From assembly GCF_007671675.1 (NCBI RefSeq), contig NZ_VCGW01000003.1, positions 372,001-436,000 on the forward strand: a stretch of 64,000 bases of DNA. The letters are read 5' to 3'. The translations under genes were made by a program, and so were the position numbers. Every line of letters begins with the position of its first letter. The first letter of the stretch is position 1. Source of the DNA: Marinobacter maritimus (GTDB taxonomy: Bacteria; Pseudomonadota; Gammaproteobacteria; Pseudomonadales; Oleiphilaceae). Below are positions 1 to 64,000 of the stretch, one piece after another. The notes beneath the pieces were generated by a model. That model had not been told where the DNA came from and searched no databases. It was given only the letters and a program-made list of their open reading frames with translations.

Positions 1-987
1 TGCGCTGCGCTCGCCTTCCTCGTCCCACATTGCTTGGGCTGCTTTTACCAGTTTGTCCTGAACGTCATCCGGCAGAACGTTTACCTGCACACCCTGTTCG
101 GCGATGACTTTGGCCAGGGTAAGGCGTTCCTTATAAAGGTATTCGTTGGTACGAATCCAGAATTGCTCATCAAGAGCATCTTTGACGATCTCCTGCATGT
201 CTTTCGGCAACTTGTTCAGCGCCTTCATACTGACAATGATGACGTCCGTGCCCGCAATGTTCAGGGCTGGTTGAACGTGGTACTTGGCCACTTCATACAG
301 AGCCATGCTGGCGGCGCCCTGAGCTGCACCCCAATGGGCACCGTCAACAATGCCCGAGTCCAGTGCCGAGTAAAGCTCGCTGCCCGGAATATAAGAGGCC
401 GCAGCACCCGCTTCGGTCAGGAACTTTTGCAGGACACCCGAGGAGCGAATCTTCAGGCTGGTGAAATCTTCCCAGTTATTGATAGGCTTTTTGATCACCA
501 TCTCGGTGGGGTAAACCTTGTCGGTCGCCCAGTAGACGTTGTGCTCTGCCGCTTCGTCACGGAGCATCTGTTCAAAGCCCATGCCCTGATGAAAGTACTC
601 AGCTTCCCATACGTTGCGGAACGCAAAGGGCAGGCCGGACGCAATGCCGGCAAGAGAGACTTTATCCTGAGCGTACGATGGTGAAATTGTGCCCATTTCA
701 AGAATGCCGCGGCTCACAGCATTGAATGTTTCCTGCGCCTTGAACAGCGCGCCGGCTTCATAAAGCTTGAGCTTCAGACGTCCGTCTGTGCGCTCTTCCA
801 GAACTCGTTGCAGCCTTACCAGGCTGTCTGTGTAGGAGCTGCTGGCGCCTGGCCAGTGAGACTGTACTTTCCAGGTGAAGGTTTCCTGGGCTGCTGCGGG
901 CGCAGCGGCCAGAGCAGCGGAAACACCTAAGGTAAGAGCTGACGCGTAAACGGTCAGGGCTTTGCGTGCGTTGGCAAAGAGATTCAT
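1..987 (-). CDS. TRAP transporter substrate-binding protein, DctP family (partial, C-terminus outside window)
   Basis: This is the periplasmic receptor of a TRAP transporter, which hands a carboxylate-type substrate to a DctQ/DctM membrane pair. I translated the minus strand: 329 codons are open from the ATG at 987 to the window edge without a stop. The N-terminus is a Sec signal peptide (MNLFANARKALTV..., Ala-rich core, probable cleavage near AAAQ-ET). Family features include SHWPGASSSY near residue 45, the region KIRSSGVLQKFLTEAGA, and SALDSGIVDGAHWGA around residue 220, typical of DctP receptors. It is divergent from the acyl-CoA gene at 1151; the 160-bp gap probably holds both promoters. 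DctQ/DctM would lie beyond the left edge. The substrate cannot be told; the neighbours suggest an organic acid. Confidence 0.9.
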   Translation of the reverse strand, partial: MNLFANARKALTVYASALTLGVSAALAAAPAAAQETFTWKVQSHWPGASSSYTDSLVRLQRVLEERTDGRLKLKLYEAGALFKAQETFNAVSRGILEMGTISPSYAQDKVSLAGIASGLPFAFRNVWEAEYFHQGMGFEQMLRDEAAEHNVYWATDKVYPTEMVIKKPINNWEDFTSLKIRSSGVLQKFLTEAGAAASYIPGSELYSALDSGIVDGAHWGAAQGAASMALYEVAKYHVQPALNIAGTDVIIVSMKALNKLPKDMQEIVKDALDEQFWIRTNEYLYKERLTLAKVIAEQGVQVNVLPDDVQDKLVKAAQAMWDEEGERSA

Positions 988-1150
988 GACTGTGCCTCGT
1001 TCGTTGTTGTAATGATGCTTATTGTTGTTTCACTGTGCAGAATTGACGACTGCAGGGTGAACTATTGTTTTCTGAATCTAACACAAGATCGGGCTTTTGC
1101 AATAGGATGTTTTAGGCGTAGACCCAGAAACTATTTGAAAGGATAGCTCA

Positions 1151-1891
1151 ATGATCGTCAGTCAGCAGTCTCACGGTGTGCTTCAGCTTATTATCAATCG
1201 TACTGAGAAGAAAAATGCCCTGACACGGGACATGTACCAGCAACTGAGTGACGCGGTAACCCGTGCCAACGAAAATGAGAGCGTGAGTGCTATTGTCATT
1301 TCCGGAGCCGGTGGCGTGTTCACGGCGGGAAACGACCTGGATGATTTCCGGGCTCGCGCCACGGATGAGCACCCGAAGCCCTCTGCCGGACTGGCGTTCA
1401 TTGAAGCGCTGATGAATTGCGATACGCCGGTTATAGCTGCCGTTGAAGGCCTGGCAATAGGTATTGGCACCACTTTGCTGTTGCACGTGGACGTTGTGGT
1501 CGCTGCCGAAAGTGCAAAATTCAAGACAGCGTTTGTGGATCTTGGGTTGGTGCCCGAGGCAGCTTCGACAGTCACCATGCCCCTGCATCTGGGGTCACGC
1601 AAAGCCACCGATCTTTTATTGCTGGGCGACGTGATCAGCGGCAGTGAGGCCAGGGATTGCGGGCTGGTAAACCGACTTGTGGGTGATGGGCAGGCTTTGT
1701 CTGAAGCGTTGCTAATCGCCGGGAATCTGGTCAGTAAGCCCCGTGAGGCACTGCGGGCCAGTAAGCGACTTATCCGGGCGCCTTGGCGAGAGCAGATAGA
1801 GCAAGCGCTTGAGCGGGAAAGAGAGGTTTTTACTGAGCGGCTTCGTTCCGAGGATTGCCGGGCCGCACTGGATAAGCTGGCCCGGCGCTGA
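1151..1891 (+). CDS. Enoyl-CoA hydratase/isomerase family protein (ECI2-like)
   Basis: Crotonase-fold enzyme of 246 residues acting on an acyl-CoA double bond. The oxyanion-hole segments are visible as FTAGNDLDDF (residues 57-66) and GLAIGIGTTL (100-109). At the second catalytic position it has LVPEAAS with Glu136, and the first lacks the usual hydratase Glu. AGNDL plus a single Glu in a PE-A-S context is closer to delta3,delta2-enoyl-CoA isomerases (ECI2/PECI type) than to hydratases, so shifting a double bond for beta-oxidation of unsaturated acids is my preferred role. An AAGGA ribosome-binding site precedes the ATG. It is the first gene of the catabolic region and ends 16 bp before the end of the convergent acyl-CoA ligase gene. 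Confidence 0.85.
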   Translation: MIVSQQSHGVLQLIINRTEKKNALTRDMYQQLSDAVTRANENESVSAIVISGAGGVFTAGNDLDDFRARATDEHPKPSAGLAFIEALMNCDTPVIAAVEGLAIGIGTTLLLHVDVVVAAESAKFKTAFVDLGLVPEAASTVTMPLHLGSRKATDLLLLGDVISGSEARDCGLVNRLVGDGQALSEALLIAGNLVSKPREALRASKRLIRAPWREQIEQALEREREVFTERLRSEDCRAALDKLARR

Positions 1892-1907
1892 GCGGAATTA
1901 GCGCGGG

Positions 1908-3509
1908 CTATTGTGGGGCAGCGTGCCAGTAAGGCTCGCGCAGTTCCCGTTTAAGGATCTTGCCGATAGTAGAGCGGGGCAGCTCATCTCGGAATTCGAT
2001 GGCAGAGATGCGCTGGCTTTTGCCCAGTTTTTCGTTGGCCCATTCGAGTATCGCCGGCCCGGAATCCTTGTGCCCGGGCTTGAGAACGACCAGGCCTAAC
2101 GGTGTTTCACCCCACTGTTCGCTTGGAATACCGATAACCGCTGCATCGTCCACCGCTGGATGCGCCAGCAGCGCCTTTTCAAGATCAATCGCGTAAATAT
2201 TGAACCCACCGGAAATGATCATGTCCTTGCGGCGATCGAGAATATGAATGAAACCGTCCTCGTCGATTCGTCCCATATCTCCGCTACGATAAAACATATT
2301 GCCTTGTGGGCTTTGCCACAACATTTCCCGGGTCTGCTCCGGTCGGTTCACATAACCCCGCATCATCGAAATGGCACGGCCGACGAGCTCACCGATTTCG
2401 CCTTTTGGGAGTTCGCGGCCATTTTCGTCGATTACGCGCACTTCCGCGCCCTCCGTTGGGACGCCCACCGAACTCCACTTGTCCGGGTGCGCTGCACAGT
2501 CGAGACTGGTTGAAATGCCGCCCTCTGTGAGGCCGTAAACCTCCCGTAGATTGCCGGGCCAACGCGCCATGGCGTCGGCTATTACGTCGGGTCTCAGAGG
2601 TGCACTGGTGCAGAGTTTCAGCTTGAAGCTGGAGAGATCGAATCGTTCAAACTCCGTGTCGGCCAGGATCCTCTGGTATTGCACCGGCACCAGCATGGCG
2701 TGGGTCACACGGTGTGTTTCGGCCAGTTCCAGAAACCGCCGGGCGTCGAACTTCGCCATGATCACCAGGGTGCCGCCATGGAACAGCGTGGGTAACACTG
2801 AAACCAGTGTGGTGTTGGAGTACAACGGTGTTGAGACCAGGTTAACGGCATCGCCATCCAACCCGAAGCGGCTCATGCGCACCATCTGTCTCTGCCGGAA
2901 ACGGTAATCATGAAGGATGCCTTTCGGGGTGCCGGTCGTGCCGGAGCTATAGATGATGTTGAAGGCATCATCCATTGTTACATCTGCGGGCGCGGCTTCT
3001 GTAGAGGCATTGCCAAGCCAGTCGCTCAGTGTTTCGCCAATCCCTTCACCATTGTCATCCAGGGCAATAATGCGGTCGGCTGACAATCCCTTCAGCCCGG
3101 GTTGGAAGCTATGAAAGAGGTCCTGGTTTTTTTGCGACACAAACAGAAATTGGGCGCTGCAATCGGACAGCATCAGGCTCAGTGTTTCGGGACTGGCCAT
3201 GCCCGAAAGCGGCACCATGCAGCCGCCTGCAGTCAGTACGCCAAGATACAGCGCAACATAATCGGCACTGTTCTCCGACAACGCAGCAACTGAATCGCCG
3301 GTCCGCAGGCCTTCGTCTCTCAGGTGGTTGGCGATCTGGTTGGTCCGGTCCAGAAGGTCGCGCCAGCTCAAAGTGCCGTGTTCGCTGATCAATGCGGGAT
3401 GGTTTGCGCGGGTGTCGACAAACGACTGTATCTGGTGGCCGATGGCCTCCATGGGTTCATTTTGGGTTATGGGTGCATACACCGGCATTTTGCTCAGGTT
3501 ACTTTTCAT
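1908..3509 (-). CDS. AMP-forming acyl-CoA ligase (ANL superfamily)
   Basis: 533-residue adenylate-forming enzyme that activates a carboxylic acid with ATP and ligates it to CoA. The P-loop YSSGTTGTPKG is at residues 187-197, the acid-pocket/adenine motif YGLTEGG at 325-331, the YRSGDMGRIDEDG hinge region and DRRKDMIISGG follow, and the C-terminal catalytic lysine lies in PRSTIGKILKRE. All core motifs are intact and length is normal. The start at 3509 is taken for length; Met8 is an alternative. It is divergent from the SDR at 3670 (160-bp AT-rich gap) and convergent with the isomerase at 1151. It may activate the acid that the 3.7-11 kb genes process. Chain-length specificity cannot be read from the motifs. 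Confidence 0.88.
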   Translation of the reverse strand: MKSNLSKMPVYAPITQNEPMEAIGHQIQSFVDTRANHPALISEHGTLSWRDLLDRTNQIANHLRDEGLRTGDSVAALSENSADYVALYLGVLTAGGCMVPLSGMASPETLSLMLSDCSAQFLFVSQKNQDLFHSFQPGLKGLSADRIIALDDNGEGIGETLSDWLGNASTEAAPADVTMDDAFNIIYSSGTTGTPKGILHDYRFRQRQMVRMSRFGLDGDAVNLVSTPLYSNTTLVSVLPTLFHGGTLVIMAKFDARRFLELAETHRVTHAMLVPVQYQRILADTEFERFDLSSFKLKLCTSAPLRPDVIADAMARWPGNLREVYGLTEGGISTSLDCAAHPDKWSSVGVPTEGAEVRVIDENGRELPKGEIGELVGRAISMMRGYVNRPEQTREMLWQSPQGNMFYRSGDMGRIDEDGFIHILDRRKDMIISGGFNIYAIDLEKALLAHPAVDDAAVIGIPSEQWGETPLGLVVLKPGHKDSGPAILEWANEKLGKSQRISAIEFRDELPRSTIGKILKRELREPYWHAAPQ

Positions 3510-3669
3510 TTTTGTACCTTATGCTGCTATTGTGTTTTGACTAGTGAAATTTACTTCCGATTATATTGACTCAAAAGCGGAAGGCATGACAAATTAATGC
3601 GAAAGCAAAACCGCCAGCGCAATAATAAAACCCGCGAAAAATAAAATTTGAGATACAAGGAGCAGCGGC

Positions 3670-4464
3670 ATGGGGCGTTTTGATGGTCGAGTGGCCATTG
3701 TTACCGGGGCAGGTAGTGGTATCGGTCGGGCAACTGCCTTACGACTGGCCCGTGAGGGTGCCCGGGTGGTGATGGCGGATACTTCCGAGTCTGGCCTGGT
3801 TGAAACCGGGAATCTGATGCCCGCAAGCGCTGAACATCGCCGGCGCACCGTCAACGTTGCCGAGGAGGTTCAGGTAAAAGAACTGGTCAGCGAGGCTATT
3901 AAAGCGTTCGGAAAGATCGACATCCTGTGCAATATCGCAGGCATTGCGAGCATAGGTAAAGGCCATCCGCCGGTAACAGAAAACGAGCGAGATGAGTGGG
4001 ACAGTGTGTTGTCCGTTAACCTTGTTGGCACCATGCTGCTTATCAAACATGTTGCGCCCCACATGCAGGCCCGCAAACTCGGTTCTATTATTAACACTGC
4101 TTCGGTTGCTGGTATCCGGTCCGGCGCGGGAGGCAACGCTTACAGCGCCTCCAAGGCTGGAGTGATTAATCTCACCATGACCGCTGCATGTGATCTTGGC
4201 GCCGACAATGTTCGTGTGAACGCCGTGTGCCCGGGCCTCGTGGAGACCGGCATGACGAAACCGGTATTTGACTACGCCCGCGCCCATGAAAAAGCCCACA
4301 AGCTGGGCGCTCGCTGCGAACTCCGCCGTTATGGCAACCCGGAAGAAATCGCGGCGGCCATTCTGTTTTTTGCCAGTGACGATGCCAGCTATATCACCGG
4401 GCAAGCGCTGCCGGTAGATGGCGGCAATACTGCCTCTCTGAATCTGCCAGGAATGAAAGTGTAA
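3670..4464 (+). CDS. SDR-family oxidoreductase (short-chain dehydrogenase)
   Basis: Classical short-chain dehydrogenase/reductase of 264 residues. The dinucleotide-binding motif TGAGSGIG is at residues 12-19, the NIAG motif at 88-91, the catalytic Ser145 in INTAS, and the catalytic Tyr/Lys in YSASK (158-162). Asp37 at the end of strand beta-2 (VVMAD) favours NAD(H) over NADP(H). An AAGGAG ribosome-binding site precedes the ATG. The stop overlaps the start of the thioesterase gene (TAATG at 4462-4466), so the two are translationally coupled. Together with the second SDR at 6352 it probably oxidises or reduces a hydroxyl/keto group on an acyl-CoA intermediate; the actual substrate is unknown. 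Confidence 0.88.
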   Translation: MGRFDGRVAIVTGAGSGIGRATALRLAREGARVVMADTSESGLVETGNLMPASAEHRRRTVNVAEEVQVKELVSEAIKAFGKIDILCNIAGIASIGKGHPPVTENERDEWDSVLSVNLVGTMLLIKHVAPHMQARKLGSIINTASVAGIRSGAGGNAYSASKAGVINLTMTAACDLGADNVRVNAVCPGLVETGMTKPVFDYARAHEKAHKLGARCELRRYGNPEEIAAAILFFASDDASYITGQALPVDGGNTASLNLPGMKV

Positions 4465-4919
4465 TGAGCAAGCAAGAATTGTCTTCTGTCGATGGTGCTT
4501 ATGTAGATGGCACAGAGCTGCCGGGCTTTCATAACCTGCTCGGATACCGCCAGGCCTCCTGGGAGGAAGATGAAGCGGTTATTGCGCTGGAGCTGCAGCC
4601 GAGGCACCTGAATCTGGGCGGGGTTATCCACGGCGGTGTGCTTACCTCGCTGCTTGATATTGCCATGGCGCAAGCCGGCACACACTGTCCCTACCCGGGG
4701 CGGATGCGCAAAGCCATCACCCTGTCTTTAACCACAACGTTTACCGGCCAATGCTCCAGCGGCACCATTCGTGTAACCGGGCGCAAGCGGGCGGGTGGCA
4801 CGCGGATTTTCAATAGTACTGGCGAAGTCCATGACGACAAAGGCAACCTGCTTGCCATTGCCGAGGGCACGTTCCGGATTCGGTCTGGCAGCGACAAGCC
4901 CGAAGGCGTTCCTATCTGA
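4464..4919 (+). CDS. PaaI-type hotdog-fold acyl-CoA thioesterase
   Basis: Hotdog-fold protein of 151 residues. The hallmark is LNLGGVIHGGVLTSLLDIA (residues 49-67): the HGG loop (56-58) and Asp65 on the central helix match the catalytic arrangement of PaaI/4-hydroxybenzoyl-CoA thioesterase families. It probably hydrolyses an acyl-CoA, releasing CoA when intermediates build up. Its ATG overlaps the stop of the SDR gene (TAATG), indicating coupled expression. The acyl-CoA dehydrogenase gene follows after 74 bp with its own ribosome-binding site. The substrate is not evident from sequence. Confidence 0.85.
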   Translation: MSKQELSSVDGAYVDGTELPGFHNLLGYRQASWEEDEAVIALELQPRHLNLGGVIHGGVLTSLLDIAMAQAGTHCPYPGRMRKAITLSLTTTFTGQCSSGTIRVTGRKRAGGTRIFNSTGEVHDDKGNLLAIAEGTFRIRSGSDKPEGVPI

Positions 4920-4993
4920 TTTTCAGAACATTTAACAAAAGCCTGATCGGCGATGAAGACCGGTCAACGAATCATTATTAAAGAGGAAGCGAC

Positions 4994-6196
4994 ATGTTCG
5001 AGTTATCTGACAGAGTAAAAAAACTGCAGGCGCAGCTGAACGAGTTCATGGATGCGCACATCTATCCCAACGAACACACGCACCACGAGCAGATTGAAAA
5101 GGCAGAGAATCGTTGGGCGCCGGTTCCGATCATCGAAGAGCTGAAAGTGAAGGCGAAGGCCGAGGGTCTCTGGAATCTGTTTCTACCGGAGAGTGATTTG
5201 GGCGCCGGTCTGACCAACTTTGAATACGCCCATCTGTGCGAAATCATGGGTCGTTCTGAAATGGCACCGGAGGTGTTCAACTGCTCCGCGCCGGATACCG
5301 GCAACATGGAAACCATCGCGCGGTACGGCAATGAAGAACAGCAGGAACAGTGGCTTAAGCCTTTGCTGGCAGGTGAAATTCGTTCCTGTTTCTCCATGAC
5401 CGAGCCGGATGTGGCCTCCTCTGATGCCACCAATATTGCCTGTGAAATTCGGCGCGAAGGCGATGAATATGTGATCAACGGCAAAAAGTGGTGGTCTTCA
5501 GGTGCCATGACGACCTCGGCAAAAATTGCCATCGTAATGGGCAAGACCGATCCGACAGCGCCCAAGCATCAGCAGCAATCCATGATTCTGGTGCCGTTGG
5601 ATGCGCCCGGCGTGAAGCTGGTCCGCCCGCTGACAGTGTTTGGTTATGATCACGCACCTCACGGTCATGCAGAGGTTCATTACGAAAACGTGCGGGTTCC
5701 TGTTACCAATATGCTACTGGGTGAAGGGCGTGGTTTTGAAATCGCCCAGGGTCGTCTTGGGCCAGGTCGCATTCACCACTGCATGCGCACTATTGGTGTG
5801 GCTGAGCGTGCGTTGGAGCTGATGTGTAAGCGTGCCAACGAGCGCGAGGCATTCGGCAAGCCGCTGTCCAGCTTTGATTCTATCCGTAAGGACATTGCCC
5901 GTAGTCGCATCGAGATCGAGCAGGCGCGGCTGTTGACTCTGAAGGCTGCGCACATGATGGATACCGTGGGTAACAAGGTAGCTCGTCAGGAAATCGCCAT
6001 GATCAAGGTGATTGCTCCGAGCATGGCTTTGAAAGTGCTCGACCGTGCCATTCAGGTCCACGGTGGTGCCGGCGTGAGCCAGGACACCTTCCTTGCGTCA
6101 GCCTGGGCCAAGGTTCGGACATTGCGGTTGGCAGATGGCCCGGATGAGGTGCACCTGGATTCTGTTGCCAAGATTGAACTGCGTCAGTACCGCTAA
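4994..6196 (+). CDS. Acyl-CoA dehydrogenase, ACAD10/11-like
   Basis: FAD-dependent acyl-CoA dehydrogenase-fold protein of 400 residues. Seen in order: the N-terminal helical domain; the middle-domain flavin motif [16 protein letters not shown] (about 132-147); KWWSSGA; the C-terminal [16 protein letters not shown] and [11 protein letters not shown]; and [16 protein letters not shown] near 353. The end, [19 protein letters not shown], is characteristic of the subgroup containing the dehydrogenase domain of human ACAD10/ACAD11 and bacterial LvaC. GAGGAAG precedes the ATG. In ACAD11 this domain is fused to an APH-type kinase; here a free kinase gene lies 1.1 kb downstream (7287), so the two may act together on 4-hydroxyacyl-CoAs. 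Simple dehydrogenation is the alternative. Confidence 0.9.
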
Positions 6197-6217
6197 CCGA
6201 ATCGCACTTTTGGGGAA

Positions 6218-6323
6218 GAGCCGACGGGAAGAGCGCTCAGGGGCACGCTGTGAATACGTCCCTGTAGGCTTGTCAAAAACATCCGTGTTTTTGACATCCC
6301 CTGAGCGCTCTTCCCGCCGGCTC
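6218..6323. repeat. Long imperfect palindrome with nested hairpin (intergenic repeat element)
   Basis: The gap between the acyl-CoA dehydrogenase and the next SDR is almost filled by one palindrome. The outer arms 6218-6243 and 6298-6323 are complementary at 25 of 26 positions. Nested inside, 6271-6280 and 6287-6296 (TGTCAAAAAC / GTTTTTGACA) form a perfect 10-bp stem with a 6-nt loop. Between lies an unpaired stretch including TGAATACGTCCCTGTAGG. The precision and length suggest a dispersed repeat or structured RNA rather than a simple terminator. No second copy was seen in this window; I associate similar sequences with Marinobacter intergenic regions from memory only. Confidence 0.75.
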
Positions 6324-6351
6324 CCGCAGCTTTGAGTATGAGGATCACGAT

Positions 6352-7119
6352 ATGAACAATCCACTTTTTGACATGACCGGCAAGGTAGCCCTGATCACGG
6401 GTTCCACCAAAGGTATTGGCCGTTCAATTGCCGAAGAAATGGCCCGGCTGGGCGCTAAAGTTGTTATCTCCAGCCGCAAAGCCGATGCTTGTGAGCAGGT
6501 TGCGAATGAGCTGAAATCGCAAGGTTACGAGGCCATGGCCATACCCTGTCACGTCGGTAAAAAAGACGACCTGCAGAACCTGGTGAACAAGACAAACGAA
6601 GCCTGGGGCACTATCGATGTGCTCGTATGCAACGCCGCCACCAACCCCGTCTATGGCCCAACCTCCGAAATGACCGACGAGGCCTGGGACAAGATCATGG
6701 ACACTAACGTTAAAGGCTCGTTCTGGCTCACCAACATGGTGCTGCCGCAGATGGCGGAAAAAGGCGAGGGCGCCGTTGTGATGCTGTCCAGCATCGCCGG
6801 AATCCGTGGCAACACCACGATCGGAACTTACGGTGTTTCCAAGGCGGCCGAGGCGGCCCTGGCCCGGAATCTTGCAGTTGAATGGGGCCCGAAGGGTATT
6901 CGTATCAACAGCATCGCCCCGGGCCTTATCAAGACCGATTTTGCGAAAGCCCTGTGGGAAGACCCGGTGCGGGTCAAGCGCGCAGAAGATAAAACCCCGC
7001 TAAGACGAATCGGCGACCCGGTAGACATCGCCGGCCTGGCAGTCTTTTTGTCAACCAAGGCTAGTGCCTACATAACCGGCCAAACCATAGTAGCCGACGG
7101 CGGCGAAACCATCTGTTAA
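6352..7119 (+). CDS. SDR-family oxidoreductase (glucose/ribitol-type)
   Basis: 255-residue short-chain dehydrogenase. TGSTKGIG (16-23) binds the dinucleotide, the NAATN segment starts at Asn94, catalytic Ser147 lies in MLSSIAG, and Tyr160/Lys164 form YGVSK. The Ser-Arg-Lys after strand beta-2 (VVISSRKAD) favours NADP(H). The C-terminus ITGQTIVADGG is standard for the family. It resembles the SDR next to ACAD10/11-like and APH genes in other bacteria (LvaD-like position), so a 4-oxoacyl/4-hydroxyacyl reductase role is possible but inferred. GAGGATC precedes the ATG. It is flanked by two different hairpin elements (6218-6323 and 7148-7233). Confidence 0.88.
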   Translation: MNNPLFDMTGKVALITGSTKGIGRSIAEEMARLGAKVVISSRKADACEQVANELKSQGYEAMAIPCHVGKKDDLQNLVNKTNEAWGTIDVLVCNAATNPVYGPTSEMTDEAWDKIMDTNVKGSFWLTNMVLPQMAEKGEGAVVMLSSIAGIRGNTTIGTYGVSKAAEAALARNLAVEWGPKGIRINSIAPGLIKTDFAKALWEDPVRVKRAEDKTPLRRIGDPVDIAGLAVFLSTKASAYITGQTIVADGGETIC

Positions 7120-7147
7120 GCGATTAAGCACTGAATTCCGCCAAGGG

Positions 7148-7233
7148 CTGTGGGTGGTGAGGCTTTTCTGCAGGAAAAAATGTCTGAGCGCAGCGAGTTG
7201 TTTTTTCCGAAAGAAAAGCCTCACCACCCGCAG
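7148..7233 (-). repeat. Covarying hairpin element, copy A (reverse orientation)
   Basis: Outer arms 7148-7169 and 7212-7233 pair at 21 of 22 positions (the exception is a potential G-U). A 3x3 internal loop (7170-7172 / 7209-7211) follows, then an 8-bp inner stem GGAAAAAA/TTTTTTCC (7173-7180 / 7201-7208) and the 20-nt loop TGTCTGAGCGCAGCGAGTTG. The loop is the reverse complement of the loops in copies B (21560) and C (22934), so this copy is inverted relative to its co-directional flanking genes. It starts 29 bp after the SDR stop and ends 54 bp before the kinase start. Confidence 0.85.
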
Positions 7234-7286
7234 ACCGCTGCCCCCAAACAAAGGCCGCCACCTGATAACTAAAGGCAACAAAAACA

Positions 7287-8351
7287 ATGAGCATAACCCC
7301 AGAGCTGGTAACCGTCCTCCCAGCCCACAAATTCGATGAAGCCAGGCTCCTGTCCTGGCTCCAGCAAGCCATGCCAGGCTTCGGTAACCGCCTTGAGGTA
7401 AAACAGTTCCAGGGCGGTCAGTCCAACCCCACGTATCTGTTGGATACCGACAGCGGCCGATACGTTCTGCGCAAAAAACCACCCGGAAAAACTCTGCCCT
7501 CTGCTCACATGGTCGAGAGAGAGTACAAGGTAATCCGGGCACTCTCAGACAACACCAATTTTCCGGTGCCCAAGGCCAGAGTCCTGTGTGAAGACAGCGA
7601 GATCATTGGTACGCCCTTCTACGTGATGGACTTTCTGGAGGGCCGCATTGTCAGCCATTCCGCCTTGCGAGAGCTGGATCGTCAGGAAAGGCTGCCAGCC
7701 CACCACTCCGCCATCGACACACTCGCAGAACTGCACTCCGTTGATGTGAATGCCGTTGGCCTTGGCGATTACGGTCGCCCGGAAGGCTATGTGGCACGCC
7801 AGGTTTCGCGCTGGAGCAAACAGTATCTGGCAGCCAAAACCGACAACATGCCCGCCATGGACAAACTAATGGCGTGGCTGCCCGAAAATCTACCGTCCAC
7901 TGATGAATGCGCGATTGCTCACGGTGACTACCGTTTCGGCAACCTGATGCTGGCGCCAGACAAGCCCGAAGTGATCGCCGTGCTGGACTGGGAACTCTCA
8001 ACGCTCGGGCACCCGCTGGCGGACTTGGCTTATTATTGCCTGCCCTATCATCTACCGTTCGACATGCCGGGCATGCGCGGACTGCTGGGGGAAGATCTGG
8101 GCGCACTAGGTATACCGAGCGAGCAGGAAGCCATCGCTCGCTATTGCGCCAAAACAGGCCGCCAGGGCATTACAGACTGGCATGTGTATCTTGCGTTTTC
8201 GCTGTTCCGACTGGCGTCTATCGTTCAGGGTGTCTACAAACGGGCGCTTGACGGTAATGCCGCCAACGCCAATGCCCTGGAAGTGGGTAAGCGGGCCAGC
8301 ATGCTGGCGCAAACCGGCTGGGCGATTGCGAGTGCAGGTGAGCGGTTATGA
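7287..8351 (+). CDS. APH-fold phosphotransferase (ACAD10/11 kinase-domain / LvaA-like)
   Basis: 354-residue protein with the aminoglycoside-phosphotransferase/choline-kinase fold. FQGGQSNPTYLL (41-52) forms the nucleotide loop, LRKKP (61-65) carries the ATP lysine, HGDYRFGN (212-219) is the catalytic loop with Asp214 and Asn219, and VLDWELSTLGHPLAD (232-246) supplies the metal-binding Asp234. The long LDWELSTLGHPLADLAYY signature is typical of the subgroup fused to acyl-CoA dehydrogenases in animals (ACAD10/11) and of levulinate-pathway LvaA, which phosphorylates the hydroxyl of a 4-hydroxyacyl-CoA. That function is inferred here from family and from the ACAD at 4994. Its TGA overlaps the ATG of surE (ATGA). 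An antibiotic-resistance role is unlikely. Confidence 0.87.
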   Translation: MSITPELVTVLPAHKFDEARLLSWLQQAMPGFGNRLEVKQFQGGQSNPTYLLDTDSGRYVLRKKPPGKTLPSAHMVEREYKVIRALSDNTNFPVPKARVLCEDSEIIGTPFYVMDFLEGRIVSHSALRELDRQERLPAHHSAIDTLAELHSVDVNAVGLGDYGRPEGYVARQVSRWSKQYLAAKTDNMPAMDKLMAWLPENLPSTDECAIAHGDYRFGNLMLAPDKPEVIAVLDWELSTLGHPLADLAYYCLPYHLPFDMPGMRGLLGEDLGALGIPSEQEAIARYCAKTGRQGITDWHVYLAFSLFRLASIVQGVYKRALDGNAANANALEVGKRASMLAQTGWAIASAGERL

Positions 8352-9127
8352 ACGCCCCCATGGTTCGACGCATCCTTATTACCAACGACGACGGCATTAA
8401 CGCTCCGGGGTTGGCGCGGCTGGAAAAAATTGCCCGCAATCTGGCGGAGGAGGTATGGATCGTTGCTCCGGAGCACGATCGCAGCGGGGCAGGCCAGAGC
8501 ATATCGATACACCATCCGTTACGGGTCTATGAGGCCGGGGATAAACGCTACGCGGTTTCCGGCACACCGGCGGATTGCGTGCTCTACTCTCTGGCCCAGT
8601 GGTTTGGCGAAGCGCCTCCGGATCTGGTGCTGTCTGGCGTCAATTGCGGTGCCAACATCAGTGACTCGGTGCAGTATTCGGGTACGGTCGGCGCAGTGCT
8701 CAGCGCTCACCACATGAACATTCCCGCCATCGCTCTCAGCCAGGCCTTTTTGTCTCGCGAAGGAATTGACTGGTCTCCGGTTGAACAATTTGGCGAAGCG
8801 GTAATCCGGAAGCTATGGCAGCCGGGCGAAGCTCTGGCCTGGAACGTTAACTTTCCCGCCTGTGAGGTCGGAGACATTGTGTCTGCGCGCTGGTGTAAGC
8901 AGTCAAGCGGCTCCATCCAGCAAGCCCGCCTGAAAGCCGGCCAGGACTCTCGCAGCCTGCCATACTGGTGGCTGGGGTTTGACCGCAGCTCGCGGCACAT
9001 CGTAGCGCCGGATTCCGATGTTGCTGTGCTGAGAGACAGGGCGATTGCTATTACGCCGTTAAGGCACGAAGCCCCCCTGCGCGGGGAAACCAAAGAATTT
9101 GATCTGTCCGCAATGCTGGCAGACTGA
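8348..9127 (+). CDS. surE: 5'/3'-nucleotidase SurE
   Basis: SurE-family metal-dependent phosphatase of 259 residues. The N-terminal ILITNDDGINAPG (residues 9-21) contains the Asp-Asp metal site; PEHDRSGAGQSIS (41-53) and LSGVNCGANISDSVQYSGTVGA (about residues 98-119) are the other metal/phosphate loops, so the active site is intact. SurE removes phosphate from nucleoside monophosphates and short polyphosphates. In most gammaproteobacteria surE sits with pcm and rpoS; here its start overlaps the stop of a kinase gene in a catabolic operon, which suggests a second, specialised copy acting on a phosphorylated metabolite or CoA-derived nucleotide. That specialisation is inference. Confidence 0.88.
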   Translation: MNAPMVRRILITNDDGINAPGLARLEKIARNLAEEVWIVAPEHDRSGAGQSISIHHPLRVYEAGDKRYAVSGTPADCVLYSLAQWFGEAPPDLVLSGVNCGANISDSVQYSGTVGAVLSAHHMNIPAIALSQAFLSREGIDWSPVEQFGEAVIRKLWQPGEALAWNVNFPACEVGDIVSARWCKQSSGSIQQARLKAGQDSRSLPYWWLGFDRSSRHIVAPDSDVAVLRDRAIAITPLRHEAPLRGETKEFDLSAMLAD

Positions 9128-9152
9128 TTTAAACCTGAAGAGAACAATAATC

Positions 9153-10823
9153 ATGTTCACACGCCACTATGCGGTCTGGCCTAAAGAGTTGCCCAAGACC
9201 ATGACTCTGCCGAAAACCAGTGTTTTTACCAACCTGGAAATCTCGGCCCTGCGCTACCCCGAGCATACGGCCATTATTTTTTACGATGCGCCCATCACAT
9301 ATCGCCGCCTGCTGGCGGAAGTGGAGGCCATGGCCGGTTATCTGCAGGCACAGGGCGTGAAAAAGGGTGATCGGGTACTGCTGTATATGCAGAACTCGCC
9401 GCAGTATGTAATTTCTTACTATGCGATTTTGCGAGCGGATGCAGTGGTGATTCCGGTCAATCCCATGAACCGGGCCGCAGAACTCGAACACTTTATTGCG
9501 GATACCCGCTCGGCCGTCTGCCTGGCGGGCCAGGAGCTGGCTGAATACATTGCGCCGATGTTGGAAAGCACCGATCTGGAGCAGGTGGTGGTGGCTTCAT
9601 ATAACACCTACATCGAGCCTGGTACCGACCTGGACCTGCCTGCGGAAGTGGCAAGCCCGGCCTGGTCGGGCGATGTTTCAGGCCTGGTGAGCTGGGAAAG
9701 CGCCATCGCGGCGGGCCATAGCCCCCAAAAACATATGGCTGGCCCTGAAGACCTGGCGGTGATTCCCTATAGCTCGGGTACAACCGGTGCACCAAAAGGC
9801 TGCATGCACACTCATCGCTCGGTGATGGCAACGGCGGTACATCGTGTGTTCTGGAACCTGAGCACGTCAGACAGCGTACAGCTGGCCACTCTGCCATTTT
9901 TCCATGTAACCGGCATGACAGGTTCCATGAATGGGCCGATTTTCGCAGGTTCCACTTCGGTGATTATGACCCGCTGGGATCGAACCACTGCATCAAGGCT
10001 CATTGAGCGCTACAAGGTCACCGCCTGGACCAATATTGTCACCATGGCTGTGGACTTTCTTTCCAATCCGGATATTGCCAAATACGACCTCTCCAGCCTC
10101 AACATGATTGGTGGCGGAGGCGCTGCCATGCCGGTCGCCGTGGCGGAGAAGCTGAAAAAGTTGACGGGCCTGAACTACATCGAGGGTTATGGCCTGTCAG
10201 AAACCATGGCCGCGACCCATATCAACCCCAACGCAAAGCCCAAAGCCCAGTGCCTGGGTATTCCGGTGTTTGATGTGGACAGCCGGATTATCGATGTGGA
10301 TACCCTCGAAGAGAAAAGCCCGGGTGAAACCGGTGAGATCGTCTCCTGTGGCCCGCAAGTAACCATTGGCTACTGGAATCGGCCGGCCGAAACCGATGCG
10401 GCGTTTATCGAAATTGACGGCAAGCGCTTTTTCCGCACCGGTGATCTCGCGTATTACGACGAAGAGGGTTATTTCTTCATGGTCGATCGCCTTAAGCGAA
10501 TGATCAACGCATCCGGATTCAAAGTGTGGCCATCGGAAGTGGAGGGTCTGATGTACCGGCACCCTGACATTCATGAGGTGTGCATTATCTCAGCGCCGGA
10601 TCCCAAGCGGGGTGAAACCGTGAAGGCCTGTATCGTGCTCACACCAGAAGGGGAAGGCACCACCAGCGTTGAGGACATTACAGGTTGGTGCAAGGAACAG
10701 ATGGCAGTCTATAAAGTACCTACCATTGTTGAATTTGTGAGTGCGCTGCCAAAATCCCCCACAGGCAAGCTGATGTGGCGAGCGCTTCAGGACGAAGAAT
10801 GGAAGGGAAGGGACAAGTCATGA
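9153..10823 (+). CDS. AMP-forming fatty-acyl-CoA ligase (LvaE-like)
   Basis: ANL-superfamily acid:CoA ligase, 556 residues from the chosen ATG at 9153, which has GAAGAG upstream; an earlier in-frame ATG at 9099 would overlap surE and is less likely. IPYSSGTTGAPKGCMHTH is the P-loop, GYGLSETMAATH the A5 motif, FFRTGDLAYYDEEGYFFMVDRLKRMINASGFKVWP the hinge and A8 region read in pieces, and PKSPTGKLMWR carries the catalytic lysine. FKVWPSEVE is typical of medium/long-chain ligases such as LvaE of the levulinate pathway. It would activate the acid consumed by the kinase and dehydrogenase. Its stop overlaps the start of the PanE-like gene (ATGA). Confidence 0.9.
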   Translation: MFTRHYAVWPKELPKTMTLPKTSVFTNLEISALRYPEHTAIIFYDAPITYRRLLAEVEAMAGYLQAQGVKKGDRVLLYMQNSPQYVISYYAILRADAVVIPVNPMNRAAELEHFIADTRSAVCLAGQELAEYIAPMLESTDLEQVVVASYNTYIEPGTDLDLPAEVASPAWSGDVSGLVSWESAIAAGHSPQKHMAGPEDLAVIPYSSGTTGAPKGCMHTHRSVMATAVHRVFWNLSTSDSVQLATLPFFHVTGMTGSMNGPIFAGSTSVIMTRWDRTTASRLIERYKVTAWTNIVTMAVDFLSNPDIAKYDLSSLNMIGGGGAAMPVAVAEKLKKLTGLNYIEGYGLSETMAATHINPNAKPKAQCLGIPVFDVDSRIIDVDTLEEKSPGETGEIVSCGPQVTIGYWNRPAETDAAFIEIDGKRFFRTGDLAYYDEEGYFFMVDRLKRMINASGFKVWPSEVEGLMYRHPDIHEVCIISAPDPKRGETVKACIVLTPEGEGTTSVEDITGWCKEQMAVYKVPTIVEFVSALPKSPTGKLMWRALQDEEWKGRDKS

Positions 10824-11755
10824 ACGATAAACCCAGAATTCTGATTGTCGGTGCCGGCGCTATAGGCAGCTTCTACGGCGCCATTCTGAAGAAAGCCGGT
10901 TGCTCGGTGAGCACCGTTTTGCGTTCAGGTTATGAAACGGTCAGGGCCCAGGGTATTCGTATCACCAGCCCGCTTGGAGATCTGTCCTACGAACCCGATC
11001 ATGTATACCGTGATGGTGATTTGCCGGAGGAATCGCCTGACTTTCTCATTCTGTGCGTGAAGGTTTTGCCCGGTGTGGACCGGGTTGCACTGGTCGCGCC
11101 CTGGATGGGCGAGAAAACCTGCCTGGTACTGATCGAAAACGGGCTGGATATCGAGAGAGAGCTGGCCCATGCCTACCCGGATAACCCGCTTATAAGTTGT
11201 CTGGCCTTTATTGCGGCAAGCCGCACAGAATCTGGTGTTGTGGAGCATAAAGCGTACGGCAAGCTGGTGATGGGGCGTTACCCTGAAGGCGTTGACGAGA
11301 ACTGCCGGGTGTTGTCTCAGCTGTTTATAGAGGGCGGTATCAGGATCGATCTGACCGAGCGTGTGGTGGGTGAGCGCTGGCGCAAGTGTTTATGGAATAC
11401 TCCGTTCAACCCCTTGTCTGTTATTGCCAACGGAGCGGACACCCTTACCATTCTGGATACTGAGGGCGGTGAGGACCTGATTCGAGCCATGATGCGTGAG
11501 GTGATGGTTGTGGCTGCCGCCGAAGGCTATCCAATGGATGAAGCATTAATCGATCAGAACATCGAGGGCACCCGAAAAATGCCCGCCTACAAGAACAGTA
11601 TGGCACTGGATTACCTGAACGGCCGCCCGATTGAACGTGAGGCGGTTCTGGGTAATGTGGTGGCATTAGCCAAGCGCCGTGGCCTTTCAGTGCCTCACCT
11701 GAATACGGTGTTGGTGACTCTGAAGATGCGTGCAGCGCTGGAGGGGCGTGAATAG
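10820..11755 (+). CDS. Ketopantoate reductase family protein (PanE/ApbA-like)
   Basis: NADP-dependent 2-oxo acid reductase of the PanE/ApbA family, 311 residues from the ATG at 10820 that overlaps the upstream ligase stop (ATGA). The Rossmann motif is ILIVGAGAIGSFYG (7-20); ERWRKCLWNTPFNPLSVI contains the family's catalytic Lys and Asn region, and IEREAVLGNVVALAKRRG is the conserved C-terminal helix. No pantothenate biosynthesis gene lies nearby. Being the last gene of a catabolic operon suggests reduction of a branched 2- or 3-oxo acid rather than ketopantoate itself. A terminator-like hairpin follows at 11773. Confidence 0.82.
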   Translation: MNDKPRILIVGAGAIGSFYGAILKKAGCSVSTVLRSGYETVRAQGIRITSPLGDLSYEPDHVYRDGDLPEESPDFLILCVKVLPGVDRVALVAPWMGEKTCLVLIENGLDIERELAHAYPDNPLISCLAFIAASRTESGVVEHKAYGKLVMGRYPEGVDENCRVLSQLFIEGGIRIDLTERVVGERWRKCLWNTPFNPLSVIANGADTLTILDTEGGEDLIRAMMREVMVVAAAEGYPMDEALIDQNIEGTRKMPAYKNSMALDYLNGRPIEREAVLGNVVALAKRRGLSVPHLNTVLVTLKMRAALEGRE

Positions 11756-11772
11756 TATTCAGACAGTACTCA

Positions 11773-11790
11773 GAGCCCGCTTGCGGGCTC
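11773..11790. terminator. Bidirectional terminator-like hairpin between convergent genes
   Basis: GAGCCCGC-TT-GCGGGCTC is a perfect palindrome between the plus-strand panE-like gene and the minus-strand MaoC gene. Downstream T content is modest (AGTTTTGTTC on the plus side), so efficiency is uncertain. Confidence 0.6.
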
Positions 11791-11821
11791 CGAATAACGT
11801 AGTTTTGTTCAGTAGCCTCGC

Positions 11822-12277
11822 TCAGACTACATACATAGCGAGGTTTTCTGCTACGCAGGCCGGCTTGTCCTGGTGGTTTATTTCCACGGTGGTTTTGTAA
11901 GTCGCCAAGGTTCTTTTGTTATCCACCGGTATAACGTCTACCAGCTCGACTTTAGTGCGGATCTCCGAACCCACTGGCACGGCCGCTGGGAATCGCAGCT
12001 TATTCAGCCCGTAATTAATCGTGGCCTTCGTGCCCGTTACCCGCAGCGCCTGCGGGTTAAGCCGGGACATCAGAGATACCGTCAGGTACCCATGGGCTAC
12101 CGGGCTTTTCCACGGCGACTCCCGCTTTGCCCGCTCCACATCCACGTGAATCCACTGGTGGTCACCCGTGGCCTCGGCAAAGGCTCCGATCATCTCCTGC
12201 GTGATCGTGAGCCAGGGGCTGTAGCAACACAGACTTCCTTTGTGGTTAACGAGATCGTCGAGTTGTATTTCCACCAT
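11822..12277 (-). CDS. MaoC-like (R)-specific enoyl-CoA hydratase
   Basis: 151-residue hotdog protein of the MaoC/hydratase-2 family. The catalytic motif FAEATGDHQWIHVD (33-46), with the Asp and His that add water to trans-2-enoyl-CoA, is followed by the conserved SPVAHGYLT. The product would be an (R)-3-hydroxyacyl-CoA. AAAAGGGG stands 6-7 bp upstream of its ATG on the minus strand. It is 12 bp downstream of the class II aldolase-like gene, so the two are probably co-transcribed; together they could hydrate and then cleave or rearrange an enoyl-CoA, but no such joint reaction is established for this pair. Confidence 0.88.
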   Translation of the reverse strand: MVEIQLDDLVNHKGSLCCYSPWLTITQEMIGAFAEATGDHQWIHVDVERAKRESPWKSPVAHGYLTVSLMSRLNPQALRVTGTKATINYGLNKLRFPAAVPVGSEIRTKVELVDVIPVDNKRTLATYKTTVEINHQDKPACVAENLAMYVV

Positions 12278-12289
12278 GTTGTGCCCCTT

Positions 12290-13051
12290 TTATACTGCGT
12301 AACCTGGGTTTTTGCTGTCGAGAAGCCGAAGCAGTGCCGGCCAGGTGAGCGCCGCTGCGCTGCCCAGGGCTTGGGACTGATCCGCAGTCGTTTTGATGGC
12401 CTGCTCGGAGGGCGTCCACACCGGGCCACAACTCTGTGCTTTAACTTGTATCTCACAGGCCTTCATCAGGAAATACAGGTACGTAAAGGTTTCCGGAACG
12501 TCTTTACCTGCGGTGAGAACGCCATGATTGCGCAGCATCATCATGGACTTGTCGCCGAGATCCCGTATCAGACGCTCACGCTCATCCAGGTTGAGAGCCA
12601 CGCCTTCATAGTCGTGGTAACTCAGGTGCGCCAGGCATAGCATGGCGGTCTGGCTCAGGGGTAGCAGGCCGTCTCTGTGGGCTGAAACTGCCACGCCATC
12701 TGGTGCATGAAGATGCATAACGGCACCTGCATCGTCACGCCCCATGTGTACGGCGCTGTGGATAGTAAAGCCGGCTGGATTCACCCGGCCAAGACCGCCG
12801 GATTCTACTACCTGCCCGTCTCTGTCCACCTTCACCAGAGAGGAGGCAGTAATCTCGTGGAACAGCAGGCCGTAGGGATTGATCAGGAAATGATGTTCAG
12901 GGCCAGGTACCCGGGCAGAGAGGTGGGTAAAAACCAGGTCATCCCACCCGAACAGGGCGACAAGACGATAGGCCGCCGCTAACTGGCTACGAACCTGCCA
13001 TTCAGCCTCTCTCAGGGTATTTGCGTCGGTGTTTGAGGTGTTTGTTGTCAT
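12290..13051 (-). CDS. Class II aldolase/adducin family protein
   Basis: 253-residue zinc-dependent class II aldolase-fold protein. The metal-binding pair is visible in VMHLHAPDG, and the third ligand region in MMLRNHGVLTAGKDVPE. The sugar-phosphate-binding residues of fuculose/ribulose-phosphate members are not obvious, so the substrate is probably not a sugar phosphate. Family members cleave or decarboxylate hydroxy-oxo compounds. It lies upstream of the MaoC gene on the minus strand and is separated from the acyl-CoA dehydrogenase operon by a strong terminator at 13082-13107, so it begins a separate transcript. Confidence 0.85.
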   Translation of the reverse strand: MTTNTSNTDANTLREAEWQVRSQLAAAYRLVALFGWDDLVFTHLSARVPGPEHHFLINPYGLLFHEITASSLVKVDRDGQVVESGGLGRVNPAGFTIHSAVHMGRDDAGAVMHLHAPDGVAVSAHRDGLLPLSQTAMLCLAHLSYHDYEGVALNLDERERLIRDLGDKSMMMLRNHGVLTAGKDVPETFTYLYFLMKACEIQVKAQSCGPVWTPSEQAIKTTADQSQALGSAAALTWPALLRLLDSKNPGYAV

Positions 13052-13081
13052 GCGTTGTTCACCTTGTTATTCACTGTGCAT

Positions 13082-13107
13082 AAAAAAGGGGGTGGCAAGC
13101 CACCCCC
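13082..13107 (-). terminator. Rho-independent terminator of the acyl-CoA dehydrogenase operon
   Basis: Read on the minus strand, GGGGGTGGC-TT-GCCACCCCC is a perfect 9-bp stem followed directly by six Ts. It lies 54 bp past the stop of the minus-strand dehydrogenase gene ending at 13162. Confidence 0.9.
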
Positions 13108-13161
13108 GAAAAAGACCTTTGACTGATAAGAAGGAGATCTCAGGCTCACTGAACAGGGAGT

Positions 13162-14304
13162 TTAGCTTGCTTGTAAAAGGGATGCGTAGCGCTCCAGATG
13201 GAAATCATCGTCGCCCAGCTGGTGGTTGATCATGATCAGGCGCTTGGCGTAATGGGCAAAGTTGTATTCCCATGTCATGCCAATGCCGCCGTGGGACTGT
13301 ATGCCCTGTTCTGAAATGAACTGCCCGCTGCGACCGATAACGTTTTTGGCGGCAGCCAGCACGCGGCGGCGCTCACCGCTCTGCTCTTCGTCCGCCACGC
13401 TGGCAGCCAGAGTAGCCATGGAGCGAGCCTGCTCCAGTTCAGACATCATGTCGACCATGCGGTGCTGCAGTACCTGAAACTTGCCGATCGGCACGCCAAA
13501 TTGCTTGCGCTGTTTAAGGTAATCCAGAGTCAGCTCGTTGGCGACTTCCATAACCCCGACGGCTTCGGCACACAGTGCTGCGATTGCGCGGCCTGCCTGA
13601 TACTCAATCACCTCAGCGGCCTTACCTTCCTCGCCCATCAAGGCATCGGCACTTACCTGAACGTTGTTCAGGGTAAGGTCGCAGCCTTTGGAACCGTCAA
13701 TGGTTGGATAAACCCGGCGTTCAATTCCGGCGGTATCCGCTTTAAGAGCAAACAGGCTGATTCCGCCTGCATCTCGGACATCACCGGACGTGCGTGCTGA
13801 TACCAGAATAACGTCAGCGCAATGCCCGCCAATGACCACAGCCTTGCGGCCGTTGAGCTGGTAACCGCCGTCTTTCTTCTCGGCGCGGGTTTCTACGTTG
13901 TTTAGATCGTAAAAGCTTTGGGGCTCTTGGAGTGCAACCGCTGCTTGCACCTCGCCACTGGCAATCCCGCCCAGCCAGGTTTCTTTCTGGCTGTCGTTGC
14001 CGGCCTGGCCAATAAGGCCGCCGCCAAGAATCACAGATTGCAGGTAGGGTTCAAGACACAGACCACGACCCAGTTCGGTCATGACCGACTGCACTTCCAC
14101 ACCGCCGCCGCCAAAGCCGCCAAGCTCTTCAGAAAAAGGAACGGCTGTCAGGCCCAGTTCACTGAGCTGCTTCCAGAAATCTACGCTGAACCCGGCGTCT
14201 GTCTCACTGAACTCAAGACGCTTTTCAAAACTGTATTCACCGCGTACCAGACGGGCCACGGTGTCCTGCAGCATCTGCTGCTCTTCATTGAGTCGGAAAT
14301 CCAT
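13162..14304 (-). CDS. Acyl-CoA dehydrogenase (small partner of a tandem pair)
   Basis: 380-residue acyl-CoA dehydrogenase-fold protein. The middle domain is divergent: where most members have T-E-P-x-x-G-S-D it has ALQEPQSFYDLNN, and instead of a W-I-T-N motif it has AVVIGGHCAD. The C-terminal FAD-contact region KQFGVPIGKFQVLQHRMVDM and SHGGIGMTWEYNFAHYAKR are well kept. This split of features is what one sees in one subunit of heteromeric dehydrogenases acting on bulky side chains (ChsE-type pairs). AAGGAG precedes the ATG, 10 bp from the stop of the partner gene at 14315. It is the last gene of the gcdH-led operon and is followed by the terminator at 13082. Confidence 0.88.
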   Translation of the reverse strand: MDFRLNEEQQMLQDTVARLVRGEYSFEKRLEFSETDAGFSVDFWKQLSELGLTAVPFSEELGGFGGGGVEVQSVMTELGRGLCLEPYLQSVILGGGLIGQAGNDSQKETWLGGIASGEVQAAVALQEPQSFYDLNNVETRAEKKDGGYQLNGRKAVVIGGHCADVILVSARTSGDVRDAGGISLFALKADTAGIERRVYPTIDGSKGCDLTLNNVQVSADALMGEEGKAAEVIEYQAGRAIAALCAEAVGVMEVANELTLDYLKQRKQFGVPIGKFQVLQHRMVDMMSELEQARSMATLAASVADEEQSGERRRVLAAAKNVIGRSGQFISEQGIQSHGGIGMTWEYNFAHYAKRLIMINHQLGDDDFHLERYASLLQAS

Positions 14305-14314
14305 GGTCGTCTCC

Positions 14315-15511
14315 TTAAAGCCCGAGAATCATTTTCGACACGATATTTTTCTGGATCTCGTTGGATCCGCCGAAAATCGAGAGCTTACGGTTATTGAAAT
14401 ACTGCGCAGAGAGAGGCGCAGCGTTCTCGTCTGACAGGAACTCGCCGTCATAATCCTGACTCAGTTCTTCTTCCACAAACGGAATGGCGTAAGGCCCCAA
14501 GGCTCTGCGTGCCAGGTCATTAATAGACTGGCGGATTTCCGTGCCTTTCACCTTCAGCATGGAGCTTTCGGCGCCGGGCATGCCGCCGCCTTCAACTGCG
14601 GCAATAATGCGCAGGTTGCTGATAGTTGCTGCCATAAGGTCAATCTCGACTTTGGCAATGCGCTGGCTGAACGCCGTATCTTCAATCAGCGGGCGACCAT
14701 TCTTGATGCGGCGTGAGGCAAGCGCTTTCAGGTGGGACAGCGCTGCCTTGGACAAGCCGATACCGGCCAGGCCTGTGCGCTCGTAGGTCAGCAGGAACTT
14801 GGCGTAAGTCCAGCCTTTGTCTTCTTCACCAACCAGATTTTCAACCGGAACCTTTACGTCTTCAAAGAAGACTTCGTTCACTTCATGCTCACCGTCAAGG
14901 GTGATGATCGGGCGCACGGAAATACCAGGCGTGTTCATGTCGATCAGCAGGAAGGAGATGCCGGCCTGGGCTTTAACCTCGGTGTTGGTGCGCACCAGGC
15001 AAAAAATCATATTGGCGTACTGGCCAAGGGTGGTCCAGGTCTTCTGGCCATTCACAAGGTAGTGGTCGCCCTGGCGAACTGCACGGGTCTTCAGGGAGGC
15101 CAGGTCGGAACCGGCACCGGGTTCGGAGTAACCCTGACACCACCAATCTTCACCGCTGAGGATGCGTGGCAGATACGTCTGCTTCTGCTCTTCGTTGCCG
15201 AATTTGATGATAACCGGCGCCACCATGTTTACGCCAAATGGCACAGAGCGCGGCACGCCGTAACGACAGGACTCTTCATCCCAGATGTGCTTTTGAACAG
15301 GCGTCCACTCAACACCACCGTACTCTTCCGGCCAATGCGAGGCGTACCAGCCCTGTGCGCTGAGAATTTTCTGCCAACGCTGGTGGTCCTCTTTGGAGAG
15401 GTGGCGGAAGCCTTTCACTTTGGCGGCGATGTCTGCCGGCAGTTTTTCATCCAGGAACGCTCGCACTTCGTCGCGAAAAGCGAGCTCCTCAGTGGTGTAG
15501 TTCATATTCAT
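14315..15511 (-). CDS. Acyl-CoA dehydrogenase (large partner of a tandem pair)
   Basis: 398-residue acyl-CoA dehydrogenase. It has the intact middle-domain motif GYSEPGAGSDLASLKT and the KTWTT motif that holds the flavin and acyl group, and at the C-terminus SIFGGSNEIQKNIV, where the Glu near the end could be the base. It lacks the C-terminal QFGxPIxxFQ FAD loop in usual form, having RRIKNGRPLIEDTAFSQRIA instead. The neighbour at 13162 has the complementary set, so the pair may form an alpha2beta2 enzyme with shared FAD sites. GAGG lies upstream of the ATG. The substrate is unknown; a branched or cyclic acyl-CoA is plausible. Confidence 0.88.
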   Translation of the reverse strand: MNMNYTTEELAFRDEVRAFLDEKLPADIAAKVKGFRHLSKEDHQRWQKILSAQGWYASHWPEEYGGVEWTPVQKHIWDEESCRYGVPRSVPFGVNMVAPVIIKFGNEEQKQTYLPRILSGEDWWCQGYSEPGAGSDLASLKTRAVRQGDHYLVNGQKTWTTLGQYANMIFCLVRTNTEVKAQAGISFLLIDMNTPGISVRPIITLDGEHEVNEVFFEDVKVPVENLVGEEDKGWTYAKFLLTYERTGLAGIGLSKAALSHLKALASRRIKNGRPLIEDTAFSQRIAKVEIDLMAATISNLRIIAAVEGGGMPGAESSMLKVKGTEIRQSINDLARRALGPYAIPFVEEELSQDYDGEFLSDENAAPLSAQYFNNRKLSIFGGSNEIQKNIVSKMILGL

Positions 15512-15535
15512 TGAGTAGCCTCGTCGTGTTTGGCT

Positions 15536-16705
15536 TCAGCTAAACGCTGCGATACCGGTCTGGCCACGGCCAAGAATCAGGGCGTGGACGTCATGGGTGC
15601 CTTCGTAGGTATTCACCGCTTCGAGGTTCATAACGTGGCGGATCACGTGGTATTCGTCGGAGATACCATTGCCGCCGTGCATATCGCGGGCAACCCGTGC
15701 GATATCCAGCGCTTTGCCACAGTTATTGCGTTTGAGCAGAGAAATTGCATCTGGCGTCGCGTCGCCGCTATCCATCATGCGACCCAGTTGCAGCGCGGCC
15801 TGCAGGCCCAGAGTGATTTCGGTCTGCATATCGACCAGCTTTTTCTGGATCAACTGGTTGGCAGCCAAAGGCCTGCCGAACTGCTTGCGCTCAAGGGTGT
15901 AATTACGAGCGGCGTGCCAGCAGAATTCAGCTGCGCCCAATGAACCCCAGCTGATGCCAAAGCGGGCTTTATTCAGGCAACTGAAAGGCCCCTTCAAGCC
16001 TTCTACGTCCAGCTTGTTTTCGTTTGGTACAAACACTTCATCCATAAAGATGGAGCCGGTGTCTGATGCGCGCAGAGAGAACTTGCCTTCAATCTTCGGG
16101 GTGTCGAGGCCTTTGGCGCCTTCACGCTCGATAACAAAACCAGTCACCTTGCCGTCCAGCTTGGCCCAAACCACGAAAATGTCTGCAATAGGGGAGTTGG
16201 TGATCCAGGTTTTGGATCCGCTCAGCAGGTAGCCACCATCCACTTTCTTGGCGCGGGTCTCCATGCTACCCGGATCAGAGCCGTGATTCGGCTCGGTCAG
16301 GCCGAAGCAGCCAACGAGTTCTCCGGAAGCCAGCTTGGGCAGAATGCGTTTTTTGAGGGCTTCCTGGCCGAAGGCGTGAATCGGGTGAATGACCAATGAG
16401 GATTGAACACTCAGTGCGGAGCGATAGGCAGAATCAACACGCTCAACCTCGCGGGCGATCAGTCCGTAGCAGACGTGATTGAGGCCCGGGCCGCCGTATT
16501 CTTCCGGCAGGGTAGCGCCCAGCATGCCAAGATCGCCCATGTCGGTGAAAATGCTGCGATCGAACTTTTCGTGGCGGTTGGCCTCGAGGATGCCGGGCAT
16601 CAGGCGCTGATCACAAAAGCCGCGAATGCTGTCCCGAACCTGACGTTCAGTTTCGTCCAGCTGCTTGTCAAACTGCAGCAAGTCGTCCCAAGGTGCAGAA
16701 GCCAT
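15536..16705 (-). CDS. gcdH: Glutaryl-CoA dehydrogenase-like acyl-CoA dehydrogenase
   Basis: 389 residues, the usual length for GcdH, which oxidises and decarboxylates glutaryl-CoA to crotonyl-CoA, passing electrons to [22 protein letters not shown] and [18 protein letters not shown] form the flavin-binding middle domain; [17 protein letters not shown] and [16 protein letters not shown] follow; the catalytic base is Glu368 in [16 protein letters not shown], a strong GcdH signature. GAGGAG precedes the ATG. It is the first gene of a three-dehydrogenase minus-strand operon and divergent from the transporter at 16978. Glutaryl-CoA would arise from lysine, odd-chain dicarboxylates or aromatic acids. 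There is no adjacent GcdR-type LysR gene. Confidence 0.9.
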
Positions 16706-16860
16706 GTTGTTTCTCCTCAGTAAAAACAGTTGTTAACCCGTTCAGTCACAGTGGCAATGCTCCCTTCGCCCAGGTTAAGTCTGCGACCTGGGAAAGTGCG
16801 CCCGGGGATAAAAAATTCCGGACTGCCATGTAATTTATGTTTGTCATTTATGCTAGTATA

Positions 16861-16877
16861 GTTTCATTAAGCGAAAC
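16861..16877. promoter_or_regulatory. Putative IclR-type operator in the gcdH/transporter divergent promoter
   Basis: GTTTC-ATTAAGC-GAAAC is a perfect 5-bp inverted repeat with a 7-bp spacer, overlapping a possible extended -10 (TGctagTATAGT, 16851-16862). The reverse complement of 19373-19389, upstream of fadB, matches it at 14 of 17 positions. The IclR gene at 18440 lies between the two sites and is the obvious candidate regulator. The assignment is inferred. Confidence 0.5.
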
Positions 16878-16977
16878 TGAGTTTTGTATTTACTTGGCAA
16901 AAGATTAATCCGGGTGTGTGTGAAATGCAAGCAGAGACCACCTCTGTCAGTGTAGCTCTGCAAAGAGCAGGGCGGGC

Positions 16978-18345
16978 ATGAGTACTGCAGAACGCTGGCT
17001 GTTACCTTTGGCAGTATTGATCGAGCTGATTGCTATAAGTTTTTCAAGCATTCAGCTCGGTGCAATCGCGGGCGTGCTGTTCATTTTTTGTTTTCTGTGG
17101 GCGGGTGACCACCTCCAGTCATACTCCCGCATTTTGTTGCTGGTTTCTTTGGCAGTCACCGCGTGGTTTTTTGGTCGTGGCCAACTGGGCATGGACAAGC
17201 TAGTCAAGGCCTCTGCCGATGCTGCTTTTTACGCCGCCTTTCTTGGCAGCCTGGGGATGATGCAGTGCCTTGTCCGGCGGTTTGAAGTTCTGCGCCGGAT
17301 TCATGATGTCCTGCTGGGTGGTCGCGCGGTCTGGTTGTATCCGAAGTACGCCTTGGTTAGTTGTGGCATAGCGTCGGTGTTGAGCTTTGGCATGATGAAT
17401 TTGCTCTGCGGCAGCCTGTCGGAAACCCTGCGGGAGCGCGGAATTACCGGTGAATCCCGTCTGCAGTGGTTGCGCAGTGTTCTGATCAGTGCGCTGCGCG
17501 GCTTCGCGCTGGTTCCTCTGGTGGCGCCGACCAGTGTTGCGGTGGCGATACTGACCCGGGAACTGCCCGAGTTAACCTGGTTTATGCTTTTGCCCTATGG
17601 TCTGGCAGCGGCAGTGGTCCTGATTGTAGTTGGCTGGTTTCTGGAGCAGCGCCGCTTCCGGCAGGTCAGCAGTGAGCGTGTGGCGCTGGAGCAGTGGCCG
17701 TCGGGCAGTTTGCAGTTGCTGGGGTTGGTCACGATCGTGTTTGTCATGATGGCTGTTATCGTGGCTTTGACGGATTTCAAAGTATCCGTCGCCGCCATGA
17801 TGGCGGTCCCATCCGTTACGCTTCTTTATATGGCGTGGCAGGAAAGATCGCTCGGGGTTGTGCTCAAGGAAAGCGTGACCCAGATTTCCTCTATGAACAA
17901 TGAAATGGCGATTTTCGCAGCGTCGGCAATTTTGGGGGTGGCAGTGTCCAGCGTGATTCCGGCGGATGCGCTGAGTGGGCTTGCGACCTCCGCAGGTGGA
18001 ATGTGGGTGCTCGCGGTTGTCGGTATGTTGAGCCTGCCGCTGCTATCAACCATTGGAGTTATCCCCATCACGGTACTCAGCGTTCAGGCGGGTCTGCTGC
18101 CGCAGCTGCTTGCAGAAGGTATGGATCCGATTCTGATATCAGTGGCTCTGGTTATCGGCTTTTCGCTGGCAATGATGCTTTCACCCTTTGGGCCATCTGT
18201 GATGCTGCTGTCCCGCTTTGGCCAAGTACCGCGTTGGGTGGTGGCATTTCGCTGGAATGGTGTATTCGTATTAATCGCAGTGCCGCTGTTACTTGCGCTA
18301 TTGGCTTTGGAGATTCTTGTCTTACCCGGAGTTTGTGGTACTTGA
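16978..18345 (+). CDS. Polytopic membrane transporter of unassigned family (paralogue of 29577)
   Basis: 455-residue integral membrane protein with about 11-12 hydrophobic segments and no signal peptide. I do not recognise the family. It shares a spaced pattern with the protein at 29577: a cytoplasmic-type stretch RGFALVPLVAPTSVAVAI (versus RGFGASPMGSPLSIAVAL) followed by an LP-LTWFMLL helix, and later ISSMNNEMAIFAASAILG (versus VSNELAIMGGASFLG). The length, the central polar MNNE-type motif and the near-symmetrical halves recall ion-coupled carboxylate transporters. Its location next to an IclR regulator, fadB and thiolase suggests uptake of an acid degraded by beta-oxidation. AGGGCGGG precedes the ATG. 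Function is inferred from context only. Confidence 0.7.
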   Translation: MSTAERWLLPLAVLIELIAISFSSIQLGAIAGVLFIFCFLWAGDHLQSYSRILLLVSLAVTAWFFGRGQLGMDKLVKASADAAFYAAFLGSLGMMQCLVRRFEVLRRIHDVLLGGRAVWLYPKYALVSCGIASVLSFGMMNLLCGSLSETLRERGITGESRLQWLRSVLISALRGFALVPLVAPTSVAVAILTRELPELTWFMLLPYGLAAAVVLIVVGWFLEQRRFRQVSSERVALEQWPSGSLQLLGLVTIVFVMMAVIVALTDFKVSVAAMMAVPSVTLLYMAWQERSLGVVLKESVTQISSMNNEMAIFAASAILGVAVSSVIPADALSGLATSAGGMWVLAVVGMLSLPLLSTIGVIPITVLSVQAGLLPQLLAEGMDPILISVALVIGFSLAMMLSPFGPSVMLLSRFGQVPRWVVAFRWNGVFVLIAVPLLLALLALEILVLPGVCGT

Positions 18346-18439
18346 GTTCATCAACGATTAAAATGCTGCACACTTTATATACATGCAATTTATATCCCGA
18401 AAAACGGGGACAGGCGACGTCGTTGGAGGACGCCACACT

Positions 18440-19267
18440 ATGCCTAAAGCAAAAACCTCTTCACCGGAACTGATGGCAGTATCCGGCGATGTCGAATCGG
18501 TGAAGCCAGAGAAGGATCGGAAATTCGTCGAGGCGCTGTCCCGCGGTCTGAATGTGTTGCGTGCGTTCAGTCAAGGTTCGGTGATTCTTGGCAATCAGGA
18601 TATTGCCCGGCTTACCAATTTGCCCAAGCCAACTGTATCCCGTATGACATATACACTGACCAAGTTGGGATATCTCAGCTATAACGCACAGCTGGAAAAG
18701 TATCAGCTCAGCTCCGGTGTGCTGGCACTGGGCTATGCCTATGTGTCCAATCTGAAGGTTCGTCAGTTAGCCAAGCCTTATATGGATGAGTTTGCGCGTC
18801 AGACCAATATGTCTGTCGGACTGACCTGCCGTGATCGGCTTCATATGATTTATGTAGAAAACCGCCTGCCTCCGGAAGCTTCGCTGTTGCGTATGGATAT
18901 CGGAATCAAACTGCCGATGGCGACTACGTCTGCAGGCAGGGCCTACTACTGCGCAATTGCAGAGAAGGGGCGTAAGATTATTGAGGACTCGATGGCGCAG
19001 AAATATGGCCCCGAATCATGGCCTGAAAAGAAGGAAGGGCTGGATCGTGCCATGGAGGATTACAAGAAGTATGGTTTCTGTCTTTCGCTTGGTGAGTGGG
19101 ATCGTAACATTAACTCTGCGGGGGTCCCCGTTCATTTGCAGGATGGAACGACCATGGCATTGACCTGTGCCGCACCGTCTTACCTGGTTCCGGCTGAAAA
19201 GCTTCGCGACTCGATTGCACACCAGTTGGCGATGTTGGCAAGTGACATTGAATCGCTGGGCGTTTAA
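18440..19267 (+). CDS. IclR-family transcriptional regulator
   Basis: 275-residue regulator with an N-terminal winged helix-turn-helix (FVEALSRGLNVLRAFSQG ... LTNLPKPTVSRMTYTLTKLGYL) and a C-terminal GAF-like effector domain (MSVGLTCRDRLHMIYVENR, GIKLPMATTSAGRAYYCAI, FCLSLGEWDRNINSAGVPV). IclR proteins usually sense the pathway substrate or product. The ATG at 18440 is chosen because GGAGGA lies 9 bp upstream; an earlier in-frame ATG at 18383 lacks this. The gene lies between a transporter and fadB, each preceded by a related 17-bp palindrome, so it likely controls both. It is closed by a strong terminator at 19275. Confidence 0.9.
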   Translation: MPKAKTSSPELMAVSGDVESVKPEKDRKFVEALSRGLNVLRAFSQGSVILGNQDIARLTNLPKPTVSRMTYTLTKLGYLSYNAQLEKYQLSSGVLALGYAYVSNLKVRQLAKPYMDEFARQTNMSVGLTCRDRLHMIYVENRLPPEASLLRMDIGIKLPMATTSAGRAYYCAIAEKGRKIIEDSMAQKYGPESWPEKKEGLDRAMEDYKKYGFCLSLGEWDRNINSAGVPVHLQDGTTMALTCAAPSYLVPAEKLRDSIAHQLAMLASDIESLGV

Positions 19268-19274
19268 TCCGCCC

Positions 19275-19317
19275 GCATAAAAAAACCGCAGGGTTCCCTC
19301 CTGCGGTTTTTTTATGC
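19275..19317. terminator. Bidirectional rho-independent terminator
   Basis: A perfect 18-bp stem (19275-19292 / 19300-19317) with a GC core CCGCAGG, a 7-nt loop, and A7/T7 tracts on either side. It lies directly after the IclR gene and separates it from fadB. Confidence 0.92.
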
Positions 19318-19372
19318 ACGGTTTTAAATGGTGGTTGAAACCCGGAGAGAACTTGTATTAAATCGTACAGAT

Positions 19373-19389
19373 GTTTCGCTTGTTAAAAC
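19373..19389. promoter_or_regulatory. Putative IclR-type operator upstream of fadB
   Basis: GTTTC-GCTTGTT-AAAAC lies 30 bp before the fadB start codon. Its reverse complement agrees with the palindrome at 16861-16877 at 14 of 17 positions, including AAGCGAAAC exactly. It is probably bound by the product of the IclR gene at 18440 (inference). Confidence 0.45.
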
Positions 19390-19418
19390 TAAATTCCATA
19401 TTAAGCGAGGAAGAGATT

Positions 19419-21512
19419 ATGTCTGAAGTCGTAACTTACAGTCTTGAAGGCAATATTGGCGTGATTACAGTGGATTACCCGCCGGTCAATGCCCTCAGCC
19501 ATGCAGTGCGTTCAGGCCTGGTTGCCGCGCTGGAGCAAGGGCAAAAGGATTCCGAAGCCAAGGTGCTTTTACTGGTATGTGAAGGGCGTACCTTTATTGC
19601 GGGTGCGGATATCCGTGAATTTGGCAAGCCGATGCAGGAGCCCGGGCTGCCGGCGGTAGTTGAACAGTTTGAGAACAGTGACAAGCCCCTTGTTGCTGCA
19701 ATCCACGGTACTGCCTTGGGCGGTGGACTGGAAACGGCTCTGGGTTGTCACTATCGGGTTGCGTTGAGTAGCGCCAAAGTGGGCTTGCCGGAAGTAAAGT
19801 TGGGGCTGTTGCCCGGTGCCGGTGGCACTCAGCGTTTGCCTCGTCTGGCCGGCGCGCAGAAAGCTTTGGAAATGATTACCACAGGCGAGTTCGTCGCAGC
19901 CAAAGATGCGCTGGCCTTCGGCATTGTGGATGCCGTTGATGAAGGGAATGACGTGAAAGCTGCCGGCATGGCCTATGCACAGAAGGTTGCCGATGAGGGT
20001 AAGCCTGTTCGCCGGGTTCGTGACCTGACAGACAAAATTGCAGCGGACAAGGGCAGCGACGTGTTTGAGCAGTTCCGTGCTGCTCTTCAAAAGAAGGCTC
20101 GCGGTCAGTTTTCTCCATTCAAGTGTGTGGATGCCGTTGAAGCTGCGTTTAACCTGCCGTTCGCGGAAGGTATGAAGCGTGAGCGTGAACTGTTCATGGA
20201 GTGCATGGACTCACCGCAACGCGCCGGGTTGATTCACTCCTTCTTCGCAGAGCGCCAGGTTTCCAAAGTGAAAGGACTGGCGAAGGACACACCGGTACGT
20301 GATGTGGCCAGCGTTGGCATTATTGGTGCGGGCACCATGGGCGGTGGTATCGCCATGAACTTCGCCAACGTCGGTATCCCCGTCACGATTGTGGAAATGA
20401 AGCAGGAAGCTCTGGATAAAGGGCTGAGCATTATCCGCAAGAACTACGAAAACTCAGCAAAGAAAGGTCGTATAACCCAGAAGCAGGTGGACGACCGGAT
20501 GGCTCTGATCACCGGCAGCCTGAACTATGATGACTTCAAAGACGTGGATCTGGTGATTGAAGCTGTGTTTGAAAACATGGCGGTAAAAAAAGAGATCTTC
20601 GCGAAACTGGACGGTGTTTGTAAGCCCGGAGCCATTCTTGCCTCCAACACGTCTACGCTCGACATTGATGAAATTGCCTCTGCGACGAAGCGCCCGGAAG
20701 ATGTTGTGGGCATGCACTTCTTCAGCCCCGCCAATGTGATGAGATTGCTGGAGAACGTTCGCGGTAGCAAAACCTCTGATGAGGTGAAGGCGACTGTGAT
20801 GGCCGTTGCCAAGAAGATCAAGAAAGTGGGTGTGCTGGTAGGCAACTGCCACGGTTTTGTCGGCAACCGTATGTTGCACAAGCGCGGTACTGAAGCGATG
20901 GCTCTGGTCAATGAAGGCGCCACACCACAGCAGGTCGACAAGGTGCTGACGGATCTGGGTTACCCCATGGGTCAGTTTGCCATGTCGGATCTGGCGGGAA
21001 TTGATGTGGGCTACCGCATCCGTGAAGAGTTGCGTAACTCTGGTGAAGATGTTGCGCCCAGCTGGATGGATAAACTTGCCGAGCAGAATCGCCTGGGGCA
21101 GAAGACCATGGCGGGCGTTTACAAGTACGAAGAGGGTAGCCGTAAGCCGATTCCGGATCCTGAGGTGGAGCGAATTATTGAGGATTTCCGGAAGGAGCAG
21201 GGCATTGCTTCTCGTGAGATTACGGATCAGGAGATTCTTGAGCGTTGCATGTATGTGATGGTGAATGAGGCGGCCAAGATTCTGGAGGAGGGTATTGCTG
21301 ATCGGGCTCTGGGTATCGATGTGGTCTGGATTTATGGTTATGGTTTCCCGGCTTACCGTGGTGGTCCTATGTTCTGGGCGGATCAGATTGGTCTGGATGT
21401 GATTCTGGCTGCGGTGGAGAAGTATCACTCTGAGGTTGGCGGAGAGCAGTGGAAGCCTGCTTCGCTGCTGAAGCAATTGGTTGCTGATGGTCGGAAGTTT
21501 GGCGACCTGTGA
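19419..21512 (+). CDS. Bifunctional enoyl-CoA hydratase/3-hydroxyacyl-CoA dehydrogenase (FadB-like)
   Basis: 697 residues from the ATG at 19419, which has GAGGAAGAG upstream; an in-frame ATG at 19371 is less likely. The N-terminal crotonase domain has AGADIREFG (61-69), ALGGGLETALG (99-109, Glu105) and LPEVKLGLLPGAGGTQRLP (Glu125), the two hydratase glutamates. A linker leads to the NAD-binding VGIIGAGTMGGGIAM (299-313), then HFFSPANVMRLLE and GFVGNRM of the 3-hydroxyacyl-CoA dehydrogenase domain. The protein converts enoyl-CoA to 3-oxoacyl-CoA in two steps. It is shorter than E. coli FadB and closer to the peroxisomal-type layout. A paralogue lies at 33510. The thiolase gene follows at 21730. 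Confidence 0.93.
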   Translation: MSEVVTYSLEGNIGVITVDYPPVNALSHAVRSGLVAALEQGQKDSEAKVLLLVCEGRTFIAGADIREFGKPMQEPGLPAVVEQFENSDKPLVAAIHGTALGGGLETALGCHYRVALSSAKVGLPEVKLGLLPGAGGTQRLPRLAGAQKALEMITTGEFVAAKDALAFGIVDAVDEGNDVKAAGMAYAQKVADEGKPVRRVRDLTDKIAADKGSDVFEQFRAALQKKARGQFSPFKCVDAVEAAFNLPFAEGMKRERELFMECMDSPQRAGLIHSFFAERQVSKVKGLAKDTPVRDVASVGIIGAGTMGGGIAMNFANVGIPVTIVEMKQEALDKGLSIIRKNYENSAKKGRITQKQVDDRMALITGSLNYDDFKDVDLVIEAVFENMAVKKEIFAKLDGVCKPGAILASNTSTLDIDEIASATKRPEDVVGMHFFSPANVMRLLENVRGSKTSDEVKATVMAVAKKIKKVGVLVGNCHGFVGNRMLHKRGTEAMALVNEGATPQQVDKVLTDLGYPMGQFAMSDLAGIDVGYRIREELRNSGEDVAPSWMDKLAEQNRLGQKTMAGVYKYEEGSRKPIPDPEVERIIEDFRKEQGIASREITDQEILERCMYVMVNEAAKILEEGIADRALGIDVVWIYGYGFPAYRGGPMFWADQIGLDVILAAVEKYHSEVGGEQWKPASLLKQLVADGRKFGDL

Positions 21513-21559
21513 GGCCGTTTGAGGTTTGTGCTGGCCTCTGATTGATCAAGCTTCGGGGG

Positions 21560-21654
21560 CTGGCTCGGCGCGGGTGGTCTTTTCTTCTGGAAAAAACAAC
21601 TCGCTTCGCTCAGACATTTTTTTCCGGCAGAAAAGACCACCCGCACCAAGCCGG
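21560..21654 (+). repeat. Covarying hairpin element, copy B
   Basis: Perfect outer core arms 21570-21585 / 21629-21644 (GCGGGTGGTCTTTTCT and its complement), extended imperfectly to 21560 and 21654. A 3x3 internal loop follows, then the 8-bp inner stem GGAAAAAA/TTTTTTCC (21589-21596 / 21618-21625) and the 21-nt loop CAACTCGCTTCGCTCAGACAT. The loop and inner stem match copies A and C, whereas the outer arm differs in sequence but remains paired. It lies between fadB and thiolase, 48 bp after the stop. A separate perfect palindrome ACCAAGCCGGCTTGGT overlaps its right end (21645-21660). Confidence 0.85.
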
Positions 21655-21729
21655 CTTGGTTAGGGCATTTGTATCGTTTTCGTACCCTTCGGCGGGGTAG
21701 TACTTCATTTTTATTTTGAGGCAATTTTT

Positions 21730-22914
21730 ATGTCAGATGCGCTTATTGTTTCTACTGCACGTACCGGTCTTGGGAAGTCATACCGCGGCGCTTTGAACGC
21801 CACGCACAGTGTGGATCTCGCCGGGCATGTTATTAAACACGCGGTTGCTCGTGCGGGTATTGATCCGGCGATTGTTGAAGACGTGATTCTTGGGGCAACG
21901 TTCCACGAGGGCGCTCAGGGCAAGAACATGGCGCGTTTGGCGGCTATTCGTGCGGGTTTGCCGGTGACCACCGCCGGGCTGTCGATCAACCGTTTTTGCA
22001 GTTCGGGTTTGCAGTCGATCGCTATCGCGGCGCAGCGGGTGGTTTCCGAGAAGGTGCCGGCGATGGTGGCCGGTGGCGTAGAGTCTATTTCTCTGGTGCA
22101 GAACGATAAGCTCAACAGTTTTCATGCGACCAATGAGTGGTTGATGAAGAACAAGCCTGAGCTGTACATGTCGATGATTGAAACGGCCGATATCGTCGCC
22201 CAGCGTTACAACGTGAGCCGTGAGTCTCAGGACGAGTACGCTTTGATCTCTCAGCAGCGCACTGCAGCTGCTCAGGAAGCGGGCAAGTTTGATGATGAGA
22301 TTGTGCCTTTTGACGCGACCATGCTGGTGAAGGACAAGGAAACGGGTGAAGTCAGCAAGAAAGACGTCACTCTCACACGTGATGAGTGCAATCGTCCGAA
22401 CACGACGCTTGAGGGTTTGCAGAGCCTGAACGCAGTGCGCGGTGAGGGCAATTTTGTGACGGCGGGTAATGCCAGTCAGTTGTCTGACGGTGCGTCTGTT
22501 TGCACGGTGATGAACAGCACCTATGCCGAGAAGCACAACATTGAGCCCATGGGCATTTTCCGTGGTTTTGCTGTAGCTGGCTGTGAGCCCGATGAGATGG
22601 GCATTGGCCCGGTGTTTGCCATTCCGCGCCTGTTGGAGCGCAATGGTCTGACCATGGATGACATTGATCTGTGGGAACTGAACGAAGCCTTTGCGTCGCA
22701 AGTGGTTTACTGCCGTGATCGTCTGGGTATTCCCATGGAAAAGCTGAACGTTAACGGCGGCTCCATTTCCATTGGCCACCCTTACGGCGTAACCGGCTCC
22801 CGCCTGGCAGGTCATGCTTTGATTGAAGGTAAACGCCGCGGCGCCAAGTACGTTGTCGTCACCATGTGCATTGGCGGAGGCCAAGGCGCGGCTGGTCTGT
22901 TCGAAGTTGTATAA
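21730..22914 (+). CDS. Acetyl-CoA C-acyltransferase (thiolase)
   Basis: 394-residue thiolase that cleaves 3-oxoacyl-CoA with CoA to acetyl-CoA and a shortened acyl-CoA. The nucleophile is Cys90 in [10 protein letters not shown]; the second-half residues are His350 in [13 protein letters not shown] and Cys380 in MCIGGGQGA, so the triad is complete. GAGG precedes the ATG. It follows fadB in the same direction and is separated from it by hairpin element B, and from the alcohol dehydrogenase by element C, an arrangement that may adjust expression along one transcript. The partner with fadB forms a full beta-oxidation spiral apart from the dehydrogenase step. Confidence 0.93.
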
Positions 22915-22933
22915 CTGGCGTTGAGCCGGCCCC

Positions 22934-23014
22934 GGGGTGGGGTGCCTTTTCTTCTGGGAAAAACAACTCGCTGCGCTCAGACATTTTTTCCCGACAGAAA
23001 AGGCACCCCACCCC
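22934..23014 (+). repeat. Covarying hairpin element, copy C
   Basis: Perfect 19-bp outer arms (22934-22952 / 22996-23014), a 3x3 internal loop (TCT / GAC), an 8-bp inner stem GGGAAAAA/TTTTTCCC (22956-22963 / 22985-22992) and the 21-nt loop CAACTCGCTGCGCTCAGACAT. It starts 20 bp after the thiolase stop and ends 57 bp before the alcohol dehydrogenase start. Confidence 0.87.
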
Positions 23015-23071
23015 GCGTCCAGCACCTTCAAAGGTGTTAGCCCTCCAGATTACTAACAGGAAGCACTTACC

Positions 23072-24181
23072 ATGGACAGAAAAGCCAAAGCTGTTGTTTG
23101 TCGTGAATGGGGCCAGCCAGTTCAGGTGGAAACCATTACTGTTGAAGGCCCGAGACGGGGTGAAATAACCCTCAAAATCGCCGCCTGCGGCGTTTGCCAC
23201 AGCGATCTATCCGCTACGACTGGCAAAATACCCTACCCGCCACCTTTGGTGCTTGGCCACGAAGCCGCCGGTGTGGTCATAGAAGTCGGCGAGGGCGTAA
23301 CCGAATTCAAGGAAGGCGATCACGTGGTCAGCTCCTTTATCTCCATGTGTGGCAAGTGCCGCCAGTGCGTGCGTGGCCGCCCCGTGCTGTGCGAGAACGC
23401 GCGCAAAGCCATGTTTACGCTGCCCGATGGCACAGTGAGAACCAAAGACGCCAACGGCGAACCTCTTAACGTATTCGGAGCCTGCGGTGTGATGGCGGAA
23501 TACGCCACCATGCATGTGGATAACTGCGTAAAAGTCGACAAATCCGTGCCCATGCAGAATGCAGCTCTCGTTGGTTGTGCGGTAATGACTGGCGTCGGTG
23601 CCGTCTTCAACACCGCACAACTGGAGCCAGGCTCCCGTGCCGCGGTCTTCGGGATTGGTGGCGTTGGTCTCAACGCAATCCAGGGCTGCGCGACGGCGGG
23701 CGCCGAGATGATCGTTGCCGTAGACAGCAATCCCGGGAAGCTGGAAATGGCGAAAGAGTTTGGTGCTACCCACACGATCAACATCAACGAAGTAGAGGAT
23801 GCAGCCAAGGCCGTCAAAAAGCTGACCGGCGGCGTGGACTACGCCTTTGAGTGTGTTGGCGCAGGCGCTGTTGTAGAACAAGCCTATAAAAGCCTTGGCC
23901 GTGGTGGCACCGCCATTGTTGTGGGCGTTTCCGACCCGAAAGACAAAACCTCAATCACCACGCTGACCCTGCCGGCTGACGAGCGCACTCTGAAAGGAAG
24001 CTGGCTGGGTTCGGCCCGCCCGCAATATGATTTTCCACGCATCATCGGGCTGTACAAAGCCGGAAAGCTGAAGCTGGATGAGTTGGTTACACGCACCTAT
24101 CCCATTGAAGAAGCTGCCCAGGCTTTTGATGACATGGTGGCGGGCAAGAATGCCCGTGGCGTAATTGTGATGGAGCCCTGA
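23072..24181 (+). CDS. Zinc-dependent alcohol dehydrogenase (MDR superfamily)
   Basis: 369-residue medium-chain dehydrogenase. Catalytic zinc ligands are Cys42 (CGVCHSD), His63-Glu64 (LGHEAAG) and a later Cys in VGCAVMTG; the structural zinc is held by Cys93, 96, 99 and 107 (CGKCRQCVRGRPVLC). AVFGIGGVGLNAIQG is the NAD-binding Rossmann loop, with Asp at the end of beta-2 (MIVAVDSN) favouring NAD. It interconverts an alcohol and an aldehyde or ketone. AGGAAG lies upstream of the ATG. One base separates its stop from the next gene, so they are coupled. It may feed an alcohol into the neighbouring beta-oxidation genes. Confidence 0.9.
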   Translation: MDRKAKAVVCREWGQPVQVETITVEGPRRGEITLKIAACGVCHSDLSATTGKIPYPPPLVLGHEAAGVVIEVGEGVTEFKEGDHVVSSFISMCGKCRQCVRGRPVLCENARKAMFTLPDGTVRTKDANGEPLNVFGACGVMAEYATMHVDNCVKVDKSVPMQNAALVGCAVMTGVGAVFNTAQLEPGSRAAVFGIGGVGLNAIQGCATAGAEMIVAVDSNPGKLEMAKEFGATHTININEVEDAAKAVKKLTGGVDYAFECVGAGAVVEQAYKSLGRGGTAIVVGVSDPKDKTSITTLTLPADERTLKGSWLGSARPQYDFPRIIGLYKAGKLKLDELVTRTYPIEEAAQAFDDMVAGKNARGVIVMEP

Positions 24182-24182
24182 T

Positions 24183-25163
24183 ATGAAAACGAGAATTACC
24201 GAGATGTTTGGCATCCGCCACCCGATCATTCAGGGCGGCATGCACCATGTTGGCTATGCTGAGCTGGCGTCCGCCGTCTCCAATGCAGGCGGTTTGGGTA
24301 TCATCACTGGGCTTACCCAGCCCACGCCTGAGGACCTTGCGCGGGAGATTGCCCGTTGCCACAAGATGACCGACAAACCCTTTGGCGTGAACCTCACCTT
24401 CCTGCCTTCGTTCAATGCACCGCCTTATCCTGAGTATATCGACGCGATTGTTGAAGGTGGAGTAAAAGCCGTTGAAACGGCGGGCCGCAGCCCTGAAAAG
24501 TATATGCCTCAGCTCAAGGCGGCTGGCATCAAGGTGATTCACAAATGCACCTCCGTGCGACATGCCCTGAAAGCGGAAAGGATTGGCTGTGATGCAGTCA
24601 GCGTTGATGGCTTCGAGTGTGGTGGCCACCCGGGTGAAGACGACATACCAAACTTCATCCTGCTCCCTCGGGCGGCTGAAGAGTTGAAGATTCCGTTTGT
24701 TGCCTCAGGCGGCATGGCCAATGGCCGCAGCCTGGTGGCCGCCATGGCTCTGGGTGCAGAGGGTATGAACATGGGAACCCGCTTTCTCGCCACTAAGGAT
24801 GCCCCCATTCACGACAACGTCAAGCAGGCCATTGTAGAGGCTGATGAACTGCAGACACGGCTGATCATGCGCAACCTGCGCAACACGGAAAGGGTTCTGA
24901 ACAACGCTGCCGTAAAGGAAATCATCCGTATTGAAAAAGAGAAGGGCGAGGCCGAAACCATCGATGACATTCGTCACCTGGTCACGGGTGCCAAAGGCCG
25001 CCTCGTGCTTCAGGAAGGAAAAATGGACGAAGCCGCCTGGAGCTGCGGCATGGTGGCGGGGCTGATACATGATATCCCGACGTGCGATGAGCTGATCCGG
25101 AATATCATGGCCGAAGCTGAAACCATTGTCCGTCAACGCCTGACGGGCTTTCTGGAAGACTAG
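24183..25163 (+). CDS. Nitronate monooxygenase / 2-nitropropane dioxygenase-like flavoprotein
   Basis: 326-residue FMN-binding TIM-barrel protein. The start MKTRITEMFGIRHPIIQGGM, AVSNAGGLGIITGL, FECGGHPGEDDIPNFILLPRAA and VASGGMANGRSLVAAMALGAEGMNMGTRF are the standard signatures of the family, with the phosphate-binding GG motifs present. Members oxidise alkyl nitronates; others near acyl-CoA genes act as enoyl reductase-like or uncharacterised flavoenzymes. It begins directly after the alcohol dehydrogenase stop (TGATATG) and overlaps the end of the convergent phosphoesterase gene by 4 bp. The in vivo substrate is unknown. Confidence 0.87.
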   Translation: MKTRITEMFGIRHPIIQGGMHHVGYAELASAVSNAGGLGIITGLTQPTPEDLAREIARCHKMTDKPFGVNLTFLPSFNAPPYPEYIDAIVEGGVKAVETAGRSPEKYMPQLKAAGIKVIHKCTSVRHALKAERIGCDAVSVDGFECGGHPGEDDIPNFILLPRAAEELKIPFVASGGMANGRSLVAAMALGAEGMNMGTRFLATKDAPIHDNVKQAIVEADELQTRLIMRNLRNTERVLNNAAVKEIIRIEKEKGEAETIDDIRHLVTGAKGRLVLQEGKMDEAAWSCGMVAGLIHDIPTCDELIRNIMAEAETIVRQRLTGFLED

Positions 25164-26680
25164 CGCTCTACGATAACCCGAACCACATTGTTGTATTGCC
25201 GGTGTTCGAAGATACCCGTCGGACTGCCGGCTTCATCGGTTATCGGGAACACATAGCGCGGCGTCATGATGACTTCATAGTTGTAGTCTCCGGAAGGGCG
25301 GACATCAACTTCAAGAAATCCGTAGTGCTTACCACCGTCAATGAGTTGATCGCCGTTCCAGATTTCCGGAGCATCACCATGGGCACTCCAGTGGGTTTCC
25401 TGAGCTTCCGCTGGCAAGAGGTCAAATGGTACATAGTCTGTTGTGGGTGGGTAGCCCGGGCCTCGGAGGCCATCGCCGGCAAAGCCGACATCCCAGTAGC
25501 TCACGCCATTGATGCTCACATACTCCACCAATTCATCGTGACCGGAGAGTACGGCCGTTACACCATAACGTTCGAAAAGGTCCTGATACACCCGCATCGG
25601 CATACCGGATTGGTTATCTTCTCCGTTGGCGATACCGGCAGAACCTGAGGGTAGGCTATGAACACCGGTGCCAAATGCGGTGTGATGGAACTGCACGAGA
25701 ATGATCTGGCCCAGAGCCTGGGCATTCGCGAGTTCCCGTATCGCCCAATTCCACTGCTCGCTTCCGGGGTTAAAGTCAGGCACCCGTGATTCGGTGCCAT
25801 CAATATACAGGTTAGTGTCCTGGCTCGGGTCCGCATCGTTACCATTTGAGGAATCAAGGGTGATGAGGGTGACGGGGCCATAATCAACGCGATAGAAGCG
25901 TTTTTCATAGCGCTCATCGGTGGCATAGTTTGTCGGAAGATCCCAATAGGTATTCCACTTGTCGTAGGACAGCATGGAGGCTTCTGCGTTGTATCCTGGT
26001 GCATCGGGATGCCAGTAGTTCTCGTGATTACCCAGCGCCGGGAATATTGGTGTGGTAGAGGCCAGGGTGCCCCATTCACCAGCGCTATGCCTCCAGAATT
26101 CGTCCCAATCTAACTGACGACCGCCCTTCTCAACGAGGTCGCCCGCAATTACCCAGAAATCCGGATTTCGCTCAGTTGCGTAGACCAGATTTGCTTTATA
26201 TCCGGTTGTTTGGTCAACCGGGTACTGACGAGTGTAGGTATCAGGATCGGTTCCGAGTTTATCGCCTCCGATCGCAAGTGCGCTGGCGGTCCATCTGACG
26301 GTTTTTTGTGTTGATTCAGGCTCTGTTTCCATGTCTGACATGGTGATGAATCTGACCGTCTCGCGGCTCCCCTGAATAGGTGCCGTGCGGAACGTCGAAG
26401 CAAAGGCGTCTGCTCCCGGTTGGTCAACGGAGTAGCTGTAGGAAGTGCTTGGCGCAAGCCGCGTGATTCTGACGGAGTGCTTGTAGCTGGCCGCAGGGGC
26501 CTCTCCATCGGCAGCATCCGGATGTGTTTCACCGAAGTTTGAATCGCCATGTATGTAGTCGATTTCCGACGTGCCGTAGGTCAGTGCTTCCGCAAGTTGG
26601 GATTCGGACGTAAACGAACCTATCCCGTCTACAGATACGGTGCCCGGCTCAGCAGAATCGCTGAGCCAGCTTACTGTCAT
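25160..26680 (-). CDS. Calcineurin-like metallophosphoesterase with purple-acid-phosphatase N-domain (5' end probably frameshifted)
   Basis: 506 residues from the first in-frame ATG. An Fn3-like N-domain comes first (TVSWLSDSAEPGTVSVDG; ITRLAPSTSYSYSVD), then the dimetal phosphoesterase core: RFITMSDMETE, WVIAGDLVEKGG, FPALGNHENYW, VQFHHTAFG and VLSGHDELVEY, which supply the expected Asp, Asn and His ligands. This suggests an exported phosphatase. The in-frame codons upstream of 26680 continue the same domain (…FHVLPYVQNPTATA), so the ATG at 26680 is internal and the real N-terminus, a lipoprotein signal, is out of frame (see 26681-26843). The protein may therefore be unmade, or the sequence may hold an error. 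It ends 4 bp inside the convergent flavoprotein gene. Confidence 0.82.
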   Translation of the reverse strand: MTVSWLSDSAEPGTVSVDGIGSFTSESQLAEALTYGTSEIDYIHGDSNFGETHPDAADGEAPAASYKHSVRITRLAPSTSYSYSVDQPGADAFASTFRTAPIQGSRETVRFITMSDMETEPESTQKTVRWTASALAIGGDKLGTDPDTYTRQYPVDQTTGYKANLVYATERNPDFWVIAGDLVEKGGRQLDWDEFWRHSAGEWGTLASTTPIFPALGNHENYWHPDAPGYNAEASMLSYDKWNTYWDLPTNYATDERYEKRFYRVDYGPVTLITLDSSNGNDADPSQDTNLYIDGTESRVPDFNPGSEQWNWAIRELANAQALGQIILVQFHHTAFGTGVHSLPSGSAGIANGEDNQSGMPMRVYQDLFERYGVTAVLSGHDELVEYVSINGVSYWDVGFAGDGLRGPGYPPTTDYVPFDLLPAEAQETHWSAHGDAPEIWNGDQLIDGGKHYGFLEVDVRPSGDYNYEVIMTPRYVFPITDEAGSPTGIFEHRQYNNVVRVIVER

Positions 26681-26843
26681 GGCCGTTGCTGTGGGGTTCT
26701 GAACGTAAGGAAGGACATGGAAACTGCTTACAGTTGATGGAATGCTTGCTTCGCCTTTCGACGAGGATGACTCTGAACCTTCAAAGCAACCGGCGAGAGA
26801 GAATGCTCACAGCCAGGGCGATTTTGGGAAACAGTGGGTTCAT
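26681..26843 (-). pseudogene. Frameshifted lipoprotein signal peptide of the phosphoesterase gene
   Basis: On the minus strand an ATG at 26843, with AGGAAG 8 bp upstream, encodes MNPLFPKIALAVSIL and then stops. In the downstream gene's frame the same DNA reads, after a TGA at 26809, AFSLAGCFEGSESSSSKG, a clear lipobox (LAGC) with a serine-rich linker. Removing one base near 26805-26812 would join them as MNPLFPKIALAVAFSLAGC, a textbook lipoprotein signal. A one-base insertion, a sequencing error or programmed slippage would all explain it; there is no long homopolymer at the junction. Confidence 0.7.
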
Positions 26844-26936
26844 TCGGGTCACTTCCTGGGGTCAATGGAGAGGTTAATGTGACCAAGAGTTTAGTGAGCG
26901 AATGTTTCGTATTTGTGACCTGTCGGTCTCCGGGTA

Positions 26937-26979
26937 AAAGAAAAAAACCCGACAGCACTGAATGTGCTGGCGGGGTTTT
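26937..26979 (-). terminator. Rho-independent terminator of the porin gene
   Basis: On the minus strand, AACCCCGCCAGCAC-ATTCA-GTGCTGTCGGGTT forms a stem with one bulge, followed by a run of Ts (A-run at 26941-26946 on the plus strand). It lies about 30 bp past the porin stop. Confidence 0.8.
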
Positions 26980-27008
26980 TGTCGTATCGAAAAGACGTAC
27001 GATGTTTT

Positions 27009-28148
27009 TTAGAAGTTGTACTGCGCTGCGAACATCAGACGATTGCCATCACCCTCGTCACCGCTTACTTTCTTCACTTCGTAACGGCCATATTCTACTC
27101 CCAGCATAACGCTCTTAACGGGGGACCATTTATAGGTTAAGAAGGCGTTTGTGTTGCGCTCGTGCTTGCTGCCAACGCTTAAGCCGTCGTCCGTTGCATC
27201 GTCCCAATCCATAGTCGTCATGCCGTAGACGGCGCTGAGCGATCCTGGTCCAACCTTGATTGTTGTGCCCAGATTGGCGCTGTAACCTGTGATGGTTTCC
27301 ACGTTGTTTCCGTCCAGGTACGCATCTTCACCATAGTAGTTCGTACCGGAACGCCAAAGGTAGCTGTTAGCCCCATCCGTGTAGTTGACATTACCCTGGA
27401 TGCTTAAGGTGTCGGTCACCTGGAACTTGGCTGCGCCGAAGACTGCGTAGCCGAAAACCGAGTCATCGTTGGTGCCGGTGTCATACCCGACTTCCTGAAG
27501 GAGGGCAGCAGAGGAGAACTTCAGCGCTCCGGCTTTGTTTTCATAACGGGCGGTTAGCGTCGGCAAACCGCTTTTTGTGGCCTGACCAAGGATGTTGGGC
27601 TTCGGATCTTCTACGGCGAACGCAAAATTTCCGCGGATATAGCGCACCTGGGCGGTCCGGTTATAAAGGCCTGCATTGCCTGCAACGCCGTCCATTTCGA
27701 GTACGGAAGTGTTGCCAACGAAGCTGTTGTAGTTAGACCAGGTACGGCCCATTAGCCAGTTGCCGTATTGGCCATAAGCGTGACGCAGGCGGAGTTGACC
27801 ACCGTTGGCGCCCCCTCTGAAATCGCCTTCCACGTTAACCATGACACCATTTGCCATTCTGGTGCGAATACCCAGGCGCGACTGCACCGCGTCGGCTCCG
27901 AAATATCCGGAAGCTTCGCTGTTTTCCGCGGCGCCCGTGTTGACTTGGCTAAAGTCGCCGGAGCGGGTGCCACTGCTTCTGCTGATGTCTTCGTTGATAT
28001 CGTAAGAAGCGTTTAACCGGGCGTAGCCGTAGATATCAATCTTGGCGTCGTCAGTTTCGATCTGGATTGCGCTTGCGGCGTTCGCCAAGCCCAGAATAAG
28101 AACGCCAGAGAATAGTTGTACTGAGGAGGACAGTTTGTTCTTGGTCAT
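27009..28148 (-). CDS. DcaP-like trimeric outer-membrane porin
   Basis: 379 residues from the ATG at 28148; a TTG six codons earlier is possible but less likely. It has a signal peptide (MTKNKLSSSVQLFSGV..., cleavage near ASA-IQ), a short polar N-terminal stretch, KIDIYGYARLNASYDIN opening the beta barrel, alternating aromatic strands, and a C-terminal Phe (MFAAQYNF), the outer-membrane sorting signal. The start of the barrel and length match DcaP-type porins, which admit dicarboxylic acids in Acinetobacter. Nearby CoA-transferase, FadB and thiolase genes fit a dicarboxylate role, though this is inference. A terminator follows at 26937; the 195-bp gap upstream probably carries its promoter. 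Confidence 0.87.
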   Translation of the reverse strand: MTKNKLSSSVQLFSGVLILGLANAASAIQIETDDAKIDIYGYARLNASYDINEDISRSSGTRSGDFSQVNTGAAENSEASGYFGADAVQSRLGIRTRMANGVMVNVEGDFRGGANGGQLRLRHAYGQYGNWLMGRTWSNYNSFVGNTSVLEMDGVAGNAGLYNRTAQVRYIRGNFAFAVEDPKPNILGQATKSGLPTLTARYENKAGALKFSSAALLQEVGYDTGTNDDSVFGYAVFGAAKFQVTDTLSIQGNVNYTDGANSYLWRSGTNYYGEDAYLDGNNVETITGYSANLGTTIKVGPGSLSAVYGMTTMDWDDATDDGLSVGSKHERNTNAFLTYKWSPVKSVMLGVEYGRYEVKKVSGDEGDGNRLMFAAQYNF

Positions 28149-28343
28149 CGTTGGTGCCTTTGTCAACGTTGTTTTTTTCTGTTGCCGCAGAGCGGTGGCA
28201 CGTTATGACATGATTATCCACCACCCGGATCTCGCGGGCGGCAGAAACTAACAGCGTGAAATCATAAGCACAATTACCTAAATTGAATTGCGGTTATGTC
28301 GAAATGTTATAGCTGACTGATTGGGTTAGCAGCAAATGTGATG

Positions 28344-29345
28344 TCAGGACTCGGCAAGGCCGTAATCAGCCGGGGCGCTAATGCTGTCCAAAGCATTTTT
28401 TCCAAACAGCGGCCGCCCCTGCGAGACGCCATCCGCAACCTGAAGCGTCACCTGATCCATGATGATTTCGGCGAGCTTCAGGGTGGCGAGAGAGGGGGGC
28501 AGGTCGCGCGGTGTCGCAATGGCCAGAGATCGATGAAGCGCGGGCGTATCAATCGGAATGGCTACGACTTCTTTGCGCATCACCATTTCATAAACCGAGG
28601 CGTATGACAGCACGGTGTAGCCCAGCCCACGCTTTACAAGGTCCGCGAGCAATGGCCAAGCGTTGACTTCAATGGCCAGCTGGAGTTTCTTCTGGTGTTT
28701 CACGGCTTCTTTTTCCATGAGTTCCCGCAAGCCGTGCTTTTCTTCTGGCATAACCAGGGGCAGCTCAAGCACTTCTTCCAGGGAGATGCTTTGGCGCGTG
28801 GCGAGACCATCCTTGGGGGGAGCGATCAGGAAAAAGCGCTCTTCGATTAATGGCGTGTGTTGCACATGCTTGTGCTTCCCGTGGTTGTAGGTAACGGCAA
28901 GATCCACCCTGTGTTGTGACACCATTTGCTGCAAGGTACCGCTCATGGCGGACTTGACGGAGAGCCTGACGCGGGGGAATTTTCGGCGGAACTCGCCGAT
29001 GATACTGCCGGAAAACGTGTCTGCTGCGGTGGGTAGCATCCCCAGAATAATTTGGCCGGTGACTTCACCGGAAATGGCGGCCACGGAAGCCTGGGTGCGC
29101 TCCAAATCCTGAAAAATGGTCATTGCCCTCTCGTAAAGCAATTCGCCAGCGACGGTCAGGACCACACCGCGGCCATGCCGCACAAACACTTCGGCGTTAA
29201 GGGCTTCCTCCATCAATCGGATTTGCCGGCTGAGTGCTGGCTGCGCGACGAACAATTTTTCCGAGGCGCGGCTGAAACTACCTACCTCTGCAATGGTGAG
29301 AAAGGTGTTGAGTTGGCGCAGGTCGATCTTTAATTGGAATGACAT
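28344..29345 (-). CDS. LysR-family transcriptional regulator
   Basis: 333 residues from the ATG at 29345. The N-terminal winged helix (LRQLNTFLTIAEVGSFSRASEKLFVAQPALSRQIRLMEE, read in parts) is typical; a periplasmic-binding-like effector domain follows (GQIILGMLPTAADTFSGSII). The longer open frame upstream to 29510 has a composition unlike protein and was not used. It is divergent from the transporter gene at 29577 across about 230 bp, the usual LysR layout, so it probably controls that transporter and perhaps the acyl-CoA dehydrogenase, CoA-transferase and fadB genes after it. Tolerance of an aromatic acid or acyl-CoA inducer is a guess. Confidence 0.9.
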   Translation of the reverse strand: MSFQLKIDLRQLNTFLTIAEVGSFSRASEKLFVAQPALSRQIRLMEEALNAEVFVRHGRGVVLTVAGELLYERAMTIFQDLERTQASVAAISGEVTGQIILGMLPTAADTFSGSIIGEFRRKFPRVRLSVKSAMSGTLQQMVSQHRVDLAVTYNHGKHKHVQHTPLIEERFFLIAPPKDGLATRQSISLEEVLELPLVMPEEKHGLRELMEKEAVKHQKKLQLAIEVNAWPLLADLVKRGLGYTVLSYASVYEMVMRKEVVAIPIDTPALHRSLAIATPRDLPPSLATLKLAEIIMDQVTLQVADGVSQGRPLFGKNALDSISAPADYGLAES

Positions 29346-29576
29346 AGGACGTTCTCGCCTCAAGCGGCCTTTGGCGTTGCTGGTTGCTGTTACCGCCTGA
29401 TCACAGCAGTGCGTAGGTATCCAATAATTAAATAGAACATATACAAAGTATATAATAGTGGTATTTTTTTTGCGGTGGTATCTTGCGCGATCAATTGTAG
29501 AAGCCAGCAATGGGGCGGCCGTTATGATTAGGACCGATTTGATCGCGCAAAATGAAAACGGCGAATTTTCGCTGCC
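29346..29576. promoter_or_regulatory. Divergent LysR/transporter promoter region
   Basis: AT-rich gap between divergent genes. It contains the dyad TATAC-AAA-GTATA at 29440-29452, with an ATAC-N3-GTAT core that fits the T-N11-A rule for LysR sites, inside a stretch TATACAAAGTATATAATAG that could also supply a -10 box. No other clear signal was seen. Confidence 0.4.
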
Positions 29577-30920
29577 GTGGTAAGGGAAGCGACTTGGTCA
29601 CGTTTGCGTTCAGGTCTTGCGTATCTTGCCCTGTGTTTTGGCGCAATGGCGTTTTTTCCTGGTAGCTCTGCGGCAGTAGCGTTGCTGGCTTGCACCGTGA
29701 TTTTTATGGGGTGGGGGCAGCTGCGCCCGGTCGCTCGGGTGATTGCATCGCTGATTCTGGTGGTCACTGTAATGGCTCTGTTGTTGAACCCCGGTGTCCT
29801 CGCCAGCGCGGTTCATCGTATGGCCGGAATCACCGGGCTGATCCTGGCGGTAATGTTACTTTCAGCGGTGCTCAGTACGTCGAAGGACCTGGCTGCAATT
29901 TCCCGAAGCTTGTTCGGTGGGCGTTCGGTGGCCCGTTATTTGGGTTTGAGCCTCGGTACCGGGGTATTGGCGATCCCGCTGAACTTCGGATCGGTGGGGT
30001 TGGTCGCCACCATGATCGGTAAGCAAGTACAGGATGGCGGCGATGATGCGGCCACCCGAAACGCATCGCGGGCTGTGATTCGTGGATTTGGTGCTTCGCC
30101 TATGGGGTCCCCATTATCGATAGCGGTGGCGTTGACCGTGACGTTGTTGCCGGGACTGGCTAGCTGGACGCTGTTGGTATGGAGCATGCCGTTCGCGCTG
30201 AGCTATCTGATGGTGGGGGTATGGTTCCGGGAGAAAGAGCTTGGCGCTTCGCCGTCGTTAAGTGTATCTGATGTAAGCGGTGAAGATGATTTACGCGCGT
30301 TCTGGCCGTGGATGCGATTTGTCGGGCTTGCTCTGTTTATCTCGCTGGAAGCCTATGCCCTCAATACCTGGGCGGGTCTGAAGTATTCGCAAGCGGTGAC
30401 CCTGAGCTGTCTGACCGTGATCATTTTGTATCTTGTGATTCGTCGCCTGGTTGCCGGGACTGTAAATCTGCCATCCATGGCGAATGTCTCCAACGAGCTG
30501 GCGATTATGGGTGGAGCATCTTTTCTGGGTGGCGCACTGACGGTAACCGCGCTGAGTTCACTAGGCAGTGATTTTGTGTTGCCGGGCTGGGCGTACGCAG
30601 TCGCAGTCATCTGCATTCCGTGGTTGTTTTACGCGGGTGGGGCGGTTGGGATTAACCCGATTTTAACCGCAACGGTTTTCGGGGGCGTATTAGGCCCTAT
30701 CTGGCCGGAGTCCTCTATTCTCGGGCTCGGTATTGCCATGGTCACGGGGTGGGGAGTCACCATTGCCGGCACCCCCTACTCGGCAAACGCCATACTGCTT
30801 GAGCGATTTACCGGCTATGACTCGCGGACGGCTTCCTACGGCTGGAACCTGTCTTATTCATGCCTTTTTCTCGGGCTTAGCAGCTCACTGTGCGCAACCG
30901 TAGTGCTGGTTTCGTCCTGA
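29577..30920 (+). CDS. Polytopic membrane transporter of unassigned family (paralogue of 16978)
   Basis: 447-residue membrane protein with about 11-12 hydrophobic segments. The start is the GTG at 29577: the frame has a stop at 29553 and no ATG before Met24, so the N-terminus is uncertain. It shares with the protein at 16978 the motifs RGF-x2-SP-x2-SP-SIAVAL and SNELAIMGGASFLG, and overall length. Near the end it has a polar GINPILTATVFGGVLGPIWPE and TIAGTPYSANAILLERF, which look like substrate/ion-binding re-entrant loops. I cannot name the family. Its place between a LysR gene and acyl-CoA dehydrogenase/CoA-transferase genes suggests organic-acid uptake. Confidence 0.7.
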   Translation: MVREATWSRLRSGLAYLALCFGAMAFFPGSSAAVALLACTVIFMGWGQLRPVARVIASLILVVTVMALLLNPGVLASAVHRMAGITGLILAVMLLSAVLSTSKDLAAISRSLFGGRSVARYLGLSLGTGVLAIPLNFGSVGLVATMIGKQVQDGGDDAATRNASRAVIRGFGASPMGSPLSIAVALTVTLLPGLASWTLLVWSMPFALSYLMVGVWFREKELGASPSLSVSDVSGEDDLRAFWPWMRFVGLALFISLEAYALNTWAGLKYSQAVTLSCLTVIILYLVIRRLVAGTVNLPSMANVSNELAIMGGASFLGGALTVTALSSLGSDFVLPGWAYAVAVICIPWLFYAGGAVGINPILTATVFGGVLGPIWPESSILGLGIAMVTGWGVTIAGTPYSANAILLERFTGYDSRTASYGWNLSYSCLFLGLSSSLCATVVLVSS

Positions 30921-31016
30921 TCGTTGCAGTAGCTCTTTTCAGGTATTCATTTTAACTATCTAGCTGTCGCTTTGATGGACAGCTTTTATCAACTCGCAAG
31001 AAGTGTGGAGGCCATA

Positions 31017-32177
31017 ATGGCGCTTGATCAAGAAACTCTGAACCAATTTATCGATAGCGTGCGCCGCTATGTGCGAGATCGCCTCGTGCCTCTGGAAATG
31101 CAGGTTGCGGAAGAAGATCGTATTCCTGAAGAAGTGATTGATGAAATGAAGGAGATGGGCTTGTTCGGCTTGTCCATTCCAGAAGAGTTCGGCGGGCTGG
31201 GTCTAACCATGTCGGAAGAAGTCGCCATCATCCAGGAAATGGGATACACCTCGCCGGTATTCCGCTCCATGTTCGGCACCAACGTGGGTATTGGCTCCCA
31301 GGGCATTGTGATTGATGGCACCCCGGAGCAGAAAGCCAAGTACCTGCCCAAACTGGCCACCGGCGAGTTGATTGGTTCGTTTGCGCTCACCGAAGCTGAT
31401 GCCGGCTCCGATGCAGGCTCGGTTATGACCAGTGCCCGTCGCGATGGCGATGACTACATTATTAATGGCAGTAAGCGTTTTATCACCAACGCTCCTCGTG
31501 CCGGTGTGTTCACCGTGATGGCCAGAACGGGCACTCGCGAAGAGGGTGGTCGGGGCGTGTCTGCGTTCCTGGTGGACGCCACCTTGCCGGGTATTTCTTT
31601 GGGCAAGCCCGATAAAAAGATGGGGCAGAAAGGGGCGCACACCTGCGATGTTATTTTTGAAAACGTTCGTGTTCCGGCGGATGCGTTAATCGGCGGTAAA
31701 GAAGGTCAGGGTTTTAAAACTGCTATGAAGGTGCTGGACAGGGGGCGTTTGCACATCAGCGCACTGAGCGTGGGTACCGCCAAACGGCTGATTGATGAAA
31801 GTGTTACTTACGCCACGCAGCGCAAGCAGTTTGGTACTGAGATCAGCAAGTTCCAGCTGGTACAGGCGATGCTTGCGGATAGTCAGACGGAGTACTACGC
31901 AGGTAAGTGCATGGTTGAGGCAACCGCATGTTCCTACGACGCCGGTGAGTCTGTGTTGCTGAATGCGGCCAGCTGCAAGCTGTACTGCACGGAAATGGTC
32001 GGCCGGGTTGCTGATCGCGCCGTGCAGGTTCACGGTGGAGCCGGTTATATCAGTGAATACTGCGTCGAGCGTTTTTACCGGGATGTACGGCTGTTCCGTT
32101 TGTACGAAGGCACCTCTCAGATTCAGCAGCTGGTTATCGCCAAACAGATTATCCGTAACGCCGAAAACGCGCTTTGA
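31017..32177 (+). CDS. Acyl-CoA dehydrogenase
   Basis: 386-residue FAD-dependent acyl-CoA dehydrogenase. The ATG at 31017 is chosen because GGAGG lies 5 bp upstream; an in-frame ATG at 30972 lacks this. FALTEADAGSDAGSVMTSARR and KRFITNAPRAGVFTVMART form the middle domain; RKQFGTEISKFQLVQ and QVHGGAGYISEYCVERFYRD contact FAD; the catalytic Glu is in LYEGTSQIQQLVIAKQ, the short/medium-chain type. All motifs are intact. It is 14 bp upstream of the class III CoA-transferase gene, and fadB follows, giving activation, dehydrogenation, hydration and oxidation steps in a row. The substrate may be a dicarboxyl-CoA. Confidence 0.92.
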   Translation: MALDQETLNQFIDSVRRYVRDRLVPLEMQVAEEDRIPEEVIDEMKEMGLFGLSIPEEFGGLGLTMSEEVAIIQEMGYTSPVFRSMFGTNVGIGSQGIVIDGTPEQKAKYLPKLATGELIGSFALTEADAGSDAGSVMTSARRDGDDYIINGSKRFITNAPRAGVFTVMARTGTREEGGRGVSAFLVDATLPGISLGKPDKKMGQKGAHTCDVIFENVRVPADALIGGKEGQGFKTAMKVLDRGRLHISALSVGTAKRLIDESVTYATQRKQFGTEISKFQLVQAMLADSQTEYYAGKCMVEATACSYDAGESVLLNAASCKLYCTEMVGRVADRAVQVHGGAGYISEYCVERFYRDVRLFRLYEGTSQIQQLVIAKQIIRNAENAL

Positions 32178-32191
32178 TTGAGGAGACAGCT

Positions 32192-33415
32192 ATGGCAGGC
32201 CCATTGTCAGGTATTCGTGTGCTTGATCTATCCCGCGTAATGGCGGGTCCCTGGTGTACCCAGATCCTGGCAGACCTGGGGGCAGAGGTGATCAAGATTG
32301 AGCGTCCGGGGTTGGGGGATGACACCCGGCACTGGGGGCCTCCCTGGTTCAAAGACGCTCAAGGTAATACCACTACACAGTCAGCCTATTACCTTTCCGC
32401 CAACCGCGGGAAGCATTCGGTGACAGTGGATATTGGCAGCGAGGAAGGGCAGGCACTGATCCGGGAATTGGCCGCAGAGTGCGACGTGCTGGTCGAGAAC
32501 TTCAAAACCGGAGGGCTCGACAAAAAAGGTTTGGGTTATGCGGACCTGTCCAAGATCAATCCCGGACTGATCTACTGTTCGGTCACCGGGTTTGGTCATA
32601 CAGGCCCGATGGCGGCGGATGCGGGCTACGATTATCTGATACAGGCACAGTCCGGTCTGATGAGCATTACCGGTGTCGCTGACGGCCAGCCGGGCGCGGG
32701 CCCGATGCGCGTGGGTATGGCGGTAGCCGACCTGACCACCGGTATGAATGCTGTGATTGCCATCTTGTCGGCTGTTCATCACCGCACGAACACTGGTGAG
32801 GGGCAGCATCTCGACATGGCGTTGCTGGATGTTCAGGTCAGCTGGATGGCGAATCAGGCCCAGAACTATTTCTGCAGCGGCAAGGTGCCCGGACGGACGG
32901 GGGAGTATCACCCCAATCTTGCGCCCTATCAGCCGTTCCCCACCAAAGACGGAAAGGTGATCATTGCCGTCGGAAACGACGGTCAGTTCCAGCGACTGTG
33001 CAAGGCGCTGGGGCAGCCTGAGCTGGCGGAAGATCCGCGCTTTGCGACCAACCCGCAGCGAGTCCTCCACCGGGAAGAGCTGGTGGGAAAACTGTGCGAA
33101 TGCACGCGTACCAGAACCAGCCGGGAATGGATGGATTGCCTGGTCGGCGTACATGTTCCCTGTGGCCCTATTCAGAACCTTGCGGAAGTGTTTGAAGACC
33201 CTCAGGTGCTGGCCCGCAACATGAAAATAGAGCTGGAGCACCCTCAGCTGGGGAAAGTGCCGGGTATCGCCAACCCGATCAAGTTTTCCAAAACCCCGCA
33301 AGTCTATCGAAAAGCGCCACCGCTCCTAGGCGAAGATACAGATACGATTCTTCAGCGCGTGCTTGATAAGTCGCCTGAAGATATAGCGTCGTTGCGGGCC
33401 AGAGGTGTTCTCTAG
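32192..33415 (+). CDS. CaiB/BaiF (class III) CoA-transferase
   Basis: 407 residues from the ATG at 32192, preceded by GAGGAG; a TTG six codons earlier is unlikely. The start PLSGIRVLDLSRVMAGPWCTQILADLGAEVIKIE (in two parts) is the family signature. The catalytic aspartate that forms the CoA-anhydride is Asp180 in VGMAVADLTTG. GRTGEYHPNLAPYQPF and the C-terminal region are also typical. It moves CoA from one acyl-CoA, such as succinyl-CoA, to a free carboxylate, so no ATP is needed. Placed between acyl-CoA dehydrogenase and fadB, it probably activates the acid that these enzymes degrade. The donor and acceptor are unknown. Confidence 0.92.
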   Translation: MAGPLSGIRVLDLSRVMAGPWCTQILADLGAEVIKIERPGLGDDTRHWGPPWFKDAQGNTTTQSAYYLSANRGKHSVTVDIGSEEGQALIRELAAECDVLVENFKTGGLDKKGLGYADLSKINPGLIYCSVTGFGHTGPMAADAGYDYLIQAQSGLMSITGVADGQPGAGPMRVGMAVADLTTGMNAVIAILSAVHHRTNTGEGQHLDMALLDVQVSWMANQAQNYFCSGKVPGRTGEYHPNLAPYQPFPTKDGKVIIAVGNDGQFQRLCKALGQPELAEDPRFATNPQRVLHREELVGKLCECTRTRTSREWMDCLVGVHVPCGPIQNLAEVFEDPQVLARNMKIELEHPQLGKVPGIANPIKFSKTPQVYRKAPPLLGEDTDTILQRVLDKSPEDIASLRARGVL

Positions 33416-33509
33416 TTTATCCGCAAAATTCTTTTCAGTTATCTCCATCGCCAGAAGCCGTTGCGCTAAGCACGGCTTTTGCTATTCAGTCTCACAGGAG
33501 AGCCTCACT

Positions 33510-35609
33510 ATGTTGGTTTCTTATCGCCGAGTAGACGAAGTCGCTGTTATCACGATTAATAACCCACCGGTAAATGCCCTTTCTCATGGCGTCCGCAAAG
33601 GCGTCCTTGAAGCCATAACCACAGCCCAGGCAGACGACTCCAAAGCCGTCGTTATCCTGTGCGAAGGTCGCACGTTTATTGCCGGTGCTGACATCAGTGA
33701 ATTCGGCAAACCGATCGAAGAGCCTTCCTTGCCCCAGGTTAATGCGGCGATTGAAGCCTCGGCCAAGCCAGTGATTGCGGCCATTCATGGCACTGCCTTG
33801 GGTGGAGGCTTCGAACTGGCATTGAGCTGCCATTACCGTTGTGCGCTTGACTCGGCTGCAGTCGGGCTACCCGAGGTCACCCTTGGGCTTTTACCTGGCG
33901 CAGGGGGAACCCAGCGGGTGCCTAGGCTAATTGGCGTTCAGGCGGCGCTGGATATGATCACCAGCGGACAGAAAGTTGCCGCGGAGAAAGCACTTGCGCT
34001 GGGGCTGATTGATCGCGTGATGGCTGGCCCGCTTGAGGAAGCGGCACTGGCGTACGCTCGTGAGCTGGTAGCAACGGGTGCCAAGCCACGGCGTATCAGT
34101 GATGCCTCCATTCCTGCGGAGAGCTTCGATAGTGACGCGTTTGAGGCCTATCGCAAGGTGCTTCGTAAGCGCAAGCGCGGGCAGGAAGCGCCGCAACGCA
34201 TCGTAGATTGTATTGAAGCCGCCATGGAGAAGCCATTTGATGAGGGGCTGACATACGAACGCTCCCGTTTTGTCGAGTGTTCCCAGTCGGAACAATCGGC
34301 GGCGTTACGGCACATTTTCTTTGCTGAACGTCAGGCGCCGAAGGTACCGGGACTGGATAAATCCGTTGCGTCGCGTTCGATTGAACGCGTGGCGGTTATC
34401 GGTGCTGGCACCATGGGCGGCGGAATTGCCATGTCCTTTGCCAACGCAGGTATTTCAGTGACCCTTTTGGAGCTCAATCAGAAGGGGCTGGATGCAGGTC
34501 TGGCGCTAATAGGCAAGAATTACGCGACCACCGTCAGCAAAGGCAAGCTTTCGCAAGAGCAGGCATCTGCACGTCAGGCATTGATTAGCGGTACCACAGA
34601 TTACGAAGCACTGACCGATGTTGATCTGGTGATCGAAGCCGTTTTTGAAAGCATGGACGTGAAGAGGCAGGTGTTTGGTCGTCTTGATGAAGTCTGCAAA
34701 GAAGGCGCGATTCTGGCGTCGAATACCTCGTATCTGGACGTCAACGAGATTGCGGCTGCGACCTCGCGCCCTCAGGACGTTGTGGGGTTACACTTCTTCA
34801 GCCCGGCGAACGTCATGCGCCTGCTTGAGGTCGTCCGTGCCGACAAGACTGCGGAAGACGTTATTGCGACAGCCATGGCTCTGGGTAAGCGCATTGGCAA
34901 GGTGCCCGTGCTGGCAGGGGTTTGTTATGGCTTCATTGGCAACCGAATGTTGCGGCAATATGCGCGTGAAGCTCAGCTTTGTATGATTGAGGGTGCAGAG
35001 CCCGAGCAAATCGATGGCGTGCTGACCGGGTTTGGCATGGCCATGGGCCCGCTGGCCGTAGGTGATCTGGCTGGTCTGGATATCGGGTACAAGGCGCGGC
35101 AGGCGCTGACGGATGAACAGAAGGGCGACCCGCGCAGCTACTGTATCGCGGACACGCTGGTTGAAATGGGACGGCTGGGGCAAAAAACAGGCGCCGGATA
35201 CTACCGTTACGACCCTGAGACCCGCGCCCGCTCAGCGGATCCAGAGGTTTTGGCCGTCATTGAGGCGAAGGCGAGGCAACACGAGGTGGAACGCCGAGTG
35301 TTCAGCGATGCGGAGATTCTTGATCGCCATCTGATGGGGTTGATCAATGAAGGCTTCCGCATTCTCGAAGAAGGCATTGCCCAGCGTCCGAGTGATATCG
35401 ACGTAGTTTATGTGCACGGTTATGGTTTCCCCTCGTACCGGGGCGGCCCTATGTTCTATGCCAGTCGTCGCGGCCTGAAAGCGGTGTATGAATGTATAGA
35501 GAGTCTGCACAAGAGCACCGGTGAGGCTCACTGGGCACCGGCGCCGTTGCTGACCGCACTGGTCGAGACTAACCAGACTCTGGACGACTGGATGGCCAGC
35601 AAAAGCTGA
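33510..35609 (+). CDS. Bifunctional enoyl-CoA hydratase/3-hydroxyacyl-CoA dehydrogenase (second FadB-like protein)
   Basis: 699 residues from the ATG at 33510, which has AGGAG 9 bp upstream. It has the same layout as the protein at 19419 and is clearly its paralogue: crotonase motifs AGADISEFG, ALGGGFELALS and LPEVTLGLLPGAGGTQRVP with both Glu residues; then VAVIGAGTMGGGIAMSFANA for NAD; then HFFSPANVMRLLEVV and GFIGNRML. The substitution of Lys/Arg-rich surface segments between the two suggests different acyl substrates. It lies behind acyl-CoA dehydrogenase and CoA-transferase genes. No thiolase follows at once; the PcaF-type thiolase at 40150 could complete the spiral. Confidence 0.93.
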   Translation: MLVSYRRVDEVAVITINNPPVNALSHGVRKGVLEAITTAQADDSKAVVILCEGRTFIAGADISEFGKPIEEPSLPQVNAAIEASAKPVIAAIHGTALGGGFELALSCHYRCALDSAAVGLPEVTLGLLPGAGGTQRVPRLIGVQAALDMITSGQKVAAEKALALGLIDRVMAGPLEEAALAYARELVATGAKPRRISDASIPAESFDSDAFEAYRKVLRKRKRGQEAPQRIVDCIEAAMEKPFDEGLTYERSRFVECSQSEQSAALRHIFFAERQAPKVPGLDKSVASRSIERVAVIGAGTMGGGIAMSFANAGISVTLLELNQKGLDAGLALIGKNYATTVSKGKLSQEQASARQALISGTTDYEALTDVDLVIEAVFESMDVKRQVFGRLDEVCKEGAILASNTSYLDVNEIAAATSRPQDVVGLHFFSPANVMRLLEVVRADKTAEDVIATAMALGKRIGKVPVLAGVCYGFIGNRMLRQYAREAQLCMIEGAEPEQIDGVLTGFGMAMGPLAVGDLAGLDIGYKARQALTDEQKGDPRSYCIADTLVEMGRLGQKTGAGYYRYDPETRARSADPEVLAVIEAKARQHEVERRVFSDAEILDRHLMGLINEGFRILEEGIAQRPSDIDVVYVHGYGFPSYRGGPMFYASRRGLKAVYECIESLHKSTGEAHWAPAPLLTALVETNQTLDDWMASKS

Positions 35610-35705
35610 GTTGTGTACCTCGATATCAGGGGCTGGATACGGATTCCTGTCCCTGGTTTTTCCTGAGGGCTGGTGGCTTGCATAGTCGATTCGTCGCTGT
35701 CATTA

Positions 35706-35739
35706 TCCGCTGATTCGAACAATCGTCCGATTATCGAAC
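35706..35739. promoter_or_regulatory. Putative PcaR-type double operator upstream of the IclR gene at 35775
   Basis: GTCCG-ATTAT-CGAAC (35725-35739) is close to the GTTCG-N5-CGAAC pattern, and a further CGAAC half-site lies exactly 19 bp upstream (35716-35720 versus 35735-35739). It ends 35 bp before the regulator's start codon, so autoregulation is likely. Confidence 0.55.
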
Positions 35740-35774
35740 GGTTACAGAGGCTAATGCAGAGGGGATGAATCAGG

Positions 35775-36554
35775 ATGAGTCACCAGGATTCGGATGGTAC
35801 CGGTGCAGACAAGGAGTTCCTGTCCACGTTTGCGCGCGGGCTTGAAGTCATAAGGTCTTTCGACACAGAGACGCCTTCTATGACGCTGTCGGCAGTTGCG
35901 GAAAAAAACAACCTGTCGAGGGCGGCTGCACGTCGTTTTCTGTTAACGCTGCAAAAGTTGGGCTATGTCTCCCAGGATGACAAGAAGTTTGGTCTGACCG
36001 CCAAGGTTCTGGAGCTTGGTTATTCGTATCTGGCGTCGCTGGACTTTTCGGAAACCGTCACACCCATCATGGAAGAAGTATCCTACCAGCTGGGAGAGTC
36101 CTGTTCCGCTCTGGTGCTTGATGGTGTCGATATCGTCTACGTCGCCCGAATCCCCCGGCGAGGCCTGATTCCTCTTAACCTGCAAATCGGCGCCCGCTTG
36201 CCTGCTTATGCCACCTCTGGCGGGCGCGTTTTGATGGCGGCGTTGCAGGCTCCGGAGTTGGAAGATGTCATCGAAAAAACCCACTTCGAGCAACTGACCG
36301 CTTATACTAAAGGGCCTGATGCGCTTCGAGCGGAATTACAAAAGATTCGCTCCGATGGTTACGCCATTGTGGATCAGGAGCTGGAACTGGGTATGAGGGC
36401 TTTGGCTGTACCGGTATTGGATCGTCGCGGAACTGCCCGGTTTGCGTTGAACTCCAGCAGCCATGTCAGCTCTGTGTCGATGGAGCGTATTGCACAGGAA
36501 TACGTGCCAATCATGCAGGACGCTGCACAAAAACTTACCGACATCCTGCCCTGA
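35775..36554 (+). CDS. IclR-family regulator, PcaR/PobR-like
   Basis: 259-residue IclR protein. The winged helix is ADKEFLSTFARGLEVIRSFD ... NNLSRAAARRFLLTLQKLGYV, and the effector domain includes ESCSALVLDGVDIVYVARIP, GARLPAYATSGGRVLMAAL and DGYAIVDQELELGMRALAVPV. The motif IVDQELE-x-GMR-x-AVPV and the R-A-A-A-R-R-F recognition helix belong to the subgroup of PcaR, PcaU and PobR, which respond to aromatic-pathway acids such as beta-ketoadipate or protocatechuate. A double operator-like site precedes it. It lies just upstream of the tct genes, whose promoter carries the same type of site, so it probably controls their expression. Confidence 0.9.
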   Translation: MSHQDSDGTGADKEFLSTFARGLEVIRSFDTETPSMTLSAVAEKNNLSRAAARRFLLTLQKLGYVSQDDKKFGLTAKVLELGYSYLASLDFSETVTPIMEEVSYQLGESCSALVLDGVDIVYVARIPRRGLIPLNLQIGARLPAYATSGGRVLMAALQAPELEDVIEKTHFEQLTAYTKGPDALRAELQKIRSDGYAIVDQELELGMRALAVPVLDRRGTARFALNSSSHVSSVSMERIAQEYVPIMQDAAQKLTDILP

Positions 36555-36581
36555 TAGCGGATTCTGATACAACTGATGCGG

Positions 36582-36604
36582 TGGCCCCTGTGAGACTGGG
36601 GCCA
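36582..36604 (+). terminator. Hairpin after the IclR gene (weak terminator)
   Basis: TGGCCCC-(9 nt)-GGGGCCA forms a perfect 7-bp stem 28 bp after the IclR stop. No T-run follows, only a pyrimidine-rich stretch, so termination may be partial. Confidence 0.45.
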
Positions 36605-36879
36605 TCTACCTATCTCTTCCTCACCTTGCCTGGTTCGTGTTTGGAACCGGCTCCCTTTACGCGTTGATCTGAAAATCTTATGGATGGCATGGAGTTAGCG
36701 ATTATTCGCTGTAAATCTCTTGTGGGTGGTGGTTCGGTTGCCTCTGAAAGGGCTGGTTGGGGGAAGGGAAAAACTCTTGCACCTTGTTTGTGAATATGTG
36801 AGATTACGTACCCGCGAAATATGCGAACATAAGTTCGATAAGCGAACAAGTATCTTTGCTGATTAGGATAACCACAAAA
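36605..36879 (+). promoter_or_regulatory. tctC promoter region with a double PcaR-type operator at 36814-36847
   Basis: The gap holds no convincing gene. At 36833-36847, GTTCG-ATAAG-CGAAC is a perfect dyad, and CGAAC recurs 19 bp upstream (36824-36828). The 34-bp block 36814-36847 matches the block at 42977-43010, before the CoA-transferase genes, at 25 of 34 positions. It lies 32 bp before the tctC start, consistent with repression or activation by an IclR protein. PcaR of Pseudomonas is known to bind GTTCGATAATCGCAC-type sites. Confidence 0.6.
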
Positions 36880-37872
36880 ATGATGAAATTAATGAAGAGC
36901 CGTTTGAAAGGTAAGATGTTATGCACTCTGGCCGCAGTGTCGCTGTCCTTTGGCGGGTTGGTGCAGGCTGATGAATGGCCGGAGGATAATATTCGCCTGG
37001 TGGTTCCCTATTCCGCAGGTGGCACAACAGATCTGTTGTCCCGGAAGGTTGCTGACCTGTTGCAAAAAGAGCTGACCACCGTTGTTGTCGAAAACCGCCC
37101 CGGTGCCGGCTCTACAGTGGCAACTGGCCAGTTGGCACGCGGTGGGCGCGGATCAGACCATATGTTGCTGATGGCCTCTCCCGGGCACACCATTGGGGCT
37201 TCCCTTTATCCGAATCTGCGTTACGATCCGGTGGCGGACTTTGCCTTCGTACGCAACGTGATCAATATTCCCAACGTTATGGTGGTTCCGAGCGATAGCC
37301 CTTACAACACCGTCGCTGAATTTGTAGAGGCGGCCCGTGAGCAGCAACTGTCCTTCAGTTCGCCGGGTATCGGCAGTTCGATTCACATGTCAGGTGAGCT
37401 GTTCAAAAACCTGACCCAGACGAATCTGGTACACGTGCCCTTCCGTGGTTCAGGTGAAGCGCTTCCAGCCCTGCTTTCCGGCGATGTGGATGTGGCGTTC
37501 GAGAATATGCCAACGGTCTACCCCCATATTCAATCAGGCAAGCTCAAAGCTCTGGCAGTAACCACACCGACAGCGTCCGAGTTCCTTCCGGACGTACCTT
37601 CCATGCAGCAGGCAGGCAAAGGCTACGGTCTTGAAAGCTATGAAACCTCGGCCTGGTTTGGTTTGATCGCACACAAGTCCTTCCCGGAAGAAGGGATGGC
37701 TAAGCTTCAGGCGGCCCTGGATAGGGTTATGGCCGGCGAAGACTTTAAAAAGTTCCTGCCGCAGTTCGGTGCGGAAGCTGGAACGGTTGTGGGTGATGAC
37801 TTCCGTCAGTTTGTTCAGAACGAGCTGCAGAAGTGGTCAGACGTTGCAGAAAAAGCAAACCTGAAGCGTTAA
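36880..37872 (+). CDS. tctC: Tripartite tricarboxylate transporter receptor (TctC/Bug family)
   Basis: 330 residues from the ATG at 36880; a TTG eight codons earlier is less likely. It has a Sec signal peptide (cleavage near VQA-DEW). The mature protein begins with the Bug-family pattern NIRLVVPYSAGGTTDLLSRKVAD, VVVENRPGAGSTVATGQLA, and later SSPGIGSSIHMSGELFK and LVHVPFRGSGEALPALLSGDVDVAFEN (in parts). Bug proteins bind small carboxylates such as citrate, aromatic acids or dicarboxylates and deliver them to TctAB. It is the first gene of a tctC-tctB-tctA operon and is preceded by PcaR-type operators, suggesting induction by an aromatic-pathway acid. Confidence 0.93.
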   Translation: MMKLMKSRLKGKMLCTLAAVSLSFGGLVQADEWPEDNIRLVVPYSAGGTTDLLSRKVADLLQKELTTVVVENRPGAGSTVATGQLARGGRGSDHMLLMASPGHTIGASLYPNLRYDPVADFAFVRNVINIPNVMVVPSDSPYNTVAEFVEAAREQQLSFSSPGIGSSIHMSGELFKNLTQTNLVHVPFRGSGEALPALLSGDVDVAFENMPTVYPHIQSGKLKALAVTTPTASEFLPDVPSMQQAGKGYGLESYETSAWFGLIAHKSFPEEGMAKLQAALDRVMAGEDFKKFLPQFGAEAGTVVGDDFRQFVQNELQKWSDVAEKANLKR

Positions 37873-37954
37873 TACAGGCTGCTTTCGGGGCGGTGCTTAC
37901 TGAAAGGTGAGCCCGCCTTTTTCTTTGAGAGAGATCGGTATACAGGGCCTGATC

Positions 37955-38491
37955 ATGGAAAAGTCTGAACTGCAATTTGTCGCGGCCAGCGAGTCCCATT
38001 ATGGCAGGTGCAACCCTAACTCGGTTTTGGGATGCGCCTTTTCTATTCTGGCATTGGGCTTTTTGTTCTACGTTATCCCCTCGCACATCGAGATACCTGG
38101 GCAGATGCAGCACCCGTTGCTGTCACCGCGGTTTTTGCCCCAGCTTGCGGGTTGGTTGGTGTTGGTGCTTTCGTTGATTCTTATGGTCGATGGCCTTGTC
38201 ACGCCACCAAAGCGAAGTGAAGCGGATGAATTCCGTCGAGGTGTTCCCATCATGCGGCAGGTGTTAATGGTCGCAGCCGGGGTTGTCTACGTACTGTTTT
38301 TTGAGGAACTTGGCGCCATTGGCAGCGGTTTTCTTGCCAGTGTTCTGCTGTTCCTGGCAAGCGACTTGCGCAATATCTGGGTGTATGCCCTGGCGATCAT
38401 CTTTCCCGCCATCGTGACCTTGCTGTTTATTTATGTGCTCAATGTTCCACTCCCTCCCGGAACGCTTTGGGAGTCGCTCTCCCTGATCTGA
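37955..38491 (+). CDS. tctB: Tripartite tricarboxylate transporter small membrane subunit (TctB)
   Basis: 178 residues from the ATG at 37955; a GTG upstream at 37907 would add an uncharacteristic charged stretch. Four transmembrane helices are visible, beginning around FSILALGFLFYVIPSHIEIP, with the SPRFLPQLAGWLVLVLSLIL segment typical of TctB (helix 1-2 loop with P-R-x-F-P). It partners TctA to form the membrane channel that works with the TctC receptor and an ion gradient. The gene is 82 bp behind tctC and 81 bp before tctA, all co-directional. Confidence 0.88.
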   Translation: MEKSELQFVAASESHYGRCNPNSVLGCAFSILALGFLFYVIPSHIEIPGQMQHPLLSPRFLPQLAGWLVLVLSLILMVDGLVTPPKRSEADEFRRGVPIMRQVLMVAAGVVYVLFFEELGAIGSGFLASVLLFLASDLRNIWVYALAIIFPAIVTLLFIYVLNVPLPPGTLWESLSLI

Positions 38492-38572
38492 ACCGCGTTC
38501 CTGACTGTCAGGCACGCACGCAGATAACGACGTCTGTCTGTTATCAGGTATTACGTATTTGGGTTGCTCAAA

Positions 38573-40057
38573 ATGGAAAATTTTTCTGAAGTTCTGACGC
38601 TCTTTTTGAGTGTTGATAATTTTCTTGCCATTGCGGCGGGTGTTCTGGTCGGTGTTGTTGTTGGTGCTATTCCTGGTCTGACGGCCACTATGGCGGTGGC
38701 ACTGGCGCTGCCGTTTACCTTTTCCATGGAGCCGGTCACCGCCATTCTGCTGCTGGTTGGTATCTATAAAGGTGGGATGTATGGTGGTTCGATCACCGCC
38801 ATTCTGATCCGTACCCCGGGCTCACCAGCCTCTGCCTGTACGCTGTTGGATGGTTATCCTATGGCGCAGCAGGGCAAGGCCAAGAAGGCCTTGAAAACGG
38901 CGCTGTACTCATCGGTTGTGGCGGATATGATTTCCAATATTGCCTTGATCTTTTTTGCATCCTACCTGGCAAAAATTGCACTGAATTTCGGTCCTCCCGA
39001 GTATTTCTGGCTTATCTGTTTCTCGCTGACCATCATTGTCTCCGTTTCCGGTAGCTCGGTGGTCAAAGGGTTGATTGCGGCGGGTCTCGGCATCATCGTT
39101 TCCACCATCGGCCTTGACGCGGTATACGGCACCCAGCGGCTGACCTTTGATAACTATAACCTGATGGATCGGGTTTCCTTCATTCCTCTGCTAATCGGCC
39201 TGTTTGCGATTCCCGAGGTAATTGAGTTCTATACATCCAAGGTAGCCCCGCACATCCGTACTGCGGTCAGCGGCGCATCGCTGACGTGGAAAGAATTCAA
39301 GGGTCTGTTGAAAACCATCGTCCGCGGTAGCCTTATCGGCGTTATTATTGGTGCGATCCCCGGTACTGGCGCCACCTCGGCGGCGTTCATCTCTTATAGC
39401 GAAGCCAAGCGGACCTCACCCCGCAAAGCGAACTTCGGTAAGGGTGAGATTGAAGGTGTTGCCGCAGCTGAGTCTGGTAATAACGGCGTCGCCGGCGCGA
39501 CACTGATTCCGTTGCTCTCACTGGGTATTCCGGGTGATGTCATCACAGCCATCATTCTGGGCGCTTTCATGATCCATGGCCTCACACCCGGCCCGGTTCT
39601 GTTCCAGGAAAACCTGACCCTGGTTTATGCGCTGTTCTGCGGCATTATGGTCAGCTCTTTCGTACTGGTATTTGTTGGCAACGCGGCTATTCGCTACTTT
39701 TCTCTCATTGCCGACATTCCCAAAACCATTCTGTTACCCATCGTATTGATGTTCTGTATCTACGGGGCCTATGCCGTTAATAACAGCACCTTTGATATTG
39801 CCCTGATGCTGGCCTTTGGCGTTGTCGGTTTTGTCTTTAACCGGACAGGGATCGCAGCGGCACCGTTCCTGATCGGCTTTATCCTCGGGCCGATGTTTGA
39901 AGACAACCTGAGGCGTACCATGCTCATCAGTAAAGGCGATTTGTCGATTTTCTTCCGGGGACCGATTACCTGGGTGTTCGTGATGCTTACCGTTGCTTCC
40001 CTGATTTTTGCGATTCGTCGCTACTGGGTGGCACGGAAGGAAGATGCGTTGGCGTAG
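38573..40057 (+). CDS. tctA: Tripartite tricarboxylate transporter large membrane subunit (TctA)
   Basis: 494 residues from the ATG at 38573 with about 11-12 membrane helices. Family motifs seen are GVLVGVVVGAIPGLTATMAV (near 25-45), GMYGGSITAILIRTPGSPAS (near 70-90), VIIGAIPGTGATSAAFISYS and GVAAAESGNNGVAGATLIPLLSLGIPGD (in parts), which form the two pseudo-repeat substrate loops. TctA is the transport pore. All motifs are intact and length is usual. It ends the tct operon; hairpins at 40085-40138 separate it from the convergent thiolase gene. Confidence 0.93.
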   Translation: MENFSEVLTLFLSVDNFLAIAAGVLVGVVVGAIPGLTATMAVALALPFTFSMEPVTAILLLVGIYKGGMYGGSITAILIRTPGSPASACTLLDGYPMAQQGKAKKALKTALYSSVVADMISNIALIFFASYLAKIALNFGPPEYFWLICFSLTIIVSVSGSSVVKGLIAAGLGIIVSTIGLDAVYGTQRLTFDNYNLMDRVSFIPLLIGLFAIPEVIEFYTSKVAPHIRTAVSGASLTWKEFKGLLKTIVRGSLIGVIIGAIPGTGATSAAFISYSEAKRTSPRKANFGKGEIEGVAAAESGNNGVAGATLIPLLSLGIPGDVITAIILGAFMIHGLTPGPVLFQENLTLVYALFCGIMVSSFVLVFVGNAAIRYFSLIADIPKTILLPIVLMFCIYGAYAVNNSTFDIALMLAFGVVGFVFNRTGIAAAPFLIGFILGPMFEDNLRRTMLISKGDLSIFFRGPITWVFVMLTVASLIFAIRRYWVARKEDALA

Positions 40058-40084
40058 GTACTTTGATGTGATCTGACAGTGGAA

Positions 40085-40138
40085 GGGTGCGGGCGCACCC
40101 TGCGGATTGCTGACGAGCCCCGGTATTCCGGGGCTCGT
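40085..40138. terminator. Two consecutive hairpins between convergent tctA and thiolase genes
   Basis: GGGTGC-GGGC-GCACCC (40085-40100) is followed by a perfect 11-bp stem ACGAGCCCCGG-TATT-CCGGGGCTCGT (40113-40138). Neither has a strong T-run, but the position between convergent stops supports transcription termination in both directions. Confidence 0.65.
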
Positions 40139-40149
40139 TGCGTTATGAC

Positions 40150-41352
40150 TTATACCCGTTCGATAAGTGTCGCGATACCCTGGCCGACCCCAATACACAT
40201 GGTGCACAGAGCATAGCGTCCACCGGTACGCTGCAACTGGTAGGCGGCGGTCATCATCAGGCGTGTCCCGGACATGCCCAGTGGGTGACCGAGAGCGATG
40301 GCACCGCCGTTCGGGTTTACCCGTGGATCGTCGTCGGCGACGCCGAGTTCCCGCAGGACAGCCAGCCCTTGTGCAGCGAAGGCTTCGTTCAGCTCGATCA
40401 CATCAATATCATTAATGCTGATACCGTGCTTCTCCAGCAATTTGCGGGTGGCGGGCACCGGACCTATCCCCATGATGCGTGGTTCAACGCCAGCGGTGGC
40501 CATGCCCAGCACTTTGGCCATAGGCTTGAGTTTGTGTTGCTTCACCGCGTCGGCGCTGGCGACCAACATGGCGGCGGCACCGTCATTCACACCAGACGCA
40601 TTACCAGCGGTAACGCTACCGCCTTCGCGGAACGGGGTAGGTAATGTTGCAAGCTTGTCGAGGGTTGTACTGCGGGGGTGTTCGTCAGTGTCGAATACCA
40701 GCGGTTCCTGTTTACGGCGAGGTATCAGGACCGGCACGATTTCCTCGGCAAAGACGCCTTCGCTCTGGGCTTTGGCGGTTTTTTGCTGCGAGCTCAGTGC
40801 GAACAAATCCTGATCTTCGCGAGATACGTCGAATTGTTCGGCAACGTTCTCGGCTGTTTCCGGCATCGAATCCACGCCGAATTCTTTCTTCATCAGCGGG
40901 TTCACAAAGCGCCAGCCGATGGTAGTGTCCTCAATTTTCTGGCTGCGGGAGAAACCGCTATCGGCTTTGCCCATTACATAGGGCGCCCGTGACATGGATT
41001 CGACGCCGCCTGCCAGTACCAGATTCATTTCGCCGGCGCGAATGGCGCGGAATGCAGTGCCTACCGCGTCCATGCCGGAGCCGCACAACCGGTTGATGGT
41101 GGTGCCCGGTACTGAGGTGGGTAGCCCGGCGAGCAGCGCCGACATGCGGGCCACATTGCGGTTGTCTTCACCTGCCTGGTTGGCGCATCCCATAATCACT
41201 TCATCGATGGCTGCCGGGTCCAGTTCGGGAGCCTCTGCCAGTAGCGCTTTGAAGATTTGAGCGGCCAGATCGTCCGGGCGAACACTGGCCAGAGTGCCGC
41301 CAAAGCGGCCGATGGCCGAGCGGCGGGGATGGCATAAAAATACATCAGTCAT
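40150..41352 (-). CDS. Beta-ketoadipyl-CoA thiolase-like acetyl-CoA acyltransferase (PcaF/PaaJ type)
   Basis: 400 residues from the ATG at 41352, whose ribosome-binding site GTGAGG lies inside the end of the upstream CoA-transferase gene. MGCANQAGEDNRNVARMSAL, TINRLCGSGMDAVGTAFRA (nucleophile Cys90), AGGVESMSRAPYVMGKA, GGAIALGHPLGMSG and CTMCIGVGQGIA match beta-ketoadipyl-CoA thiolases, which split beta-ketoadipyl-CoA into succinyl-CoA and acetyl-CoA. It is last in a catI-catJ-thiolase operon, which covers the two final steps of the beta-ketoadipate pathway or of adipate beta-oxidation. No ring-cleavage genes lie in this window. Confidence 0.92.
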   Translation of the reverse strand: MTDVFLCHPRRSAIGRFGGTLASVRPDDLAAQIFKALLAEAPELDPAAIDEVIMGCANQAGEDNRNVARMSALLAGLPTSVPGTTINRLCGSGMDAVGTAFRAIRAGEMNLVLAGGVESMSRAPYVMGKADSGFSRSQKIEDTTIGWRFVNPLMKKEFGVDSMPETAENVAEQFDVSREDQDLFALSSQQKTAKAQSEGVFAEEIVPVLIPRRKQEPLVFDTDEHPRSTTLDKLATLPTPFREGGSVTAGNASGVNDGAAAMLVASADAVKQHKLKPMAKVLGMATAGVEPRIMGIGPVPATRKLLEKHGISINDIDVIELNEAFAAQGLAVLRELGVADDDPRVNPNGGAIALGHPLGMSGTRLMMTAAYQLQRTGGRYALCTMCIGVGQGIATLIERV

Positions 41353-41360
41353 AATAAACC

Positions 41361-42137
41361 TCACTGTTGGCCTGCATGGTGGGCATCGGTGCGTGCTTTC
41401 AGGCTGCGCAGGATTTCCAGCTCTTCGGCGGTGGGGGCAGGGGTGGTTCCGAGTTCGTCGGCGAAGCGGATTTCCCAGCCCGTGGCGTTGATCACATCTT
41501 CGCGGGTTACGTTAGGGTGCAGCAGGTGCACGACCAGTTCCTTGGTTTCCGGATCTGGTTTGAGAATGCACAGGTCTGTGATGACGATTGTCGGGCCGCG
41601 ACCAATGTTGGGTACGTTGTCCCGAGCCTTACCGTCACGCCCAAAGCCGACTGTGGTAAGGAAGTCGACGTCTTTCACAAAGGTGCGCTTGGAGTGTTTC
41701 AGCGTGACAAACACTTCTTTTGCGTTGGTGGCTATTTCCGGTGCGCCGCCGCCTCCGGGCAGGCGAACTTTGGGTGCCCGATAGTCTCCAATCAACGTGG
41801 TGTTCAGGTTGGCGTAGCGATCAATCTGGGCGGTTCCCAGAAAACCGACGCTGACATGACCGCCTTGCAACCAATAGCGGAACATCTCCGGCACCGACAC
41901 CGTGGTCAGGGCTGATTCGCACAGCTCGCCATCGCCGATGGATAGTGGCAGAACATCGGGCCTGGTTTGCAGGGTGCCGGATTCGTAAATCAGGGTGATG
42001 TCCGGGGCGTGTGTCAGGCGAGCCAGATTGGCGGCCTCACTGGGCAGGCCGATACCGACGAAGCACGTCATCTCGCTGGTCAGCGCGCGGGCAGCGGTGA
42101 CGCTCATCATTTCTGAAGACGTAAATTCAAGGCTCAT
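41361..42137 (-). CDS. CoA-transferase subunit B (CatJ/GctB-like, 3-oxoadipate CoA-transferase type)
   Basis: 258 residues, class I CoA-transferase beta subunit. The catalytic glutamate that forms the glutamyl-CoA thioester is Glu52 in ITLIYESGT. SVGFLGTAQIDRYANLNTT, VRLPGGGGAPEIA and VITDLCILKPD are family features of the glutaconate/CatJ branch rather than the PcaJ/AtoA branch. Its ATG overlaps the subunit A stop (TAATG), and its end comes 8 bp before the thiolase start. With subunit A it would transfer CoA from succinyl-CoA to 3-oxoadipate or a related dicarboxylate. Confidence 0.9.
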   Translation of the reverse strand: MSLEFTSSEMMSVTAARALTSEMTCFVGIGLPSEAANLARLTHAPDITLIYESGTLQTRPDVLPLSIGDGELCESALTTVSVPEMFRYWLQGGHVSVGFLGTAQIDRYANLNTTLIGDYRAPKVRLPGGGGAPEIATNAKEVFVTLKHSKRTFVKDVDFLTTVGFGRDGKARDNVPNIGRGPTIVITDLCILKPDPETKELVVHLLHPNVTREDVINATGWEIRFADELGTTPAPTAEELEILRSLKARTDAHHAGQQ

Positions 42138-42952
42138 TACGCAGCTCCTTTCTCAAACACGTTGGCTTCCAACCAGGCCTGGAAGGCTTCCCGATCACGG
42201 GCGATGCCGTCCCACTCTTTGTAAAAGGCATTGTCACGATCGTAGTAACCCAGGGCATAGGACGGGCTGGCACCTTTCGGTGCCTCGGCAATGGCAGTGA
42301 CGGCCCAGGAAGGAAGAACGCAGGCGTTCACGCCGGCATCAAGGTTATCGACGATTTCCTCAACGGTGACGATGCTGCGCTTGGCGGCCAACACCACTTC
42401 CTTTTGAATACCGACAATGCCTTCGATCAGTACGTTGCCGTTGCGATCGGCGCGCTGGGCATGAATCACCGCCACATCGGGCCGAACCGAGCGCACCGCT
42501 GCCAGCCGCTCGCCGGTAAACGGGCAGTCGATGAACTTGATCTGATCATTTACTTTGGGCAGATCGCTGCCTATGTAGCCACGCAGAACGGCCAAGGGCA
42601 GGCCTGCTGCGCCGGCATCGTAAGCACAGGCCATGGCAGCGTGGCTGTGTTCGAGGATTTCGATGCTATTTGGCCAGCCGTTTTCAAGCGCATCGCGCAG
42701 CCGGTGAAGGGAGCCAACCCCCGGGTTCCCGCCCCAGGAGAAGATCAGTTTTTTGGCGCAGCCGGCGCCTATCATCTGGTCATACACCAGGTCTGGGGTC
42801 ATCCGTATCAACGTCAAGTCGCGCTTTTTCTGACGGATAACTTCATGTCCGGCGGCAAATGGAATCAAATGCGTGAACCCCTCCATCGCCACGGTGTCGC
42901 CATCGTTGATGTATCTACTCACCGCTTCACGGAGAGAGAGAAATTCAGCCAT
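42137..42952 (-). CDS. CoA-transferase subunit A (CatI/GctA-like, 3-oxoadipate CoA-transferase type)
   Basis: 271 residues from the ATG at 42952, which has GGAG upstream; a longer open frame to 43012 would run through the operator and is rejected. SLREAVSRYINDGDTVAMEGF opens the glutaconate-type alpha subunit; GCAKKLIFSWGGNPGVGSLHRL, VAVIHAQRADRNGNVLIEG and KRSIVTVEEIVDN follow. It binds CoA and shapes the active site of the A2B2 enzyme whose catalytic Glu is on subunit B. It is the first gene of the operon; PcaR-type sites at 42977-43010 lie 25 bp upstream of its start. Confidence 0.9.
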   Translation of the reverse strand: MAEFLSLREAVSRYINDGDTVAMEGFTHLIPFAAGHEVIRQKKRDLTLIRMTPDLVYDQMIGAGCAKKLIFSWGGNPGVGSLHRLRDALENGWPNSIEILEHSHAAMACAYDAGAAGLPLAVLRGYIGSDLPKVNDQIKFIDCPFTGERLAAVRSVRPDVAVIHAQRADRNGNVLIEGIVGIQKEVVLAAKRSIVTVEEIVDNLDAGVNACVLPSWAVTAIAEAPKGASPSYALGYYDRDNAFYKEWDGIARDREAFQAWLEANVFEKGAA

Positions 42953-42976
42953 GCAGATCTCCAATTTTCTTTTAAT

Positions 42977-43010
42977 GTTCGTTATGTGAACATAAGTTTT
43001 ATATGCGAAC
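42977..43010 (-). promoter_or_regulatory. Putative PcaR-type double operator upstream of the CoA-transferase operon
   Basis: GTTCG-TTATG-TGAAC (42977-42991) and GTTTT-ATATG-CGAAC (42996-43010) are two dyads 19 bp apart. Together they align to the tctC upstream block 36814-36847 at 25 of 34 positions. The block ends 25 bp from the start codon of the CoA-transferase subunit A gene, where an IclR protein could block or aid RNA polymerase. Confidence 0.6.
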
Positions 43011-43077
43011 ATGATCGCTTGATTTGATTTAGACCGTCAAGGGCAAATGTGACCTTGGAATCAAACAGTGATCTGAT

Positions 43078-43092
43078 GTTCGTATTGCGAAC
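43078..43092 (+). promoter_or_regulatory. Putative PcaR-type operator upstream of the IclR gene at 43140
   Basis: GTTCG-TATTG-CGAAC is a perfect 5-bp dyad of the same pattern as those near 35725, 36833 and 42977. Here no clear second half-site lies 19 bp away (TGATC at best). It is 47 bp before the regulator start, fitting autoregulation. Confidence 0.55.
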
Positions 43093-43139
43093 AAAATGGT
43101 ACGGTATAGGCTCAGATGAAAGTAAATACAGGGTACAGA

Positions 43140-43919
43140 ATGGATGAACAAAGCCTGAAGCCCGGAGACCGGGATTTCGTAGGTGCGCTGGCCGCGGGGC
43201 TGGAAGTGCTGCAAGTCTTTGGTGTTGAGTATCCGCGCATGACGTTGAGCGAGGTGGCGGTGCGTGCAAATATGGATCGTGCCAAGGCCAGACGTTTTGT
43301 TTTAACGCTGCATGCTTTGGGGTTTGTGAAGCGGGTTGGACGCCAGTTCGAGCTGACGCCCAAGGTATTGCAGTTGGGTTATGCCTACCAGGCCTCAAAT
43401 CAGTATCGTGCTGTGATCGAACAGTACCTTGGTGAGATCACCGCCGAACTGGGAGAGTCCTCGTCACTGGGGGTGCTTGATGGCAAGGATGTGGTTTACG
43501 TGGTGCGGTCATCGGCACGCCACAGGCTGATGGCCATTACGCTGTCGGTGGGCACGCGGTTGCCGGCTGTCTATACATCCATGGGTCGGGTATTGCTCGG
43601 CCAACTGCCGGATAAGGAGTTGGATAGCTTTCTGGACAGCGTCGAACTGAAGCCCTCCGCGCCCAATGCGATCAAAACCAAAGGGCCTTTAAAGGAGGAG
43701 GTTTTAAAAGCCCGGTTGCAGGGTTTCGCGATTGTGGATCAGGAGTTGGATTCCGGCCTGCGCTCAGTTGCGGTGCCGGTATACACCAGCAGTAACGTAT
43801 TACTGGGTGCGCTTAACATCAGCACCAATGCGGCTAGGGTGGACATGGACACTCTGATGACCGTTTATCTGCCGCGGTTGCAGGACGTTGCGGCCAGAGT
43901 GAAGTTAACAACACAATAG
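43140..43919 (+). CDS. IclR-family regulator, PcaR/PcaU-like
   Basis: 259-residue IclR protein closely similar in layout to that at 35775. DRDFVGALAAGLEVLQVFG and NMDRAKARRFVLTLHALGFV form the winged helix; SSSLGVLDGKDVVYVVRSSAR, GTRLPAVYTSMGRVLLGQL and AIVDQELDSGLRSVAVPV form the effector domain. These are marks of the PcaR/PcaU/PobR subgroup. The ATG at 43140 is preferred because it gives an N-terminus matching the paralogue and clears the probable promoter; 43116 is an alternative. It is divergent from the CoA-transferase operon with operators in between, so it most likely controls that operon in response to an aromatic-pathway acid. Confidence 0.88.
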   Translation: MDEQSLKPGDRDFVGALAAGLEVLQVFGVEYPRMTLSEVAVRANMDRAKARRFVLTLHALGFVKRVGRQFELTPKVLQLGYAYQASNQYRAVIEQYLGEITAELGESSSLGVLDGKDVVYVVRSSARHRLMAITLSVGTRLPAVYTSMGRVLLGQLPDKELDSFLDSVELKPSAPNAIKTKGPLKEEVLKARLQGFAIVDQELDSGLRSVAVPVYTSSNVLLGALNISTNAARVDMDTLMTVYLPRLQDVAARVKLTTQ

Positions 43920-44125
43920 TCAGCCGCAACTCTTGCTTAAGGGCGAGCAGGTAGTTTTTCCTGACGGTATCGGCTTCCAGGCTGTGTAAACGGTTGCATC
44001 CGGCAGCGAAGACGTCGGTCTTCCCGGCCACCAGCCTCATTTGCCGCCCGAATGAATGAAGCCAAAGAGCGCCTGCTGCGCTGAAAAGCACAATGGCACC
44101 TACTGGATCGCTAAAGGACAGTTAA

Positions 44126-45058
44126 ATGAGAGACGGAGAAGTCGATCGGAACACCTCCTCCAAAAAGAAGGCCGAGGAAGTCGCGGAAGAGCAAGAGACT
44201 CGTGCCAAAGCGCAGGATCGCGAATCCCGCGAGCAGACGCCAACGCAGAGCGAAAAGTCACTGACTCAGAAAGAGCGCAATACCGTATCCGAGCATGGCA
44301 ATCTTTCGCCCCTGACCGTTTACTCTATTATTCTGCGCGAGGGCGAAGATGAGCTTCGTCGGCCGAAAATTTCACTTTGGTGGTCGGGTGTGGCAGCAGG
44401 GGTCGGAATTTCGACCTCAGTCCTTGTCGAAGGAATTATCCGCTCCAACCTTGGCTCGGATCACCCTTACCTGACGTTGATTGAAAGCCTTGGTTACTCG
44501 TTCGGATTTGTTCTGGTTATCCTGTGCAGGCTTCAACTGTTCACTGAAAACACGATCACAGTTGTGCTGCCAGTTCTCGCTGACCCGACACGCAACCGCT
44601 TCTTTTGCGCCGCCCGCCTTTGGGGGATTGTGCTCGCTGCCAATTTGTGTGGCACGTTTCTTACTGCCGCCATCAGCGTCCATGGGGGTATCCTTCCCGC
44701 CGAAAGCCTCGCGGCGATCATGGAAATATCGCGCCATTTGGCGGAACTGACTCCGGTCGAGACATTTTTACGCGGTATACCATCCGGTTTTTTCATAGCG
44801 GCAATGGTTTGGATGCTGCCTTCGGCGAAGAGATCCGAAGTGTTGGTTATCGTCATGTTCACCTGGTTGATCGCCGCGGGTGATTTTACCCATGTCATTG
44901 CTGGGTCAAATGAAATTTTCACTCTGGTGCTGAGTGGGGAAATGAATATCTTTACCGCCTTGAACTACCATATTTTCCCTGTACTCCTCGGCAACATTCT
45001 CGGCGGAACGGGTTTGTTCGCAATGCTGGCCTATGGCCAGGTTCATGAAGAAATGTGA
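44126..45058 (+). CDS. Formate/nitrite transporter (FNT) family membrane protein, YfdC-like
   Basis: 310 residues. The first 65 or so are highly charged (Lys/Glu/Arg/Gln-rich), likely cytoplasmic and disordered. After them come six membrane segments with the FNT pattern: SLWWSGVAAGVGISTSVL, LGYSFGFVLVILCRLQLFTENT, the LWGIVLAANLCGTF helix, FLRGIPSGFFIAAMVWML and VLLGNILGGTGLFAML. The -LQLFTENT- and GNxxGG motifs are typical of the YfdC branch. FNT proteins form pentameric channels for small monovalent anions. Which anion is unknown. The 206-bp gap upstream holds no clear signal. Confidence 0.85.
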   Translation: MRDGEVDRNTSSKKKAEEVAEEQETRAKAQDRESREQTPTQSEKSLTQKERNTVSEHGNLSPLTVYSIILREGEDELRRPKISLWWSGVAAGVGISTSVLVEGIIRSNLGSDHPYLTLIESLGYSFGFVLVILCRLQLFTENTITVVLPVLADPTRNRFFCAARLWGIVLAANLCGTFLTAAISVHGGILPAESLAAIMEISRHLAELTPVETFLRGIPSGFFIAAMVWMLPSAKRSEVLVIVMFTWLIAAGDFTHVIAGSNEIFTLVLSGEMNIFTALNYHIFPVLLGNILGGTGLFAMLAYGQVHEEM

Positions 45059-45113
45059 TGCGAAACGGAGCGAAGGCGTATGGCCGCAGATGGCCTATTG
45101 AGACGCCACGATT

Positions 45114-46196
45114 CTATTTCGCTGAGCTGGCTTCTACCCGAGTCAGAAATTCACCAATATGCTCGAATGCTTCCTCTGCCTCTGGCAAAAGAGGCGTGAA
45201 CAGATGCCATACATGAACCATGTCGGGCCAGGTTTCTATTTCCACCTGGGAGCCAGCCGCCTGCGCTTTCGCTGCGTATCGTTGGGCGTTTTCCAGCAGT
45301 AATTCCGATTCACTGACGTGAATGAGTGTTGGCGAGAGGCCGTGAAGGGCGCCTCGTAGTGGAGAGGCTATCGGGCTGGTGGGCAGCACCCGAAAGCCCA
45401 AAACCGTGCCCCACCACAGTAGCGGAAGGGGTACCCGCGCCAGTTTCTCAATGGTTGGCCCGAGCATGGCATCGGTTTTCAGGTTGGCTCGTTTTCCCAA
45501 TGACGTGAGCATGAGCTCGGTAGACGGCGATAGAGCAACAACAGCATTCGGTGGTTGCAGACCCTGGTCTCGTATCCAGGCATTCAGCCCTAGAGTATGA
45601 CTGCCACCAGCGGAGTCCCCGGCGACCACAATGAAATCAGCCGCAGCCTTCCCGTCCGGGCCGTTGCCGAGTAGCCAGCGGTAAGCCTGCTGGCAGTCGA
45701 CAATGCCGTCCAGGTAGCGGTTTTCCGGCATCAGCCGGTAATCGATGGCGAATACGCAGGCGTTGGCCAGCCTCGACAAACGATCAGTGATGGCGCGATG
45801 GCTTTTGGGGCTGCCGGCGATCCAGGACCCACCGTGAATGTAGAGAATCCTGCGGTAGGGTTTTGCACCGGGTGCAATCACCCATTCCCCCTTGGGCTCA
45901 TCGGTTGCAGAGGGACGTATGTCCGAGACGAGTTCCAGACCGTCGCTCATGCTATCCATGTAGCGTCGCAGTGCCTTTACGCGAGCCCGGCCATGAAGAC
46001 CCTCAGCCGAAGCATGCATCCCCCTGACCGTTTCAAGTACCTGCTGGCGGGCTTCGCTTTGTTCAGGGCGGGTGGTTGTTTCGCGTTCATCCCGCGCACT
46101 GCGTTTGCGGCGCCGTAAAAACACCACAGCAGCCACCAGCGCGACCATCATCAGACCAAGCCACATCATTGCGAACCAGGCGATTCCGAAAATCAT
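45114..46196 (-). CDS. Membrane-anchored alpha/beta hydrolase, HSL/esterase family
   Basis: 360 residues from the ATG at 46196, which has GAGGG 5 bp upstream. The N-terminus is one transmembrane helix (MIFGIAWFAMMWLGLMMVAL...) followed by a basic stop-transfer RRRKR, so the enzyme is probably membrane-tethered. The oxyanion motif HGGSW (121-125) and nucleophile elbow GDSAGG (193-198, Ser195) are those of the hormone-sensitive lipase family; the acid is in HVSESELLLENA and the His in DMVHVWHLF. It likely hydrolyses short esters or lipids. It is convergent with the FNT gene 55 bp away and divergent from the cyclase gene. Confidence 0.88.
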   Translation of the reverse strand: MIFGIAWFAMMWLGLMMVALVAAVVFLRRRKRSARDERETTTRPEQSEARQQVLETVRGMHASAEGLHGRARVKALRRYMDSMSDGLELVSDIRPSATDEPKGEWVIAPGAKPYRRILYIHGGSWIAGSPKSHRAITDRLSRLANACVFAIDYRLMPENRYLDGIVDCQQAYRWLLGNGPDGKAAADFIVVAGDSAGGSHTLGLNAWIRDQGLQPPNAVVALSPSTELMLTSLGKRANLKTDAMLGPTIEKLARVPLPLLWWGTVLGFRVLPTSPIASPLRGALHGLSPTLIHVSESELLLENAQRYAAKAQAAGSQVEIETWPDMVHVWHLFTPLLPEAEEAFEHIGEFLTRVEASSAK

Positions 46197-46443
46197 GAGT
46201 AACCCTCGCGTGGTTTCATGGCAGCTCATCTGAGCTGGCAGGGGTTGTTACAAACAACCAGGTGGTAGTATAAGCAAAATGCTGTGGGTTGAGTCACTTT
46301 CGCGTTCGGCCGGGATCAGTTGTCCACCACAATGGCGCAATCTCAATCTGGCGAGGCGGATGATTAGCCTGTCTGTGTAACCTCATAGCCGCTATAATTC
46401 CTGAGCCTTGATCGTTTGATCCGGCAGTTCAATAAACGGGAGT

Positions 46444-48264
46444 GTGCATTTGCTGTCGGGTGGTTGTCGTTTGGCAAGTCGGTGTTTTGCCTTTGTAGGG
46501 CTTTTGCTGGCGGCAGCATCAGGTTGGAGCGCAGAACGTTTGCTGGTGCTGGACGAGCGCGGTGCTCAGCCGCTGGATGGCTTTGTTTCGCTACTGCGGG
46601 ACCCCGACGGTGAGCTGACGTTCGAGCAAGTGCGCAGTGGAATCGAACCCTTCGGGCCAGCAGTGCCAAGCGATCTCCACCAAGGCTACACTCCCGATGT
46701 GTTCTGGATGCGGATTGAAGTGGAATCCCACTCAAGCCAGCGGTTGGACCGAATGCTTGAGTTTACCTACGCCTATCTGGATGACATTAGCCTCTATCGG
46801 GTGAATACCAATGGCACGGTTGAGCGGATGCGGTCAGGGCGTACCCTGGCGCCAGCGGACCGCGTGGTGGCCCATCGCAAACCGGTCTTTCCGCTTTCGT
46901 TTGAGCCCGGGGAGCGGGCGACGCTGTACCTGCGGGTAACCACCCACGCCAGCATGACCCTCAACGCACGGCTGGCGCCTACCTTTGAGTTCTACGAAGA
47001 CAGTGACCAGGAATATGTCTGGCTGGCTCTGTACTTCGGGATGCTGGTGGCGCTAGGGGCCTATAATTTCTTGCTGTTTCTTGGCACCCGCCAACGCTCT
47101 TTCCTGCTGTATTCGCTGTTTGTGTTCAGCTTCGGTATTGCCGCCTCCAGCATGAACGGCCTGGGTCCTTTGCTGCTTTGGCCAGGACTGGTTGGAGAGT
47201 GGGGCAACCGTATTCTACCAACCGGGTACACTCTGGCGGCTACCCTGGCGGTGATGTTTGCTCGCAGCTTTCTGAATATGCGCCGGATTGCGCCGCGCTG
47301 GGATCGGGCGTTATTGGTCATGGCGATATGCTGGTGGTGCGCGACTCTGGTGACACTACTGGTGCCAGTGCAGGATGCCCTCAAGATCATGTCGGCGATG
47401 GGCGTGTTGACCACGGCGTTTCTGATAACCAGCGGGGTTGTTGGTGTGCGCCTTCGTGTTCCTGCGGCCCGGATATACCTGTTAGCCTGGTTGCTCCTGT
47501 TGGTAGGCACCGCGTTGCTGTCGGTCCGAAACCTGGGCTGGATACCCTCCAATTTCTTCACCGTTTATGGCCTGCAGATTGGTTCCGCAATTGAGATGAT
47601 CCTGCTGTCCTTCGGTCTGGCGGCTCGATTTAACGAACTCAAACGTCAAAAGGAAGAGGCTCAGCGTCAGTTGGTGCTGTCGCTACAGCGACAGGAGCGT
47701 GAACTGGAACGCCGGGTTGTTCAGCGTACTTCAGAGTTGGAGGTCGCCAAGGCCGAACTGGAGCGCCGGGTAGTGAAAGACCCCCTCACCGGGCTCTACA
47801 ACCGCTATGGCTTGATGATTCATCTCGAAAAATTCACGCAACGGGCGCAGCGGCGGAATGAGCTTCTGGCGGTAATCCTGATCGATCTGGACGGTTTTAA
47901 ACCGGTGAATGACCAGTACGGCCATGAAGCGGGTGATGTATTGCTTCAGACAATCGCCCGTCGCCTGCAGCAGGAGGCTCGGGACAGTGACTGTGTGGCC
48001 CGGATGGGAGGCGATGAATTTGTGGTGGTCACCGAAAACGTCATCTCAAAAGCCAGCGTGTTGGAAATTGGCCAGCGGTTACGCGAAGCCATCACACAAC
48101 CGGTGACTCTGCCTTCGGGAGAGTCGGTACGGATTGGTGCCAGTGTGGGTATCTGTACCGGTCGGGGTGGAGAGCAGAAAGGCAGTGACCTGATCCGGGG
48201 AGCGGATGAAGCCATGTACCGAGTCAAAAGGGAACGCAAGAACGACGTTTGTCTGTTGGCTTAA
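46444..48264 (+). CDS. Diguanylate cyclase with 7TMR-DISM sensor
   Basis: 606 residues from a GTG start at 46444 with GGGAG upstream. There is a signal peptide, a periplasmic 7TMR-DISMED2-type beta domain (DVFWMRIEVESHSSQRLDRMLEF region, about 80-180), seven membrane helices (about 190-400), a coiled coil (KRQKEEAQRQLVLSLQRQER) and a C-terminal GGDEF domain. The active site GGDEF is at 522-526, and the inhibitory RxxD site is present (RDSD, 513-516), so it should make c-di-GMP with product feedback. It probably relays an external carbohydrate-like or other signal to surface/motility control. The ligand is unknown. Confidence 0.92.
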   Translation: MHLLSGGCRLASRCFAFVGLLLAAASGWSAERLLVLDERGAQPLDGFVSLLRDPDGELTFEQVRSGIEPFGPAVPSDLHQGYTPDVFWMRIEVESHSSQRLDRMLEFTYAYLDDISLYRVNTNGTVERMRSGRTLAPADRVVAHRKPVFPLSFEPGERATLYLRVTTHASMTLNARLAPTFEFYEDSDQEYVWLALYFGMLVALGAYNFLLFLGTRQRSFLLYSLFVFSFGIAASSMNGLGPLLLWPGLVGEWGNRILPTGYTLAATLAVMFARSFLNMRRIAPRWDRALLVMAICWWCATLVTLLVPVQDALKIMSAMGVLTTAFLITSGVVGVRLRVPAARIYLLAWLLLLVGTALLSVRNLGWIPSNFFTVYGLQIGSAIEMILLSFGLAARFNELKRQKEEAQRQLVLSLQRQERELERRVVQRTSELEVAKAELERRVVKDPLTGLYNRYGLMIHLEKFTQRAQRRNELLAVILIDLDGFKPVNDQYGHEAGDVLLQTIARRLQQEARDSDCVARMGGDEFVVVTENVISKASVLEIGQRLREAITQPVTLPSGESVRIGASVGICTGRGGEQKGSDLIRGADEAMYRVKRERKNDVCLLA

Positions 48265-49005
48265 GGGGGCGAACAGCGGGAAGACGTTAGGCGAAGCTTC
48301 TGCGAGTGGTGATGCGAGGGCTAAAGATTAAAGGTGTTGTCTTGGCCTTCGGAAAGGTGTCAAAAGCAGGCCTTCGCTTTTTATGATTGCCCTGGCTGAA
48401 CGCCCCGATGGTTTTCCAGGGGTGCTCAGCCACTAGATCGAGATGTTTATACCTTACCTGTAAGCTTCATGAACTCCCGCAAAAGGGCACCAATTCTGCC
48501 CGAGTATTCTGGATCGCTAAAGGCATAATTTTCTCGAATGCCCGGTTATGTCTTGCTCAATCACATCCCATATACAGAAAAATTTTCGGCCACTATATGG
48601 GCGAATGTGGTGAATACTTTTGAGTAAAACCGATGATTTAATATGTTCACTAAGTAATGGTGCGGGCGTAATACTTGATTCGCTCGGTAAGATCCTGGGC
48701 GATTACATCAGAATGAACCCAATCCTTAAAGGTGAGATGTTAGATGCCATAGAGCCTGTTTAATGGAGAGCGATTTGCAATATATGGATGAGCACTTGCA
48801 AATACTTGATTATAGTTCCAGTGCCGTAGCCCTTGATGCGGGTATCGCCTACCATGCAAGAGGTCGAATCGGTTGTAAGAGTCGCGCCGGACTAAATGCC
48901 AGCAATAAATTGATTCGTGTCAAGATAAGTGCTGCCAACTTATATATATATGTTTGTCAGTTATTTACAAACAATTACAAAATGGCCCAAGTATCGTGAC
49001 TAATA
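48265..49005. other. Long gap with small open frames of uncertain reality
   Basis: The 741 bp between two c-di-GMP genes are visibly more AT-rich than neighbours. A weak terminator-like hairpin AAAAGC-(8 nt)-GCTTTT with a T tail occurs at 48362-48382. A TTG-started 47-codon frame (48620-48763; starts LSKTDDLICSLSNGAGV and ends LKGEMLDAIEPV) stops in a TAATG overlap with a 78-codon frame (48763-48999), which itself ends 6 bp before the gene at 49006. The first looks mildly protein-like; the second does not. I recognise neither. They could be small genes, leader peptides or gene remnants. Confidence 0.35.
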
Positions 49006-51894
49006 ATGGATTGTGATCAGCTGATAGGTCGACAAGAACTCATTTCCTCACCTCCCAAACAACGGAAGCATGGCAGTCTTCGACTAACGTTGGGCCGTAA
49101 GTTGGCGTTGGTGACGCTTGCTTTCCTGATTCTCTGGAGCGCGCATGCGGGTGTTGGCCATTTGGGCAGAACGCAGGCCGCTTCTTTTAGCGGGTTGGTA
49201 AATGAAGCCGGTAAATTGCGAATCCACAGTCAGCGTATCGCTTTGCTATCGATAGTCTGTGGTAGTTACGCCCCCCGGGAAGGTGCCGAAATTGCTTTAT
49301 GTCTTGATGCTATAAAACTGAGCATCGATAGCTATGAATCAAGTCTTCAGATAGTAGCGAATGATCCTTTCACATTGTTGTTCAAGAATGACCGACAGCA
49401 AATCAACTCCTATGTCGCACAGCTGCAGGTTGACTGGGTTGAGTACCGTGCGGCCGCTGAGCTTGTCCTGAAGCCGAGGGCTGAAGGGGCGCTTTCTGAT
49501 CAAAGTGAGTATTTTGAGGCAAATAACGAGCGACTGCTGGCCCGGGCCGAAGCTCTGACAGAGTTACTGGTTGCAAGCCAGCGTCGAGTTCAGGTTGCGC
49601 AAGATAAGGTGTTGAATGCACTCCAGCTCTTAGGGCTTATCCTTCTAATTGTGCTTGCTTTGATGGGGTACCGTCAGGGAGTGCGGCCTTTGCGCGAGCT
49701 GGCCTTGCTGGCACGGCGGGCTGAACAGGGGAACTATGGATGGCGCCTTGATTATCATGCAAGCGATGAGGTGGGCGAACTGGTTGAGGCTTTCAACAAA
49801 AGCAACCTTAGAACCCAGCGCCTTCTTGACCAGCTTCGGGAGGAGGCCGAGATTGCGCGGTGTGCTGAAATAGAGACAGATAGCATTTTGGAATCGGCTG
49901 CCGACGGCATCATCATCAGTACGAGCGATGGCTGCATCGTTAGAATCAACCGGGAAGCTGAGAGAATTTTTGGTTACCCCCGGGAAGATCTGGTGGGGCG
50001 CAGTGTGAATGAACTGATTCCCGTGCGCCACCGCAAGGCGCACGGGACATATCACAGTCGTTATACCAGGAGACCAAAAGCGCGGACGATGGGCGGTACG
50101 ATTGCGGCATTGCGCAAAGATGGCGATGAGGTCTCGGTCGAAATCAGCCTGAGTCCAGTCCAGGATGGTAGCCAGCAAAGAGTGATCGCAGTAGTTCGGG
50201 ACGTAACCCAGCGCCTGAAGATTGAAGCAGACCGGCAGCGCTTGCTTTCGATCATGGATGCTACGCCAGATGTCACCGCGATGTTTACGGTGGATCGCAA
50301 GCTGATATACCTCAATCCGGCTGGACGCAGACTGCTGAGAGACGTGCCCATCGAAGGCGTAGAAAGTCAAAGGTTCGACGATCTGCTAACTGCGGAATCA
50401 CTGCAACTGATATGTGATCAAGCTATGCCCAAGGCCCTGTCAGATGGCCTATGGAGTGGGGAGCTGAAGTTATGGAGTGAGGCGGCAGGTGAAATTCCGG
50501 TTCTGCTGCTACTGATTGCGCACATCAATGAAAATGGGAAAGAAAGACACCTGTCGGCAATCGCCAGAAATATCAGTGAGCGGAAGCGATTTGAAGCTGA
50601 ATTGCTGCAGCGGGCAACCCATGATCAATTGACCGGCCTGGCCAATCGCGTGCTGTTTGAAGATCGCCTTAAGCAAGCCATCTATCAGGCGCAACGGGAT
50701 GGGCTGATGGTAGCGGTTGTGTTTATTGACCTGGATAACTTCAAGTTGATTAACGATACGATGGGGCACGCAATTGGTGACATGCTGCTGCGTGAGATAG
50801 GGCGGCGCCTGGAGACGCATTTGCGCAAGCATGATACGAAGGCGCGTCTTGGAGGAGACGAATTTGCCGTTATTCTGGATCGTTTGTTCAGGCCTGAAGA
50901 CGCCATTTCAATCGTACAAAACCTTGGAGACGCACTGCGTCAGCCAACCCGGTTGAAGGGGCGAGAACTGACAGTGACCACCAGCATGGGAGTCAGTGTT
51001 TTCCCCGCAGATGGCCGCAATACTGAAACCCTGCTAATGCACGCGGATACGGCCATGTATCAGGCAAAATCCGCAGGACGAAACAGACACAGTTTCTTTG
51101 TCCCCTCGATGAATTTGCAGGTGTCAGAACGGCTGAATATAGAAAACGATTTGCGGCACGCTGTGGCCCGCGATGAATTGCGGCTCCACTACCAGCCGGT
51201 AATTGACGCAAAGACCAAGGTGGTTGTTGGTTCTGAAGCGCTCCTGCGGTGGCAGCACCCCAAGCATGGTTTCATGCAGCCAGACCGGTTTATCCCCATC
51301 GCAGAGGAAAGTGATCTCATTATCGAGATCGGCCAGTGGGTATTGGAGCAGGCTTGCCTGCAAGCGCGAAAATGGCAGGATGCCGGGCTAATACCTGGAT
51401 TTGTTGCGGTCAATGTCTCAGCGCGCCAGTTACGGGAGCCAGCGTTGACCCAAACAGTCCAAAAGGCCCTGGAGATCAGTGGCCTTGCACCCTATATGCT
51501 CGAGCTTGAGTTGACAGAAGGGAGTGTTTTGCAGGGAACGGCTATTGCTCGTCAGATACTCGATGAAATTCAGGGGCTAGGAGTGAGGCTTGTTGCCGAT
51601 GATTTTGGGACAGGCTATTCCAGCCTGAGCTTCTTAAAGCGGTTCAGATTTGACAAGGTCAAAATCGATCGCGAGTTTGTCCGCGACATGCTCACAGACC
51701 AGGGCGATGCCGCCATTGTTAAAGCAACGATCGCCATGGCGCATGCATTCGGCGCCACGGCTGTTGGCGAAGGTGTGGAAACGAGGTTTCAGGCTGATGT
51801 TTTGCTTCGTTGCGGTTGCGATCTATTGCAGGGCTATTTCTTCGGAAAGCCGATGAGTGCATCGGAGCTTCAAACGTTTCTGCAATCGGATTAG
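49006..51894 (+). CDS. Hybrid GGDEF-EAL c-di-GMP enzyme with periplasmic sensor, HAMP and two PAS domains
   Basis: 962 residues. Order: a membrane helix (about 30-50), a periplasmic helical sensor with VNEAGKLRIHSQRIALLSI resembling the P-box region of NarX/PilJ-type sensors, a second helix (about 205-222), HAMP, PAS1 (SILESAADGIIISTSDG), PAS2 (SIMDATPDVTAMFTVDR), GGDEF and EAL. The cyclase motif GGDEF (616-620) and its RxxD site (RKHD) are intact; the phosphodiesterase EAL motif (744-746), VAVNVSARQL, ADDFGTGYSS and VGEGVET are also intact, so both activities are possible. No clear ribosome-binding site precedes the ATG, so the start is less certain. The regulated output is unknown. Confidence 0.92.
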   Translation: MDCDQLIGRQELISSPPKQRKHGSLRLTLGRKLALVTLAFLILWSAHAGVGHLGRTQAASFSGLVNEAGKLRIHSQRIALLSIVCGSYAPREGAEIALCLDAIKLSIDSYESSLQIVANDPFTLLFKNDRQQINSYVAQLQVDWVEYRAAAELVLKPRAEGALSDQSEYFEANNERLLARAEALTELLVASQRRVQVAQDKVLNALQLLGLILLIVLALMGYRQGVRPLRELALLARRAEQGNYGWRLDYHASDEVGELVEAFNKSNLRTQRLLDQLREEAEIARCAEIETDSILESAADGIIISTSDGCIVRINREAERIFGYPREDLVGRSVNELIPVRHRKAHGTYHSRYTRRPKARTMGGTIAALRKDGDEVSVEISLSPVQDGSQQRVIAVVRDVTQRLKIEADRQRLLSIMDATPDVTAMFTVDRKLIYLNPAGRRLLRDVPIEGVESQRFDDLLTAESLQLICDQAMPKALSDGLWSGELKLWSEAAGEIPVLLLLIAHINENGKERHLSAIARNISERKRFEAELLQRATHDQLTGLANRVLFEDRLKQAIYQAQRDGLMVAVVFIDLDNFKLINDTMGHAIGDMLLREIGRRLETHLRKHDTKARLGGDEFAVILDRLFRPEDAISIVQNLGDALRQPTRLKGRELTVTTSMGVSVFPADGRNTETLLMHADTAMYQAKSAGRNRHSFFVPSMNLQVSERLNIENDLRHAVARDELRLHYQPVIDAKTKVVVGSEALLRWQHPKHGFMQPDRFIPIAEESDLIIEIGQWVLEQACLQARKWQDAGLIPGFVAVNVSARQLREPALTQTVQKALEISGLAPYMLELELTEGSVLQGTAIARQILDEIQGLGVRLVADDFGTGYSSLSFLKRFRFDKVKIDREFVRDMLTDQGDAAIVKATIAMAHAFGATAVGEGVETRFQADVLLRCGCDLLQGYFFGKPMSASELQTFLQSD

Positions 51895-52186
51895 CGTTGT
51901 ACTGCTTAACAATACAATAAAATTATAATGGGCCGCGCGAACCATGCTGAACACACTATTGCCCCCTGGCGTTGATGCTTTTGGGACGTTGTGATAGCCA
52001 AAGTGGTAGCCGTATTGCTCTGGCTAATCAGGAAGGTCGGATACATCAGTACCTTGGTGTGAGCCAGAAACAATCAGTGTATCGGCGGCACGGATTAGTT
52101 AAGGCGGCAACCGAAGCCATTGATGAAGTGAGATCGTTTGCAGGAAGCGGCTAAAGCAGCGGCTCAGAGCATAGGCACAGGAAATT
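51895..52186. other. Gap with a 60-codon open frame of unknown significance
   Basis: Between the hybrid cyclase and the tRNA gene, a frame at 51972-52154 encodes a hydrophilic peptide (…SRIALANQEGRIHQYLGVS… KAATEAIDEVRSF) that looks like the end of a real protein but lacks an N-terminal part; the frame is closed by a TGA at 51948. No ribosome-binding site is seen. It could be a remnant. I see no repeat or RNA here. Confidence 0.3.
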
Positions 52187-52217
52187 AAAAAGGCCCTACG
52201 CTCTCACGTAAGGCCTT
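52187..52217 (-). terminator. Terminator of tRNA-Arg
   Basis: Read on the minus strand, AAGGCCTTACG-TGAGAG-CGTAGGGCCTT forms an almost perfect stem followed by a T-run (plus-strand As at 52187-52191). It lies just past the CCA end of the tRNA gene. Confidence 0.82.
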
Positions 52218-52225
52218 GAAAAATA

Positions 52226-52302
52226 TGGCGCGCCCGACAGGATTCGAACCTGTGACCCCTGCCTTCGGAGGGCAGTACTCTATCCAGCTGAGCTACGGGC
52301 GC
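52226..52302 (-). tRNA. tRNA-Arg (anticodon CCG)
   Basis: Minus-strand cloverleaf of 77 nt with encoded CCA. Acceptor GCGCCCG/CGGGCGC with discriminator G; D arm with AGCTCAGCTGGATAGAG; anticodon stem CTGCC/GGCAG enclosing loop CTCCGAA, so the anticodon is CCG, which reads CGG (Arg); T arm ACAGG-TTCGAAT-CCTGT. All stems pair. A terminator follows directly. Confidence 0.96.
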
Positions 52303-52402
52303 ATTCGAGTGTGACGGCGAAGCCGTCAATTTCGAGTGCGCAATCTTACGTGTGCGGGCGTTCTCTGTCCAGTACAGGTTCGTTGGTTGCACGTGCTTGT
52401 TA

Positions 52403-52942
52403 TCACGGAAAAAGGGGCGTTGGCGTTATGTTTACCAGGGCGCTTTCATTGCCGAAAGACACTTCACCATCCTGAATGGATATCTGGAAGTTCATGTTGC
52501 GTTCTACCAGCCCAGCGAGGATTTCTGTGGATTCACTTGGCAGTTCAACAATCGTGAGGTTGCGGAAGCGGCTCAGCTTATTTTTGTGCTTCTCCAGCCA
52601 TACTGGCACGGCGCGAGCACCATATGCGTACAGGATGACCTGGCGTGAGCGGTTGCAGGCTTTGCGTAGGCGGCTTTCGTCGGGCAGACCCAGCTCAATC
52701 CACAACTCAATTTCGTCACTCAGGCTTTTCTGCCACAGTTCCGGTTCGTCATCGGTGCTCAGGCCTTTGGTGAACTCCAGATCGTTACTGGCGTTCAGAG
52801 CAAATGCCAGCAGGCGAATCATCATACGCTCGTCATTCTCTGATGGGTGCTGAGCTATGGTGAGCTGATGATCCGCGTAATAGTGCCTGTCCATGTCCGC
52901 AATATTAAGCGTGGCTTTGAAAATGGTTGCTTTGAGCGCCAT
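52403..52942 (-). CDS. yaeQ: YaeQ family protein
   Basis: 179-residue protein of the YaeQ family. The start MALKATIFKATLNIADMDRH and HQLTIAQHPSENDERMMIRLLAFAL are family hallmarks, as are DEIELWIELGLPDESRLRKAC and YAYGARAVPVWLEK. The fold is PD-(D/E)XK-nuclease-like, with the Glu/Asp and Lys residues kept, but the cellular role is not firmly known; links to transcription elongation (RfaH suppression) have been proposed for E. coli YaeQ. AGGA precedes the ATG. It stands alone between tRNA-Arg and divergent lrgAB-like genes. Confidence 0.92.
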   Translation of the reverse strand: MALKATIFKATLNIADMDRHYYADHQLTIAQHPSENDERMMIRLLAFALNASNDLEFTKGLSTDDEPELWQKSLSDEIELWIELGLPDESRLRKACNRSRQVILYAYGARAVPVWLEKHKNKLSRFRNLTIVELPSESTEILAGLVERNMNFQISIQDGEVSFGNESALVNITPTPLFP

Positions 52943-53017
52943 AGCCGTCCTGCAGTGGTATCTAGATGTTGGTTTGCGCTAGTGTAATGCAATTCTCCGG
53001 ATGATGAGCATTACAGC

Positions 53018-53383
53018 ATGTCGATGTTGCGCGGTTTTCTGATACTGGTTCTGTTTTTTCTTTTTGGCGAGGCATTGCGGCTGGTGTTTCTTATTCCGGT
53101 TAGCGGCGGTGTGCTGGGTATGATCCTGATGACGCTAACGCTGATGTTGCGAGGCAGGGTAAGCGATGCGCTTGCTTCGTCAAGCCAGGCACTGATCTCC
53201 ATCCTCGTACTGCTGATCATGCCTGGCGTGGTCGGAGTATTCTTCATGGCGTCGCAGTTTTCCGGGCAGTGGCTGGCCGTCTCGGCCGCATTGCTGCTGG
53301 GTACTTTTCTTAGTGTTTTGACGACGCTGCTGTTAATGAAGAGCATGGTGCGACTGTCTGCGCGGAGCCAGGCAAATGACTGA
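53018..53383 (+). CDS. CidA/LrgA family membrane protein
   Basis: 121-residue protein with four membrane helices, beginning MLRGFLILVLFFLFGEALR. The segment IPVSGGVLGMILMTLTLMLRG corresponds to the conserved P-x-P-G-x-x-L/I-G-M motif of LrgA/CidA (the first Pro-Gly pair is altered to PVSGG). The family is holin-like and is now also linked to pyruvate/small-acid transport with LrgB. Its end overlaps the lrgB-like start by 8 bp, so the two are translated together. The first of two close ATGs (53018, 53024) is used. Confidence 0.85.
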   Translation: MSMLRGFLILVLFFLFGEALRLVFLIPVSGGVLGMILMTLTLMLRGRVSDALASSSQALISILVLLIMPGVVGVFFMASQFSGQWLAVSAALLLGTFLSVLTTLLLMKSMVRLSARSQAND

Positions 53384-54098
53384 GCTTGTTGAGCGCTTTG
53401 TCGCACTCCCTGACATTTTTGCTGCCAGCCCGATATTTGCAATCGGGCTCACCTTGAGTGCTTTTTTTGCCGGGAACTGGCTATTTGCCCGCATGGGGCG
53501 CCCCGTGTGGATGCCGCCGGTGGTGCTCTCGGCCGTAATGTTGGCGGCGGTGATTGCTGTTCTGTCAGTAGACTATGTTCGCTATCAGGAAGGAGCGCTC
53601 TGGATAACGGTGTTGCTTGGCCCCGCTACCGTGGCTTTGGGGATTCCCCTGTATCAGCAGATTCACCATATCCGTGCCATGTGGATCCCTATCGTAGTCA
53701 CGCTGCCGCTGGCGGCCACGATGGCGGCGGTGTATGCCGTGGTAATCGCGTGGGCGATGGGCGCTACGCCAGAGGTGCTGGCATCGTTGGCTCCCAAGTC
53801 TGTGACAGCACCGATCGCTATTGGTATCACCGAGCAGTTGGGTGGGTCGGTGCCACTGATGATGGGCGGTCTGTTGATAACCGGCGTGGTGGCAACGCTG
53901 TTTGTTGATCTGTTGGCGAAGTGGTTACCGGTCGAAGACGAACGCATTCTCGGTTTTGCGCTTGGCCTAAATGGCCACGCGATTGGTACGGCCAGGGCGT
54001 TTGAGATTAGCCATACCGCTGGTGCTTTTGCCTCTCTGGGCATGGGGCTGACGGGCGTTTTTACCGCACTTATCCTGCCTTTGGTCTTCCGCCTTTAA
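53376..54098 (+). CDS. LrgB/CidB family membrane protein
   Basis: 240-residue protein with about seven membrane helices. LLGPATVALGIPLYQQ and APKSVTAPIAIGITEQLGGSVPL are the strong LrgB signatures, and ALGLNGHAIGTARAFE close to the end matches the conserved G-x-x-x-H-x-x-G-T-A-x-A motif. With the LrgA-like partner it forms a membrane complex implicated in autolysis control or pyruvate-type metabolite transport, depending on the species. The pair overlap by 8 bp. No LytR/LytS-type regulator lies nearby. Confidence 0.92.
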   Translation: MTELVERFVALPDIFAASPIFAIGLTLSAFFAGNWLFARMGRPVWMPPVVLSAVMLAAVIAVLSVDYVRYQEGALWITVLLGPATVALGIPLYQQIHHIRAMWIPIVVTLPLAATMAAVYAVVIAWAMGATPEVLASLAPKSVTAPIAIGITEQLGGSVPLMMGGLLITGVVATLFVDLLAKWLPVEDERILGFALGLNGHAIGTARAFEISHTAGAFASLGMGLTGVFTALILPLVFRL

Positions 54099-54312
54099 AC
54101 GCTGGTGGCGGCTGCGTGTGCAAGCCGTCATTCAGTTCACGAATAACCGCAAGTTGTAATTTCGATTGCCGTACGTAGTTTCCAAGACTAGTTTCTATGT
54201 TAGACGTCCGGCGCGCCTGAGCTTCGATGTGTCTTTAGACAGCGCCGCAGGAAAAAACTTGGAAAACTTGGAAAGTGCCGTAAAAATTCGTAAAACAACG
54301 ACGGAAAACATA

Positions 54313-55875
54313 ATGAAAAAATTACTTGCAGCTTTAGTCGGTACCATGGCTCTGGCCACGGCTCCGGTTGCTCTGTCTGCCGAGGCGACGAAAGAGCTTA
54401 AGATGGCGTACGACGCCGATCCGGTCACCCTCGATATTCACGAGCAGCTATCCGGGGGCATCCTGCAATTGTCCCATATGTCTTTTGACCCTCTGGTGCG
54501 CTGGACGAAAGATCTTGGTTTTGAAGCCCGGCTGGCTGAAAGTTGGGAGCGCGTGGATGACAAAACCATGCGGTTCAAACTCCGCGAAGGGGTAAAGTTC
54601 CATTCCGGTAATGAACTCACCACCAAGGATGTGAAGTTCACCTACGACCGACTGAAAGAAAGCCAGGATTTCAAGGCCATCTTCAAGCCGTTTAGTGGCA
54701 TAAATATCGTTGATGACTACACTTTTGAGCTTGTGACCAGCGAGCCTTTCCCGCTGCTTCTCAATACCGCTACCTATATTTTTCCGCTGGACAGTGAGTT
54801 TTATTCCGGCGAGACAGCAGACGGCAAGAAGAAAGACGCTATTCAAAAGCACGGCAACTCGTTTGCATCCGGCAACTTGTCGGGCACTGGCCCTTATCTG
54901 GTCACGTCACGCCAGCAAGGCGTGCGCATGGAATTTGAGCGCTTTGCGGACTATTGGGATGAAGAATCCCCCGGCAACGTAAAGAAAATCGTGCTGACTC
55001 CGATCAAGGAAAACAATACTCGGGTTTCTGCACTGCTGTCTGGCGGCGTGGACTTTATCGCGCCGGTGCCGCCTACCGATCTCGAACGCATCAAACGCGA
55101 CAAGAATTCGGATCTGGTCACCATGAGCGGCACCCGTATTATCCTGTTCCATATGAACCAGGAGCGGGTTGAAGCGTTCAAGAACCCGAAGGTACGCCAG
55201 GCCATTGCCTACGCAATTAACCAGGAAGGTATTGCCGCCAAGATCATGAAAGGCTTTGCTACGCCCGCCGCCCAGCTCTCCCCGGCTGGCTATCAGGGCC
55301 ACAACGAATCCCTGAAGCCGCGTTATGACGTGGCAAAAGCCCAGCAACTGATGAAAGAGGCCGGTTATGAAGAGGGCTTCACCATCACCATGATGGCGCC
55401 GAATAACCGCTACGTGAACGATGACAAGATTGCTCAGGCCGCTGCAGCCATGCTGGCCCGCATCAACATCAAAGTGGATCTCAAAACACTGCCCAAGGCC
55501 CAGTACTGGCCCGAGTACGACAACCGCTCGGGAGACATGATGCTGATTGGCTGGCATGCAGACACCGAGGATTCCGCCAATTTCTATGAGTTTCTGACTT
55601 TCTGCCCGGAAGCCGACAGCGGCGCTGGCCAGTACAACGCTGGCAACTACTGCAACCCCGAGATCGATGCGCTGGTTGAAAAGGCAAACGTCGAAACCGA
55701 TGTGGAAAAGCGCACCGCCATGCTGCAGGAAGTGGAGCAGCGCCTGTATGACGATGCCGCTTTCGTTCCCCTGCACTGGCAGGATCTGGCTTGGGCCAGC
55801 AAGAAAAACGTGAAGGTCGAGCCGATTCTGAACGTGATGAATTTCCCCTACCTGGGTGATCTGGTCGTCGAGTAA
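54313..55875 (+). CDS. Peptide ABC transporter substrate-binding protein (SBP family 5, DppA/OppA-like)
   Basis: 520 residues from the ATG at 54313; longer upstream frames lack a signal and are rejected. The Sec signal MKKLLAALVGTMALATAPVA ends near LSA-EA. Family-5 signatures: LKMAYDADPVTLDIHEQLSG, FDPLVRWTKDLGFEARLAESWE, TMRFKLREGVKFHSGNELT and VRQAIAYAINQEGI. It binds short peptides or similar solutes in the periplasm for the permease and ATPases that follow. A GC-rich hairpin at 55900 lies between it and the permease genes, which may make this gene more highly expressed than the rest. Linked prolidase suggests proline-containing dipeptides as substrate. Confidence 0.92.
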   Translation: MKKLLAALVGTMALATAPVALSAEATKELKMAYDADPVTLDIHEQLSGGILQLSHMSFDPLVRWTKDLGFEARLAESWERVDDKTMRFKLREGVKFHSGNELTTKDVKFTYDRLKESQDFKAIFKPFSGINIVDDYTFELVTSEPFPLLLNTATYIFPLDSEFYSGETADGKKKDAIQKHGNSFASGNLSGTGPYLVTSRQQGVRMEFERFADYWDEESPGNVKKIVLTPIKENNTRVSALLSGGVDFIAPVPPTDLERIKRDKNSDLVTMSGTRIILFHMNQERVEAFKNPKVRQAIAYAINQEGIAAKIMKGFATPAAQLSPAGYQGHNESLKPRYDVAKAQQLMKEAGYEEGFTITMMAPNNRYVNDDKIAQAAAAMLARINIKVDLKTLPKAQYWPEYDNRSGDMMLIGWHADTEDSANFYEFLTFCPEADSGAGQYNAGNYCNPEIDALVEKANVETDVEKRTAMLQEVEQRLYDDAAFVPLHWQDLAWASKKNVKVEPILNVMNFPYLGDLVVE

Positions 55876-55899
55876 CGGGGGCTTATCCCTGGCTCCAAA

Positions 55900-55924
55900 C
55901 CCCTCTCCCGCAATGGGAGAGGGG
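55900..55924 (+). terminator. Intercistronic attenuator-like hairpin
   Basis: CCCCTCTCCC-GCAAT-GGGAGAGGGG is a perfect 10-bp stem 24 bp after the substrate-binding protein stop, followed by CTTTAAATT. Such hairpins after binding-protein genes commonly stabilise the upstream message or cause partial termination. Confidence 0.7.
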
Positions 55925-55955
55925 CTTTAAATTACTCATTAGCGGTAAATTCTTC

Positions 55956-57005
55956 ATGTTAGCGTTTTTGGTTCAGCGCATATCCCAAGCCGTTCTGGTC
56001 ATGTTCGTGATCAGTGTGATCGCGTTTGCCATCCAGGATGGCTTGGGCGATCCACTTCAGGAAATGGTGGGCATGTCCGTCTCCATGGAGGAGAGGGAAG
56101 CTATTCGAGAGGAGCTGGGGCTGAATGATTCCATGGTGGTTCAGTATCTGCGTTTTGCGGGCAATGCTGTGCAGGGGGATCTGGGCAACTCATATTTTTA
56201 CGGTAAGCCTACCCTCGAGGTGATTTTTGAGCACCTGCCGGCCACTTTGGAGCTGGTAATCGGTGCCAGCCTGATCATCATGCTGTTGTCGGTGCCCATT
56301 GGCGTCTATGCCGCCATTCGGCCACAGGCTTTGTTGGCCAAGTTTTTTATGGGCGTGAGTACGGTCGGGATATCCATCCCGGTGTTCCTCACGGCCATTG
56401 TTCTTATCCAGATATACTCCATCGGCGTGACCGTCGAATGGTTCCCTGTGGACACAGGCTGGGGCCAGTGGCTAAACGGTGCTTTGAGCACTGACGGCGG
56501 CATGCCGTCCTATGGCCGGGGTGATGATCTTACTCATCTTTTTGGCACCTGGCATTCCGGTTTCTTCTCAGAGATCGGGCTGATGCATCTGGTGCTGCCT
56601 TGCGTGTCTTTGGCGTCCATCATGTTGCCGCTGTTTATCCGCCTGATTCGTGCAGAAATGATGGAAGTGCTGCAAAGCGATTATATCCGCTATGCCCGGG
56701 CCAAAGGTCTGAGCGCGGTGCGGATCAACTTTCTCCATGCCCTCAAGAACACCATGCTGCCGGTTATCACCGTGGGTGGTGTGCAGGTAGGCGTAATGGT
56801 GGCTTATACGATTCTCACAGAAACCGTTTTCCAGTGGCCCGGTGTCGGGCTGATGTTTCTGGAAGCCATCACCCGCAGTGATATTCCATTGATTGTGGCC
56901 TACTTGATGGTGGTGGGGTTGATTTTTGTGATCACTAACACGCTGGTGGATCTGGTTTACGGACTGGTGAACCCCACGGTGAAACTGACAGGTAAGAAAG
57001 CATGA
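55956..57005 (+). CDS. Peptide ABC transporter permease (DppB-like)
   Basis: 349-residue inner-membrane permease. The N-terminus LAFLVQRISQAVLVMFVISVIAF and GDPLQEMVG are DppB/OppB hallmarks; six helices follow, and the cytoplasmic EAA loop that docks on the ATPase is SDYIRYARAKGLSAVRINFLHALKN (in part), with the conserved Gly. VFQWPGVGLMF is typical. It forms the channel with the DppC-like protein, whose start overlaps its end by 4 bp (ATGA). Confidence 0.92.
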   Translation: MLAFLVQRISQAVLVMFVISVIAFAIQDGLGDPLQEMVGMSVSMEEREAIREELGLNDSMVVQYLRFAGNAVQGDLGNSYFYGKPTLEVIFEHLPATLELVIGASLIIMLLSVPIGVYAAIRPQALLAKFFMGVSTVGISIPVFLTAIVLIQIYSIGVTVEWFPVDTGWGQWLNGALSTDGGMPSYGRGDDLTHLFGTWHSGFFSEIGLMHLVLPCVSLASIMLPLFIRLIRAEMMEVLQSDYIRYARAKGLSAVRINFLHALKNTMLPVITVGGVQVGVMVAYTILTETVFQWPGVGLMFLEAITRSDIPLIVAYLMVVGLIFVITNTLVDLVYGLVNPTVKLTGKKA

Positions 57006-57934
57006 CAACAGCGACGCTTTCCCGCTGGAATCGCTTTCGCGAGTCCTTCCTCTGGTACAGCTTCAAGCGCGACAAGGTGGCGATTGCCAGCTTCATCGTG
57101 CTGCTCTTGATGGTGTTTGCGGCCATTTTCGCGCCCCTGTTCGCCCCAACGGATCCTTACGATCTGGCGCAGATCGACATCATGAATTCAGAACTCCCGC
57201 CGGTGGGTATGCCCGGCGCAGATCCGGCGTTCCCTCTGGGTACAGACGCCCAGGGTCGGGACATGCTTTCCACCATTCTCTATGGCACTCGCGTGTCCCT
57301 GCTGATTGGCTTTGGTGCGGTGGTGTTGCAGGCGGCGTTGGGTATTCTCTTCGGGTTGCTGGCGGGCTATCTGGGTGGTCGGGTGGATTCCATCCTGATG
57401 CGCATTGCCGATGTTCAGCTCTCCTTCTCTACCCTGATGGTTGCGATTATTGTGGGTGCGGTATTCAAAGCCAGTTTCGGCAACCTGATGTTCGGTGAAA
57501 TTGCCATTTACATGCTGATTTTTATCATCGGCATTGCCGAATGGCCGCAGATTGCGCGCACTGTGCGTGCGTCTGTGCTGGCGGAGAAAAAGAAGGAGTA
57601 CGTGGATGCTGCAAAGGTGATGGGCTTTCGCACCAACCGGATTATGTTCCGCCATATTCTGCCCAATACCCTTTCTCCGATTTTTGTTATCGCCACAGTG
57701 CAGATCGCCAACGCGATTATTTCTGAGGCTGCCTTGTCATTTCTCGGGCTTGGCATGCCGGAAACCCAGCCGTCGCTGGGCTCCCTGATCAAATCCGGTT
57801 TTGATTACATTCAAAGCGGTTCCTGGTGGATTACCCTGATTCCCGGCCTGGTGCTGGTCGTGCTCGTACTAGTCATCAACCTTCTGGGTGACTGGCTGCG
57901 GGATGTCATGAACCCACGGCTGTACAAGGGCTAA
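57002..57934 (+). CDS. Peptide ABC transporter permease (DppC-like)
   Basis: 310-residue permease with the DppC/OppC N-terminus (FKRDKVAIASFIVLLLMVFAAIFAP) and the periplasmic FPLGTDAQGRDMLSTILYGTRVSL motif. The EAA loop KKEYVDAAKVMGFRTNRIMFRH lies in the cytoplasm; EAALSFLGLGMPETQPSLGSLI is the usual C-terminal signature. It partners the protein encoded just upstream with a 4-bp overlap. All features are intact. Confidence 0.93.
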   Translation: MTTATLSRWNRFRESFLWYSFKRDKVAIASFIVLLLMVFAAIFAPLFAPTDPYDLAQIDIMNSELPPVGMPGADPAFPLGTDAQGRDMLSTILYGTRVSLLIGFGAVVLQAALGILFGLLAGYLGGRVDSILMRIADVQLSFSTLMVAIIVGAVFKASFGNLMFGEIAIYMLIFIIGIAEWPQIARTVRASVLAEKKKEYVDAAKVMGFRTNRIMFRHILPNTLSPIFVIATVQIANAIISEAALSFLGLGMPETQPSLGSLIKSGFDYIQSGSWWITLIPGLVLVVLVLVINLLGDWLRDVMNPRLYKG

Positions 57935-57939
57935 AAACC

Positions 57940-58950
57940 ATGAAAAGCGACACGCCATTGCTGGAAGTAAAAGATCTGGATGTCCGATTTGCTGTGCGCG
58001 GCGGCGACCTTACGGCCCTGCGCGGTATCAGCTTCAGCCTTGATAAAGGCGAGCGGCTGGGCCTGGTGGGGGAGTCCGGCGCCGGCAAATCCGTAGCGGC
58101 TTTCTCGATTCTCAATTTGATTGCGCGCCCGGGTTACATTGCTGGTGGGCAGATTTTGTTTGAAGGGAAAGATCTGGCTGCCATGAGCGAGCGGGAGCTG
58201 CGCAAGATTCGCGGTAACCGCATTGCCATGATCTTCCAGGATCCTATGATGACGCTTAACCCGGTGCTGAGTATTGGTACCCAGATGGTGGAAGCCATCA
58301 AGGCACATCGCCGGGTCAGCACGAAAGCTGCGCGGGATATTGCCTTGAGCAAGCTGCGCAAGGTGCAGATCCCCTCGCCGGAAAAGCGGCTGGACCAGTA
58401 TCCCCATGAGTTGTCGGGGGGTATGCGTCAGCGGGTGATTATTGCCATTGCCTTGTTGTTGGATCCGGAAATCATCGTTGCCGATGAGCCCACCACTGCG
58501 CTCGATGTCACCATACAGGCCGAAATTATGGCGCTGCTGCTGGATCTGTGTGAGCAGGAAAATGTCGCATTGATGTTGATTACTCACGATCTGGGCGTTG
58601 TCTCCCAGGTCACCCAGCGCATGCTGGTGATGTATTCCGGACGCATTATCGAACAGGGGCCCACCCGGGAGATCATCAACGATGCCCAGCACCCCTACAC
58701 CCAGGGCCTGATCAATGCGCTGCCGCAAATGGGTGAACCTGGGGCACGGTTGTTCCAGATTCCCGGCTCCATGCCATCCCTGAAAAACGTGCCGACTGGC
58801 TGTCCGTTCCACCCGCGCTGTGATTTCGCCACCGATCAGTGCCGGAAAACCATGCCCGAGTACGTGCGTTCCGGCAATGTGGATGTGGCGTGTTATGAGG
58901 TCAGCAACCTGATTGAGCAGGAGAAAAACATGCAGGAGGCTGGATCATGA
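57940..58950 (+). CDS. Peptide ABC transporter ATPase (DppD-like)
   Basis: 336-residue ATP-binding subunit. The Walker A is GESGAGKS (residues 45-52), the Q-loop FQDPMM, the signature LSGGMRQR, the Walker B IIVADEPTTALDV and the H-loop THD. The C-terminus GCPFHPRCDFATDQCRKTMPE carries the cysteine cluster found in DppD/OppD-type proteins, which can bind an iron-sulfur cluster. It energises peptide import with the DppF-like partner, whose start overlaps its stop (ATGA). AAGGG precedes the ATG. Confidence 0.94.
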   Translation: MKSDTPLLEVKDLDVRFAVRGGDLTALRGISFSLDKGERLGLVGESGAGKSVAAFSILNLIARPGYIAGGQILFEGKDLAAMSERELRKIRGNRIAMIFQDPMMTLNPVLSIGTQMVEAIKAHRRVSTKAARDIALSKLRKVQIPSPEKRLDQYPHELSGGMRQRVIIAIALLLDPEIIVADEPTTALDVTIQAEIMALLLDLCEQENVALMLITHDLGVVSQVTQRMLVMYSGRIIEQGPTREIINDAQHPYTQGLINALPQMGEPGARLFQIPGSMPSLKNVPTGCPFHPRCDFATDQCRKTMPEYVRSGNVDVACYEVSNLIEQEKNMQEAGS

Positions 58951-59957
58951 CCTCCCCATTGGTAGAGATTCGTGGCCTGGAGAAACGGTTTGATCTCTCT
59001 GGCAGCCTGCTTGAGCAAATCACGTTCAAGGGTGGCCGTTTCCAACGCAAGCAGGAGGCCGTCCATGCCATCAACGGCGTGGACCTGCAGGTGCACAAAG
59101 GCGAGGCTCTGTGTGTGGTGGGCGAATCCGGCTGCGGCAAGTCCACCATTGCCCGCACGGTTATGGGGCTATTATCGCCCAGTGCTGGAGAGGTTCACTA
59201 CGGCGACCAGCGCATTGATAACCTCAAAGGCCGGGATGTACTGCCGTACCGCCGTAAAATGCAGATGATCTTCCAGAACCCCTATGCCTCTCTGAATCCG
59301 CGTATGACGATTCAGCAGACTCTGGAAGAACCGATTCATTTTCACCGTCCGGACTTGGCCCGCAACGAAGTGCGCGGCAAGGTTCAGGAAGTCATGGAGT
59401 CTGTAGGGATAGATCCGGACTGGGGCAGCCGGTTTGGCCACGAATTCTCCGGCGGCCAGCGCCAACGCATCGCCATTGCCCGAGCTTTGGCGGTAGACCC
59501 CGAGTTTATCGTGGCGGATGAGCCCATCTCTGCACTGGACGTGTCTATTCAGGCACAAGTACTGAACTTGCTGATGGAGGCACAGGAAACCCGCAATCTG
59601 ACCTACCTGTTCATCACCCATGATCTTGCCGTGGTAGAACACTTCGGTACACGGGTGGCGGTGATGTACCTCGGGCGGGTGTGTGAACTGGCAGAGACCA
59701 AAACGCTGTTTGCCGAGCCAAGACATCCATACACCCAGGCACTGCTCTCGGCAATTCCCAGGCTGGAAGACGCCAGGCCCAACTACATTCGGCTACAGGG
59801 GGAAGTACCAACGCCGGTTAACCTGCCGTCCGGATGTGTGTTCCATGGCCGTTGCCCTTATGCCAATGAAAGGTGTCGCCAGGAAATCCCTCAGATGATC
59901 GCCACAGATGGTGGTGCGCAGGTTGCCTGCCATGCGGTGGAAGAGGGGCGGTTGTAA
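58947..59957 (+). CDS. Peptide ABC transporter ATPase (DppF-like)
   Basis: 336-residue second ATPase of the transporter. Walker A GESGCGKST, Q-loop FQNPYASLNPRMT, signature FSGGQRQRIAIARAL, Walker B FIVADEPISALDV and H-loop ITHDLAVVEHF are all intact. The C-terminus SGCVFHGRCPYANERCRQEIP has the DppF/OppF cysteine cluster. It has an extra loop near residues 20-38 (LLEQITFKGGRFQRKQEAVHA) seen in many DppF proteins. It closes the five-gene uptake operon; the LysR gene follows after 83 bp. Confidence 0.94.
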   Translation: MTSPLVEIRGLEKRFDLSGSLLEQITFKGGRFQRKQEAVHAINGVDLQVHKGEALCVVGESGCGKSTIARTVMGLLSPSAGEVHYGDQRIDNLKGRDVLPYRRKMQMIFQNPYASLNPRMTIQQTLEEPIHFHRPDLARNEVRGKVQEVMESVGIDPDWGSRFGHEFSGGQRQRIAIARALAVDPEFIVADEPISALDVSIQAQVLNLLMEAQETRNLTYLFITHDLAVVEHFGTRVAVMYLGRVCELAETKTLFAEPRHPYTQALLSAIPRLEDARPNYIRLQGEVPTPVNLPSGCVFHGRCPYANERCRQEIPQMIATDGGAQVACHAVEEGRL

Positions 59958-60040
59958 GAGACTGGCTATAGGCTATGATGCGCGCAGTTGAGTAGCCATT
60001 AAAAAACCGTCAATCCTTACCCGTCATCGCTGGGGAACCC

Positions 60041-60955
60041 ATGGAAATACGTTGGCTGGAAGACTTCATGGCGCTGGCCCGCACCCGTCATTTTTCACGT
60101 GCCGCCGAGCTGCAGCACGTGAGTCAGCCCACATTCAGTCGCCGCATCAAGTTGCTTGAAGAATCCATGGGTGCCACCCTGATTAACCGCCAGACGTTGC
60201 CACTGTCTCTGACGCCGGCGGGTGAACGGTTTTTTGAACTTTGCCAGCGGGTGACCCGTGACGTGCGGGAGGTTCGGGGCCATATTGCTGAGTTGGAAGC
60301 GGAGGTGTCTGCACGTATCAGTGTGGGCTCTACCCAAGGGCTTTTTTCCCATTTTTATCAAGGTTGGGCCAGTGATGCCGGCGTTGCAGACCGCCTTCAG
60401 CTTAACCTCAAGGCGACGAGCTGGGTGGGAGAGCGGTTTCTGGATGCTTTGGACGGTGGCGAATGCGATCTGGTTCTGTGTTACTGGCATCAGGATTTAC
60501 CCTGGGGTGACCGCCTGACCCGGGGGGAATACGAATCCATCACGCTTGCCCGCGAATGGCTGGTGCCGGTGAGTGTTGCGGCGGACAACGGTGAGCCTCG
60601 ATTCCCCCTGCCGGGGGCCTCAGGCCAAACAGTTCCGCTGATTGCATATCACTCACGGGGGTTTCTGCAGTCCGCCATTGAGGCGCACCTGTCGCGCAGC
60701 AAAGAGCCCGTAAACCTCTTGCCATTGAACGAGAACACCCAGTCGGCAAGCATCAAAGCGTTGGTGAAGCAGGGCTTTGGCATGGGCTGGCTGCCTAGCC
60801 GAATGACCGAGAAGAGCGAACACTTTGGTAGCCTTACCCGAGCCGGGGATGAGCGCTGGGATGTGCCTCTGGACATCCGCCTGATCCGCCTGCGGGAACC
60901 GCGTTCAGACGACCTGTTAACTCTCTGGAAAACATTGGAAAACCAACATGCCTGA
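60041..60955 (+). CDS. LysR-family transcriptional regulator
   Basis: 304-residue LysR protein. The N-terminal helix-turn-helix is EIRWLEDFMALARTRHFSRAAELQHVSQPTFSRRIKLLEE (read in parts). The effector domain starts at ISVGSTQGLFSHFYQ. The start and the SQPTFSRRI helix resemble the HypT-like branch, but this is too weak for a name. The gene overlaps the prolidase start by 8 bp and follows the peptide transporter in the same direction, so it may sense a peptide or amino acid and control dipeptide uptake and breakdown. GGGGAA precedes the ATG. Confidence 0.9.
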   Translation: MEIRWLEDFMALARTRHFSRAAELQHVSQPTFSRRIKLLEESMGATLINRQTLPLSLTPAGERFFELCQRVTRDVREVRGHIAELEAEVSARISVGSTQGLFSHFYQGWASDAGVADRLQLNLKATSWVGERFLDALDGGECDLVLCYWHQDLPWGDRLTRGEYESITLAREWLVPVSVAADNGEPRFPLPGASGQTVPLIAYHSRGFLQSAIEAHLSRSKEPVNLLPLNENTQSASIKALVKQGFGMGWLPSRMTEKSEHFGSLTRAGDERWDVPLDIRLIRLREPRSDDLLTLWKTLENQHA

Positions 60956-62240
60956 TACCGACCTGCTATCCCTTCAGATTGAACACATGGGTATTCTGCA
61001 GAGCCGCTATGAGCAGGTTCTGGAGCACCACGGTTATGACGGCCTGCTTATCAGCTCTGGTGCGGCCCACGTGCGCTACGGCGATGATCAGTCCTGGCAC
61101 TTTCAGGGCTATGGGCCATTCCTGCATTGGACCGGGCTGGCAGGCTTTGAGCACGCCTGGCTAGTGATCCGGAGGGGCCAAAAACCACTGCTGTCACTGT
61201 ATCAGCCCGTTGATTTTTGGCATGCGAGTCTTGAGCTGGGACAGGAGCCCTGGCTGAAGGAATTCGAACTTCGCTTTAGTGAAAGCCCATCGGCGCCTGC
61301 GCTCGACGGTATGAACCAACTAGCCGTGATCGGTGATCCGTCGCTGCTGACGGGTGTGCCAGGCGAACACAATCCGGACGCGCTATGCGCTGCGTTCGAT
61401 GAAACCCGGGTGCACAAAACAGCCTACGAAATAGCCTGTCTTGCTCACGCCAACAAGCTGGCGATGGCGGGCCACCGGGCTGCCCGGGATGCATTTCTGG
61501 CTGGCGCCAGTGAGTTTGACATCAATCTGGCGTACCAGCGTGCAACGCAGCAGCGTGAGGTCGATGCGCCTTACCCCAGCATCATTGGAGTAAACGAGCA
61601 CGCCGGCATACTGCACTATCAATATTACGACACAGCGGCGCCCAAAAAATCCCGCAGTTTGCTGATTGACGCTGGCGTGCGTTATCGAGGCTATTGCTCA
61701 GACATTACCCGCACCACAGCTGGCGTTGGGGAAGGGCGCTTTGCCGCACTGGCGCAGGGGCTTGAGCAGTTGCAGTTCCGGCTCTGCAAAATGGTAGCGC
61801 CGGGTGTTGATTACGTAGACATTCACCGCAAAACGCACCTGGGTATTGCCGCACTGTTGAGCGCGGCAGGGCTGATCAACGACCTGAGCGACAGAGATAT
61901 GGTGGCCGACGGTGTTACCCGGGCCTTTTTCCCTCACGGCATCGGGCACTTCCTGGGTGTTCAGGTTCACGATGTTGCCGGCAAACCGGTTCCGTCGCCC
62001 GCCGACGCACCTTTTTTGCGTCTGATGCGAACGCTAGAGCCCGGCATGGTGGTGACGATCGAACCGGGGTTGTACTTCACTCCCTCCTTGCTGGAACCGC
62101 TGTTGTCTGGCCCTCTTGGGCGCCACATCAATCGGCCGTTACTTGATGAGTTGCAGGGGTGTGGCGGGATACGCATAGAGGACAACGTGGTGGTAACGGA
62201 TACAGGCGGCCGAAACCTGACCCGGGAAGCCGAGGGCTGA
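60948..62240 (+). CDS. pepQ: Xaa-Pro dipeptidase (prolidase PepQ-like, M24B peptidase)
   Basis: 430-residue M24 metallopeptidase. The N-terminal domain has the PepQ mark DDQSWHFQGYGPFLHW; the pita-bread catalytic domain shows the five metal ligands: two Asp in LLIDAGVRYRGYCSDITRT, His in FFPHGIGHFLGVQVHD, Glu in VTIEPGLYF and Glu in GGIRIEDNVV. Prolidases split X-Pro dipeptides in the cytoplasm. Length matches bacterial PepQ. Its start overlaps the LysR stop by 8 bp. With the Dpp-type transporter upstream this makes a proline-dipeptide uptake and hydrolysis unit. No terminator is evident before the Fur box of bfd. Confidence 0.92.
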   Translation: MPDTDLLSLQIEHMGILQSRYEQVLEHHGYDGLLISSGAAHVRYGDDQSWHFQGYGPFLHWTGLAGFEHAWLVIRRGQKPLLSLYQPVDFWHASLELGQEPWLKEFELRFSESPSAPALDGMNQLAVIGDPSLLTGVPGEHNPDALCAAFDETRVHKTAYEIACLAHANKLAMAGHRAARDAFLAGASEFDINLAYQRATQQREVDAPYPSIIGVNEHAGILHYQYYDTAAPKKSRSLLIDAGVRYRGYCSDITRTTAGVGEGRFAALAQGLEQLQFRLCKMVAPGVDYVDIHRKTHLGIAALLSAAGLINDLSDRDMVADGVTRAFFPHGIGHFLGVQVHDVAGKPVPSPADAPFLRLMRTLEPGMVVTIEPGLYFTPSLLEPLLSGPLGRHINRPLLDELQGCGGIRIEDNVVVTDTGGRNLTREAEG

Positions 62241-62287
62241 AACAATCGGTTGCACAAAATTAATACGATGCGCTTGCAATCCGGGAT

Positions 62288-62306
62288 GCTAATGACAATA
62301 ATTATC
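62288..62306 (+). promoter_or_regulatory. Fur box upstream of bfd
   Basis: GCTAATGACAATAATTATC matches the 19-bp Fur consensus GATAATGATAATCATTATC at 16 of 19 positions. It lies 30 bp before the bfd start. Fur with iron would repress bfd, as known in other gammaproteobacteria. Confidence 0.85.
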
Positions 62307-62335
62307 ACTAACATTGTTGTTGGTGGAGTTGCGTT

Positions 62336-62542
62336 ATGTATGTATGCCTTTGCCACGGAGTCACAGACCGGGACATCCGTGAAGCTTCAGAGAACGGTGT
62401 GTCTTCCATGCGTCAGCTTGGGAAAGAGCTTGGTGTAGGCACCCAATGCGGGCGCTGTGCCTCCATGGCACGCGGCATTCTCCGTGAAAGCCGAACTCCG
62501 GATTACCTGGCGCTGGCGAACATGTTGGCAAGTCCCGCCTGA
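62336..62542 (+). CDS. bfd: Bacterioferritin-associated ferredoxin Bfd
   Basis: 68-residue [2Fe-2S] ferredoxin. Four cysteines bind the cluster: Cys4 and Cys6 (YVCLCHGVTDRDI), Cys38 and Cys41 (GTQCGRCASMAR), the Bfd-type C-x-C...C-x2-C pattern. It reduces the haem of bacterioferritin so that stored iron is released. A Fur box lies in its promoter, so it would be made when iron is low. TGGAG precedes the ATG. The bfr gene follows 180 bp downstream. Confidence 0.95.
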   Translation: MYVCLCHGVTDRDIREASENGVSSMRQLGKELGVGTQCGRCASMARGILRESRTPDYLALANMLASPA

Positions 62543-62659
62543 CGCGTCTTGTGTTTATTTCCTTTCCGCAATTTTGTAATGCGCCTTAAAGCGCTATCCT
62601 TGTTGGGTGACGAGAGAACCACTTAGAGAGCTTTGAAAGCTCACCGAACCCGAATCAAT

Positions 62660-62704
62660 CAGCCGGGTAGGCCTTTCCTCTGAGAAAGACGAGTTAGCCG
62701 GCTG
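62660..62704 (+). promoter_or_regulatory. Structured leader hairpin before bfr
   Basis: CAGCCGG (62660-62666) pairs with CCGGCTG (62698-62704), with a nested CTTTC/GAAAG stem (62673-62677 / 62684-62688). It ends 5 bp before the AAGGAG ribosome-binding site of bfr, so it could affect bfr translation. A regulator is not known. Confidence 0.45.
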
Positions 62705-62722
62705 GCATCAAGGAGTGCTGCA

Positions 62723-63199
62723 ATGAAAGGCGATAAAAAAGTCATCCAGTTTCTGAACAAAGTTCTTGCCAACGAACTGACGGCCATCAACCAGTATTTC
62801 CTGCATTCACGCATGTACAAAGACTGGGGCATCACCAAGCTTGCGGCCAAGGAATACGAAGAGTCCATTGATGAGATGAAGCACGCCGATCAATTGATCG
62901 AGCGCATCCTGTTTCTGGAAGGCCTGCCCAACCTGCAAGACCTGAACAAGCTGATGATCGGCGAGAACGTTGAGGAAATGATTGCCTGTGACCTCAAAAT
63001 CGAACACATCGCCCATGTCGATCTGAAAGAAGCCATTGCTTACTGCGAAGAAATTCAGGATTACACCAGCCGCCAGCTGTTCCGCAGTATCCTCGACAGC
63101 GAAGAGGAGCACATTGACTGGCTCGAAACCCAGCTGGAAATGATTAACCAGATGGGCATTCAGAACTACATCCAACTGCAATCTTCCGCAGCGGAGTAA
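62723..63199 (+). CDS. bfr: Bacterioferritin
   Basis: 158-residue haem ferritin. The ferroxidase ligands Glu18, Glu51, His54, Glu94, Glu127 and His130 are all present at canonical positions, and Met52 (DEMKHAD) is the axial ligand of the intersubunit haem. It forms a 24-subunit shell that oxidises and stores iron; Bfd, encoded upstream, recovers it. AAGGAG precedes the ATG. The C-terminus is normal. It is 8 bp from the next gene, which might share the transcript. Confidence 0.96.
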
Positions 63200-63207
63200 T
63201 ACCGACA

Positions 63208-64000
63208 ATGGATCTGTCCTGTTTTAAAGCCTACGACCTGCGCGGCAGTGTGCCAGAGCAGTTGAATCCGGCTTTGGCCGAGCGAATAGGGCGTGCCTAT
63301 GTGGAAATCACCGGCGCCAAAAAAGTCATCGTCGGATACGACATCCGCCTCTCCAGCCACGAGATCACCGAAGCCCTGAGCTCGGGCCTGATGGCTGCCG
63401 GTGCCGACGTGTTCGATATAGGCTTGTGTGGCACCGAGTACGTGTACTTTGCCACCAGTCATTATGGAATGGACGGTGGCATCATGGTCACCGCCAGCCA
63501 CAACCCCAAAAACCATAATGGCATGAAAATGGTCGGGCCCGAATCCCGCCCGATCAGCTCTGATAATGGCCTGAACGACATTCGCGACAGAGTTCGAGAG
63601 CCCTTTGCAGATGCGCCGGTGCAGGGGAGATATGAGCCACTGGAAGTTACCAGCGCCTACATAGACCACCTGCTGGGGTACATCGATGCGGCTGCCCTGG
63701 CACCGATCAAGATTGTGGTCAACGCCGGCAATGGCGGCGCTGGCTTGGTGATCGACCAACTTGAAAAGCACCTTCCGTTCGAATTCATCAAAGTGCACCA
63801 TCTGCCAGATGGAAACTTCCCCCACGGCGTACCCAACCCCATCCTCGAAGAAAACCGTGCGGCTACAGCCGACGCAGTGATCGAGCACGGCGCCGCCATG
63901 GGCATTGCCTGGGATGGCGACTACGACCGTTGCTTTTTCTTCGACGAAAACGGCCGTTTTATTGAAGGCTACTACATCGTCGGTTTGCTGGCGGACCAAT
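63208..64000 (+). CDS. Phosphomannomutase/phosphoglucomutase, AlgC/ManB family (partial, C-terminus outside window)
   Basis: 264 codons are open from the ATG at 63208 to the right edge. The N-terminus MDLSCFKAYDLRGSVPEQLN is typical of bacterial phosphomannomutases; the phosphoserine loop is TASHNP (residues 95-100, Ser97), and the metal loop is DGDYDR (236-241) with three Asp. The enzyme swaps phosphate between C6 and C1 of mannose or glucose for polysaccharide or LPS precursors. It begins 8 bp after the bfr stop with no strong ribosome-binding site, so coupling with bfr is possible. The later sugar- and phosphate-binding domains lie beyond the window. Confidence 0.93.
   Translation, partial: MDLSCFKAYDLRGSVPEQLNPALAERIGRAYVEITGAKKVIVGYDIRLSSHEITEALSSGLMAAGADVFDIGLCGTEYVYFATSHYGMDGGIMVTASHNPKNHNGMKMVGPESRPISSDNGLNDIRDRVREPFADAPVQGRYEPLEVTSAYIDHLLGYIDAAALAPIKIVVNAGNGGAGLVIDQLEKHLPFEFIKVHHLPDGNFPHGVPNPILEENRAATADAVIEHGAAMGIAWDGDYDRCFFFDENGRFIEGYYIVGLLADQ

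Follow-up and report, generated by a model that had tools for sequence, protein, structure and literature searches.

The conversion of 4-hydroxyacyl-CoA through 4-phosphoacyl-CoA to 2-enoyl-CoA is chemistry known from ACAD10/11 and the Lva enzymes. Mammalian ACAD10/11 handle 4-hydroxy fatty acids, and the reason for the phosphatase-like domain of ACAD10 is a standing question. The window, by which we mean the whole 64,000-nucleotide stretch of Marinobacter maritimus DNA analysed here, raises a question of the same kind: what does a SurE-family protein do directly after a predicted 4-hydroxyacyl-CoA kinase? We consider it probable that the gene run serves the catabolism of a carboxylic acid with a 4-hydroxy (or 4-oxo) group, and that SurE most likely acts in it as a phosphatase. 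From the gene content, kinship, active-site residues and kinase-SurE linkage described below we infer the substrate, the reaction steps and the role of SurE.

Gene content of the run

The run occupies positions 3670-11755 of the forward strand and encodes, in this order, an SDR, a thioesterase, an ACAD10/11-type dehydrogenase (ACAD), a second SDR, an APH-fold kinase, SurE, an acyl-CoA ligase and a PanE-like protein (Table 1). The ACAD, SDR, kinase and ligase genes named in the first-pass annotation are all present on this strand, in agreement with Pfam, and so are the thioesterase, SurE and PanE-like genes that it had described as additions; SDR1, upstream of the thioesterase, is part of the same run in Marinobacter. 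The start codon of SurE overlaps the kinase stop (ATGA), and the PanE-like gene overlaps the ligase stop in the same manner (ATGA). The longest intergenic gap between 4464 and 10823, at 7120-7286, measures 167 bp and could not hold a gene for a 12-kDa protein, which bears out the earlier remark that no LvaB-like small protein was seen. Furthermore, we found the palindromic repeat upstream of the kinase at 14 more places in the same genome. The divergent ligase gene, whose position is conserved in many Marinobacter loci, may belong to the pathway and is listed as a candidate.

Table 1. Features of the gene run and its immediate surroundings in the window.
Feature	Position	Strand	Evidence
Divergent acyl-CoA ligase upstream of the run	1908..3509	-	AMP-binding 4.8e-76
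SDR oxidoreductase (SDR1)	3670..4464	+	adh_short_C2 1.3e-64
Hotdog-fold thioesterase (PaaI/4HBT type)	4464..4919	+	TIGR00369 50.2 bits, cut-off 36.6; Pfam 4HBT 4.4e-6
ACAD10/11-type acyl-CoA dehydrogenase	4994..6196	+	Pfam acyl-CoA dehydrogenase domains; mouse ACAD11 match
Palindromic element in the ACAD-SDR2 intergenic region, 26-nt arms	6218..6323	none	
SDR oxidoreductase (SDR2), LvaD-like position	6352..7119	+	adh_short; NF005559 261.1 bits, cut-off 215
Palindromic repeat element, 36-nt arms	7145..7236	none	dispersed in genome
APH-fold kinase, predicted 4-hydroxyacyl-CoA kinase	7287..8351	+	PF01636 1.2e-50
SurE-family phosphatase (by family)	8348..9127	+	PF01975 2.1e-54
AMP-forming acyl-CoA ligase	9153..10823	+	Pfam AMP-binding; NF006181 (long-chain-fatty-acid--CoA ligase) 866.9 bits, cut-off 705
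Ketopantoate-reductase-like (PanE-like) protein	10820..11755	+	Pfam ApbA/ApbA_C

The dehydrogenase and the kinase are of the ACAD10/11 kind

The first-pass annotation had called the dehydrogenase ACAD10/11-like, and we found it to be of the ACAD11 type both by sequence and by its active-site residues. Its best PDB match is mouse ACAD11 (8v3u, 1.4e-149; 58.9% identity over 394 residues). D381 aligns with mouse D753, the catalytic Asp in place of Glu that is changed to N in 8v3v, while R254 and H262-C-M-R265 align with mouse R626 and H634-C-M-R637. The HHCMR signature is present in 69/69 cluster ACADs, LADGPDEVH in 67 and the simple pattern AP..FN in 50 of the same 69. P92 aligns with the helix-breaking faP proline, which was equated with human P463 by position counting. 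The enzyme is predicted to eliminate phosphate, converting 4-phosphoacyl-CoA to 2-enoyl-CoA.

The kinase likewise turned out to have the ACAD11-kinase-like APH fold that had been proposed for it, with active-site residues of the ACAD10/11 kind and 45.5% identity to the mouse ACAD11 kinase domain over 341 residues. Its PDB matches include 3dxp (8.7e-105) and ACAD11 (4.6e-87). D214 and N219 align with the catalytic mouse D220 and N225, the former changed to A in 8v3u, and the HGD....N motif is found in 80/80 kinases. R171 aligns with the CoA-contacting mouse R176. An Arg next to the Glu of helix C is also kept (R78), but it was counted to mouse position 84, whereas the CoA-contacting residue is R86. 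In the kinase tree, from which 45 of 140 rows were removed as near copies, mouse ACAD11 is placed as sister of the kinase clade, a position that depends on a support of 97/54 and on a long branch. A kinship with sugar or aminoglycoside kinases, which the annotation had named as a point to check, was not found (APH_3p 34.7 bits against a cut-off of 205), and an aminoglycoside, thiamine or sugar kinase was rejected because the NCBIfam models score far under their cut-offs.

SurE lies next to the kinase in most loci

SurE lies directly after the kinase in 74/79 annotated named loci, a base that leaves out L208 (no kinase ORF); at L224 it adjoins the kinase on the other strand. The same arrangement holds at 14/15 further Marinobacter loci with this kinase and at 10/10 other order loci. 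Given its recurrence at 14/15 Marinobacter and 74/79 named loci, we conclude that the adjacency exceeds chance. Across 81 Marinobacter genomes, counted by hand and with the broken kinase or SurE frames of G035 and G054 scored as present, a kinase-type SurE occurs in 48/50 genomes with the kinase and in 0/31 without it. Related kinases outside the clade are without SurE in 53/53 cases. Furthermore, kinase and SurE distances are correlated (r 0.908, n=75), and 0/500 permutations reached as high a value. The first-pass annotation was right that SurE is present; that it is merely an addition does not hold, as it is the most constant neighbour of the kinase clade. Our search of openly licensed PMC papers found no report of a SurE-kinase pair, and this linkage is the new part of the analysis, the kinase/ACAD chemistry being already known.

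The pairing has exceptions. SurE is missing at the Marinobacter kinase loci L227 and L239, in G003 and G023 in the genome counts, beside the same-clade related kinases L107 and L108, and beside the paralogues L058 and L086; it therefore appears dispensable in some loci.

The kinase-linked SurE appears catalytically equipped. The catalytic or metal residues D14, D15, S46 and N99 are kept in 75/75 sequences; the roles of the DD motif and the metal Asn in this family are described in PMC3567009 and PMC8475336. Position 107, near the active-site motif, is Ser, Thr or Ala in all 75 and Asp or Glu in 17/17 comparison SurEs, which include extra stand-alone copies. In the SurE tree the kinase-type proteins form their own branch (SH-aLRT 93), and the nearest outside branch is a group of 6 additional SurE genes found in the genomes f209, f18 and f238; an origin of the kinase-type SurE in alphaproteobacteria, which we considered, would be one possibility. 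The genome also encodes a canonical truD-surE-pcm SurE (G000:C11). The reading of the window SurE as a stray housekeeping copy was rejected, given its 32.0% identity to that protein and its own tree branch; the gene also lies outside a truD-surE-pcm context.

Conservation of the other members

Neighbour frequencies were determined for the 64 named loci with full flanks; at L202 and L229 the sequence ends within 250 bp of the kinase. Neighbours were called with a custom ORF caller and BLAST against the window or L040 proteins, so that partners unlike these escape detection. On this basis SDR2 is present in 59/64 loci, an ACAD adjoins the kinase in 57/64, and the ligase, thioesterase and SDR1 are found in 55/64, 40/64 and 32/64, respectively. 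The PanE-like gene, at 9/64, is a looser member of the run. Four loci of the Alcanivorax group (L070, L071, L072, L074) have no ACAD adjoining the kinase, but the same genomes encode such ACADs elsewhere.

Proposed pathway and alternatives

In the pathway that we propose, the ligase would form the acyl-CoA from a 4-hydroxy or 4-oxo acid, an SDR would interconvert the oxo and hydroxy forms, and the APH kinase would transfer phosphate to the 4-hydroxyl group of this CoA ester. Elimination of the phosphate by the ACAD10/11-type flavoenzyme would then yield a 2-enoyl-CoA for beta-oxidation. SurE, co-made with the kinase, would most likely return or clear stalled 4-phosphoacyl-CoA, or the 4-phospho-acid left by its hydrolysis, possibly helped by the cluster thioesterase. 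Animal ACAD10 and ACAD11 are described as bifunctional 4-hydroxyacyl-CoA kinases and phospho-eliminases (PMC12440821, PMC11342911), and ACAD10 domains as replaceable in vitro by bacterial relatives from another species (PMC11342911). The latter source also describes 4-phosphohexanoate next to its CoA ester in ACAD10-expressing cells, which indicates that a dead-end phospho-acid does form.

The kinase partner could instead be a regulator or scaffold rather than mainly a phosphatase, which we regard as unlikely though the strongest of the competing explanations. There are precedents: LvaB of P. putida is described as binding LvaA and being required (PMC6692424), and the HAD domain of ACAD10 as restraining the kinase while having next to no phosphatase activity itself (PMC11342911). 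Furthermore, among the histidine-phosphatase partners of related kinases, 24/24 inspected have the second catalytic His replaced by Ser; 22 of them were found by likeness to one already with Ser, and HISP-labelled L245 and L258 are not counted among them. This replacement suggests that these partners are weakly or not catalytic. A pure scaffold, however, would have no need of the four residues that SurE keeps throughout.

A role of SurE as a plain nucleotidase that removes AMP released by the acyl-CoA ligase is more doubtful still. E. coli SurE is described as cleaving 5'- and 3'-nucleotides (PMC8475336), in the window the ligase gene comes right after that of SurE, and a ligase is near in 61/74 SurE loci. 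Yet SurE stays with the kinase at the 13/74 loci without a nearby ligase, 9 of which have at least 8 kb downstream; AMP removal would moreover be an energy cost, and the genome already has its truD-surE-pcm copy.

That the run is the levulinate (lva) pathway itself seems very improbable to us. The enzyme kinds agree (CoA ligase, SDR, kinase, ACAD), but there is no room for LvaB, SurE occupies the place after the kinase, no symporter or DUF485 gene is among the genes examined at 1-12 kb, and the ligase scores as a long-chain type. The second module of this genome, described below, resembles the P. citronellolis set as given in PMC6692424 more closely. The case against lva is thus one of layout, and it is plausible, as suggested in the first-pass annotation, that the run is a variant pathway for a different substrate.

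Equally improbable is that the kinase belongs to some other catabolic route, where it would phosphorylate a different acceptor, and that the ACAD is an ordinary dehydrogenase: 19/30 order loci of related kinases (47-56% identity) are without such an ACAD within 4 kb, so that the kinase family may hold other functions, but in this clade the ACAD is usually next door and its HHCMR signature invariant.

A wider and more tentative idea is that the 4-hydroxyacyl-CoA kinase/ACAD system generally has a third component, a partner with a phosphatase fold, which may have been acquired on at least 3 independent occasions: as the HAD domain fused in ACAD10, as a histidine phosphatase that has lost its second His and adjoins the kinase in several bacterial clades, and as SurE, the catalytically intact version, in the Marinobacter-Alcanivorax-Stutzerimonas-Salinisphaera clade. 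The kinase and its partner would then work as a unit for proofreading or feedback, holding toxic or dead-end phospho-acyl-CoA low. With a bacterial clade whose kinase is linked at the gene level to what appears to be an intact phosphatase, the question of the ACAD10 phosphatase-like domain becomes testable. SurE is usually regarded as a nucleotidase, and would gain a metabolic partner if the phosphatase reading is true. The run is also predicted to mark a widespread hydroxy-acid uptake-and-breakdown route in marine oil- and lipid-degrading bacteria.

Comparison with known systems

Both domains of animal ACAD10/11 are recognisable here with their catalytic and phosphate-binding residues, but as two separate proteins and with no HAD domain, in a run that also encodes SurE, a thioesterase, SDRs and a ligase. 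Like the window, the P. putida lva operon (LvaA-E) groups genes for a kinase, an ACAD, an SDR and a CoA ligase; the window differs in lacking LvaB, in gene order, as the first-pass annotation had noted, in having SurE right after the kinase and in its long-chain-type ligase. The Pseudomonas-family genomes that we searched for an lva operon yielded none, just stand-alone ACADs and separate kinases.

The lva cluster of P. citronellolis LA18T and the Caballeronia pNK84 cluster carry a histidine phosphatase, as described in PMC6692424. From that description they resemble the window in having a kinase, ACAD and SDR, in the phosphatase-family gene that adjoins the kinase, and in the absence of LvaB, whereas their phosphatase has the histidine-phosphatase fold, unrelated to SurE. 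The genome has a further kinase/ACAD module (G000:C7, L040), which the first-pass annotation did not mention, with genes for ACAD, SDR, kinase, histidine phosphatase and SDR. It resembles the window run in its ACAD (56.5% identical), its SDRs and a phosphatase-fold gene directly after the kinase, but its kinase is just 32.9% identical to that of the window, and the gene after it encodes a histidine phosphatase (PF00300) in which Ser replaces the second His. Finally, the window SurE shares fold and catalytic residues with the canonical SurE nucleotidase, from which it differs in being linked to a kinase instead of lying in a truD-surE-pcm context and in having Ser, Thr or Ala instead of an acidic residue at position 107.

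The kinase and ACAD are relatives of ACAD10/11

The first-pass annotation had proposed a genuine ACAD10/11-type module in the window (table), and this was borne out, with ACAD11 among the top-ranking PDB relatives and the catalytic residues retained. The window spans bases 372001-436000 of contig C6 in a Marinobacter genome. The kinase best matches 3dxp (E value 8.7e-105) and mouse ACAD11 (4.6e-87; 45.5% identity over 341 residues), and the ACAD matches mouse ACAD11 (1.4e-149; 58.9% over 394 residues), human ACAD11 (3.9e-148) and 4hr3 (3.4e-136). In the two deposited mutants the substituted residue is the catalytic Asp (kinase domain, HGA in 8v3u; ACAD domain, LAN in 8v3v), and by alignment it corresponds to D214 in the kinase and D381 in the ACAD encoded by the window. 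Furthermore, the ACAD11 phosphate-site residues R626, H634 and R637, named in PMC12440821, align with R254, H262 and R265. HGD....N is kept in 80 of 80 kinases of the wider set and the R-L-G-P-G-R-x-H-H-C-M-R stretch in 69 of 69 cluster ACADs.

Genes of the module in the window
Gene	Position	Strand
SDR1	3670-4464	+
Thioesterase	4464-4919	+
ACAD	4994-6196	+
SDR2	6352-7119	+
Kinase	7287-8351	+
SurE	8348-9127	+
Ligase	9153-10823	+
PanE-like	10820-11755	+

Two palindromic intergenic elements lie within this module (6218-6323 and 7145-7236); the latter is REP-element-like, with 14 more similar sites elsewhere in the 4.35 Mb genome. Adjoining the module on the minus strand (11822-16705) are MaoC-like, class II aldolase and three ACAD genes. 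At 16978-18345 lies a gene for a likely membrane protein of 455 aa, which matches no Pfam family at E<=1e-6. In Salinisphaera loci, ECH, two ACADs and PanE are joined directly to the kinase module.

SurE is linked to one clade of kinases

We scanned at least 80 named loci, 79 of them annotatable, and found SurE directly 3′ of the kinase in 74 of the 79, among the matches listed. L202 and L229 end too soon after the kinase to show SurE, L224 has it on the opposite strand, and L227 and L239 have a kinase without SurE. In 36 of the 74 listed, the stop codon of the kinase overlaps the start of the nearest SurE (ATGA/GTGA); in the window, ATGA overlaps occur at the kinase-SurE and ligase-PanE junctions. 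The loci among the matches listed are assigned to Marinobacter, Mangrovitalea, Stutzerimonas, Halopseudomonas/Pseudomonas, Alcanivorax/Alloalcanivorax, Salinisphaera, Ectothiorhodospiraceae, Aquisalimonas and one Lysobacterales MAG; one locus labelled Endozoicomonas clusters with Salinisphaera. In the 64 listed loci with full flanks, SurE (61), SDR2 (59), ACAD (57) and ligase (55) are more constant than thioesterase (40), SDR1 (32) and a LivK-like binding protein (27). Many loci, but not the window, have a LivHMGFK-type ABC transporter (Pfam) 3′ of the ligase, which points to organic-acid uptake.

Counting by hand over 81 Marinobacter genomes, we found SurE of the kinase type (at least 65% identity) in 48 of the 50 genomes that carry the window-type kinase, G003 and G023 being the exceptions, and in 0 of the 31 that do not. 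A distant SurE (29-44%) is present in 80 of the 81. Some kinase at E<0.001 was likewise found in 80 of the 81, but the window type in only 50. Cluster SurEs form a single branch (SH-aLRT 93), separate from the housekeeping truD-surE-pcm copy, and kinase and SurE distances are correlated (r 0.908, n=75; 0 of 500 permutations as high). All 42 SurE-linked tree rows fall inside one kinase clade (support 98/92). Of the loci that lack a SurE within 4 kb (61), 53 fall outside this clade and 8 inside it; SurE is therefore missing from 53 of 53 outside loci. SurE was found in 0 of 30 fetched stretches from order-level loci at 47-56% kinase identity, and a histidine phosphatase in 9. Two Pseudomonas-family loci (L112, L113) are extra stand-alone SurE genes, 42-43% identical to the window SurE, outside kinase clusters. 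A search of openly licensed PMC papers found no report of the SurE-kinase pair.

On the plasmids examined, kinases of this type are accompanied by ACADs and SDRs, without SurE: Bosea has the order thioesterase, ACAD, SDR, kinase, SDR, Caballeronia and Sulfitobacter have a histidine phosphatase, and Methylobacterium and Ruegeria carry such sets too. Such a backbone is therefore common, SurE being what is particular to the clade. In seven Pseudomonas-family loci (L242-L244, L257, L259-L261) an ACAD10/11-type ACAD lies away from any such kinase, in most adjoining an ORF read as a LysR regulator; within one genus, 117 of 119 genomes encode such an ACAD.

Phosphatase-fold partners and a proposed role for SurE

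In 22 of 22 aligned partner histidine phosphatases and both plasmid ones, the second catalytic His is replaced by Ser, seen aligned against the His of CobC 3hjg; L040:9640-10329, in the second module of the source genome, is one of the 24 inspected beside kinases. Together with the degenerate HAD domain of ACAD10 (PMC11342911), these Ser-type proteins suggest that phosphatase-fold partners recur, with SurE as the intact case. D14, D15, S46 and N99 are conserved in 75 of 75 cluster SurEs, the functional residues described in PMC3567009 and PMC8475336 being D8/D9, a loop from residue 39 and a metal Asn. D106 and R229 are likewise invariant (75/75). Position 107, immediately before the Y-S-G-T motif, is S in 72, T in 2 and A in 1, and D (11) or E (6) in 17 comparison SurEs. 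Judged from sequence, an intact centre with a changed loop would suit a phosphatase with another substrate.

We propose that ligase, SDR, kinase and ACAD would convert a 4-hydroxy or 4-oxo acid into a 2-enoyl-CoA, and that SurE would strip phosphate off a stalled intermediate or free phospho-acid; the latter was detected in cells with ACAD10, according to PMC11342911. SurE may instead have a regulatory role. That it acts as a nucleotidase is less likely, because among the matches listed there are 9 loci in which at least 8 kb of downstream sequence has no ligase close by and the kinase still retains SurE.

Comparison with known modules

The second module (L040, on contig C7) consists of ACAD, SDR, kinase, histidine phosphatase and SDR; its ACAD is 56.5% and its kinase 32.9% identical to the window counterpart. 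The first-pass annotation was also right that the window module differs from the P. putida lva operon. The chemistry of ACAD10/11 and bacterial relatives has already been published (PMC12440821 and PMC11342911). This kind of module is known, and what is new in the variant seen here is the pairing with SurE.
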